From Ignavibacteriota bacterium (GTDB taxonomy: Bacteria; Bacteroidota; Ignavibacteria; UBA10030; UBA6906), in NCBI GenBank assembly GCA_003158475.1, contig PMJR01000130.1:60590-101192 (forward strand): a DNA stretch of 40,603 nucleotides. The letters are read 5' to 3'. Shown here one piece after another: positions 1 to 40,603 of this stretch. A program made the translations under genes and the position numbers. The notes under the pieces are model-generated. The model worked only from the letters and a program-made list of their open reading frames with translations, was not told where the DNA came from and did no database searches. Positions within the stretch are counted from its first letter, which is position 1; the number at the start of each line of letters is the position of its first letter.

Positions 1-38
1 GGGGGGAACATTCCTTCTCTTCAGATCGCATCCCTTTG

Positions 39-1964
39 CTAGCGGGCCGAGTCAAGCTGATGGCGGAGCTGGATTGCCGGTTGAAAGGAGGGAAGGATGC
101 GGAGCGATTCGTCGAGAAGGCTGTGCGCTTTATTGAAATCTCCCTTGTTGGCCCGTATGGCAGCCAGACCGTAGTAGATTCTGCCCCGCAGCGCGGGGAT
201 TCCCTGGTCGCCGGTAAGCTGCAGTGCCCGTTTCAGATGCTCTTCCGCGGATTCGAACTCTCCCATGTTGTTCTCCAGAAGCCCCGCCTCGACATAACCG
301 GAGGCGAAATCACTCTTCAGGACGATTGCACGCATGTACTCCTTAAGCGCACGTCCCGGCTGGCCCGCACTCTTCCACACGTTTGCCAGTGTGTAATGGA
401 GGGAGGACCGTTCCGGGTGCTCCGCCAGCAATGCTGAGAGCATCCGGATCGCGTCGGGGTACAGGCCCTTCCGGAGTGCGTACTCGACAAACCGCGACGA
501 GGCTTCATCCCATCCCACCGTGCGGTTATACAGGTCAATCGCGATCTGCTGACGGGGTCCATCTGCGGTGTCAAATGACGTCATGCGGAGGTGGACTCCG
601 GTGAACGGCCAGTGCTCCGTCAGATTCCTCAGCGAGAGCTCGGCATATGCCATGTCGAGCCAGGGTATGCTCAGGCTGTCGGGGTCGAACGGGAGAAGCG
701 AGCCGCCATCCGCGCCCGGCAGGAGGTTCTCACGGAGTATCTCCCGTGCAAAAAGGCGGGTAATCTGATCATAGCCGCGGACATTGGGATGAAGGTGTTC
801 GCAGAATAGCGCGCTGTCGGTGATTCCGCGCGGGCTGAGCGCGCACAGGAGCGAATCCGCGGAGAGGCACGGGACTCCCTCGTCCGTGCAAACCCGGCGG
901 AGCGTGACATTCGTCATCTCCGGGGCACGAAACTTCAGAAGATCATAGTCCTTCGCTCGCCGCAGGAGGGCCGCGCCTCTGCGGGAATCCCCCGTCGCCA
1001 CCGCCGTCCGCCCGCTCCAGTACTCGATGAATCCGTTAGTTGAATCCCGGGAGCGGAATCCGGCGAGCAGAGTCTCCAGATCGGCGTATCTGGCCGAGGC
1101 GAACATCAAAGGAATGCCATCAAATCCCTCTTCCTCCCGGTAGGCGAACGGAGGGAATGAGAGATTGGACGCGACGTCACTTGCAATGACGGGTATTCCC
1201 TCCCGGCGTGCTTCGCGGAAGATGCGGCGGAGGTTCTCCTGGAACCGGAAGAAGATCCGTTGCGCTTCTGCGGATTCCAGTTCCACGCGCATTCCCTGCG
1301 AAACCTGCTTCATCAGATTTCGCTCCTGTCGTCGGGGGGCAAGGTCTCTGAGTGCATGCTGAAAGAGTCGTATGAGTACCAGCCCGCGTGCTCTGTATTT
1401 ATACTCGGTGAGCACGGGGAGCTGGCGTTCGATCCAGGAGGCACCGACACCATCGGGCCCGTAGAATTCATTGTGGCCGGCGTACAGAAGGATCAGATCC
1501 GGCTGCAGCGCAAGGAGGCTGGGCATGAGGTCGGCGATCACGTTCGTATTGACTGCGGAGGCGCCGAAATTGACCACCTCGATCGTCCTGCCGGGGTCGA
1601 GATGGCGAAGCTGTGTGCGGAGGAGCGCGGGGATTGTCGCCGACATTTCATACGGAGTCCCCGCCATGGATGACTCACCGACACAGAATACCCGGAAGAC
1701 GCTCTTGTCCTTGACCCTCCGGAACGTGCTCGGCTTGAGATCGGGGATCATCGGAGAGCCGGCGGAGAAATACCGCTCAAGGTACCGGCGGTTCACCTGG
1801 TAGTACTCGTTGCCGTCCTCAAGTGTCGTCACGGAGACAAGCGGTGCGGCGAGCGACGGAGAGAAGACGCGAAGTGCCAGCTCGGCGAACGCGAGCATGA
1901 GAATGATCACGGCGACGGGGACAAAGCTGAAGACGATCCGTTTGAAGCGCGGGCCTCTGTGCAC
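39..1964 (-). CDS. Membrane-anchored SGNH/GDSL-type hydrolase with TPR repeats
   Basis: A 641-residue protein of the SGNH hydrolase superfamily, which usually removes acyl groups from polysaccharides or lipids; the substrate here is unknown. An N-terminal hydrophobic segment (about 9-32) suggests a signal anchor with the rest in the periplasm. Block I is degenerate, VGESS with Ser98 as likely nucleophile and Glu where Asp is usual. Block III is GHNEF (Gly163, Asn165). Block V is EHLHP (His392), again with Glu instead of Asp. Residues 295-346 form a TPR-like helical insertion between blocks III and V, and residues about 495-635 are C-terminal TPRs. The start is GTG, 2 nt after the stop of the upstream paralogue, with AAAGG before it, so the two genes are co-transcribed. 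The fold assignment is good; enzymatic activity and substrate are inference. Confidence 0.8.
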   Translation of the reverse strand: MHRGPRFKRIVFSFVPVAVIILMLAFAELALRVFSPSLAAPLVSVTTLEDGNEYYQVNRRYLERYFSAGSPMIPDLKPSTFRRVKDKSVFRVFCVGESSMAGTPYEMSATIPALLRTQLRHLDPGRTIEVVNFGASAVNTNVIADLMPSLLALQPDLILLYAGHNEFYGPDGVGASWIERQLPVLTEYKYRARGLVLIRLFQHALRDLAPRRQERNLMKQVSQGMRVELESAEAQRIFFRFQENLRRIFREARREGIPVIASDVASNLSFPPFAYREEEGFDGIPLMFASARYADLETLLAGFRSRDSTNGFIEYWSGRTAVATGDSRRGAALLRRAKDYDLLKFRAPEMTNVTLRRVCTDEGVPCLSADSLLCALSPRGITDSALFCEHLHPNVRGYDQITRLFAREILRENLLPGADGGSLLPFDPDSLSIPWLDMAYAELSLRNLTEHWPFTGVHLRMTSFDTADGPRQQIAIDLYNRTVGWDEASSRFVEYALRKGLYPDAIRMLSALLAEHPERSSLHYTLANVWKSAGQPGRALKEYMRAIVLKSDFASGYVEAGLLENNMGEFESAEEHLKRALQLTGDQGIPALRGRIYYGLAAIRANKGDFNKAHSLLDESLRILPSFQPAIQLRHQLDSAR

Positions 1965-1966
1965 GG

Positions 1967-3946
1967 TTAGCCTTTGATGCGACCGAGAAGTTCCGCCGCC
2001 GGCGCATATCCCGGTTTCAGCTCCAGGATCTTTTGGAGCTGCTCTCTCGCCTTTTCCGGCATGTCCGCCTTCAGATAGGCGACGGCGAGAACGTACCCGT
2101 TGTCGACGCGTTCAGGGATGCTCTGCTCAAAAGCGGACATGCTCTCGTACTGCGCGACAGCTTCACGGGGTCGACCTGTCCGGAGCGCAAGATCGCCGAG
2201 CGCTCTGGCCGCGAGTATCGTGGGCGTGACTGCCTGGGAGGCGCGCAGGAGGCGCGCCATGTCCGCGTATCTCCGTTCCAGAAGAAAAACATGTGCGAGC
2301 TTCAGGTAGGCCATGACATCAAGCGGGGTCTCGCTGAGGATGACCTGCTCCTCCCTGGCCAAGCTGTCGAGCTGACCCTCACGCTCATAGAGCTCGGCCG
2401 CCTTCTTATGTGCCGTCAACCAGTCCCAGACACCGCGCGTGACACTCTCCGCGATCCGGCCGAGTGTGTCGTCCTGCGCAACTGTCCCGACGACGGGGAT
2501 ATCCCGATTCGTGAACGGCCAGCCGCCGGTGAGAATCTCCGTGCGGCGTTGCGCGATCCGTTCATCAAGCGTTGAAACATTCCGCTCTTCCCACAGCTCG
2601 GCGTCTGCGACGGTGTCCTTCTCCCTCCATTCCTCACCCGGGGCCAGCAGATGACGTGCCCGCATGGTTTCGGCAAAGGCCTTTCCCATCAGGAAATAAC
2701 CGGCGGAATTCGGATGGAGGTGTTCGGTGATTAATCTGTTGCCGATCAGCGAATCGGACGAGTTGTCCTGAAACACCCTTTCCATGTCAAGCACGATGAC
2801 GTTATGGCCGTCATCCATCCTCCGGATGGCATCATTGAAATCAGTGCTCGTTCTGAACCGAAGCTGATCGTAATCCCGGGCTTTGATGTACTCCCGGCGG
2901 GCCGCCCCCCTGTCTCCAAGAGCGTCGAGACACCGGGCGATCTGAAAGTGCGTATCGGCCCGCATCGAATCCAAAAGGAGTGCTGCGCGGAATTCCGCGA
3001 GCGCCGGGGCCATCTGTCCATCCACGATCCGTTTCAGACCGCGATTAAATGCAGTCGTGAATGCCCCCCGCCCGTGCGTGGTATCTGCTGTTGCGGACCG
3101 CGAGATGAAAGGAGGCTGATCCCTCAGGTTTGAGACCTGCGTGCTTAAAATCAGAGGCACGCCGTTGTTCGCACAGAGAGCCCTGATCTCATCGAGATTT
3201 TCCCCGAATGTCGAGAGTGCGCTCAGGTAGGTTGTGCTTCCGTACGGGACATAATTGCCGAAGGAGACCTTCTCCATCATCGTTCCCCGTGAAAAGTCGC
3301 CGGCGGGCCGACGGAAGAGGCCGGTGATCCAGGAGTACACCTCCCGGAGCGCCACGAACGAACGGAAGTGGAGCAACCGGAGATAGGTCCGGCTGACCCA
3401 GCGCGATTTGCCGGGCGACTGGTTCGAGGAAATTCCCAACGCGCCGTAGAATTCATTGTGGCCATCGTAGACGATAATGAGGTCCGGTTCGTAGCGGACC
3501 ACATCCCGGGCCATGTCGACGACGGTGAAACTGTTCGTCGCCGTCATCCCCACGTTGATGACTTCAATCGATCTGTCCGGGAAGATCTTCCTCAGCCTGT
3601 CGCGCAGATACGCCGAAAAGGATCCGTTGTACCAGTAAGGGTAACCGACTGTTGTCGACCCTCCCAGGCAGAATATTCTGTACATCCCCGGCGGTTTTGG
3701 GACGGCGAAGTCATCCACAGAAGTGCTCGGGGAGAAATCGCCATCGGGGAAGTACCGGTACATGACCCCGGGGTTCATCACATGGTATGTGCGGCCGTTT
3801 ACCCTCTCGGTTGCAAACAGGGAGAGGTCTTGTCCGGAGTGGAACACCCGGAGAGAAAGCTCAACGAGAATGAGGAGGAGGAACGGAAACGCCAGCGTGA
3901 TCACGGCAAAGGCGATCCGCCTCGCGGAGGAGAGCGGTGATGACAT
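1967..3946 (-). CDS. Membrane-anchored SGNH/GDSL-type hydrolase with TPR repeats (paralogue)
   Basis: A 659-residue paralogue of the next gene. It has an N-terminal hydrophobic anchor (about 11-34), block I LGGST (Ser97), block III DGHNEFYG (Asn164) and block V EHLHP (His411). A TPR-like helical stretch (about 310-365) ends in ARDYDQLRFR, matching AKDYDLLKFR in the neighbour, and TPRs fill about 530-655. I chose the ATG at 3946 because the membrane anchor follows at once. An in-frame GTG at 4069 would add 41 residues with a CxxC but no membrane logic. A TATATT hexamer lies 5 nt before this ATG, so the mRNA could be leaderless. It is divergent from the amylolytic operon. Function is probably acyl or acetyl-ester chemistry on an envelope glycan; this is inference. 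Confidence 0.78.
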   Translation of the reverse strand: MSSPLSSARRIAFAVITLAFPFLLLILVELSLRVFHSGQDLSLFATERVNGRTYHVMNPGVMYRYFPDGDFSPSTSVDDFAVPKPPGMYRIFCLGGSTTVGYPYWYNGSFSAYLRDRLRKIFPDRSIEVINVGMTATNSFTVVDMARDVVRYEPDLIIVYDGHNEFYGALGISSNQSPGKSRWVSRTYLRLLHFRSFVALREVYSWITGLFRRPAGDFSRGTMMEKVSFGNYVPYGSTTYLSALSTFGENLDEIRALCANNGVPLILSTQVSNLRDQPPFISRSATADTTHGRGAFTTAFNRGLKRIVDGQMAPALAEFRAALLLDSMRADTHFQIARCLDALGDRGAARREYIKARDYDQLRFRTSTDFNDAIRRMDDGHNVIVLDMERVFQDNSSDSLIGNRLITEHLHPNSAGYFLMGKAFAETMRARHLLAPGEEWREKDTVADAELWEERNVSTLDERIAQRRTEILTGGWPFTNRDIPVVGTVAQDDTLGRIAESVTRGVWDWLTAHKKAAELYEREGQLDSLAREEQVILSETPLDVMAYLKLAHVFLLERRYADMARLLRASQAVTPTILAARALGDLALRTGRPREAVAQYESMSAFEQSIPERVDNGYVLAVAYLKADMPEKAREQLQKILELKPGYAPAAELLGRIKG

Positions 3947-3951
3947 GTTCC

Positions 3952-3979
3952 AATATATTATCTCCGGAGTACGAATCAA
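3952..3979 (-). promoter_or_regulatory. Candidate promoter of the SGNH pair
   Basis: On the minus strand TTGATT (3979-3974) and TATATT (3957-3952) are separated by 16 nt, close to a sigma-70 pattern. Transcription would begin at about 3946, which is the proposed ATG itself, implying a leaderless transcript. No Shine-Dalgarno sits at normal spacing. If the real start were the GTG at 4069 this site would be internal and meaningless. Confidence 0.35.
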
Positions 3980-4101
3980 AACGGAGGAAACCGCTTCGGC
4001 GGGACCCACTCCGCGCGGACTCTTCTTCCATGGAACCTCCGCCGCCCCGCACAGTGCGCACGTCGCCACGAGCGCCCGGCGGGAATTCCGCCCGGCGTCC
4101 G

Positions 4102-4130
4102 TTGCTTTTCCCTCGCTGATTCAGTATTAT
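4102..4130 (+). promoter_or_regulatory. Candidate promoter of the alpha-glucan operon
   Basis: TTGCTT (4102-4107) and TATTAT (4125-4130) are separated by exactly 17 nt, giving a leader of about 60 nt before the TTG start at 4197. It lies in the 250-bp divergent spacer with the SGNH genes. I see no clear operator palindrome, and no regulator gene is encoded nearby. Confidence 0.45.
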
Positions 4131-4196
4131 TTGACACCCAGCCTCGTTCTCACTCCCCTGACCCGAAGATCACGCCGGATGTGCGCAGGATAATTC

Positions 4197-5678
4197 TTGA
4201 AGAATATTGTTCGTGATATGACATTGATTGGAGCTCCGCCACCTGCGGACGCGAATGTGCTCCCGGCATTTTCACAGGAACATTCAATCGGGCCCGGGTG
4301 GGTGAAGGATGCCGTCTTTTATCAGATCTTTCCCGAACGATTCTGCAACGGGGACACGACGAACGACCCTCCGGGGACGGAGCCATGGGGGGGAAAGCCT
4401 TCGACGAGGAACTTCTTCGGAGGAGACATACGGGGGATCGTGAGCCGGCTGGAGTATATCGCCTCGCTGGGGGTCAATGCGCTCTCCCTGAACCCTGTTT
4501 TCGCGTCAGGGAGCAATCACAAGTACAACACGAGAGATTACCTGCGGATCGACCCGGCGTTCGGTGATGAAACGGTTTTCAGGGAACTGGTGGATTCCTG
4601 CCACGCGCGCGGCATACGCATCATACTGGACGGCGTGTTCAATCACACCGGGGTTGATTTCTTCGCATTCGCCGACCTGAAAAAGAACGGGGCGAAATCG
4701 AGATATGCGGGATGGTACAATGTCCGCAGTTTCCCCGTCGGTCCTGTGGGGAAGCCGAACTACGATTGCTGGTGGGGCTACGGAGGCCTTCCGAAACTCG
4801 TGACGGGAAATCCGGACGTCCGGCGGTACCTGTTCGACGTCACGCGCCACTGGCTCTCGGCCGGGATCGACGGGTGGAGACTCGATGTGCCTAATGAGAT
4901 CCCGCATGAGTTCTGGATCGAGTGGCGGCGGCTTATGAAGTCCGTCAACCCCGACGCGTACATACTGGGGGAAATATGGGATGACGGGAGTCCCTGGCTC
5001 CAGGGGGACCAGTTCGACGGGGTGATGAACTACCCTTTCCGCGCATCTTGTGTTGACTTTTTTGCGGCGGGGAAGACTACGGTCTCGGAGTTCGATTCCG
5101 CGCTCGCCCGGCAGCGGCACGCCTATCCGCCGGGTGTCACGTTCGGCCTGTACAATCTTCTCGGGAGCCATGACACCGAAAGGTTTCTCACGCTCTGCCG
5201 CGATGACGTTGCGCTCTGGAAACTCGCCCTTCTCTTTCAGATGACATATCCGGGTGCTCCCTCGCTCTACTACGGGGACGAGGTGGGGATGACAGGGGGG
5301 AAGGATCCGGGTTGCCGCGGCACTATGGTCTGGGACCCTTTAAAACAGGACGGAGAGATGCTCCGGTTCACGCGGGATGCGATCGCGCTCCGGAGAGGAC
5401 ACGGAGTTCTGCGGCGGGGGAGCTTCGCCCCCCTCTGTCTCGACGACAACGCCCTCGTCTACGGGTTCGCGCGGGAGGAAGAGTCCTCCGCGGCGATCGT
5501 CTTCCTGAACCGCGGAGAGGGAGAAGCCCGTGTGGCGCTCCCCCGGACTCACGCGCCCTGTGTGCGTTCATGGAATCAGATCTGGCCTGCGGAAGGGCCC
5601 TCATACCCCCCGGAAGGGGATTCAATCATTGTGACGATTCCGCGGATGTCCGGAGTTGTCCTTGAGGGAGAGAAATAA
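4197..5678 (+). CDS. Cytoplasmic GH13 alpha-amylase / neopullulanase-like hydrolase
   Basis: A 493-residue glycoside hydrolase family 13 enzyme, expected to cut alpha-1,4 (perhaps alpha-1,6) bonds of maltodextrins by a retaining mechanism. The opening WVKDAVFYQIFPERF (35-49) is typical of neopullulanase/cyclomaltodextrinase-type enzymes. The four GH13 regions are intact: DGVFNH (145-150), GWRLD with nucleophile Asp230, GEIW with acid/base Glu259, and SHD with Asp326. The N-terminal CBM34-type domain common in that subfamily is absent. There is no signal peptide, so it should act on imported dextrins. The start is TTG preceded by GCAGGA; an ATG at 4218 without a clear ribosome binding site is the alternative. 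It is the first gene of the operon and ends 1 nt before the next start. Confidence 0.9.
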   Translation: MKNIVRDMTLIGAPPPADANVLPAFSQEHSIGPGWVKDAVFYQIFPERFCNGDTTNDPPGTEPWGGKPSTRNFFGGDIRGIVSRLEYIASLGVNALSLNPVFASGSNHKYNTRDYLRIDPAFGDETVFRELVDSCHARGIRIILDGVFNHTGVDFFAFADLKKNGAKSRYAGWYNVRSFPVGPVGKPNYDCWWGYGGLPKLVTGNPDVRRYLFDVTRHWLSAGIDGWRLDVPNEIPHEFWIEWRRLMKSVNPDAYILGEIWDDGSPWLQGDQFDGVMNYPFRASCVDFFAAGKTTVSEFDSALARQRHAYPPGVTFGLYNLLGSHDTERFLTLCRDDVALWKLALLFQMTYPGAPSLYYGDEVGMTGGKDPGCRGTMVWDPLKQDGEMLRFTRDAIALRRGHGVLRRGSFAPLCLDDNALVYGFAREEESSAAIVFLNRGEGEARVALPRTHAPCVRSWNQIWPAEGPSYPPEGDSIIVTIPRMSGVVLEGEK

Positions 5679-5679
5679 C

Positions 5680-8600
5680 GTGAAGAGAACGGGTCTCATG
5701 ATCGTGGTTGTCGCGCTGGCCGCTATGTCCCCGTTGGCGCGCGCACAGGACAGTGTCGATGTGACATTCCGTTACACCAATCCATCCGTGGGTGGCGTGA
5801 CGCTTGTCGGCGAGTTTGAATCGACGCCATGGACCAGCGGTCTCCTGCCGATGACACCTCAGGGGGGGGGACTCTGGACACGGACAGCACGCCTTCTGAT
5901 AGGAGGGAATCCGAATCCGGACGTCGGCAAGACTCCCCCCGGGTCGTGGCAGTACAAGTTCTTTTACACGGGCGCCTCTTCATGGCCCAACGATCCGCTC
6001 AATCATCACGTGAATCCCGCCGACAACGACAACACGTACATTTACACAAGGGATCCGACGCTCTATCAGGTGTTGCCCAATCAACGCCAGCCGATGGTCA
6101 CGACATCAGCCCCCACGATTTCCTCGTATATATTCCCCAAGGTCGGTGCTACTGTTGACACGTCAACAATCCGTCTTATCATCGATGGCACGACGATAGG
6201 AGGACTTGGCGCTTTTTATGATACGCTTGCAAAGCAGCTTTCGTATCCTCTGGCGACGCCGCTGCTCAACGGGAGCCATACGCTCATCGTACGCGCGGCG
6301 AGCTCAGCCGGAGGATCGAGTGCCGATACCGTGACATTCTTCACTCAGGGAGGATATGTCCAAATTTCGAACCCGGGAGGATATGCAACGCGGACGTCAC
6401 AGAGGACGCTCTACGGCCTGGTCCAGGGGATGACTGTTACACAGGTGAAGATCGTCCGGAACAACACGGACACGACGGTCGCCTCTATCTCCGCGGGGAA
6501 TTTCAGCGCTGTCGTACCGCTTGCCGAAGGTCTGAACACGTTCAAGGCGCTTGCCGATTCTTCAGGGACGCAGGTCTCTTCAACTCCTGTCTCCTTTACA
6601 AGGCTCGTCAACCACATCCCGAACGCGCTGATATCGTTCAACGACCACGGGTCGATCGACCTCCAGGCAACGGGGAGCACATCCCCCGATTCGGGCCGGA
6701 CGCTGAAATTCATCTGGGGGGAGGATCCCTCGAACCCCGCGGTCATAGGAGGCGTCAACGGGAACACATCTCCTGTGGTCACCGTGTCGCGCCCTTCAGT
6801 CCAGGGAGAGTACTATTTCTCTCTTATTGCGACAGACACGAGCGGGAACAGCGACACAACACGGAACTACTTCACGGTCGGGCCGACTCCATCGATCGTG
6901 GTCCCGACGTTGGCCAGCGTCCCCCGGTGGGTCAGGGAAGGGCGCATGTACACGATGTTTTTCAAGATGCACACGGCCTCAGGCACGATAAACGCCGCAC
7001 TCCCTGACCTGAACAGGATCGCGTCAATGGGGTATAACATTCTCTGGGTGCTCCCGGTCATGAAAAACAGGGAGCCGATCAATAACGGTTCCGGGCCGGG
7101 GTACAACATCGTGGACTTCACGACGGTCGCACCCGAGTACGGGACGAACCAGGACATGAAGAATTTCATCGCACAGGCCCATTCGCTCGGGATGAAGGTA
7201 ATTCTTGACATCACGCCGAACCATACAAGCTCTTCACATCCTTTCGTGCTGGACGCCCGCACGTTCGGGGTGGCGTCACAGTACTGGACGTACTACCAGC
7301 ACCAATTCCTCGGGACGGGGATGGAATCCCAGTCGATGACGTCGGACGGGTTCGTCTACTACAGTGGAAACAGCGACGCTCTGCTGAACTACAACTGGGC
7401 CGACATCGACGCTTGCGCGTACATGATCGACGTCTACAGATTCTGGGTCCGGTCGATAGGCGCGGACGGCTACAGGTTGGACGAGTACTGGGGCCCCCAC
7501 TCCAGGGCGAACGGCGGAGCCGGCGGCGAAGGGGAAATGGGCGATCCCGTCCGGACTGCGCTCAAACACATCCATCCCGACATCGCGCTTCTGGGCGAGA
7601 CCGCAGGGACCGGCTTGGGGACGGAGGTGAGTTATGCCGACGATGGGGGGGGGCTCGACGAAGGATATGACTGGAACCTCAAAAACTACGTTCAGTCAAA
7701 TATCTGGGCTCTTGATGCCGCGTCGAGGCTGAACAACCTGGACGGAATCCTCAGGAACCACAGCGTCACACAGGCTATGGGGTATGTTCCCGGACCTAAC
7801 TCCTACTTTCTCCGGTTCCTCGAGAATCAGGACGAGGATAGGATCGCTTATGTATACTCAGTCGGAGGGACGGTCGATGCAGCCACCGCCCGCGCCCGCA
7901 CGATGCCCGTCTCCACTGCGGTGAACCTTGCAGTCGGGCTCCCGCAGGTCTACGCGGGACAGGAAGTCGGCCGGGGTCCAGGGATTGCCGACTCTTACGA
8001 TCGCCGTAGGGGTGTCCTCAACTTCGCCGATCCTGCAGGACTCATACTGATGCCTCACTATCAGAAGCTCGCGCAGATCAAGAAACAGTATCTCTGCTTC
8101 TCGACGCAGTCGATGGTCCTGCTGGGGACAGATGTGTCCGGAGTGTATGCGTATACGCGCCCGTACCCGGGTGTAAACGGCGTTGTTGTAGCGAATATCG
8201 ACGGCGCGCCGCACGACGCAAAAATCACATTGTCGACAATCGGAAATCCGGGCCCTCTCGTCGGGTTATCCGACGGGACGACGTACGTCGCGACTGACCT
8301 GTATAACGGCAACACGACACAGGCCGTCCAGTTCACGGGGGGGATAGACACGCTGAAAGTGTCGCTCCCCGCATACGGGTCGGCCGTGTTCGTGATCGAC
8401 AATGTCGCGCACACGCTCGTTCTCCCTCCGCTCACGGGGATCGGCGTGAGCGCCTCCATTGCGCCCCCCCGGGAATACAGCCTTTCCCAGAACTACCCGA
8501 ACCCTTTCAACCCGGCGACGACGATATCGTACCAGATCCGGTCGGCCGGAGGGGTGACGCTCAGGGTCTACGATCTCCTGGGACGCGATGTCGCGATGCT

Positions 8601-8733
8601 GGTGAACGAATACCAGGCGGCAGGTTCATACACAAAAACATTCGATGCCTCGCGGCTCTCCAGCGGCGTCTACTTCTACAGGCTTCAGGCCGGCTCATTC
8701 GTGAACACAAAGAAGATGGTCCTGGCAAAGTGA
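5680..8733 (+). CDS. Secreted multidomain GH13 alpha-amylase with T9SS sorting domain
   Basis: A 1017-residue secreted amylolytic enzyme. In order: signal peptide ending near ARAQ; a CBM48-like/E-set domain (about 25-150); Ig-like modules (about 150-405); a GH13 barrel from about 415; a beta C-domain; and a C-terminal T9SS type A sorting domain (930-1017) beginning with YSLSQNYPNPFNP. GH13 regions are DITPNH (from Asp510), GYRLDEYW with nucleophile Asp601, LLGET with Glu640, and LENQDEDR with Asp718. In the last region the usual His of HD is Gln717. The GTG at 5680, with GGGAGAG upstream, gives a clean signal peptide; a TTG at 5656 would overlap the previous gene. Two G9 tracts lie inside the frame. 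It probably acts on starch outside the cell or on its surface. Confidence 0.88.
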   Translation: MKRTGLMIVVVALAAMSPLARAQDSVDVTFRYTNPSVGGVTLVGEFESTPWTSGLLPMTPQGGGLWTRTARLLIGGNPNPDVGKTPPGSWQYKFFYTGASSWPNDPLNHHVNPADNDNTYIYTRDPTLYQVLPNQRQPMVTTSAPTISSYIFPKVGATVDTSTIRLIIDGTTIGGLGAFYDTLAKQLSYPLATPLLNGSHTLIVRAASSAGGSSADTVTFFTQGGYVQISNPGGYATRTSQRTLYGLVQGMTVTQVKIVRNNTDTTVASISAGNFSAVVPLAEGLNTFKALADSSGTQVSSTPVSFTRLVNHIPNALISFNDHGSIDLQATGSTSPDSGRTLKFIWGEDPSNPAVIGGVNGNTSPVVTVSRPSVQGEYYFSLIATDTSGNSDTTRNYFTVGPTPSIVVPTLASVPRWVREGRMYTMFFKMHTASGTINAALPDLNRIASMGYNILWVLPVMKNREPINNGSGPGYNIVDFTTVAPEYGTNQDMKNFIAQAHSLGMKVILDITPNHTSSSHPFVLDARTFGVASQYWTYYQHQFLGTGMESQSMTSDGFVYYSGNSDALLNYNWADIDACAYMIDVYRFWVRSIGADGYRLDEYWGPHSRANGGAGGEGEMGDPVRTALKHIHPDIALLGETAGTGLGTEVSYADDGGGLDEGYDWNLKNYVQSNIWALDAASRLNNLDGILRNHSVTQAMGYVPGPNSYFLRFLENQDEDRIAYVYSVGGTVDAATARARTMPVSTAVNLAVGLPQVYAGQEVGRGPGIADSYDRRRGVLNFADPAGLILMPHYQKLAQIKKQYLCFSTQSMVLLGTDVSGVYAYTRPYPGVNGVVVANIDGAPHDAKITLSTIGNPGPLVGLSDGTTYVATDLYNGNTTQAVQFTGGIDTLKVSLPAYGSAVFVIDNVAHTLVLPPLTGIGVSASIAPPREYSLSQNYPNPFNPATTISYQIRSAGGVTLRVYDLLGRDVAMLVNEYQAAGSYTKTFDASRLSSGVYFYRLQAGSFVNTKKMVLAK

Positions 8734-8780
8734 AGTCCCGTATCGGGTCCGATATGGACAAAAGTGGGGGGACCGGGGAA

Positions 8781-11072
8781 ATGAGAAGGGTTGCATCTCT
8801 GCTCCTGACGGTTTCCTTCGCTTCTCTCTATGGGGGGGCGCAGCCGGCTCCGAACCCGGGCGACGTCTACCCTCCCGCACCTGGGACAAAGCCCGTCTAT
8901 CTGAACATCATCTGGCACCAGCACCAGCCGCTCTATGTCAACCCGGCGACCGATCAGCTCTCCGGCCCCTGGGTCCGCACGCACGCCACAAAAGACTACT
9001 ACGACATGGCGGCGGGGCTGAAGAAGTTCCCGGATATCCACTGCACGATCAACCTCACTTCCACGCTCCTCCTCCAGCTTCGCGAGTACTACCTTGCGAG
9101 GCTTGGGCCGTATATCGATCTCGGCACATCCCGGATGGATGTCTCCGGTTTCCTCTCCCGCTGGCGGGGGAAGACCGATCCCTGGATCGATCTCGCGCTC
9201 CGTGATGCCTCGACGTTTGACTCTCGCGACAGGGACTATCTGTACAGGAACCCCTGGAATGCATTCAGCGTGTCCGATGTGCAGATCGCGAGGTTTCCGG
9301 AGTACAGGAGACTCCGGGAGCGGGTTTTGCCCGGGGAGGGTAGGGATGACCTGTTCTCGACACAGGAGCTGCGCGAGATAAAATTCTGGTTCTACCTCGC
9401 GGAGTTCGACCCCGATTTTCTCCTGGGGCCCGTGAATCTTGCCGACGGCACGGTCTGCGACCTGAGCGACTATGTCACGTTCCGGTCCGATTCGACGTTC
9501 GTGCTGAAGAAGAAGATCACGGAGGAAGACTGCGTCAGGATGGTCGTCGAGGCGTATAAAGTAATGGTGAACATCATACCGGTCCACCGCGCGCTCTCGT
9601 TCCATGGGGGGACTCCCCAGGTGGAGCTGATCACCACGCCGTATACGCATCCGATACTTCCTTTGATATATGATTCGGACATCGCCCGGATTTGCCAGCC
9701 CTCCGATTCACTTCCGGAGCGCTTTGCATTCCCGGAGGACGCGGAAGCCCAGGTCGCGAAAGCGGTCACGCTCTTCAAAACAATATTCGGACGGGCCCCC
9801 GATGGGATGTGGCCCGGCGAGGGGGCTCTTTCTCAGGGGGTGCTCCATGTGTTCGCCGACAACGGGATCCGCTGGAGCGCGAGCGACGTGAAAATCCTCA
9901 CGAGGTCCGATCCGCCGGACCAGCCGAACACCACCGTCTACAGATTCCCGGCGGGGAGCGGACGCTGGCTCTCCCTGGTCTTCCGCGACACCGACCTTTC
10001 GGACAGGATCGGGTTCACGTATCAGAACTACACGGGGGAGGAGGGGGCGGAGGACTTCATACGGGAGGTTCTCAGGCGGGCTCCCCGGAACGATGAGAAG
10101 GATCTCCTCCTGACTGTGATACTCGACGGTGAGAATGCCTGGGAGAACTACAGGAAGGACATGGATGGGAAGCAATTCCTGGGAGCGCTCTACAGGAAGC
10201 TGACCGCGCTTCACGCGCTGGGGCGCATCATCACGACAACGACCTCGGAATACATCGGGGGGAACCCGTCCAGGGGAATCCCTCCCCACACTCTTTCAGA
10301 CCAGCCCTCCATGCGGAGTCTCTGGCCCGGTTCATGGATCAATGCCAACTACGACACATGGATCGGGGAGAAGGAGGAGAACCTCGCCTGGAATTATCTG
10401 CTCCGGGCACGGAACGACCTCTCCCTCTCGGGCCTCCGGCAGCCCGACCCTTCGGCGCCCCCCCCGGCGGAGGGGACCACCGCCTGGTTCGCCTACCGGG
10501 CGTGGGAGGAGATGTACGCGGCCGAAGGTTCAGACTGGTTCTGGTGGTACGGGGATGACCAGACCGCACCGGGCGGGGACAAGCCGTTCGACACGGCATA
10601 CCTCATACACCTTGAAAACATATACGCGTTTGCACGGAAGGCGGGGTCATCGATCCCTTCGCCGGAATTTGCACCGATCATCACGGACGAAAAGGCCCCG
10701 GTCGCCGCACAGGGGGTGATGGCCAGGAGCGGCGCCGGACAGCAGTCGGTTCTCTTCACGTGCGACGCCCGCGACGTGCGTGTCCCGAAGTCTCTCTCTA
10801 TCGCCGGGAACCTCCCGCAACTCGGAAACTGGAAACCAAACGTAGTAATGATGCGGGACGACGGGCTGGAAGGGGACGAGAAATCAGGTGACGGCATCTG
10901 GTCGCTGCGGACTCTGGTCCCCGTGGGGACGGAAGTGCAATACAAATACACAAACAGCGGCGAGGCGGGGGCGTGGACACCCGGCGAAGAGTTTCCCGTC
11001 CGCCACAGGTCATTCACGGTTCGGAGCGCCTCGCCGGCGCTCCGGATCATCAGGGACACATTCGGCCGGTAG
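8781..11072 (+). CDS. Exported GH57 amylopullulanase-like glycoside hydrolase with C-terminal starch-binding-like domain
   Basis: A 763-residue family 57 enzyme, likely hydrolysing alpha-1,4 and possibly alpha-1,6 bonds of starch. The first GH57 region is WHQHQP (from His46). GMWPGEG holds the likely nucleophile Glu347, and LDGENAWENY holds the likely acid/base Asp449. The region TTPYTHPILPL is also typical. The C-terminal about 100 residues (IAGNLPQLGNW, later GDGIW and VQYKY) resemble a CBM20 starch-binding module. The ATG at 8781 opens a good signal peptide; the frame extends back to a GTG at 8730 that overlaps the upstream stop, but that would bury the signal sequence. No T9SS tail is seen, so the enzyme is probably periplasmic or secreted by another route. 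Confidence 0.87.
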   Translation: MRRVASLLLTVSFASLYGGAQPAPNPGDVYPPAPGTKPVYLNIIWHQHQPLYVNPATDQLSGPWVRTHATKDYYDMAAGLKKFPDIHCTINLTSTLLLQLREYYLARLGPYIDLGTSRMDVSGFLSRWRGKTDPWIDLALRDASTFDSRDRDYLYRNPWNAFSVSDVQIARFPEYRRLRERVLPGEGRDDLFSTQELREIKFWFYLAEFDPDFLLGPVNLADGTVCDLSDYVTFRSDSTFVLKKKITEEDCVRMVVEAYKVMVNIIPVHRALSFHGGTPQVELITTPYTHPILPLIYDSDIARICQPSDSLPERFAFPEDAEAQVAKAVTLFKTIFGRAPDGMWPGEGALSQGVLHVFADNGIRWSASDVKILTRSDPPDQPNTTVYRFPAGSGRWLSLVFRDTDLSDRIGFTYQNYTGEEGAEDFIREVLRRAPRNDEKDLLLTVILDGENAWENYRKDMDGKQFLGALYRKLTALHALGRIITTTTSEYIGGNPSRGIPPHTLSDQPSMRSLWPGSWINANYDTWIGEKEENLAWNYLLRARNDLSLSGLRQPDPSAPPPAEGTTAWFAYRAWEEMYAAEGSDWFWWYGDDQTAPGGDKPFDTAYLIHLENIYAFARKAGSSIPSPEFAPIITDEKAPVAAQGVMARSGAGQQSVLFTCDARDVRVPKSLSIAGNLPQLGNWKPNVVMMRDDGLEGDEKSGDGIWSLRTLVPVGTEVQYKYTNSGEAGAWTPGEEFPVRHRSFTVRSASPALRIIRDTFGR

Positions 11073-11078
11073 CAATCA

Positions 11079-13040
11079 ATGGAGACACTCACTTCATCCC
11101 ATCCGCTCGGCGATCTTGAGAATGCACTGAACCGGATGAAGAAAGAGCATGCGGGAAAAGCATTCCACTACGCGGTCCCCGGGCTCTGGGGATCCCCCGG
11201 GGGGGGAGGCAAAGCCGAGATCGTCGATCCGTTCGACTATTATATCGGGGCCGTACGGCTTGCCATCGAGGCGGTCCCTTCCCCGGGGCGCTCTGGCGCT
11301 CGCGCACGCCGCCTCTCCTCTGCGGGAGAATGGACGAAGGATGCGGTGATTTATAATATGTTCGTCCGCACGACGTCCGCGTTTGACCACGACGGGGACG
11401 GGCGTCTGGAGCTCCCGGTAAACCGGGAGGGGTTCCGTGAGACAGGGACGTTTCTGAAAGCAATCGCGATGCTCCCGTATATCAAACGGCTCGGGGCGGA
11501 CACGGTCCACCTTCTCCCTATCACCTCGATCGGACATGACGGGAACAAGGGGACGCTCGGTTCTCCCTACGCGATACGGAATCCGTACGAGATCGACGAA
11601 AACCTCTCTGAGCCTCTCCTCGGGCTTGACGCAAAGACGGAATTCAGGGCGTTCGTTGAAGCGGCGCACCGGATGGGGATCCGCGTCGTCGTGGAGTTCG
11701 CGTTCCGCACCGCGGCCAAGGACGCGGACTGGGTGAAAGAGCACCCCGAATGGATGTACTGGATCAAGGAATCGGTCGCGCTGCGTGATCCGGAACACCA
11801 GGACGAGTCACGGTACGGTTCCCCGTTATTCACGGAGAAGGAGCTGGAGCAGATTCACCTGGACGTGAAAGAGGGGCGGCTGGGGAACCTGCTGCCGCCG
11901 CACGAGGTATACCGTGCCTTCTTCACCCCTCCACCGGACTCCGCGAGTGTGAAGAGTGAAGAGGGGCGCTATATCGGCCGGCTGGCCGACGGGACCGGTG
12001 TGCGGATCCCCGGTGCGTTCGCCGACTGGCCGCCGGACGACAACCAGCCCCCCTGGGGGGACGTGACGTACCTCCGAATGTACACACACCCGGACTTCAA
12101 CTATATCGGCTACAATACGATCAGGATGTACGATACCCGCCTCACGCAGGCGGAGTACGTCAACCGCCCCCTCTGGGACAGGATCGTCGGGATCATTCCG
12201 TATTATCAGAGCGAATTCGGGATCGACGGGGTCATGATCGACATGGGACATGCCCTCCCGATGCAGCTGAAGGCGGAGATAGTGGCGGCCGCCCGGAAGA
12301 AGAACCCCGATTTCGCGTTCTGGGATGAGAATTTCTCCATCACGCAGAAAAGCAGGGAGGAGGGATATAACGCCGTGTTCGGGTACCTGTGGGTGGACGA
12401 GCATCACCCGGAAAAGATGAGGGAGTTCTTCACCCGGCTTGCTTCGGAAGCCTTCCCGATCCCGTTCTTCGGCACACCGGAAAACCACAACACGCCGCGT
12501 GCCGCGTCCCGTCCCGGCGGGACGACGTACGCCCGCTGGGCGCTTGTCATGAACAGTTTCCTTCCTGCTGTACCTTTCATACATTCGGGGTACGAACTGG
12601 CGGAACGGTATCCCATAAACACCGGGCTGGATTTTACACTCGACCAGATCCGGCAGCTTCCCTCGGAGCGGCTACCCCTGTTCAGCGAATACGGATACGA
12701 CTGGCTCAGTACGGAGGAGTTCACCCCCTTTGTCAGCGCGGTCTTTTCACTCCGGGCCCGCTACCGGACCCTCATCGTCGACCCTTCACCTCGGACGTTC
12801 CGCATTCTCCCTGCGGACAATCCGGCGGTGCTTGCATTCGCACGCGTCTCTTCGGGGGACGGGCTGAGGATCGGAGTCGTCGGGAACACGGATTTCCATT
12901 CCGGGGTTTCATTCCGGATGCATCTCGAGACGGGGAAGTCCACTGTCACGGACCTGCTCCACGGCGAGCACCTGGGTGTGCGGGACGGCGCACTCGAGTC
13001 CACACTGGGACCGGGAGAATGCATTGTCTTTCTATACTAA
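11079..13040 (+). CDS. GH13-fold protein resembling GlgE/maltosyltransferases, with altered catalytic motifs
   Basis: A 653-residue GH13-superfamily protein without a signal peptide. DWVKEHPEWMYW (217-228) recalls the GlgE and bacterial maltosyltransferase branch. The canonical motifs are changed. Region I reads VEFAFR (205-210) instead of DxxxNH. Region II is GVMIDMGHA: nucleophile Asp388 is kept but the preceding Arg of RxD is Met386. Region III keeps Glu417 in FWDENF. Region IV reads PENHNTPRA, with Asn471 where the stabilising Asp is expected. It may be a transferase or phosphorylase-like enzyme on maltodextrins, or a protein that binds but does not hydrolyse glucan. ATG starts 6 nt after the GH57 stop, so it belongs to the operon. 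Fold is confident; reaction is not. Confidence 0.75.
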   Translation: METLTSSHPLGDLENALNRMKKEHAGKAFHYAVPGLWGSPGGGGKAEIVDPFDYYIGAVRLAIEAVPSPGRSGARARRLSSAGEWTKDAVIYNMFVRTTSAFDHDGDGRLELPVNREGFRETGTFLKAIAMLPYIKRLGADTVHLLPITSIGHDGNKGTLGSPYAIRNPYEIDENLSEPLLGLDAKTEFRAFVEAAHRMGIRVVVEFAFRTAAKDADWVKEHPEWMYWIKESVALRDPEHQDESRYGSPLFTEKELEQIHLDVKEGRLGNLLPPHEVYRAFFTPPPDSASVKSEEGRYIGRLADGTGVRIPGAFADWPPDDNQPPWGDVTYLRMYTHPDFNYIGYNTIRMYDTRLTQAEYVNRPLWDRIVGIIPYYQSEFGIDGVMIDMGHALPMQLKAEIVAAARKKNPDFAFWDENFSITQKSREEGYNAVFGYLWVDEHHPEKMREFFTRLASEAFPIPFFGTPENHNTPRAASRPGGTTYARWALVMNSFLPAVPFIHSGYELAERYPINTGLDFTLDQIRQLPSERLPLFSEYGYDWLSTEEFTPFVSAVFSLRARYRTLIVDPSPRTFRILPADNPAVLAFARVSSGDGLRIGVVGNTDFHSGVSFRMHLETGKSTVTDLLHGEHLGVRDGALESTLGPGECIVFLY

Positions 13041-13052
13041 CGGCTGAAAACA

Positions 13053-14360
13053 ATGCGCGACATTCAACGAAAGCTGACGAACGGGTTCTACGCGCTGATC
13101 AGCCTCCCATCGACTGCGATGGGGTTTGCGCTCTCGATACAGATCTCCGCCCTGAGCTGGATACTCACCACCCAGTACCGCCTGGACATACACCAGGTCG
13201 GCATCGTCTGGGCGGCCGGCCCGCTGGCCGGCATATTCGGCCAGGTCATCATTGGTCTTGTGAGCGACAGGGTTTGGTTCTGGGGGGGGCGCCGGCGGCC
13301 GTTCATCATGATCGGCGGGGCTCTCGCAGCGTTGATGCTCTTTGCCCTCCCCAATATCCGGGCGGTCAGCGAGGCGCTCGGTGTCGGGAGTCTTCTCCTG
13401 GTGGCGACGGCGATCGCACTGACGCTCGACCTCGCAATCAACGTCAGCTTTAACCCCACACGCTCCGTCATCGCCGATGTCACACCCGAAGGGGATGCGC
13501 GGACAAAGGGATATACATGGATGCAGACGATCTCGGGCTTCTTCGGGGTGCTCGCCTATGTCATCGGCGCAGTGGCGGGAAATTTCGTCCTCATCTACGC
13601 GGGGGTCGGCATCGTCCTCCTTTTTTCCGTGATCCCGATACTGTTCGTTGCCGAACCGCGCGAGCTTTCGGGCGCCCCGGAGCCGATACGGAGAGCGGAA
13701 GGGGGTCCGGGACGGAGAGAAGGGAGAGGGACGCAGTGGGGACAACTGTGGCGCCTCTACGCGGCGCACGCGTTCTCCTGGATCGGCGTCCAGACGATGT
13801 TTGTCTATATCATCGCGTTCATACAGCAGAAGATGGTTTCCCCTGCATCCGCAGGGGATGCGGCCCGGGTGTCGGGGCAGGTCATCTCGATCTCCTTCGC
13901 CGTCCTGAACACCGTCGGGTTTCTTCTCCCGGCCCCTGTTCTCGAGCCTCTTGCGAAACGTTTTGGCCGCGTGCGGGTCCACGCCGCCGCCGTTGCCATA
14001 ATGGCGGCCGGTTACTTCGGCGTGGTCATCGGCGGCACATCTCCCCTTGCACTTTACATCCTCATGGGGGTGCTCGGGATCGGGTGGGCCTCGATCGTCT
14101 CCCTCCCGTTTGCCATCATGACCGAGAAAGTCGACAAATCGCGGACCGGGTTCTTCATGGGGATATTCAACCTCTCGGTGGTCCTCCCGCAGCTTTTCGT
14201 CAGCCTCGTCCTGGGGAAAGTCGTTCTCGACGCACCGGACAAATCCGTCATATTCATCATCAGCGGGTGTGCGCTCGCCCTCTCCGCCCTGGGCTGGATC
14301 TTCGTCCATGAAGGAAGATCCGCGGCCCCCCACGGGGCGGGACTGGAAGGGGGGACGTGA
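13053..14360 (+). CDS. SLC45-like MFS sugar transporter
   Basis: A 435-residue integral membrane protein with about 12 hydrophobic segments. The loop after the second segments reads SDRVWFWGGRRRPF, the signature of the sucrose/maltose-proton symporter branch of the major facilitator superfamily (SLC45, plant SUT and bacterial MalY-like carriers). It probably moves maltose or short maltodextrins across the inner membrane with protons. It lies between the GH13-like transferase gene and the ABC importer genes. A second paralogue closes the operon. The next gene overlaps its stop by 4 nt. A G8 tract codes for the Gly-Gly of the signature loop. Substrate is inferred from context. Confidence 0.83.
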   Translation: MRDIQRKLTNGFYALISLPSTAMGFALSIQISALSWILTTQYRLDIHQVGIVWAAGPLAGIFGQVIIGLVSDRVWFWGGRRRPFIMIGGALAALMLFALPNIRAVSEALGVGSLLLVATAIALTLDLAINVSFNPTRSVIADVTPEGDARTKGYTWMQTISGFFGVLAYVIGAVAGNFVLIYAGVGIVLLFSVIPILFVAEPRELSGAPEPIRRAEGGPGRREGRGTQWGQLWRLYAAHAFSWIGVQTMFVYIIAFIQQKMVSPASAGDAARVSGQVISISFAVLNTVGFLLPAPVLEPLAKRFGRVRVHAAAVAIMAAGYFGVVIGGTSPLALYILMGVLGIGWASIVSLPFAIMTEKVDKSRTGFFMGIFNLSVVLPQLFVSLVLGKVVLDAPDKSVIFIISGCALALSALGWIFVHEGRSAAPHGAGLEGGT

Positions 14361-15631
14361 CCCCCGCCGGAACCCGGTCTCCCCGGTGCGCTCAGGCGCC
14401 CCCCAGGCGCGGCCTCGTGCTGCTCGTTGCTTCCGTCGCGTGGCTCCTCGGCGGGTGCGCTCACCAAACGGGCGATACGGTCCGTATCACGATCTGGCAC
14501 CAGGACAGGATCGATGTCCGTGTGGTCCTCGAGAAACAGATCGGACGGTTCATGGCGCTCCATCCGGGTGTGAGGGTGGAACAGCTTTTCAAGGAGACGG
14601 AAGAGCTCCGTTCCGGTTTCATAATCGCGGCGCTCGCCGGTCAGGGGCCCGATATCGTGTATGGTCCCTCCGACCAGGTCGGGCCCTTCGAAACGATGCA
14701 GATCATACTGCCGCTTGAAGGAATATTCGACAGCACCTGGTGCTCCTCCTACGATCCCCTTGCGATGACCTGGTACAAAGGGCACCTCTATCAGGTGGCT
14801 GACAAACTCGGGAACCACCTCACGCTTGTCTACAACAAGAAGCTTGTTCCCGTTCCGCCGGCGACCGACCTGGAGATGATCGCCATCGGGAAGCGCCTCA
14901 CCACATCCCGGGGAGCGGGCCGTGGGGGGACATACGGCCTGGCATGGAACTACACGGAGCCGTTTTTCTTCATACCGTTCCTGACCGGGTTCGGCGGGTG
15001 GATCATGGACGGGGAGGGGCGTCCCGCGCTCGACACGCGCGCCACCATCGAGGCGCTCCGGTTCATCAAAGACCTCCGGGACGTCCAGAGGATCATCCCC
15101 AACGAGGCGGACTACGAAATTGCGGATATTCTCTTCAAGGATGGGAACGCGGCCATGATCATCAACGGCGATTGGTCCTGGGCGGGGTACCGGAATGCCG
15201 GGCTCGACATCGGCGTGGCGCCCCTCCCGAAGATCGCCTCCACGGGACTCTGGTGCGGGACGATGGTTTCCCCGAAGGGCTTCTCGATCAACGCCAATGT
15301 GACGCAAGAGAAGAAGAAATGGGTCGTCGAACTGATCCGCTATCTGATGTCGGAAGAGAACCAGATGGAGTCCACACGGGAGCTCTTTACGATGCCGACG
15401 CACATGCGCGTGCGCGGGAGCGAGTTCGTCCGGAACAACGAGATACTCAGGAATTCCCGGATACAGATCGACCACGGCCGCCCGATGCCCGTGGCACCAG
15501 AACTCAGGGCGATCTGGGATGCCATGCGCCCGAGCTACCAGGCGGTGCTTGCGGGGACGAAGACAGCGGAACAGGCCGCGCATGACATGCAGGCGATGGC
15601 CTTGCAACGCATCAGCGAAATGAACGAGTGA
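14357..15631 (+). CDS. Sugar ABC transporter substrate-binding lipoprotein (MalE-like, family 1)
   Basis: A 424-residue extracellular solute-binding protein, family 1. The N-terminal segment ends in a lipobox LLGGC with Cys34, so it should be a lipid-anchored periplasmic receptor. The mature part starts with VRITIWHQD and carries features usual for sugar receptors: a GQGPDI segment, YNKKLV, and MIINGDWSW in the second lobe. It should hand maltodextrins or a related sugar to the two permeases encoded next. The start is GTG in a GTGA overlap with the MFS stop, preceded by a strong GGAAGGGGGG ribosome binding site. Confidence 0.88.
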   Translation: MTPAGTRSPRCAQAPPRRGLVLLVASVAWLLGGCAHQTGDTVRITIWHQDRIDVRVVLEKQIGRFMALHPGVRVEQLFKETEELRSGFIIAALAGQGPDIVYGPSDQVGPFETMQIILPLEGIFDSTWCSSYDPLAMTWYKGHLYQVADKLGNHLTLVYNKKLVPVPPATDLEMIAIGKRLTTSRGAGRGGTYGLAWNYTEPFFFIPFLTGFGGWIMDGEGRPALDTRATIEALRFIKDLRDVQRIIPNEADYEIADILFKDGNAAMIINGDWSWAGYRNAGLDIGVAPLPKIASTGLWCGTMVSPKGFSINANVTQEKKKWVVELIRYLMSEENQMESTRELFTMPTHMRVRGSEFVRNNEILRNSRIQIDHGRPMPVAPELRAIWDAMRPSYQAVLAGTKTAEQAAHDMQAMALQRISEMNE

Positions 15632-15635
15632 GACG

Positions 15636-16541
15636 ATGACCGGGAGGTCCCTCAGGCAGAAACTCTTCGTGGCGGCGCTCGTCGTGCCGGCGTTCGTCGT
15701 CCTTTTCGGAGTTGTGGTCTACCCGTTCTTCTACAATCTCGTGATCTCATTCTCCAACATGAGCCTGAGGCACATACGGGACTGGAGACTCATCGGGCTC
15801 GGACAGTACATCAGGGTGTTCACGGAACCCTCCCAGCCCAATTTCTACTCGGTGTTCGTCAAGACGGTGATATGGACCGCCGTCAACATCTTCTTCCACG
15901 TCCTGATCGGCGTGTTCCTCGCGCTGGTGCTGAATCAGAAGGAGATCAGGGGAAAGGCCTTCTTCCGCGCCCTGCTCGTGCTCCCCTGGGCGGTCCCGCA
16001 GCTGATCGTGGCGCTGACCTGGCGCGGGATGTTCAACTACGAATACGGGGCCATCAATCTGATCCTGACCCAGTGGTTCGGCCTCCCCGCCGTGCAGTGG
16101 CTGAAACAGCCGTTCGAGGCCTTCTGTGCGGTGATCATCACCAACGTCTGGCTGGGGTTCCCGTTCATGATGGTGATCGCCCTCGGAGCACTGCAGAGCA
16201 TCCCCCGGGAACTGTACGAAGCCGCAGACATGGACGGCGCCTCCTGGCATCACAAGCTCAGGCATATCACCGTCCCTCTCATCCGTCCCGTGATGGTCCC
16301 CGCCATCACGCTCGGCACGATCTGGACATTCAACAACCTGAACATCGTCTGGCTTGTGAGCAACGCCGGCGAACCGTCCGACCAGACCCATCTCCTGGTC
16401 TCGTTCGTGTACAAGGCGGCGTTCAACTTCTACCGGTACGGCTACGGGGCCGCGCTCTCCATCGTGATATTCTTCATCCTGCTCGCCTTCAGCCTGACGT
16501 TCATGAGACAATCGAAGGCGGCGGAGAATGTCTATGGGTGA
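15636..16541 (+). CDS. Sugar ABC transporter permease (MalF-like)
   Basis: A 301-residue inner-membrane permease with six predicted segments and the binding-protein-dependent EAA loop ELYEAADMDGA (around 189-199), which docks to an ABC ATPase. It lacks the large periplasmic loop of E. coli MalF, as is usual in the LacF/UgpA-type members of this family. ATG begins 4 nt after the binding-protein stop. It forms a heteromeric channel with the next gene product. The operon has no ATPase gene. Confidence 0.88.
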   Translation: MTGRSLRQKLFVAALVVPAFVVLFGVVVYPFFYNLVISFSNMSLRHIRDWRLIGLGQYIRVFTEPSQPNFYSVFVKTVIWTAVNIFFHVLIGVFLALVLNQKEIRGKAFFRALLVLPWAVPQLIVALTWRGMFNYEYGAINLILTQWFGLPAVQWLKQPFEAFCAVIITNVWLGFPFMMVIALGALQSIPRELYEAADMDGASWHHKLRHITVPLIRPVMVPAITLGTIWTFNNLNIVWLVSNAGEPSDQTHLLVSFVYKAAFNFYRYGYGAALSIVIFFILLAFSLTFMRQSKAAENVYG

Positions 16542-17388
16542 GCCCGGGCGCACACGGAGCGGCAGATCCGCTCTCCGCATCCTCGCGAGCTACGCGGTGC
16601 TGGGCGTCTTCTCGCTCATTGCGCTCTTCCCGGTCCTGCAGATCGTCACGATCTCGCTCCGCCCCGCGGACAGGCTCCTCTCCACCAGCCTGGAGGTGAT
16701 ACCGAAAGACGCCTCGCTCGCGAACTATATCGCTCTCTTCACGGAACGACCCTTCTTTCTCTGGCTCGCGAACAGCACGCTCGTGGCTCTTGTTGTGACA
16801 TTCACGGGGGTCGCCCTGGCCTCCACGTGCGGGTACGCATTCTCGCGCTATGCGTTCACGGGGAAGAGGATCGGACTGCTCGGCCTCCTCGTGACGCAGA
16901 TGTTTCCGGCGACGATGCTCCTTCTCCCGATGTACATCATGCTGGTGATGCTTCACCTCATCAACACCTACCTGGGGATCGTGATCATGTACTCTGCGAC
17001 CGCGCTTCCGTTCTGTATCTGGCAGATGAAAGGGTACTACGACACGATCCCGACGAGCCTGGAAGAAGCCGGGAGGATCGACGGGTGCAACCAGTTCCAG
17101 GCCTTCCAGAGGATCATTCTCCCGCTTGCCGCCCCCGCGCTCGTGATCACCGCACTCTTTTCTTTCATGACGGCCTGGACGGAATACGTGGTCGCGGCGC
17201 AGATACTGCAGGATACCGACATGTGGACGCTTCCCCTCGGGCTCAAGTCGTTCGAATCCAATATGGGGTCGGAGTGGGGTCTGTACGGCGCCGCGTCGGT
17301 CATCGTCACAATACCGGTCGTCATATTGTTTCTCTCCCTCAGCAGGTGGCTCGTGTCGGGACTGACGCTCGGGAGCGTCAAGGGGTGA
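16534..17388 (+). CDS. Sugar ABC transporter permease (MalG-like)
   Basis: A 284-residue inner-membrane permease with six predicted segments and an EAA loop SLEEAGRIDGCNQFQAF that contacts the ATPase. It is the partner of the MalF-like protein and overlaps that gene by 8 nt. Two ATG codons are in frame, 16528 and 16534; I prefer 16534 because GGAG (16523-16526) is then 7 nt away rather than 1 nt. Together with the lipoprotein receptor it makes a maltodextrin-type importer. Energy must come from an ATPase encoded elsewhere, as with shared MsmX/MalK-type subunits in other bacteria. Confidence 0.87.
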   Translation: MGEPGRTRSGRSALRILASYAVLGVFSLIALFPVLQIVTISLRPADRLLSTSLEVIPKDASLANYIALFTERPFFLWLANSTLVALVVTFTGVALASTCGYAFSRYAFTGKRIGLLGLLVTQMFPATMLLLPMYIMLVMLHLINTYLGIVIMYSATALPFCIWQMKGYYDTIPTSLEEAGRIDGCNQFQAFQRIILPLAAPALVITALFSFMTAWTEYVVAAQILQDTDMWTLPLGLKSFESNMGSEWGLYGAASVIVTIPVVILFLSLSRWLVSGLTLGSVKG

Positions 17389-17410
17389 CCCGGGTCCGGG
17401 AAGGAACGCC

Positions 17411-18763
17411 ATGCAACAACCAATCAAGAGGTCGAGCGTGAGCAAGCCACGGCTTTCGTCTCTCGAAATCTGGAACATGAATTTCGGATTCTTCGGGATC
17501 CAGTTCGGCTGGGGCCTGCAGATGGCCAACATGAGCGCGATCTACCAGTACCTTGGGGCGAAGGAGGAGGATATCGCGTGGCTCTGGATCGCCGCCCCTC
17601 TGACCGGGCTGATCGTGCAGCCGATAGTCGGCTACGCGAGCGACCGGACATGGACAAGGCTCGGCCGCCGGAGGCCGTATTTCCTTGTCGGCGCAATCCT
17701 CTCGACGCTTGCGCTTATCGCGATGCCGAATTCCCCCAACGTCTGGATGGCGGCCGGACTCCTCTGGATGCTCGATGCGAGCATCAACATCACCATGGAG
17801 CCCTTCCGGGCGTTCGTGGGGGACATGCTCCCGCCTGCGCAGAGGAAGACCGGGTTCGCGATGCAGAGCCTCCTCATCGGTCTCGGCGCCGTCCTGTCGT
17901 CGGCGCTTCCCTGGGTTCTCTCGAACTGGTTCGGCGTCATGAATACGCCCGGGGGGAGCCTCATACCTCGAACGGTGCATCTCGCGTTTACCATCGGCTC
18001 GGCCGTGTTCGCGGCCGCAGTCCTCTATACGGTCGTCATGACCCGGGAGTACCCGCCGGACGACCCCGAAGCGTTTCGCGCCATGAAAGAGGCCTCCGCC
18101 GGTGCCGGCCGGGCCTTCCGAGAGATACTCCGGGGGATCCGCTCGATGCCGAAGGCGATGCGCCAGCTCGCAATCGTCCAGTTCTTCACCTGGTTTGCCC
18201 TTTTCTGCATGTGGATCTATTTTGTCCCCGCGGTGGCGACGAATGTGTTCGGCGGGGCGCCGGGGTCCCCCGCGTTCCAGCAGGGGAGCGAGTGGGGCGG
18301 GCTCTGTTTCTCGGTGTACAACGGGACGGCGTTTGCGTTCTCGTTCGTGCTTCTCGCGCTCGTACGGAAACTCGGCGCACGGGAGATACACAGGTGGAGT
18401 CTGATCGCGGGAGGGGCCGGTCTCGTCCTTGCGGTCCTCGTCAGCAACCAGTATGCGCTTCTCTTCTGCATGGTTCTCGTCGGCATCGCGTGGGCGAGCA
18501 TACTCTCGATGCCGTACGCGATGCTCTCGAACGTCATTGCAGCGGAGAAGATGGGGTTCTACATGGGGGTGTTCAATTTCTTCATCGTCCTGCCGCAGAT
18601 CCTGGCGTCCCTCGGGCTCGGGCTCCTCATGAAGCACGTTCTCGGCGGCAACCCGATGAACGCGATACTCATGGGAGGGTGTTCGCTCGGCGTCGCGGCA
18701 GCGTGCACGTTCCTGCTTCACGACGACGGTGACGCCCCGGCCGCCGTCGGAGGAGCCGCCTAA
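17411..18763 (+). CDS. Second SLC45-like MFS sugar transporter
   Basis: A 450-residue MFS protein with about 12 membrane segments and the loop SDRTWTRLGRRRPYF, the same signature as the MFS protein at 13053. It is probably a proton-coupled maltose or maltodextrin carrier. It is the last gene of the operon, begins 22 nt after the MalG-like stop, and has GGAAGGAAC before the ATG. It shares clear structural layout with the first MFS but differs enough in sequence to suggest an old duplication or separate acquisition, so the two may differ in substrate length. Its stop codon overlaps the stop of the convergent SDR gene. Confidence 0.83.
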   Translation: MQQPIKRSSVSKPRLSSLEIWNMNFGFFGIQFGWGLQMANMSAIYQYLGAKEEDIAWLWIAAPLTGLIVQPIVGYASDRTWTRLGRRRPYFLVGAILSTLALIAMPNSPNVWMAAGLLWMLDASINITMEPFRAFVGDMLPPAQRKTGFAMQSLLIGLGAVLSSALPWVLSNWFGVMNTPGGSLIPRTVHLAFTIGSAVFAAAVLYTVVMTREYPPDDPEAFRAMKEASAGAGRAFREILRGIRSMPKAMRQLAIVQFFTWFALFCMWIYFVPAVATNVFGGAPGSPAFQQGSEWGGLCFSVYNGTAFAFSFVLLALVRKLGAREIHRWSLIAGGAGLVLAVLVSNQYALLFCMVLVGIAWASILSMPYAMLSNVIAAEKMGFYMGVFNFFIVLPQILASLGLGLLMKHVLGGNPMNAILMGGCSLGVAAACTFLLHDDGDAPAAVGGAA

Positions 18764-19548
18764 GGGGGGCTGAACCCCCGCGCAAGAAACCCCCCGTCGA
18801 CAGGGATGCAGGCGCCGGTGATGTAGGATGCCTCGTCCATGCAGAGGAAGGCGACGGCCGCCGCCGCTTCTTCGGGTTCTCCAACGCGTCCCAGCGGGGT
18901 GTGGGCGACGACTGCCGCAAGGTAGTCCGGCTTCCCGAGAACGCCGGAGGCAAGCGGCGTCCGGATGTACCACGGCGCCACAGAGTTCACGCGTATCCCC
19001 TCCGGGCCCCACTCGGAGGCAAGCGTCCGCGTCATCTGCATCATCGCCGCTTTGCTCATTGCATACGGCGTGCCGGTGCCGAGCGCGGTCATCCCCGCGA
19101 CGGACGCGACGTTGACGATGCTTCCTCCCCCCGCGCTCACAAGAAGCGGGTACGCCTTCCTGCACATCTCGAATGCCGACGTCATATTCGTCTTCATGAT
19201 GCTGTCGTACTCTTCGGGCGTATACGCGGGCGTTTTCTTCCGGATATTGGTCCCGGCGTTGTTGACGAGTATGTCGAGCTTCCCCCACTGTTTGCCGATT
19301 CGCGCGAGGACCGCCTCCCGCAGGTGCCCGTCGGCGATGTCTCCGGGCATTCCCCGTGCCTCCCAGCCCTTTGCCGTCCACTCTTCCACGCGCGCACTGA
19401 CGTCGGGCGCGGAGCGCGCGACGATGAATACCCCGGCGCCGAGCGAGAGGAATTCCTCGGCGATGGCTTCGCCGATCCCTTTTGTTCCGCCCGTAATCAG
19501 GGCTTTCTTCCCCTTGAGCGTCCATCTCCTTTCGGCGTTCGCTGTCAT
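18760..19548 (-). CDS. SDR-family oxidoreductase (tropinone reductase-like)
   Basis: A 262-residue classical short-chain dehydrogenase/reductase, NAD(P)-dependent and cytoplasmic. It has the cofactor motif TGGTKGIG (19-26), NNAG (from Asn96), and the catalytic set Asn121, Ser149, Tyr162 and Lys166 with normal spacing. TPYAMSKAA and the C-terminal GACIPVDGG are also typical. The ATG at 19548 has a strong GGAGGG 8 nt upstream; the frame extends to 19626 but that part overlaps the debranching-enzyme gene and lacks support. Start and upstream stop overlap by 4 nt, so translation is probably coupled to the debranching enzyme. A sugar, sugar acid or polyol substrate is a guess from context. Confidence 0.88.
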   Translation of the reverse strand: MTANAERRWTLKGKKALITGGTKGIGEAIAEEFLSLGAGVFIVARSAPDVSARVEEWTAKGWEARGMPGDIADGHLREAVLARIGKQWGKLDILVNNAGTNIRKKTPAYTPEEYDSIMKTNMTSAFEMCRKAYPLLVSAGGGSIVNVASVAGMTALGTGTPYAMSKAAMMQMTRTLASEWGPEGIRVNSVAPWYIRTPLASGVLGKPDYLAAVVAHTPLGRVGEPEEAAAAVAFLCMDEASYITGACIPVDGGFLARGFSPP

Positions 19549-22500
19549 CGCGTTGTCCCTCCGGCTGCGGTAATTGTGCCGTATATGTTGGGATCGCCCG
19601 GGCGGAGCTTTCCTCCGCCGTTCCATTCCCCCCGGTCCCTGTTCACCGTCCTGAATTCCCCGAGCCCCGAGCCGCCGTGGTCATCCTGCCCGCCGGCAAC
19701 GACGGTAAACGTCCACGATGAGTCCGGATGGCCGAGGAGCGCCGTCGGGAGCGCGAAGCGGATCGTACCGGAGGCCGCGTCGCCGAACGGGTGGAGGGCG
19801 TCTTCTTTCAGAGGGACATATGCGGTAAGGACGTTCCCGCGTGCATCTTCCATCTGTATCCCCCCCCCGACGTAGATGATCTTCTCGTACCAGTGCGTGC
19901 TGTCGAGCCGGACTTCTGCATTCCTTCCGATCCGGTCCCTCCCCGATCCCCGAACGCCGTCTGCATCAATTGCGATCGCGGCGAACGTGAGCTGGAATCC
20001 GTACTCGGGATGCCATCCAGGATCCGAGAGGGCTGCGAACCGGAGCGTGAAGTACGCATACTGGCTGTCCGCGCTCACGGCGAAGCGGCGGAGCGAGAAC
20101 GAGCCGGGGACAAAGAGAGGATTGCGGGGGTACGAATACGCGGGTGAGTCCGCTCCGGGTGAGAGAGTAATGTCCACAATGGGATGGGAGGCCGGATTTC
20201 TCTTCATGATAATGTCGTGGGGGAGCAGGGGATACCCCGGCCCCCTGAGTGATTTCAGGTTCCCCGCGATGCGGGGACGTGCCAGAGTGAGTGCGCTTCC
20301 GGGGTTCCCGGGGATGATCTTCCCGCTGACGCGCGCCGGCCACGCCGCCCCGTTGCACGTCACACGCAGCGCCGCACCGGCGTAAATGATCTCAATATGT
20401 GAACGGGGGGGGAGACGGGTTTCAGCCCCCAGGTATGTGCTCCCCGATATGTGGATGAGTGCATGGAGCGTCGTGGTATCACCATTCCCCGATGAGGAAA
20501 CCCTGAGTGCGTCCCCGGGAGCCGCGCGTTTGACGTTCACCACGAAGTCCTCCCCTTCGACAGTGATGCGGGCGTTGACGTCCCCCAGCCCTGCGGGGAG
20601 CTTCGGTTCGACGGAGAGTGAACGTGTGAGCCGGTTAAACCTGAGGCCGAGGTAATCGTCGTAGAAATTCCGGATAAACTCCGCCAGGCTCCATGCCTGT
20701 GAAAACGTTCCGGAGAGCCTCGGCTCTGATTCGCCGGGTCCCGGGACGGCATCGAGGAGCTCCGGGAGTGTGCCGGCGGCCCCCCGGTCGAGCATCTGGT
20801 GGACGGAGTTCCGTGTGATCGTCCATGAGGTTTCCTCCCTCCCCGCGGCGCACAGTAGCGAGATGAGCGGACCCTGGAGCCACGTCCAGACGGTTCCGTT
20901 ATGATACGCGGCGTCCTTCGGATAGAAGGGGGGACGATCATGCCACGGATGAAAACCCGGGTCATCCTGAGAGAGTGAGGCGACGCCGTATTCATATGTA
21001 AGCCGGGAGACGACAGTGTCGATCATCCGGTCGCGGGCGATGTCATCCAGAAGCCCCGCAGTGAATATCTGGTTCGGCCGGAGCGTCATATCCGGCGTGC
21101 CGTCCTCGCGCAGCCTGTCTGCGATCCCTCCCTGCGTCACAAAGTACCGGAGGAAATTGCCCTTCAGGCGGAGAAGAGCATCATGCCACCGCCTCGCCGA
21201 AACTACGTCGCCGAGGAGAGTCGCAAAATATTCCCCTGCATCGAGCTGTCCGGCCCAGAGCGCCTGTATGTCGTTCGCCCTGTTCCCTCTCGGGCTCCAC
21301 GGGCCGTCGGGACCCACAGCGTCCATCCACGTTTCGGCATCCCGGTGAGTGAGGAAGCCGAGAGAGTCCGTGTGATAGCGGAGTGTCCCTTCGATGGAGC
21401 GAAGGACCACCGGATACATCGCGAGCGCAAAATGCATGTCGCCCGACCGCTCTGCATACTCTCTCACCATCATCACGAACCGGGGCGTCCCGTCGGCGGT
21501 GTTGTATGCCGTGTCGGTCGCCGTCACCCGGTTGGGGATCCTCCCGCAGTCGGTGGAGAGGGAATCCCGCTGCTGGAATGAAGCAAAAAGCGCGAGTATC
21601 CGGCGGGCCTCCGTGAACCTGCCGGTGACAAGCGCCGCTCCCGGGAGCGCAATGAACGTATCGCGTCCCCAGTAGTCGGCGAACCAGGGGAGCCCCGCGT
21701 AGATCCCTCCGCCGGCAACCGTGAGTGCATCGAGTGAGAGCTTTGCCCATGAGAGGGCCCGGTTGAATCTCCCGTCCGACGTCAGCACGGACGTTGCGCC
21801 GAGGAGACGTTCCATCCTTGCCCTGCGGCGCAGGGCAAGGCCGGTCCGCGTGGAGGCGGCAAACCGGGCCAGGGCCAGCGCTTCTCCCTTCGTATCCCCC
21901 GTCGCCGCGGCGACAATATGCAATTTTCCCCTTGGTGCGACGAGTGATCCGGGCGCATGTGATTCCGGTCCGCCGCCGGGGGAGGAATCCGGGGAAAAAC
22001 CCGGAGCATAGAGCGAGACCCAGACGGGGAAGTTCTCCTGCGTAGTCCGGTGGGTGTGACTCTTCCTGGCGATCGAGATCGACGACTCACCGGCCTTTGT
22101 CAGGACATCCGCACCCCCCTTCGCGCCTCCCGGGAGCGGGATGAATTTCATCTCGACGGGGCGGGGGCTCGTGACCGTGACGACGAACGCCGCGATGCTG
22201 TCGGCGGGCCTCAGTTCTTCGACGATGCCGCCAGGGTATTCCCTCCTGAGGAAGTCCGGGAAGACCGTCGAGAGGGCCGCGCTCCTGTCGAGCGTGACGC
22301 CGTCGACCTCGAGAGCGTAATCTTCGATAAAAACGTGCCCTTCGACGGTGAACCCCTCCCAGCCCGGAGCGGAGGGCCGGCTGGTCTCACCGTAGAAGAA
22401 TGCGCCGGCCCTGTTTGTGTAGCAGAAAGTGCGGGGCCCGCCGCGGCAGACGATCCCGAGAGAGTCGAGCGGAGATTTCCCCTCCGGTGCGCCCCGCGTG

Positions 22501-22556
22501 AGACCGCACGAGATCGTGACGAGCGAGCAAATGAGCACAAGCGATCTTCTCCTCAT
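19545..22556 (-). CDS. Exported glycogen-debranching-type glucosidase with glucodextranase-like C-terminal domain
   Basis: A 1003-residue exported enzyme. An N-terminal hydrophobic signal (about 4-20) may end in a weak lipobox around Cys17. Residues about 30-240 resemble the N-terminal beta domain of amylo-alpha-1,6-glucosidases. The (alpha/alpha)6 catalytic part holds YWGRDTFIALPG (295-306), GRIPNRV (338-344), YNTADGTPRF (351-360), TWMD (409-412) and HNGTVWTWLQGP, matching the GDE_C/GH133 family. The final about 240 residues, with IAIDADG and YFTLRF motifs, look like the DOMON-like glucodextranase C-terminal domain. It should remove alpha-1,6 branches or glucose units from glucans in the periplasm. 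It is encoded opposite to the main amylase operon but is clearly the same pathway. Confidence 0.83.
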   Translation of the reverse strand: MRRRSLVLICSLVTISCGLTRGAPEGKSPLDSLGIVCRGGPRTFCYTNRAGAFFYGETSRPSAPGWEGFTVEGHVFIEDYALEVDGVTLDRSAALSTVFPDFLRREYPGGIVEELRPADSIAAFVVTVTSPRPVEMKFIPLPGGAKGGADVLTKAGESSISIARKSHTHRTTQENFPVWVSLYAPGFSPDSSPGGGPESHAPGSLVAPRGKLHIVAAATGDTKGEALALARFAASTRTGLALRRRARMERLLGATSVLTSDGRFNRALSWAKLSLDALTVAGGGIYAGLPWFADYWGRDTFIALPGAALVTGRFTEARRILALFASFQQRDSLSTDCGRIPNRVTATDTAYNTADGTPRFVMMVREYAERSGDMHFALAMYPVVLRSIEGTLRYHTDSLGFLTHRDAETWMDAVGPDGPWSPRGNRANDIQALWAGQLDAGEYFATLLGDVVSARRWHDALLRLKGNFLRYFVTQGGIADRLREDGTPDMTLRPNQIFTAGLLDDIARDRMIDTVVSRLTYEYGVASLSQDDPGFHPWHDRPPFYPKDAAYHNGTVWTWLQGPLISLLCAAGREETSWTITRNSVHQMLDRGAAGTLPELLDAVPGPGESEPRLSGTFSQAWSLAEFIRNFYDDYLGLRFNRLTRSLSVEPKLPAGLGDVNARITVEGEDFVVNVKRAAPGDALRVSSSGNGDTTTLHALIHISGSTYLGAETRLPPRSHIEIIYAGAALRVTCNGAAWPARVSGKIIPGNPGSALTLARPRIAGNLKSLRGPGYPLLPHDIIMKRNPASHPIVDITLSPGADSPAYSYPRNPLFVPGSFSLRRFAVSADSQYAYFTLRFAALSDPGWHPEYGFQLTFAAIAIDADGVRGSGRDRIGRNAEVRLDSTHWYEKIIYVGGGIQMEDARGNVLTAYVPLKEDALHPFGDAASGTIRFALPTALLGHPDSSWTFTVVAGGQDDHGGSGLGEFRTVNRDRGEWNGGGKLRPGDPNIYGTITAAGGTTR

Positions 22557-22669
22557 CGGGTCCCCCGGAATGTCCTGAGTATGTCGGTCAGCCTGCCGCT
22601 CCAGTTGAGCCGGTTATGCGATTCGGGATATCCCCTGTATGTGGTCCGGTACCCCTTCGCCGTCATCAT
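22553..22669 (-). CDS. Possible 38-residue micro-ORF coupled to the debranching enzyme
   Basis: ATG-ATG at 22669 opens a 38-codon frame whose TGA overlaps the ATG of the debranching gene in an ATGA arrangement. The product is basic (starts MMTAKGYRTTYRGY, ends RTFRGTR) and matches nothing I recognise. No good ribosome binding site precedes it. It fills the otherwise empty 139 nt between the small membrane protein gene and the debranching gene. It could be a coupling leader, the tail of a lost gene, or chance. Confidence 0.25.
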   Translation of the reverse strand: MMTAKGYRTTYRGYPESHNRLNWSGRLTDILRTFRGTR

Positions 22670-22695
22670 GCCGCGGGCGATTCGGGAGCCGCCGT

Positions 22696-22914
22696 CTACA
22701 GATGGAAGAGTATAGGGAGGAGGATGTACGCCGCGCTCATCCCCGCGATGATGAGGCAGATCATCGATCCCGCCGCCCAGAAGAACATCCTGAGGTCGCC
22801 GTCACGCAGACCCGACACGCGGAGCGCCTGGCGGAACGTGAGGAACGCACCCGCCAGCGAGAGCAGGGAGACGGATCCGAACGCGGCCAGAAGAATGAGA
22901 TCGAGCTTTGCCAT
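22696..22914 (-). CDS. Small two-helix membrane protein, function unknown
   Basis: A 72-residue protein with two hydrophobic helices (about 5-28 and 43-70) joined by a short charged loop with RVSGLRDGDLRM. I do not recognise the family. The ATG at 22914 has TATATT 5 nt upstream and no Shine-Dalgarno at normal distance, so its mRNA may be leaderless. It would be the first gene of the unit that includes the debranching enzyme and the SDR, 139 nt upstream of the former. The clean hydrophobic pattern supports a real gene. Confidence 0.55.
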   Translation of the reverse strand: MAKLDLILLAAFGSVSLLSLAGAFLTFRQALRVSGLRDGDLRMFFWAAGSMICLIIAGMSAAYILLPILFHL

Positions 22915-22919
22915 TCGTC

Positions 22920-22925
22920 AATATA
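22920..22925 (-). promoter_or_regulatory. Candidate -10 box before the small membrane protein gene
   Basis: TATATT on the minus strand lies 5 nt before the ATG at 22914, the same geometry as at 3946. A matching -35 is weak (ACCATT or TACCAT at 16-17 nt). It is supported mainly by the repeated arrangement. Confidence 0.3.
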
Positions 22926-22957
22926 GCAAAACCTCCGGCGAAATGGTACGGGCTTCC

Positions 22958-22986
22958 TTGCAGTTCTTCCCGGCAATCTCTACATT
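22958..22986 (+). promoter_or_regulatory. Candidate promoter of the receiver/YjbQ pair
   Basis: TTGCAG (22958-22963) and TACATT (22981-22986) are spaced by 17 nt, upstream of the receiver gene at 23069, giving a leader of about 75 nt. It sits in the 154-nt divergent spacer with the small membrane protein gene. Confidence 0.45.
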
Positions 22987-23068
22987 TATTGCATTGGCGC
23001 GGCAGCCGGATGCTTGGGGGGTGGTATCGACTCTGCCTCCGGCGCCCGCAACTGTCACGGGGGCTGCG

Positions 23069-23446
23069 ATGCCAGAGGGGGGTAAAAGGGGCGTTCTTGT
23101 TGTCGAAGACGACACGGATCTCCGCCTGCTCTTCGGACTTATGCTGACCGCGGCGCACTTCCAAGTGTACGAAGCGGCCGACGGCATCGCCGGCCTGAAA
23201 GTGCTTGAGGACCATCCCGGAGCCATCGATCTCGTGCTCACGGATCTCGGTCTCCCGGGACTGGGAGGGGTCGAGCTCATCTCGCGGGTGCGTGCTGCGA
23301 AGCCGTCGGTGAAGATCATAGGCACGAGCGGTTTCGGATCGAAAAATGTGCGCGAGATGGTCCTTCGTGCCGGCGCGGATGAATTCTTCTCAAAGCCGTT
23401 CTCCATGGGAGAGGTCATCGAGAAAGTCAAGACAATGACGCAATGA
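23069..23446 (+). CDS. Stand-alone response-regulator receiver protein
   Basis: A 125-residue CheY-like protein made only of a receiver domain. The acidic pair is Asp14-Asp15 (VVEDD), the phosphoacceptor is Asp59 (VLTDLGLPG), followed by the conserved Thr in IGTSG and Lys in FSKPF. There is no output domain, so it should signal by protein contact or serve in a phosphorelay. The frame extends 150 codons upstream without sense; the ATG at 23069 follows a G-rich stretch and starts just before the receiver fold. Its stop overlaps the YjbQ start by 4 nt (ATGA). No histidine kinase is encoded in the window. Confidence 0.85.
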
Positions 23447-23856
23447 GATTTGCCACCGAGTATCTCTGGTTCGACACTGCACAGAAGCGCGAATACATCA
23501 ATATCACGGAGCGGGTCCGCGAGGTCGTCCGCAAGAGCGGCATCAGGGAGGGGATGGTTCTCGTCTCCGCCATGCACATCACCGCCGGCGTGTACGTCAA
23601 CGACGCGGAGTCCGGCCTCATACAGGATATCGACAAGTGGCTCGAACAGCTCGCCCCGTTCGACGCACACTACCGGCATCACCGCACGGGCGAAACGAAC
23701 GGCGACGCCCACCTGAAGAGCCTCCTTGTCCACCATGAAGTCATTGTTCCCGTCACCGCGGGAGATCTCGATTTCGGCCCCTGGCAGCAGGTGTACTACG
23801 CTGAATTCGACGGCCGGCGGAAGAAGCGGGTCATCATCAAGGTGATGGGAGAGTAG
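23443..23856 (+). CDS. yjbQ: YjbQ/UPF0047 family protein
   Basis: A 137-residue protein of the compact YjbQ (UPF0047) family. The E. coli member shows secondary thiamine-phosphate synthase activity, but the physiological role of the family is uncertain. Family features are [11 protein letters not shown] (around 46-56), [17 protein letters not shown], and [13 protein letters not shown] near the C-terminus. Length is normal. It overlaps the receiver gene by 4 nt, which implies co-translation; whether the two act together is unknown. Confidence 0.88.
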
Positions 23857-23907
23857 CGGGTACGCTCCCCGCGCTCCGCACGTCCATTCCTTCAACGAGA
23901 GGTGCCA

Positions 23908-25281
23908 GTGAACACACCACGGTTACTGCTTATCGCCGCTTTGCTCATCGCCGCCGGGAGCGGTACGGCGCGGGCACAGACATACCCGGCGAAAGAACGC
24001 ATGCGCCTCATGCTCGACATCGCCCGGTTCCGCGGGGCGGATGACAGCACCGCTCTCGTTGAGTTCCATTACTCGATCAACAGGGACGCCCTCACATTCC
24101 TGCATGACAGCGCGGGCTGGGGCGGGGCGGCGGACCTGTTGCTGACCGGAAAGTCGGGGGACTCGCTCATCATCGCCGACCGGTGGCTCGTCCCGGCAAG
24201 GCTCACCGACACGGCGGGGGACAGGAAGGGGATGAACCTGGTCGGCCTCTACCCGGTCCAGTTCAGGGCGGGGATCTTTGACGTCAGGCTGGTGGCGAGG
24301 GACCGGGCGAATGCCGGCATCCGCGACAGCATCAGCGTGCGCGTTCCGGTGACGCCTCCCCCCGCGGACCGCCCGGCAATGAGCGACATCGAATTCGCCG
24401 CCTCGATAAAGCCCGGCACGAAAGAGAGTCCGTTCACGAAGAACACTCTCGACGTCATTCCGAACGTCGGAGGCATGTACGACGAGGCGCAGGTGTGCTA
24501 TTTCTACTTGGAGGCGTACAACCTGCTCCTGACGGGCGACCGGAGCGACATGACGATGACGACGACGGTGTATGACGCCGTCGGGAAGGAAGTCCTGAAG
24601 CGCGAGCGGCAGAAGAAACGCGTGGGGGAATCGGCCGTGCTTGTCGACCAGTTTGCGGCAAACAGATTGAAGTCCGGCACGTACTCGCTCACGGTGGCTC
24701 TCCTGGACACGACGAAACACCCGCTGGTCCAGGCGTCGCGGAAATTCTACGTGTTCAACCCGACGCTGGGCGTCGATTCGACGCTTCTGTCGCTCGGATC
24801 GTCGCTCCCCCTGGCGGTCTACAGCACGATGGAGGAGCCGGAGCTGGACAGGGATTTCAAGTGGTCGAGGTACGAGATTACGGACCCGGAGCAGGCGCAG
24901 TACAGGCAGCTGAAGGGTGCGGATGTGAAGAGGAAGTTCCTGAGCGATGTCTGGCGCCGCCGTCCCCCGGGGGCCCGGGAGCTGTACATGGCCCGCGTTG
25001 AATACGTCAATCAGAACTTCGGGATGCTGGGGCGCGAAGGGTACAGGACGGACAGGGGGCGGGTCTATATCGTGTACGGCCCCCCGGACGACATCGAGCG
25101 CCATCCGAACGAATCGGATACGAAACCGTACGAGATCTGGACGTACAACAGCATCCAGGGGGGAGTGGAGTTCGATTTCCTCCAGAAAGTCCAGGGATCG
25201 GACTATGAACTTGTCAACTCGACTGTCAGGAGCGAGCTCCACGACGACACCTGGATGCAGCAGGCACAACAGGTGAATTGA
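23908..25281 (+). CDS. Exported GWxTD domain-containing protein
   Basis: A 457-residue protein with a signal peptide ending at about TARAQ. The C-terminal third carries the GWxTD-type region: REGYRTDRGRVYIVYGPPD, then YEIWTYN and FDFLQ. This family is frequent in Bacteroidota and related phyla and has no settled function. The N-terminal part (about 30-330) looks like beta-rich modules. I chose the GTG at 23908, with GAGAGG 6 nt upstream; another GTG at 23902 is in frame. It stands 51 nt after yjbQ and 27 nt before the acyltransferase start, so it may head the envelope gene run. Confidence 0.8.
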   Translation: MNTPRLLLIAALLIAAGSGTARAQTYPAKERMRLMLDIARFRGADDSTALVEFHYSINRDALTFLHDSAGWGGAADLLLTGKSGDSLIIADRWLVPARLTDTAGDRKGMNLVGLYPVQFRAGIFDVRLVARDRANAGIRDSISVRVPVTPPPADRPAMSDIEFAASIKPGTKESPFTKNTLDVIPNVGGMYDEAQVCYFYLEAYNLLLTGDRSDMTMTTTVYDAVGKEVLKRERQKKRVGESAVLVDQFAANRLKSGTYSLTVALLDTTKHPLVQASRKFYVFNPTLGVDSTLLSLGSSLPLAVYSTMEEPELDRDFKWSRYEITDPEQAQYRQLKGADVKRKFLSDVWRRRPPGARELYMARVEYVNQNFGMLGREGYRTDRGRVYIVYGPPDDIERHPNESDTKPYEIWTYNSIQGGVEFDFLQKVQGSDYELVNSTVRSELHDDTWMQQAQQVN

Positions 25282-25308
25282 TCCTGACCGTTCCAGCAGG
25301 TGCTCCTG

Positions 25309-26259
25309 ATGCTCCTCCGCACGCTGAAAAACCTGGTTGAGTACGCGCTCTTCCTCCCGGTGAACGCGCTCGCGCGCAGGATGTCATACCGTGCGGCGGG
25401 ATCCCTCGGATCGGCGGTGGGCGGATTCGTCTGGCGCTGCGCAGGGTACCGTACGTCGATCACGCTCGACAACCTGAGAAGGGCGTTCCCCGGGATGCCG
25501 GAACAGGAAATCCGGACGATCGCCCTGGGCGCCTACCGCGGATACGGGCGTGCGCTCATGGAGATGCTCTGGTCCGGCGGTGCGGGGGAGGATGAGCTGC
25601 GGAGCACGATGACCCTCGAGAATCCGGAGGTTCCCCTTGATGCGCTTGCGCGCGGGAAGGGGCTCATACTCCTCTCGGGGCATTTCGGCGCGTGGGAGTT
25701 TATTGTGACCTCCATGAGCCTTCTCCTCGGCCGGCCTGTCACTGCCATCGCCCAGCCGCAGCGAAACAGGTATGTCGACGCGGTCATCACGGCGAACAGG
25801 AACAGATTCGGGAGCGGCACCATCGCGATGCACCAGTCGGTGCGCGAGGTGATGAAACTCCTCCAGTCGGGGAAGATCGTCGGGATGCTGGGAGACCAGA
25901 GTGGTCCGAAAGAATCGCTCTTTGTCGACTTCTTCGGCCGCCCCGCGGCGACGCACCGCGGCGCCGCCGCGTTCAGCCTCAGATTTGACACCCCAATCGT
26001 GATGTTCTTTTTCATCCGCCAGGCGGACGGGACGTACAGGACTGTCTACGAGGAGGTCGACAGGGAGGGACTCCGGGGGACGTCCGAAGAGAACATCGTC
26101 GAGCTCACCCGGCGCCACACGGCGGTCCTCGAACGGTACATCCGGAAATACCCCGATCATTGGCTCTGGATGCACAAGCGGTGGAAGCATACGGAGTACT
26201 TTGAATCGCTCCCCCCCGGCGCCCGGCGTCACGATCCCGCCGGCGAGAGCGTGCGATGA
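25309..26259 (+). CDS. Lipid A biosynthesis (LpxL/HtrB-type) acyltransferase
   Basis: A 316-residue inner-membrane acyltransferase. It is expected to add a secondary acyl chain to lipid A or a similar acceptor. The catalytic motif of the family is seen as SGHFGAWE, His followed at four residues by the WE pair. Further signs are GDQSGPKES, VDFFGRPAATHRGAAAF and the terminal WLWMHKRWKHTEYF. The N-terminal hydrophobic helix should anchor it. ATG 25309 is preceded by CAGCAGG; a GTG at 25300 is also in frame. The stop overlaps the heptosyltransferase start by 4 nt, supporting an LPS role. Confidence 0.87.
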   Translation: MLLRTLKNLVEYALFLPVNALARRMSYRAAGSLGSAVGGFVWRCAGYRTSITLDNLRRAFPGMPEQEIRTIALGAYRGYGRALMEMLWSGGAGEDELRSTMTLENPEVPLDALARGKGLILLSGHFGAWEFIVTSMSLLLGRPVTAIAQPQRNRYVDAVITANRNRFGSGTIAMHQSVREVMKLLQSGKIVGMLGDQSGPKESLFVDFFGRPAATHRGAAAFSLRFDTPIVMFFFIRQADGTYRTVYEEVDREGLRGTSEENIVELTRRHTAVLERYIRKYPDHWLWMHKRWKHTEYFESLPPGARRHDPAGESVR

Positions 26260-27311
26260 GCGGTCCCCGTTCAATCCTCGTGGTCCAGACTGCATTCGTG
26301 GGTGACGTCATCCTCGTCCTCCCGCTTCTCGCTCTCCTCCATGAGACGTTCCCCGGAACGAACATCACGGCCGTCACGATCCCCGCGGCGGCGGAACTTC
26401 TTTCCGGGCAACCCGGCGTGCAGGGTGTTATCGCCTATGACAAGAGGGGGGGGGACAGAGGCCTGCGGGGGCTTCTCTCGACGGCGTCACGGATCCGCGC
26501 CGCCCGTTTTGACATCGCGGTGATCCCGCACAGGTCTCTCCGGAGCGCGCTTCTCTGCCGGCTTGCGGGGATTCCCGTGAGGATCGGATTCGACACGAGC
26601 GCAGGGCGGTTTCTTCTGACGCACACCGTTCGCTACGTCGGGACCGACAATGAAATCCGGCGGAATCTTTCCCTGGCCGTCCCGCTCGGCGTTCCGTCTC
26701 CTCCGTTCACGATCCCCCGGCTCACACCGTCGGCTCTGGACGGGCTCGTCGTCGATGCGTTCCTCCGCAGGAGTTTCGGGGAGGATGCCCTCCGCCCCGG
26801 TGTCACGTGCGTTGCGGTGGCGCCCGGATCCGCATGGAACACGAAGCGGTGGCCGGAATCGAAATTTGTGTCTCTGGTCAGGTTCCTACTGGACGACGGG
26901 AACCGCGTCGTCCTCATCGGGGGGCCCGCGGACCGGAATCTCTGCTCGCGTCTGCGGAGCGCTCTTCCCGACCGCCGTCTGGCGGACGCATCGGGACGGC
27001 TCTCGCTCCTGGAATCGGCGGAGCTCATCTCCCGGTGCGCGGTTCTCGTCAGCAACGACAGCGCACCGGTGCACATGGCCGTGGGAATGGGTGTTCCCGT
27101 CGTTGCCATATTCGGACCGACCCTCCCGTCGTTCGGATTTGCACCGCCCGGCCCCCGTGACCGCGTCGTCGAGACGATGGATCTCTACTGCCGCCCCTGT
27201 TCCATCCACGGGGGAACCCGGTGCCCGACCGGGACGTTTGACTGCATGAACCGCATATCCGCCGAAAGGGTACGCAGGGAGGTCATGGCGGTTGCGCGAG
27301 TGGACACGTAA
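26256..27311 (+). CDS. waaF: GT9 lipopolysaccharide heptosyltransferase (WaaF-like)
   Basis: A 351-residue glycosyltransferase family 9 protein, expected to transfer heptose from an ADP-heptose donor to the LPS core at the cytoplasmic face. The N-terminal acceptor domain begins ILVVQTAFVGDVILVLPLL. The nucleotide-sugar domain has VAVAPGSAWNTKRWPE, VLIGGP, and SNDSAPVHMAVGMGVPVVAIFG, and the Cys-rich end DLYCRPCSIHGG is typical of heptosyltransferase II. A G9 tract (26446-26454) interrupts a loop near residue 65. The ATGA overlap ties it to the acyltransferase gene. Confidence 0.87.
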   Translation: MSGPRSILVVQTAFVGDVILVLPLLALLHETFPGTNITAVTIPAAAELLSGQPGVQGVIAYDKRGGDRGLRGLLSTASRIRAARFDIAVIPHRSLRSALLCRLAGIPVRIGFDTSAGRFLLTHTVRYVGTDNEIRRNLSLAVPLGVPSPPFTIPRLTPSALDGLVVDAFLRRSFGEDALRPGVTCVAVAPGSAWNTKRWPESKFVSLVRFLLDDGNRVVLIGGPADRNLCSRLRSALPDRRLADASGRLSLLESAELISRCAVLVSNDSAPVHMAVGMGVPVVAIFGPTLPSFGFAPPGPRDRVVETMDLYCRPCSIHGGTRCPTGTFDCMNRISAERVRREVMAVARVDT

Positions 27312-27343
27312 GGGAGGCACGACAGGAAAACCCGGAGACGAAC

Positions 27344-27988
27344 ATGGCACTGAATCTGAACGTCGACACGCGCGAGCCGGCGGACAGGGCGCTGGTCCTG
27401 GCCGCGGAAGTGGTCCAGGCGGGGGGAATCGTCGTCTATCCGACGGAGACGGTATACGGTCTTGGCGCAAACGCATGGAACCCTGAAGCGGTGGAACGGG
27501 TGCACGCGCTGAAGAAGAGAAAGGGAGGGAAGCCCGTCCTCGTCATCGTTCACAATGCGGGGGCCGTTCCGGGGCTCACCGATGAGATCACGGAGGCTGG
27601 AAGGATGCTGATAGAGTCTTTCTGGCCCGGGCCGCTCACGCTTCTGTTCCGGTCGGGTGCTCACGTCCCCCGGGCGGTGACGGGGGTATCGGGGAAGATA
27701 GGGATCCGTCTCCCCTCGAGCCGGCTGTGTGTACGCCTCAGCGAGCTGAGCGGCTGTCCGCTCATCTCGACGAGCGCGAACATTTCGGGAGAGCCCGTCT
27801 CCGGAAGCGTTCCCGAGATCGAGCGCGCCCTGGGCCCGGGGGTGGATCTCTTCATTGACGGAGGCGTTCTTCCTCCCGGGCTCCCCTCCAGCGTCGTGGA
27901 TGTTTCCGGCAGGGTCCCGCACATGGTGAGGGAGGGGAGGATTTCGTTCGAGGAAATTCAACGCATCGTGCCAACAATTACCCGGTGA
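27344..27988 (+). CDS. tsaC: L-threonylcarbamoyladenylate synthase (TsaC/YrdC type)
   Basis: A 214-residue YrdC-domain enzyme. It makes threonylcarbamoyl-AMP from threonine, bicarbonate and ATP, the first step of t6A37 formation in tRNAs reading ANN codons. Motifs are GGIVVYPTETVYGLG (26-40), LKKRKGGKPVLVIV, and ISTSANISGEP. It lacks the extra Sua5 domain, so it is the short TsaC form. ATG follows GGAG at 7 nt. It sits between the LPS genes and a deacetylase; no other t6A gene is near. Confidence 0.9.
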   Translation: MALNLNVDTREPADRALVLAAEVVQAGGIVVYPTETVYGLGANAWNPEAVERVHALKKRKGGKPVLVIVHNAGAVPGLTDEITEAGRMLIESFWPGPLTLLFRSGAHVPRAVTGVSGKIGIRLPSSRLCVRLSELSGCPLISTSANISGEPVSGSVPEIERALGPGVDLFIDGGVLPPGLPSSVVDVSGRVPHMVREGRISFEEIQRIVPTITR

Positions 27989-27989
27989 G

Positions 27990-30365
27990 ATGACTATGTG
28001 CAGGAGAGTGCTGCTGCTCAGTTTCACCTTGTTCATTCCGCTCGTGCTTGCCGCGCAGGAGCAGCGGGAGGATGTGCACCAGGCCCTTCTGGACATTTCC
28101 CAGGATCGCGTCCTGATGGACCTCTCGGCACATCCTGACGACGAGGACGGTGCGTCGCTGGCGTATTACAGGCTGCGATTCGGCGTCCGGACATACTCCA
28201 TCCTCTTCACGCGGGGGGAGGGGGGACAGAACGAAAAAGGGCCGGAGCTGTACGAGGAACTCGGGGTTCTCCGCTCGCGCGAGACGGAAGAGGCCGGGCG
28301 CGTTCTCGGCGCCGAGGTGCATTTTCTCAATTTCCTGGACTTTGGATATTCGAAAACGGCGACGGAGACGTTTCAGAAATGGGGGGGAGAGAAGGAGGCG
28401 TTGCGCCGCCTTGTGTACGTCATCCGGAAATACAAACCCGACGTCATCTTCACAAACCACAACACGATCGACGGCCACGGAAACCACCAGGCCGTCGCCA
28501 TCACCGCGATCGCCGCGTTTGACGCGGCGGCGGACTCCGCGTTTTTCCCGGATCAGCTCCGCGAGCGAGGGATCACGCTCTGGCAACCGAGGAAGCTCTT
28601 CTTCCGGGCGTTCGGCCGGTCCGAGCCCGTTGCAGACGTCTCGAACGACATCAACGCGACGGACCCCGGCCGGGGAAAGACGTATCTCGACATCGCCGTC
28701 GAAGCGCTCCGGAAGCACAGGACACAGGGGATGGAACGGGCCAACCTGCGCGCATTCACCCGGGGGAAAAGCCTCTACAAGCTGATGCGCGCCAACAGCC
28801 TGTACGAGCAGGACAGCACGAGTTTCTTTTCCGGCATCGACCTGTTCCGCGACCCGTCCGTGGCGCGGCTCGCCCGGATCCGCCGCGAACTTGACGGTCT
28901 GCATGAGGGGATGTCGAAGGACTCAATGGTGAGCATCACCGGTGCGGTTGTCGCCCGTTGCGATTCCATGGAGCGTACGCCGGGACTCTCCGATCTGGCC
29001 CGAAGGATGCTGGACCACTGGGTGGTCGAGTCCGGGGAGCTGGCCTCGGCGGTCTGCGGGATCACGGCGGGGTTCCGCCTTCAGGATTCCGTTGTCGTCC
29101 CGCGACAGAGAGTCAATTGCGACCTCACCGTCTCCTCGGACGGCTGCAGTCTGGAAGAAGTCCGCTGGAACGTTCACACGCCTGAGGGCTGGGTGATCGA
29201 CCCGAGCCCGGACGTCCCCCGCGTTTCGGGTGCGCTGGCGGATCGCCGCGTCGAAACGCTCACCGTCGGCGAAAACGCGCTCCCGACCCTCCCCCTGTCG
29301 GTCACGCAGTACAGGTCGATCGAAGGGCGCGACGAGGTACGCGCACGCGTTGACATGCTTGCGGACGGACACCCCGTGCGGCTGACGGTCACCCCCTCGT
29401 TCGAAGTCGCGCCGCCTCTCATGATTGACGTACAGCCCCGGTCCGTTGCACTGCTCCGTTCGCGTGCGGCGGAGGGGTTTGTCCTCGGGTACACGGTCCG
29501 CAATTTTCTCCCCCACAAGACGGCGGGCCGCGTCGGCATCCGCGCCACGGTCGGGTGGAGTGCCGAGAATATGCCGTTCGTCATAGAAGCGGAAGACAGT
29601 TCCGCCACGGGGACGATCCGCGTGCGGCCGCCTGCGGACATTCCCCCGGGCGCATATACGATTCATGTCCGGACTGAGCTCTCGAGCGTTCCCGTGACGG
29701 TTCATGTGATCCCTGCGGCGGTGGACCCGGGGGTCCGTGTCGGCATCATCAGGAGCCAGGACAATACGATGGAGTCGGCTGCGGGGACGCTCGGAGTGGA
29801 CTGCAACCCCGTGTCCGACGAGGAGCTCCGCGGCGGATCCCTGTCCCGCTACACCACGATCGTCGTGGACATCCGCGCATACCTTCTTCGCGACGCGCTC
29901 AGGGAAAATAACGCAAGGCTCCTCGAGTATGTCCGGTCGGGGGGAAACCTTGTCGTAATGTACCAGCGGGCACAGGAATGGAAGCCAGAGTACGCCCCGT
30001 TTCCGTTCGAGATCAGCGGGAGACGCGTGTGCGTCGAGGAAGCCCCCATTCATATCCTCACCCCGGCGCACCCCCTGCTGAACACGCCCAACCCGATCGG
30101 CGAATCCGACTGGGCGGGATGGATACAGGAAAGGGGGCTCTATTTCCCTGCCGGGGTTCCAGGAGTCTATTCCAGGCTTCTCTCCTCCGGCGACCCGGAC
30201 GAGCCGCAGCTTGACACGGGCTACATTGTGGCGCCGTACGGCAGGGGGTCGTACATCTACACGTGCTACGTCTGGTACAGGCAGATGAAGGAGGGGAACC
30301 CCGGCGCATTCCGTTGCTTCGCGAACATGCTCTGTTACCCGCTCCACAGGTCCACCGCCCCATGA
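27990..30365 (+). CDS. Exported PIG-L family deacetylase with C-terminal glutamine-amidotransferase-like domain
   Basis: A 791-residue protein with a signal peptide ending near LAAQE. The N-terminal PIG-L/LmbE domain has AHPDDE (metal ligands His48 and Asp51) and DGHGNHQ (His166), so it is a zinc-dependent N-acetylglucosamine-type deacetylase. The middle (about 340-580) is beta-rich. The C-terminal part (about 585-785; VRVGIIRSQDN, GGNLVVMYQRAQEW, GRGSYIYT) resembles a class I glutamine-amidotransferase/ThuA-like fold without an obvious catalytic Cys. It starts 1 nt after tsaC, and its stop overlaps the next gene by 4 nt. The substrate could be an envelope or scavenged glycan. Confidence 0.83.
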   Translation: MTMCRRVLLLSFTLFIPLVLAAQEQREDVHQALLDISQDRVLMDLSAHPDDEDGASLAYYRLRFGVRTYSILFTRGEGGQNEKGPELYEELGVLRSRETEEAGRVLGAEVHFLNFLDFGYSKTATETFQKWGGEKEALRRLVYVIRKYKPDVIFTNHNTIDGHGNHQAVAITAIAAFDAAADSAFFPDQLRERGITLWQPRKLFFRAFGRSEPVADVSNDINATDPGRGKTYLDIAVEALRKHRTQGMERANLRAFTRGKSLYKLMRANSLYEQDSTSFFSGIDLFRDPSVARLARIRRELDGLHEGMSKDSMVSITGAVVARCDSMERTPGLSDLARRMLDHWVVESGELASAVCGITAGFRLQDSVVVPRQRVNCDLTVSSDGCSLEEVRWNVHTPEGWVIDPSPDVPRVSGALADRRVETLTVGENALPTLPLSVTQYRSIEGRDEVRARVDMLADGHPVRLTVTPSFEVAPPLMIDVQPRSVALLRSRAAEGFVLGYTVRNFLPHKTAGRVGIRATVGWSAENMPFVIEAEDSSATGTIRVRPPADIPPGAYTIHVRTELSSVPVTVHVIPAAVDPGVRVGIIRSQDNTMESAAGTLGVDCNPVSDEELRGGSLSRYTTIVVDIRAYLLRDALRENNARLLEYVRSGGNLVVMYQRAQEWKPEYAPFPFEISGRRVCVEEAPIHILTPAHPLLNTPNPIGESDWAGWIQERGLYFPAGVPGVYSRLLSSGDPDEPQLDTGYIVAPYGRGSYIYTCYVWYRQMKEGNPGAFRCFANMLCYPLHRSTAP

Positions 30366-31393
30366 AGCATCTCCTTGTGATCCTGGCAGGACTCTCGTGC
30401 GCCGGCTGCGCGAAAAGCGGCGTGACGCCGGTTGTTGTCTATTCTCCGCACGGGAAGGAAATGCTCTCCGCGTTCGCAGGGGCGTACGAAAAGGAACATC
30501 CCTCTGTTGCCGTGCAGTGGCTGGACATGGGGTCACAGGACGTATACGACAGGGTCCGCACGGAACGGGAGAACCCTCAGGCGGATATCTGGTGGGGAGG
30601 ACCCATGACGGCGTTCTTCCGCGCGGAACGCGAGGGACTCCTCGAGCGATACGTTCCGTCGTGGGACAGCGTATCCGACCCGGCGGCAAGGAGTGCGGGA
30701 GATTTCTGGTACGGGACGTTCCTCACCCCCGAAGTGATAATGTACAACAGCAACCGGATCTCCGCGGACAGTGCGCCGAAGGACTGGGACGACCTCCTTG
30801 ACCCCGTCTGGCGCGGCAAGATCGTCATACGCTCTCCTCTGGCTTCCGGGACGATGCGTATCATATTCTCTTCGATGATCGAACGATCGCGTGAAGGGGG
30901 AGGGGGCACCCGGGGGGGATTCGACTGGCTCCGGAGGCTCGACGCGAACACGAAGACGTACGCTGCCGATCCCACACAGCTCTATATAGCCATCGCCCGC
31001 GAGGAGGGGCTTGTGACGCTCTGGGATCTTCCCGACGTCATGCTCCAGGTGGAGTCGCATCACTACCCCTTCGCGTATGTGCTTCCTTCGTCCGGGACCC
31101 CCCTCATCACCGACGGGATCGCCCTGATCAGGGGGGCACGGCACCCGGAAGAAGCAAAGGCGTTCTATGAGTTTGTCACATCACGTGCGAGCATGATCCG
31201 GCAGGCGCGCGAATTCTACCGTATTCCCGCCCGGAGGGACATCCCGCGCCCGGAGCTCCCTCCGTGGATGCAGTCGCTTCAGATCAGGTCGCTGGCTGTC
31301 AATTTCGACACGCTCGCTTCGTACGAGAGGGAGTGGATGAAGACCTGGGACGAAAGCGTCAGGGGGCGGGGCACGAACTCAGCGGGGGAGTAG
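30362..31393 (+). CDS. ABC transporter substrate-binding lipoprotein (FbpA/AfuA-like)
   Basis: A 343-residue periplasmic binding protein of the iron/polyamine/phosphosugar class (SBP families 6 and 8). The N-terminus ends in a lipobox-like CAGC (Cys16). The core begins VVVYSPHGKEMLSAF, with later NPQADIWWGGP, a SDPAARSAGDFWYG stretch and ITDGIALIRGARHPEEA. Members bind Fe3+, putrescine, thiamine or hexose phosphates; I cannot tell which here. The ATG at 30362 overlaps the PIG-L stop (ATGA); an earlier in-frame start would lie wholly in PIG-L. It forms a complete transporter with the next two genes. Confidence 0.83.
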   Translation: MKHLLVILAGLSCAGCAKSGVTPVVVYSPHGKEMLSAFAGAYEKEHPSVAVQWLDMGSQDVYDRVRTERENPQADIWWGGPMTAFFRAEREGLLERYVPSWDSVSDPAARSAGDFWYGTFLTPEVIMYNSNRISADSAPKDWDDLLDPVWRGKIVIRSPLASGTMRIIFSSMIERSREGGGGTRGGFDWLRRLDANTKTYAADPTQLYIAIAREEGLVTLWDLPDVMLQVESHHYPFAYVLPSSGTPLITDGIALIRGARHPEEAKAFYEFVTSRASMIRQAREFYRIPARRDIPRPELPPWMQSLQIRSLAVNFDTLASYEREWMKTWDESVRGRGTNSAGE

Positions 31394-31397
31394 GGCG

Positions 31398-32456
31398 ATG
31401 GCCGCGCTCAGCCTGAGGGGGGTTGCAAAGAACTTCGGATCGTTTGCCGCCGTCCATCCCACTGACATGGAAATCTCTTCCGGGGAATTCTACGCCATAC
31501 TCGGGCCAAGCGGCTGCGGCAAGACCACCCTCCTGAGGATGATCGGCGGCTACGAACGGCCTGATGGTGGGACCGTTTTCCTGGGGGGGAACGACATCAC
31601 CCGGCTCGGGCCGCAGGAACGCGGAATCGGGATGGTGTTTCAGAACTACGCCCTCTTCCCCCACATGACGGTATTCGAAAACGTCGCGTACGGGCTCCGT
31701 GCGAGGAACGTGCGGGGGGATGCCGTTCGCGACAGGGTGATGGAAGCGCTGGAGAGCGTGCGGCTCTCGGCGAAGCACCAGTCTCCCGTTCCCGCGCTGA
31801 GCGGAGGGGAACAACAGCGTGTGGCGGTTGCGCGCGCGCTCGTGATCCGTCCGGCGCTCCTCCTCTTTGACGAGCCTCTGAGCAACCTGGATATCGCGCT
31901 GCGGCTGCAGACCCGGGAGGAAATCCGGTTGCTCCAGCGCTCGACAGGGATTACGACAGTGTACGTCACGCACGACCAGGGGGAAGCAATGAGCCTGGCG
32001 GACAAGATAGGCGTCATGCGGGAGGGCCGGCTCGAGCAGTCGGGCGAACCCGTGCTCCTGTACGGGAGTCCGGCAAACACGTTCGTGGCGGAATTCCTCG
32101 GCGGCGCCTCGCTCGTTGATTGCGAGATCGGCCCTGCGCGGGACAGCCTCGCCTGGAACGGCGTCGCACTCCGCATTCCCGCGGGGCAGGATGTTCCTCC
32201 TCCCGGACCCGCGGTGCTGGCAATAAAGCCGGAAGCCCTCTCGTTGGAAGAGAACGGTGACGGTGCGGGCATGCGGGCGACTGTTCGTTCACGCGAATAC
32301 ACGGGATTCACGACGACGTTCGGGCTCCTTGCGGGAGACCGGGTTCTGAAAGCGCTTGTCGTCAGCACACCGGAGAGCGGACGAGTGGCCCCGGGGATGC
32401 AGGTTTCCCTGCGCATGGACTGGCGGCATTGCCATCTCTACGGGAGCAGGAGATGA
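31398..32456 (+). CDS. ABC transporter ATP-binding protein (FbpC/PotA-like)
   Basis: A 352-residue ATPase with Walker A GPSGCGKTT (36-44), Q-loop Gln83, signature LSGGEQQR (133-140), Walker B LLLFDEP with Glu158 and a switch His in VTHDQGEA. The C-terminal about 110 residues form a TOBE-type domain seen in the MalK/PotA/FbpC branch. ATG lies 4 nt after the binding-protein stop, and it overlaps the permease gene by 4 nt. It powers the fused permease encoded next. It is also the only MalK-type ATPase in the window, so it could conceivably serve the ATPase-less sugar importer. Confidence 0.9.
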   Translation: MAALSLRGVAKNFGSFAAVHPTDMEISSGEFYAILGPSGCGKTTLLRMIGGYERPDGGTVFLGGNDITRLGPQERGIGMVFQNYALFPHMTVFENVAYGLRARNVRGDAVRDRVMEALESVRLSAKHQSPVPALSGGEQQRVAVARALVIRPALLLFDEPLSNLDIALRLQTREEIRLLQRSTGITTVYVTHDQGEAMSLADKIGVMREGRLEQSGEPVLLYGSPANTFVAEFLGGASLVDCEIGPARDSLAWNGVALRIPAGQDVPPPGPAVLAIKPEALSLEENGDGAGMRATVRSREYTGFTTTFGLLAGDRVLKALVVSTPESGRVAPGMQVSLRMDWRHCHLYGSRR

Positions 32457-34141
32457 AGGGCCGCCGGCTGAGCGCGATTGTCACGGCGTCGCTTCTGGGG
32501 GCGGTGTTCGTTGTCTGTGTCCTCTACCCGCTCGGCGTGATGGCTGCCAGGAGCCTCGGGGAGGAGGGGAGGTATTCGCTGGACCGCTACCGGCTCCTGT
32601 TCGACATGTCGAACAGGGGGAACCTCGAGGCGGTCATGAATTCCGTTGGTGTCTCCCTGGTCTCCGTCGCAGCGAGCGGAGTGCTCGGCGTGTTTCTCGC
32701 ATTCGTCTTTACGCAGCTTCGTTTCTCGTTTCGCTCTCCTCTTGCCCGTCTTGCTGTTCTCCCTGTCGCCCTTCCGCCGCTCGTGGGCGTCATCGCGTTC
32801 CTCTTCGTGTTTGGTGACACCGGCATAGTCCCCAGAGGGCTGCAGATCCTGCTCGGGACGCCCGGACCCGTCCTCCCTGCAGGCGGCATCGCCGGGGTGA
32901 TTCTCGTCCACGTTTATTCGTTCCACGTCTATTTCTATCTTTTCGTGTCGGCCGCGCTCGGCGCCCTGGATGCTTCGCAGATTGAGGCGTCAGCCGGGCT
33001 CGGGGGCGGAAAGTGGCGTACGTTCGTCCGGGTTGTCCTGCCGGAACTCCGGCCGGGCATTCTCGCCGCATCGGCGCTCACGTTCATGTCCAGCATGTCG
33101 TCGTTTACCGCACCTCTCCTGTTTGCGGGGGGAAAGCACTTTATCACGCTGGACATTTATGCCTCCAAGCTCAACGGGGACATCGACATGGCGGCTGCGC
33201 AATCCGTCCTCCTCACGGGAGTTTCGCTCGCATTCTACGTCTTTCTGACGCTCGGTCCCGCCCGGGCTCAGGGCTACGCGCGCAAAGGCTCGGCGGCGGC
33301 CGGTCTCCTCACCCCCGGGATCGCGGCGCGCCGGGTGATGGTCGGGCTCGCCGTTGTGGTTCTTGCCGTGGAGCTCCTCCCCGTTCTCGTGATCGTCGCG
33401 CTCTCGCTTGCCCGCGAAGGGTCGTGGACGACCCAGTGGCTCCCGTCATCGTACACGGCGGAGAACTACGTCGCATTGTTCACCGACGCGTCTCTTTTCC
33501 GTCCCGTGATCAACAGTCTTGAGATGGCCCTCCTGGCGCTTGCGGGATCGGTCCTCTTCGGCGTGACGGCGGCATTTCTGGTCTCGCGGAGGAAGAACCG
33601 CGCCATAAGCACGTGGACGAACGTCGCGCTCACGATGCCCTACGCGGTTCCCGGCACCGTCGTCGCGATCGCCCTCATCCTCGCGTTCAACAGACCGCTG
33701 TTTGCGGGCATCCCCGTCATACTCGTGGGAACGTTCTGGATACTCCCGCTGGCGTATTTTGTCCGCGAGTATCCCGTCGTCATCCGCGGGGTCGGGGCGT
33801 CACTCGAAGGACTGGACGGCTCGCTCCTGGAGGCCGCCTCCGGGCTCGGCGCAGGGCCATTCCTCAGGTTCCGCTCGGTGGCACTCCCGCTCCTCCTGCC
33901 GGCGATACTCTCCGCGGGAGTGCTCGTCCTCATCGGGGCGCTCGGAGAATTTGTCTCCTCGATTCTCCTCTATACGTACGACAGCCGCCCCGTCTCTGTG
34001 GAGATTCTTGCACAGCTCCGTCTGTTCAATATCGGAGCGGCGTCGGCGTACTCGGTCCTCCTCATGCTTCTCATACTCGTCCTGCTGCGGCTCTCCGGAG
34101 GATTGCTTGCATCAGACCGCCGTATGTCGTATATTTTATGA
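32453..34141 (+). CDS. ABC transporter fused permease (FbpB-like, two permease domains)
   Basis: A 562-residue membrane protein with two tandem binding-protein-dependent permease domains, about 12 segments, as in FbpB/AfuB and ThiP. Each half has an EAA-type loop: DASQIEASAGLGGGKW in the first and DGSLLEAASGLGAGPF in the second. The ATG at 32453 lies in an ATGA overlap with the ATPase stop, preceded by GGAGCAGGAG; the frame extends 8 codons further but without need. Its last codons overlap a candidate promoter for the tRNA region. Confidence 0.88.
   Translation: MKGRRLSAIVTASLLGAVFVVCVLYPLGVMAARSLGEEGRYSLDRYRLLFDMSNRGNLEAVMNSVGVSLVSVAASGVLGVFLAFVFTQLRFSFRSPLARLAVLPVALPPLVGVIAFLFVFGDTGIVPRGLQILLGTPGPVLPAGGIAGVILVHVYSFHVYFYLFVSAALGALDASQIEASAGLGGGKWRTFVRVVLPELRPGILAASALTFMSSMSSFTAPLLFAGGKHFITLDIYASKLNGDIDMAAAQSVLLTGVSLAFYVFLTLGPARAQGYARKGSAAAGLLTPGIAARRVMVGLAVVVLAVELLPVLVIVALSLAREGSWTTQWLPSSYTAENYVALFTDASLFRPVINSLEMALLALAGSVLFGVTAAFLVSRRKNRAISTWTNVALTMPYAVPGTVVAIALILAFNRPLFAGIPVILVGTFWILPLAYFVREYPVVIRGVGASLEGLDGSLLEAASGLGAGPFLRFRSVALPLLLPAILSAGVLVLIGALGEFVSSILLYTYDSRPVSVEILAQLRLFNIGAASAYSVLLMLLILVLLRLSGGLLASDRRMSYIL
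34107..34135 (+). promoter_or_regulatory. Candidate promoter of the leader/tRNA-Arg unit
   Basis: TTGCAT (34107-34112) and TATATT (34130-34135) are 17 nt apart within the last codons of the permease gene. Transcription would start near 34142, just before the paired segments and the tRNA. Confidence 0.4.
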
Positions 34142-34148
34142 TGGGTTA

Positions 34149-34212
34149 GGCACGCCGGAGGAAGGCGTGTCCGCAGGTCATGCCCGTAAGCGGCGTGATC
34201 GTCAGCCGTGCC
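34149..34212 (+). ncRNA. Candidate structured leader RNA upstream of tRNA-Arg
   Basis: Two strong hairpins are readable. Hairpin A pairs 34150-34156 with 34164-34170 (7 bp, loop GGAGGAA). Hairpin B pairs 34176-34184 with 34192-34200 (9 bp, loop CGTAAGC). An alternative outer helix pairs GGCACG (34149-34154) with CGTGCC (34207-34212) and would exclude hairpin A. A candidate promoter lies just upstream. It does not match the SRP, 6S, tmRNA or common riboswitch consensus that I can recall. It may be a leader rather than a stable RNA. Confidence 0.3.
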
Positions 34213-34244
34213 CGCCCCACCGGTGGAACTACTTGATCCGCTGA
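34167..34244 (+). CDS. Possible 25-residue Arg-rich leader peptide
   Basis: A GTG at 34167 with GGAGG (34157-34161) 5 nt upstream opens a 25-codon frame ending in TGA (34242-34244). The product contains six Arg, including the run RKRRDR (7-12), and two of its Arg codons are CGG (residues 9 and 19), the codon read by the tRNA-Arg(CCG) that follows at 34271. Its ribosome binding site lies in the loop of hairpin A and its Arg codons lie in hairpin B. This resembles an attenuation leader, but Arg codons are frequent by chance in GC-rich DNA. Confidence 0.3.
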   Translation: MSAGHARKRRDRQPCPPHRWNYLIR

Positions 34245-34270
34245 GAGTCACTGGCCGCCGGCGGATTCTT
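34236..34270 (+). terminator. Weak terminator/attenuator-like hairpin before the tRNA
   Basis: ATCCGC (34236-34241) can pair with GCGGAT (34261-34266), and TCTT follows. The T-run is short, and the long loop contains the palindrome CCGCCGGCGG (34255-34264), which could fold alone. If it terminates, it would do so immediately upstream of tRNA-Arg. Confidence 0.2.
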
Positions 34271-34344
<74 letters not shown>

Positions 34345-34395
34345 CGACACTGCTCCGCACGATCTCACATAACAGGCAAAGGACCGTTCAACGCG

Positions 34396-35085
34396 ATGCT
34401 CCGTCCGAAAAAGAAAATCTCCCGAAGAGAACTGAAAGAAGACGCTCTTGTAGCGACGTATGTGAAGCTGACCTCGTTCTATGAGGAAAACAAGAGGATG
34501 ATAAGCATCGCGGTCACCGCGGTTGTCATTGCCGTGTTCGCCGTCGTCATCTACGTCAAGAACAGGGCCGACAACAACGAGAAGGCCATTACGGCGCTGG
34601 GATCGATATTTGAAACGTACGACGCGGGCCAGTTCCAGGCCGCCGTCGACGGGATTCCCGAAAAGAACATCATGGGCCTCAAGGCGATCGTCGACAACTA
34701 CGGGAACTCGGCGGCGGGGGATCTTGCGAGGTTTTATCTTGCAGGCGCGTATGCAAACCTCGGGAAATACGACGAGGCCCTCAGGGAGTTTGAAGACTTC
34801 AGCCCCGCCGGTGAGCTTCTTGCGGTTGCGCGGCTCTCGGGAATCGGGTCCTGTCAGGAATCCAAAGGCATGTTCAAGGAAGCGGCGGCGTCATTCGAAA
34901 AGGCGGCGACACAGTATCCGAAGGACATAAGCGCCGCCGAGAACCTGAACAACGCCGCGCGGGACTTCGGACGGGCCGGGGAAAAGGAAAAGGCCATCGA
35001 TCTCTACAGACGCGTCAAGAAGAACTATCCGAACACAGCCTTCGCCCGGGACGCCGACCGGTTCATCGCCCAGCTTTCGGTCTAA
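34396..35085 (+). CDS. Membrane-anchored TPR protein
   Basis: A 229-residue protein with a basic N-terminus (RPKKKISRRELKED), one membrane helix (about 35-55) and a C-terminal domain with about three TPR-like helical pairs (AGAYANLGKYDEALREF, EAAASFEKAATQYP, KAIDLYRRVKKNYP). The layout resembles YfgM-like ancillary translocon proteins, a type II membrane protein with periplasmic TPRs, but the assignment to YfgM is not certain. It is 51 nt downstream of tRNA-Arg and has AAAGGA before the ATG. Confidence 0.78.
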   Translation: MLRPKKKISRRELKEDALVATYVKLTSFYEENKRMISIAVTAVVIAVFAVVIYVKNRADNNEKAITALGSIFETYDAGQFQAAVDGIPEKNIMGLKAIVDNYGNSAAGDLARFYLAGAYANLGKYDEALREFEDFSPAGELLAVARLSGIGSCQESKGMFKEAAASFEKAATQYPKDISAAENLNNAARDFGRAGEKEKAIDLYRRVKKNYPNTAFARDADRFIAQLSV

Positions 35086-35114
35086 CTCGCACGCCGCTCC
35101 GGGGCGTAATCAAC

Positions 35115-35139
35115 GGTGGCGCAGTTCTCGTGCGCCATC
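35115..35139 (+). terminator. Intergenic hairpin, possible terminator
   Basis: GGTGGCGCA (35115-35123) pairs with TGCGCCATC (35131-35139), a 9-bp stem with one G-T and a 7-nt loop, in the 123-nt gap between the TPR gene and the MATE gene. No T-run follows, so an intrinsic terminator is uncertain. Confidence 0.35.
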
Positions 35140-35208
35140 AATGATCATGCTCTCTGAGGTGCCAGGCGCGCCGCTCTCACAAAGGAGAATCGTCGTTCTG
35201 CGGACTCC

Positions 35209-36558
35209 ATGGGCTTCCTTCCGGACAAACCACTCACGCGCAATGTTCTGAGGATTTCAGCTCCCGCCGTGGCCGGACTCTCGGCACAGATGGTCGTTTC
35301 CGTGGTGGACACGGCCATGGTCGGAAGGCTTGAAAATACCTCCGTCGTTCTGGCTGCGATGGGACTTGGCATGCTCGCCACCTGGGCCATCACAAGCGTG
35401 TTCTCCAGCCTCGCCACGGGAACGCACGTGCTTGTCGCGCGGCGTACCGGCGAGAACGATCTCGCCGGGGCGGGGAGCGTGCTCAACAACTCCCTCCTCC
35501 TGGCGCTCGTCCTAGGGCTGGCCTTCGGCGCCCCCGGATACTTCTTCTCGTACAACGTCATTGATTTCTTCTCGAGCGATCACGCTGTCGCGGTCGCCGG
35601 GACGGGCTACATGCAGTGGCGCTTCATCGGTCTCCTTTTCTTTCTTTTCGTCGTTTCCTACCGCGGGTTCTTCAACGGCATCGGCGACACGCAGGTGTTC
35701 ATGTACTCGGCGATAATCATCAATTTCACGAACATTGCGCTCAACTACGTCCTGATATTCGGCGCATTCGGCATCCGGCCGATGGGCCTCGCCGGGGCGG
35801 GTGCCTCCAACGCCATAAGCAACGTCGTGGGATGTCTCTTTTTTCTGGGTGTAACTTTTCTCCGCCGGTATCGAACAAGATACAGGTACTATTCCCGCAT
35901 GATGGTCAGCGGTGACCTGGTCCGTCAGATTGTCAGGATCTCGATTCCCGTGTCGTTCCAGAACATCCTGATCCTGCTCGGATTTCTCGTCTTTGTCTCG
36001 ATCACCGGGATGATCGGCACCGTCCAGCAGGCGGCGAGCCAGGTTGTCATCACGGCGCTTTTTATGTCTTTCCTCCCCTGTTTTGGATTCGGGCTGGGAG
36101 CGCAAACGCTTGTCGGCCAGAGCCTGGGGAACGGCAAGCGCCAGCTTGCCCGGAGGTACGGGCTCGAAGCGGCTCGGCTGGCGACATATTTTACGATATT
36201 CCTCGGCGCCGTTTTCATTCTCGTCCCCGACGCTGTCATCATCCTTATCACGACGAACCGCGAGGTGACCGAGATCGCCCGGCCTATTCTCCGCATCGCA
36301 GGGGCCGCCCAGGTCGTGTACGCTTACGGGATCGTCCTTGCCCATGCACTTCAGGCTGCCGGAGCGACAGTCTACGTGATGGTGATCGAGGTGCTGACGC
36401 ACTGGGTGGTGTTCCTCCCTCTGTCCTATGTGCTCGGCGTCAGGCTGGGGTTCGGACTTGCGGGGGCCTGGTTCGCGCTCCCGATCTACATCCTCTCGTA
36501 TTCGTTGTTGATTTACAGGAAGTACAGGAGCGATTCGTGGCTGATGATCACGGTTTAA
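35209..36558 (+). CDS. MATE family efflux transporter
   Basis: A 449-residue membrane protein of the MATE family, about 12 segments in two related halves. The opening ISAPAVAGLSAQMVVSVVDTAMVGRL is characteristic, with the second half starting at ISIPVSFQNILILLGFLVF. It exports cationic drugs or metabolites by Na+ or H+ antiport. No ribosome binding site is close to the ATG; AAAGGAG lies about 20 nt upstream with no nearer in-frame start. It ends 22 nt before the phosphatase gene. Confidence 0.88.
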   Translation: MGFLPDKPLTRNVLRISAPAVAGLSAQMVVSVVDTAMVGRLENTSVVLAAMGLGMLATWAITSVFSSLATGTHVLVARRTGENDLAGAGSVLNNSLLLALVLGLAFGAPGYFFSYNVIDFFSSDHAVAVAGTGYMQWRFIGLLFFLFVVSYRGFFNGIGDTQVFMYSAIIINFTNIALNYVLIFGAFGIRPMGLAGAGASNAISNVVGCLFFLGVTFLRRYRTRYRYYSRMMVSGDLVRQIVRISIPVSFQNILILLGFLVFVSITGMIGTVQQAASQVVITALFMSFLPCFGFGLGAQTLVGQSLGNGKRQLARRYGLEAARLATYFTIFLGAVFILVPDAVIILITTNREVTEIARPILRIAGAAQVVYAYGIVLAHALQAAGATVYVMVIEVLTHWVVFLPLSYVLGVRLGFGLAGAWFALPIYILSYSLLIYRKYRSDSWLMITV

Positions 36559-36580
36559 CGATCCCGGGAGCGCCGGTCGC

Positions 36581-38695
36581 ATGAAACTCCGCAGGCTTAT
36601 CCTCCTGGGGGCGGCCTTTCTCCTTGTGATCTTCAAGTTCGCGCTTGACGTCGTGGAAAAAAACGTCGAGCTCGACCTGATGGGGTTCGGGCTGATCCGC
36701 GAGTTGCTTGTCATCGCGTCCCTGTCGCTCCTCTACTTCGTCATCGACGCCCTGGCCTCGCGGCGGGAGAGCACGCCGCTGCGGAAACTCGGGTTCGTCC
36801 TCATCGCGATGTGTGCGATGATCCTCGTCTCCATCGGGCTGTCGGTGTCCGGCGTCGGCGGGTTCGACACGAAGAACCAGGCTCTTGTTCCCCTGGACTA
36901 CCCGAGCATATTCCTGGCGTCGCTCGCCGCGGTCGCCTTCGGGATATTCTCCATCGTGGTCTTCCGCCTTCTCAGGGATCTCATTCTGATCAACCGCAAG
37001 CCCGCCGCGCGGCGCAACTGGCTGATCTTCTCCGCGCTCCTCCTGGGGACGTCGCTCTCGTGCCTGACCTCGCGGCCGCTCGATTCCTCGGTTGCTACGG
37101 CAATACTGTTCAGCTTCTCGATCCTGTTTGCGGTCATGAATTCGTTCCGCCTTCCGTGGATCGTCTATCTGACGAAGCGGGAAAAGCTCTTCAGCCTGGC
37201 CTGCGGGTTCTTCCTGTTCGGCGGATTCACCGCCCTTGCCGTCCAGATCGGCACCAGCTCGCTTCTGAGGAAATCGCTCCTGTACTATTCGCATCCCCTC
37301 TTCCAGTTCACACAGCTTGTGGCGATTTTCGGGGCGCTCTACGCCGGGATGGCGTTCGTGAGCACGCTCTTCCACCTGCCGACGGCCGAGGCGTTCGACA
37401 GGAAGCGCTCCGAGGTGTCGTCGCTCCACACGCTGAGCAAGCTTGTGACGCAGGTGTTCGATTTTAACGAGCTCGTAGACAACGTGACGTCAATGACCCT
37501 GCAGGTCGTCGGCGCGTCGAGCTGCTGGCTGGAGATCATCACGGCGGCCCCGGCGGAGGACGGCGCGGGGGCTTCCGACGACGGCTCCTATGCTGTGCAC
37601 GTGGCGGCGATGAAAAACATCGCGCAAGAGGAGATCGACATGCTCGTGTCGGCGGAACGCCGCGGCATACGCGACACCGTCGTGAATGAACGAAAGGCGA
37701 TCGTTGTCGACGACATCGAACATGACGCCCGGTTTGTGCACCTGAAAAAGCGCCGCGGGGTCGCCGGGTCGCTCGTCGTCGTTCCCCTTGTCGCACACAC
37801 GGGGCTCGCCGGGATCCTGTACGCGACGAAGAAGGAATCATTCGGGTTCGTCAGAGACGATGTGGACGCGATCTCGGCGTTCGCCGATCAGGCGACCGTC
37901 GCCATCGAGAATTCACGGCTCATCAGGGAATCCCTGGAAAAAGAGCGGCTGTACAGGGAGATGCTCGTGGCGCAGGAGATGCAGAAGCGCCTCCTTCCCC
38001 AGCATGTGCCGTCGGCGCCCACGATCGATCTCGACGCGATGTCGACGCCGGCATTCGAGGTGGGGGGGGACTACTACGATTTCATGGAACTCGGCGAGGG
38101 GCGGATCGGGATTGCCGTCGGGGATGTATCGGGAAAAGGAGTCTCCGCGGCCTTCTACATGTCGGAAATGAAGGGGATATTCCAGGCGCTCGGGAGGATT
38201 TGCGGATCGCCGAAAGAATTCATGGTTAAAGCCAACGAGGCGCTCGCCGACTCTATTGACAAACACTCGTTCGTTAGCTTAATTTACGCAATCCTGGACT
38301 CCCGCTCGGGCCGCCTCACGGTCGCGCGGGCGGGGCACTGCCCCATGCTGCACATCAGCGGCGAGACCGTGGCGTACGTCCGGCCGAACGGGCTGGGCAT
38401 GGGACTGAGCCGCGGGCAGACTTTTGACGACGCCATCCAGGAGGAAGTCATCACCCTCGTCGCCGGCGACGTCTGTGTGCTATACACCGACGGCGTCACG
38501 GAGGCCAGGTGCGGTGATGACGAGTTCGGGTACGAGCGGTTGATGGAAGCGGCGCGCGGGGCAAGGGAGAAGACCGCGGCGGGGATCAAGGTGGAGATCC
38601 TGGAAACCGTGAGCAGATTTACGGAGCAACGGGCGAACGACGACGACCTGACGCTCGTCGTCCTGAAATGGAACGGAGCCGAGAGGCGCCCTTAA
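36581..38695 (+). CDS. Membrane-bound GAF-PP2C (SpoIIE/RsbU-type) serine phosphatase
   Basis: A 704-residue signalling protein. Residues about 5-265 hold several hydrophobic helices, a sensory membrane part. A GAF domain follows (about 280-450, starting LVTQVFDFNELVDNVTSM), then a PP2C phosphatase of the SpoIIE/RsbU type (about 470-700). Metal-binding motifs are intact: GGDYYDF, GDVSGKG, LYTDGVTEAR and NDDDLT. It should dephosphorylate the STAS antagonist encoded next, releasing an anti-sigma kinase. A G8 tract codes for the Gly-Gly of the first metal motif. GGGAG precedes the ATG. Confidence 0.88.
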   Translation: MKLRRLILLGAAFLLVIFKFALDVVEKNVELDLMGFGLIRELLVIASLSLLYFVIDALASRRESTPLRKLGFVLIAMCAMILVSIGLSVSGVGGFDTKNQALVPLDYPSIFLASLAAVAFGIFSIVVFRLLRDLILINRKPAARRNWLIFSALLLGTSLSCLTSRPLDSSVATAILFSFSILFAVMNSFRLPWIVYLTKREKLFSLACGFFLFGGFTALAVQIGTSSLLRKSLLYYSHPLFQFTQLVAIFGALYAGMAFVSTLFHLPTAEAFDRKRSEVSSLHTLSKLVTQVFDFNELVDNVTSMTLQVVGASSCWLEIITAAPAEDGAGASDDGSYAVHVAAMKNIAQEEIDMLVSAERRGIRDTVVNERKAIVVDDIEHDARFVHLKKRRGVAGSLVVVPLVAHTGLAGILYATKKESFGFVRDDVDAISAFADQATVAIENSRLIRESLEKERLYREMLVAQEMQKRLLPQHVPSAPTIDLDAMSTPAFEVGGDYYDFMELGEGRIGIAVGDVSGKGVSAAFYMSEMKGIFQALGRICGSPKEFMVKANEALADSIDKHSFVSLIYAILDSRSGRLTVARAGHCPMLHISGETVAYVRPNGLGMGLSRGQTFDDAIQEEVITLVAGDVCVLYTDGVTEARCGDDEFGYERLMEAARGAREKTAAGIKVEILETVSRFTEQRANDDDLTLVVLKWNGAERRP

Positions 38696-38723
38696 CGCGC
38701 GATTTGAAACCGGAGGACCATCG

Positions 38724-39080
38724 ATGAGTGAATTCAAGATAGGACAACGCGAAGCGGAGAACGTCAGCATACTGGAGCTCAAGGGGTACCTTGATGCCCA
38801 CACGGCGCCGAAGCTGGAGGAGGCCTTCCAGGGCCTCCTGAAAAGCCAGCGGTACCGGATCGTCGTCAACTGCAGGGACCTGTCCTATATCAGCAGCGCG
38901 GGACTCGGCGTTTTCATGGCCTTCATCGAAGACGTACGGAACAACAAGGGGGACATCAAGCTCACGAACATGTCGCCGAAGGTATACAACGTCTTCGATC
39001 TGCTGGGATTCCCCCTGCTGTACGAGATATTCAAGGAGGAAAAGGAAGCGGTGACCCGGTTTTTCGACAGGACCAAGTAG
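38724..39080 (+). CDS. STAS-domain anti-sigma factor antagonist (SpoIIAA/RsbV-like)
   Basis: A 118-residue single STAS domain. The phosphorylated serine lies in DLSYISSAGLGVF, the standard SSxGL site (about Ser57). In partner-switching systems the unphosphorylated form binds the anti-sigma kinase. It sits between the phosphatase and the kinase genes with a strong GGAGG 7 nt before its ATG. The C-terminal helix is longer than in the shortest homologues. Confidence 0.9.
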   Translation: MSEFKIGQREAENVSILELKGYLDAHTAPKLEEAFQGLLKSQRYRIVVNCRDLSYISSAGLGVFMAFIEDVRNNKGDIKLTNMSPKVYNVFDLLGFPLLYEIFKEEKEAVTRFFDRTK

Positions 39081-39083
39081 AGC

Positions 39084-39503
39084 GTGAAGACCTCGAGCAT
39101 AAAGGTCGAGAGCCGGACGGAACGGCTGATTGCCGTCCGTGATTTCGTCTCGGAGGCTGCGCGGACGTTCGGCTTCGGCGACGAGGACATCAGCAAAATC
39201 GCCCTCGCCGTCGACGAAGCCTGTACGAACATCATCAAGCACGCATACCGGTCCGACCCGACGAAGACGATCCAGGTAAACGTCAGCGCGGAGAACGGGA
39301 CGTTCGTCGTGGCGATACGTGACGAAGGGGCACGCTTCAATCCCATGCAGGTGCAGCCTCCCGACATGAAGGAATACCTCTCGCATTTCCGGCGGGGAGG
39401 GCTGGGGGTGTACCTCATGAAATCCCTCATGGACAAGGTGGAATATTCCATCGTTCCGGGCAATGCAAACGAGGTCCGCCTGATGAAAAACCTGCCACGG
39501 TAA
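39084..39503 (+). CDS. Anti-sigma factor serine kinase (RsbW/SpoIIAB-like)
   Basis: A 139-residue GHKL ATPase. N-box is DEACTNIIKHAY, G1 is RDEGARF, and G2 is GGLGVYLMKSLMD. It should phosphorylate the STAS protein and sequester a sigma factor or another target. The start is GTG, 3 nt after the STAS stop. No sigma factor gene is present in the window, so the target is unknown. Confidence 0.9.
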   Translation: MKTSSIKVESRTERLIAVRDFVSEAARTFGFGDEDISKIALAVDEACTNIIKHAYRSDPTKTIQVNVSAENGTFVVAIRDEGARFNPMQVQPPDMKEYLSHFRRGGLGVYLMKSLMDKVEYSIVPGNANEVRLMKNLPR

Positions 39504-39512
39504 TCCCCCCCC

Positions 39513-40603
39513 ATGGCACGACCCCGCAGTACTCCTCCGAAAGCGGCAGCGGCCGAATCGTACGAAAGCAGGTTTGAAAACGCGGCGCTTTTTGAATTCA
39601 GCACCGTCATCAACTCCTCTCTGGAACTTCCGTTCATCCTCAGCCACATCCTCCTCACAATCATGGGAAAGATCCTCTCGACCCGGGCCATGGTGATGCT
39701 CGCGCGGTCGAAGGGGGAGTACGCCGTGGAGATGGTGAAAGGTTTCCCCCTGCAGCTTCAGGGGACCGGGGTCAGGATCGGCGCGGTGCCGAAGACGGCG
39801 TTCGACATCGGGGCGCTCGACGCCCGGCGTCACCCGTGGGTGAGGTTCTTCAGGGATCAGGGCGCAACGCTCATCCTCCCCCTTGTCATCGCGGACAAAA
39901 CGATCGGCGTGCTCGCATTCTGCGGGAGCGTTGCGCGCGAGAAACTCTCAGCCAGGGAGGTGACCTATCTCCGTTCACTGGCGAACATCTCCGCGACGGC
40001 GATCGAAAAGGCGCAGACGATACACGAGCTCCAGCGCGTCAATAGGCAGCTCGACCAGAAGATCCAGGATCTGAACACACTGTTCGAGACCGGAAAGGAA
40101 TTCAGCGCGCTCCTCGATCCCGAGAGGCAGGTCAGGCTCCTTGAGCTCTCCCTCCTGGGGCGGTTCCTCCCCGCCCGCTACATCATCAGTCTTCGTGACG
40201 GCGCGGATATGAGGATTGTGGCGTCGAAGACCTCCGGTCAGACGCCGCAGGGGGAGCTCCTTGCATCGCTCGCCCGGATCAATGCGCCGGTGCGCGTGGC
40301 GGACATGGTCGTCGAAGGGACCGTGGACGCCCGCGCCGCCCTGACCGCGCTCGGTATCGCCGTCGTTGTGCCGATACGCCTCCAGGGGGAATCCCGCGGG
40401 CAGATTCTTCTCGGCGAAAAGATGAGCAGGGAGGAGTTCAGCCAGGCCGACCTGGAGTTCGTTTCCTCGATCGGGAACCTGGCAATCATCTCCCTGGAGA
40501 ACGCCCGGCTCTTTAAGGAGGCGATAGAAAAGCAGAAGATGGAGGACGAGCTGCTCATCGCGCGCGAGATCCAGAAGGGGCTCCTGCCGAGCGTGCTCCC
40601 CGA
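39513..40603 (+). CDS. GAF-GAF-PP2C (RsbU-type) phosphatase, 3' end outside window
   Basis: An open frame of 363 codons running off the window end. The N-terminus is cytoplasmic-looking, MARPRSTPPKAAAAES. Two GAF-like domains follow (about 25-175 and 185-335), separated by a helical linker with LQRVNRQLDQKIQDLN. The last residues, LLIAREIQKGLLPS, match the coiled linker that opens SpoIIE/RsbU phosphatase domains, just as AQEMQKRLLPQ does in the upstream phosphatase. It is thus a second phosphatase for the same switch. The ATG follows the kinase stop by 9 nt and is preceded by eight C residues instead of a Shine-Dalgarno. Confidence 0.8.
   Translation, partial: MARPRSTPPKAAAAESYESRFENAALFEFSTVINSSLELPFILSHILLTIMGKILSTRAMVMLARSKGEYAVEMVKGFPLQLQGTGVRIGAVPKTAFDIGALDARRHPWVRFFRDQGATLILPLVIADKTIGVLAFCGSVAREKLSAREVTYLRSLANISATAIEKAQTIHELQRVNRQLDQKIQDLNTLFETGKEFSALLDPERQVRLLELSLLGRFLPARYIISLRDGADMRIVASKTSGQTPQGELLASLARINAPVRVADMVVEGTVDARAALTALGIAVVVPIRLQGESRGQILLGEKMSREEFSQADLEFVSSIGNLAIISLENARLFKEAIEKQKMEDELLIAREIQKGLLPSVLP

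Follow-up and report, generated by a model that had tools for sequence, protein, structure and literature searches.

The Asp/Glu/Asp triad, together with an Arg in region II, is treated as the signature of the GH13 family, and its absence is commonly taken as loss of activity. An ordinary GH13 enzyme is expected to lose most of its activity when the region-IV Asp or the Arg is substituted. The maltosyltransferase of Thermotoga maritima (1gju, 1gjw) carries the canonical Asp, Arg and Asp in regions I, II and IV. In GlgE of Streptomyces coelicolor, as presented in excerpts of a report on inhibitor complexes (PMC8238978), the catalytic set is Arg392, Asp394, Glu423 and Asp480; Asp480 binds the hydroxyls at C2 and C3, and Arg392 forms hydrogen bonds with both the nucleophile Asp394, which is rotated off the ligand in that complex, and Asp320, on our reading the region-I Asp. 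A departure from the rule is BmaN1 of Bacillus megaterium, which according to excerpts of its description (PMC5347038) is an active alpha-amylase despite a changed catalytic triad, with soluble starch as a substrate and glucose and maltose as products. It belongs to subfamily GH13_45 in the excerpts of a further source, which also mention GH13_48 members without catalytic residues (PMC11239784). An altered triad can thus go together with activity in a GH13 group, and loss of the stabilising Asp is no proof of inactivity.

Here we describe a conserved group in which the signature is broken. We recognised no description of it in the open-licence PubMed Central papers that we searched, and we know of no measured activity for any of its members. 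If the group is active, it would be a conserved exception to the signature rule, with three positions replaced alike in all 138 non-redundant members. It came to light in the genome of an Ignavibacteriota bacterium, in a stretch of 40,603 nucleotides that was analysed as a whole and is called the window below.

An altered catalytic set in a GH13 fold

On the plus strand at 11079..13040, an ORF with an ATG start encodes a 653-residue GH13-fold protein whose five catalytic positions read E206, M386, D388, E417 and N471. Region I (residues 203-228, VVVEFAFRTAAKDADWVKEHPEWMYW; 11685..11762, plus strand) contains V205-E206-F207-A208-F209-R210, with E206 in place of the canonical Asp. In region II (residues 381-394, GIDGVMIDMGHALP; 12219..12260, plus strand), M386 stands for the canonical Arg and D388 is kept at the nucleophile position. 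Region III (residues 412-421, FAFWDENFSI; 12312..12341, plus strand) keeps E417 at the acid/base position, and region IV (residues 462-476, PFFGTPENHNTPRAA; 12462..12506, plus strand) has N471 in place of the canonical Asp. No signal peptide was seen by eye, and the gene is present as a single full-length copy in the source genome (3.75 Mb, 153 contigs).

A first-pass annotation of this DNA had already read these residues (VEFAFR, M386, D388, E417, N471) and had named two observations that would speak against them, namely shifted motifs and close homologues with the canonical Asp and Arg. We looked for both and found neither, and the residues proved to be in the correct register. In HMMER alignments, EFAFRT, GVMIDMGHALP, WDEN and PENHNTPR of the window protein lie against DFIPRT, GARLDMGHALP, AEEL and VETPDTPR of 1gju, and ENHNTPR lies beneath ENHDQPR of Thermotoga neapolitana 4gkl. 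In an AlphaFold model computed from the window protein and 58 relatives (mean pLDDT 92.6, falling to 71 over residues 341-350; pTM 0.94), the catalytic residues sit in or just after strands 202-208, 384-388, 413-416 and 463-465. Alignment and strand positions rule out a shifted motif, and the presence of the same residues in the homologues read rules out a point variant or a sequencing error. Because sequence alignment and fold matches agree, the motifs are in register and the three canonical residues are truly replaced.

The fold itself is that of GH13: the (beta/alpha)8 barrel and the domain layout are found in the model and its PDB matches, and PF00128 scores above its cut-off. Foldseek ranks 1gju first (E 4.4e-47), and so does VIA-align 2 (Z 40.5, rmsd 2.8, 581 residues aligned; next entry Z 31.7); all 50 PDB matches listed (Z 40.5 to 28.1) are, by their titles, GH13-type enzymes or homologues. 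By sequence, 1gju is again the best PDB match (phmmer E 1.3e-83, residues 17-559), followed by T. neapolitana AmyB (4.4e-21) and GlgE (2.1e-17 at best). The likeness to the T. maritima maltosyltransferase covers nearly the whole chain, including its N-terminal part, with 35% identity over 509 aligned residues, and the RT of region I, DMGHALP, YW and the domain-B QPxWxDVT are common to this enzyme and the altered group. The two differ in the catalytic set, where canonical D/R/D is opposed to E, M/L and N, and at positions 347, 349 and 470 too.

From the segment DWVKEHPEW (residues 217-225), the first-pass annotation had linked the protein to the GlgE/maltosyltransferase branch. The T. maritima maltosyltransferase is the nearest solved relative, but the link to GlgE is loose. 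GlgE (3zss, 5cgm) has the GH13 fold and an HPEW segment after region I, yet it is much more distant from the window protein than the T. maritima enzyme is (VIA Z 31.6 vs 40.5), and an HPEW/HPDW segment is likewise present in that enzyme, in T. neapolitana AmyB and in one canonical GH13 from the genome of the window. Pfam presumably holds models of the GlgE-specific N- and C-terminal domains; at E 0.001, none of the domains listed for the window protein is named for GlgE, in a scan that included no GlgE control.

Three positions exchanged as one set

To follow the altered residues across bacteria, we brought together 214 sequences (several of them the same genome twice), which reduced to 142 at less than 90% mutual identity. 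All except four, 138 sequences including the window protein, are of the altered type, with identity to the window protein down to 34%. At sites 206/386/388/417/471 they read EMDEN (123), ELDEN (11), -MDEN (3) or EMD-- (1); 134 are complete at all five sites and the four partial sequences agree with them. A mixed catalytic set occurs neither among these 138 nor among the four canonical sequences. Taken singly, E206 is found in 135/135, D388 and H391 in 138/138, and E417, H470 and N471 in 137/137, the unequal totals being due to partial sequences; position 386 is Met in 127 and Leu in 11. Thus, the group retains the GH13 Asp nucleophile and Glu acid/base and has lost the region-IV Asp, the region-II Arg and the region-I Asp. 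Position 416, next to the acid/base, varies (D 75, E 36, S 18, others 8). Within the home order (23 sequences, counting the window protein), D416 is invariant, like E206, M386, D388, E417 and N471. Besides M/L386, the altered group is set apart by residues that at least 97% of its members share and none of the four canonical sequences has: G152, L160, E206, F251, G300, A313, P319, Y331, T347, R349, L355, F419, H470, N471, L534 and R589 (with gaps in some canonical rows at 251, 300 and 589).

Record titles place the altered members under ten NCBI phylum names (two rows are nameless), and at least six phyla are left when related names are merged (Ignavibacteriota with Chlorobiota and Bacteroidota, Lentisphaerota with Verrucomicrobiota, Atribacterota with Bipolaricaulota). 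Since the same replacements recur across relatives from several phyla, the altered set is no oddity of one genome. The gene is a conserved variant within the maltosyltransferase branch of GH13 and not a damaged or broken one. Two genomes of the home family do have an interrupted copy, with one internal stop in one case (L010, G019) and a gene in two pieces in the other (L031, G005).

The sampling was as follows. In the home phylum, 125 of 395 genomes had a match at E 1e-30; sequences were read for 55 of them and the remainder were counted by profile score. A named genome collection gave 530 relatives, of which the best 80 were kept, and because of this choice the named loci lean towards similar sequences; the closest of them mostly bear the labels Ignavibacteriae or Bacteroidetes. 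Matches were found in 6 of 100 genomes of an approximate Bipolaricaulota/Atribacteria group, in 24 of 39 Riflebacteria and in 3 of 251 Chloroflexota, two of the latter (G534, G638) being counted by score alone. Three of the Riflebacteria matches are canonical; 20 of the 21 altered ones were read (G802 excepted), two of them (L186, L187) without region I. Among the 60 nearest relatives of the source genome, 54 had a match at E 0.001 and 32, at E <1e-100, were counted as carriers, with motif residues read for all except G040 and G013. The weaker matches, mostly around residues 117-227, were treated as other GH13 proteins, and the one that was read (L002) is a canonical GH13; a 49-residue N-terminal fragment (G007, E 1.2e-4) was counted as a non-carrier.

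The four canonical sequences, with the set D/R/D/E/D, are 1gju and three Riflebacteria proteins of about 613-624 residues (L188, L189, L190; E 1.8e-63 to 4.2e-66). These three have 24-27% identity to the window protein and group with 1gju. In their genomes, the canonical protein (L188:4992-6845 in one of them) is found in place of the altered one, and GH77 is also absent. A quick tree of 61 rows, for which three further GH13 proteins served as outgroup, gathers the altered sequences in one group (SH-aLRT 92) and leaves the canonical maltosyltransferases outside it in a group of their own (88); the program issued a long-branch warning and both values are below its mark of 95. The idea of a separate transferase subgroup, raised in the first-pass annotation, therefore gains as regards separateness, from the tree and from a nearest solved relative that is a transferase, and transfer itself stays a prediction. 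We call the group GH13-derived because, read strictly, it departs from catalytic features that define GH13 and also from those of its nearest relative; it is probably transferase-like and a proven member of neither activity group.

A maltodextrin-type gene cluster

The altered gene is the fourth of eight plus-strand ORFs at 4197-17388, separated by gaps of at most 12 bases or overlapping. By its predicted content, this run is a maltodextrin-type cluster. It opens with a canonical GH13 (4197..5678) in which no signal peptide is evident by eye and whose best NCBIfam models, maltodextrin glucosidase and cyclomaltodextrinase, score below cut-off. Next come a GH13 with a C-terminal type IX secretion sorting domain (5656..8733) and a GH57 with CBM20 (8730..11072), which has a signal-like N-terminal segment by eye and ends 6 bases before the altered ORF. 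Downstream of the altered gene lie an MFS sugar transporter (13053..14360; MFS_2, with a sucrose/proton symporter model below cut-off), a MalE-like binding protein (14357..15631) and a MalF-like permease (15636..16541), the models of both being below cut-off, and a second permease of the binding-protein-dependent type in the MalG position (16528..17388). The gene at 31398-32453, apart from this run, encodes an ABC ATPase whose matches, MalK being one of them, stay below cut-off.

Distribution against amylomaltase

Amylomaltase MalQ (GH77, PF02446) belongs to a different family, and PF02446 has no match at E 0.001 in the window protein, nor any in the source genome. The same holds for every carrier in the home phylum. 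Of its 395 genomes, 125 have the altered protein, 181 have GH77, 89 have neither and none has both; among the 60 nearest relatives the numbers are 32, 18, 10 and again zero, and the union of these searches gives 151 genomes with the altered protein, 191 with GH77 and no overlap. Such counts are inflated, since genomes related by descent are not independent. The GH77 model itself gave matches in 8 of 14 control genomes. By family code, the altered protein occurs in 11 and GH77 in 37 of approximately 56 families (the highest code seen), with 1 shared against 7.3 expected (P 2e-5); in that shared family (f3), one genome (G027) has GH77 and no altered protein, and another (G037) has neither. Riflebacteria show the same exclusion: among 39 genomes, 21 have the altered and three the canonical protein, 11 have GH77, four have neither and none has both. 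The approximate Bipolaricaulota/Atribacteria group points the same way (altered 6, GH77 21, none shared, n=100), at a P of 0.34 that is not significant.

Exclusion does not extend to every phylum. In a co-occurrence test with 40 carriers and 40 controls (every sixth of 250 Chloroflexota, G447-G696), GH77 was found in 20 of 32 Chloroflexota carriers vs 16 of the 40 controls, in both Verrucomicrobia/Lentisphaerae carriers tried, and in 22 of the 40 carriers overall. Because GH77 co-occurs with the altered protein in Chloroflexota, the latter is no general substitute for GH77, and this idea is upheld only in part: exclusion in the home phylum and Riflebacteria, co-occurrence in Chloroflexota and in two Verrucomicrobia/Lentisphaerae genomes. 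A stand-in role for amylomaltase is supported in some lineages only. In those without GH77, the altered protein would be a candidate for the missing maltodextrin transferase, and in the home phylum and Riflebacteria the two proteins may share a metabolic role.

A transferase with a rebuilt -1 subsite?

Our preferred reading, held with moderate confidence, is that the protein works in the cytoplasm as an alpha-1,4-glucan transferase like the T. maritima maltosyltransferase, that its -1 subsite has been rebuilt and that it replaces amylomaltase in some lineages. It would move maltosyl or longer maltodextrin units between chains in a two-step retaining reaction, with D388 as the nucleophile and E417 as the acid/base, and could thereby act in glycogen and maltodextrin turnover where GH77 is missing. 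Nucleophile and acid/base are fixed while the residues around them have been exchanged, from which we infer a working retaining enzyme. At the -1 subsite, the counterparts of GlgE Arg392, Asp480 and Asp320 are all exchanged: Arg has given way to Met or Leu, the region-IV Asp to Asn and the region-I Asp to the longer Glu. The contacts lost in this way may be supplied by T347, R349 and H470, which are invariant or nearly so and absent from the canonical sisters; that R349, T347, H470 or E206 takes over is, at this stage, a guess. We also envision, more tentatively and with some doubt, a broader picture: a GH13-derived clade of at least six phyla, kept in lineages without amylomaltase, that works with two of the classical active-site charges, has exchanged the other three positions as one set and uses new contacts from E206, R349 and H470. 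Such a clade would represent a second solution to glycosyl transfer in the alpha-amylase fold.

Gene neighbours in other lineages and rival readings

In all 13 Chlorobia-like loci that were fetched with wide flanks (L194-L206; families f25, f27 and f40, of which f27 is presumably Chlorobiaceae), the gene directly downstream on the same strand belongs to one and the same sequence cluster, whose tested members are PfkB-family kinases, so that it forms a conserved two-gene unit with the altered GH13. The cluster member taken from L194 is a PfkB-family kinase whose PDB match, 3kd6, is titled carbohydrate kinase; its NCBIfam matches (ribokinase, nucleoside kinase and others) are all below cut-off. 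Green sulfur bacteria are, to our knowledge, not known as maltodextrin importers, and a part in the turnover of glycogen would be in keeping with this. In six loci a member of a phosphofructokinase cluster (tested with L115) is a same-strand neighbour, within 300 bases in five of them, and in one locus (L148) a starch-synthase-type glycosyltransferase is such a neighbour. The gene context offered no clue in Anaerolineae (LytR_CpsA_Psr, protein kinase), in Riflebacteria (HEAT and TPR proteins) or in some further loci (UvrC, tRNA-modification genes).

The sugar kinases bring in the strongest of the rival readings, in which the protein is a catalytic enzyme with another donor, that is, with a modified, phosphorylated or different sugar at -1. 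A donor other than ordinary maltodextrin would account for the joint exchange of the residues round the nucleophile, and in fact the three positions change as one set without a mixed sequence among 138, with sugar kinases adjoining in two lineages. We nevertheless regard this reading as unlikely: many residues of domain B and of the C-terminal part are shared with the T. maritima maltosyltransferase, the window copy sits inside a maltodextrin-type cluster, and the PfkB kinase matches specific kinase models only below their cut-offs.

A fused domain in a further lineage can be read in another way. In five of the six carriers of the approximate Bipolaricaulota/Atribacteria group (L144:9089-11941, L151, L163, L191 and L192, from genomes G439, G440, G766, G765 and G768), the altered GH13 stands behind an N-terminal segment of about 310 residues, in which a DGNHR motif is conserved and DUF4032 matches weakly; the sixth genome (G446) is without it. 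A fused sugar kinase, which would be a sign of a maltose-1-phosphate route, was looked for in this extension and no kinase match was found. Stop-to-stop reading accounts for what looks like an extension in L125 and for roughly the first 140-155 residues in L191 and L192, and these parts were judged not real. The fusion would suit a glucan-binding or regulatory protein that retains the fold and is non-catalytic or nearly so, as would Asn for Asp and Met/Leu for Arg at positions regarded as essential. The first-pass annotation had also raised a non-hydrolytic glucan protein. A dead enzyme, however, is expected to vary at the nucleophile and the acid/base, so their invariance (D388 138/138, E417 137/137) among members as far apart as 34% identity from the window protein speaks against a dead protein, and we consider this reading improbable, somewhat more so than a change of donor.

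Least probable of all, in our estimate, is a weak hydrolase like BmaN1, which in the excerpts of PMC5347038 likewise starts region I with Glu and lacks the stabilising Asp, but which belongs to another GH13 branch, carries His where the altered group has the stabiliser-position Asn, and is also changed at the nucleophile (Lys, with an adjoining Asp) that the altered group keeps; moreover, the nearest relative is a transferase and the cluster already has a canonical GH13 at 4197-5678. The transferase with a rebuilt -1 subsite remains the reading that we prefer.

Other genes of the window

On the minus strand beyond the maltodextrin-type cluster, a 715-residue ORF without NCBIfam match (17378-19525) is followed by a 1003-residue protein (19548-22556) that combines an amylo-alpha-1,6-glucosidase domain with a C-terminal module of the glucodextranase type. 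On the other side of the cluster, also on the minus strand, 39-4069 encodes two proteins in tandem that share one layout, a GDSL-type hydrolase domain and, after it, TPR repeats. Further along the plus strand lie a 791-residue protein (27990-30362), which has a deacetylase domain of the PIG-L type and matches an NPCBM-associated model weakly, and the sole tRNA found in the window, a tRNA-Arg (ccg) at 34271-34345.
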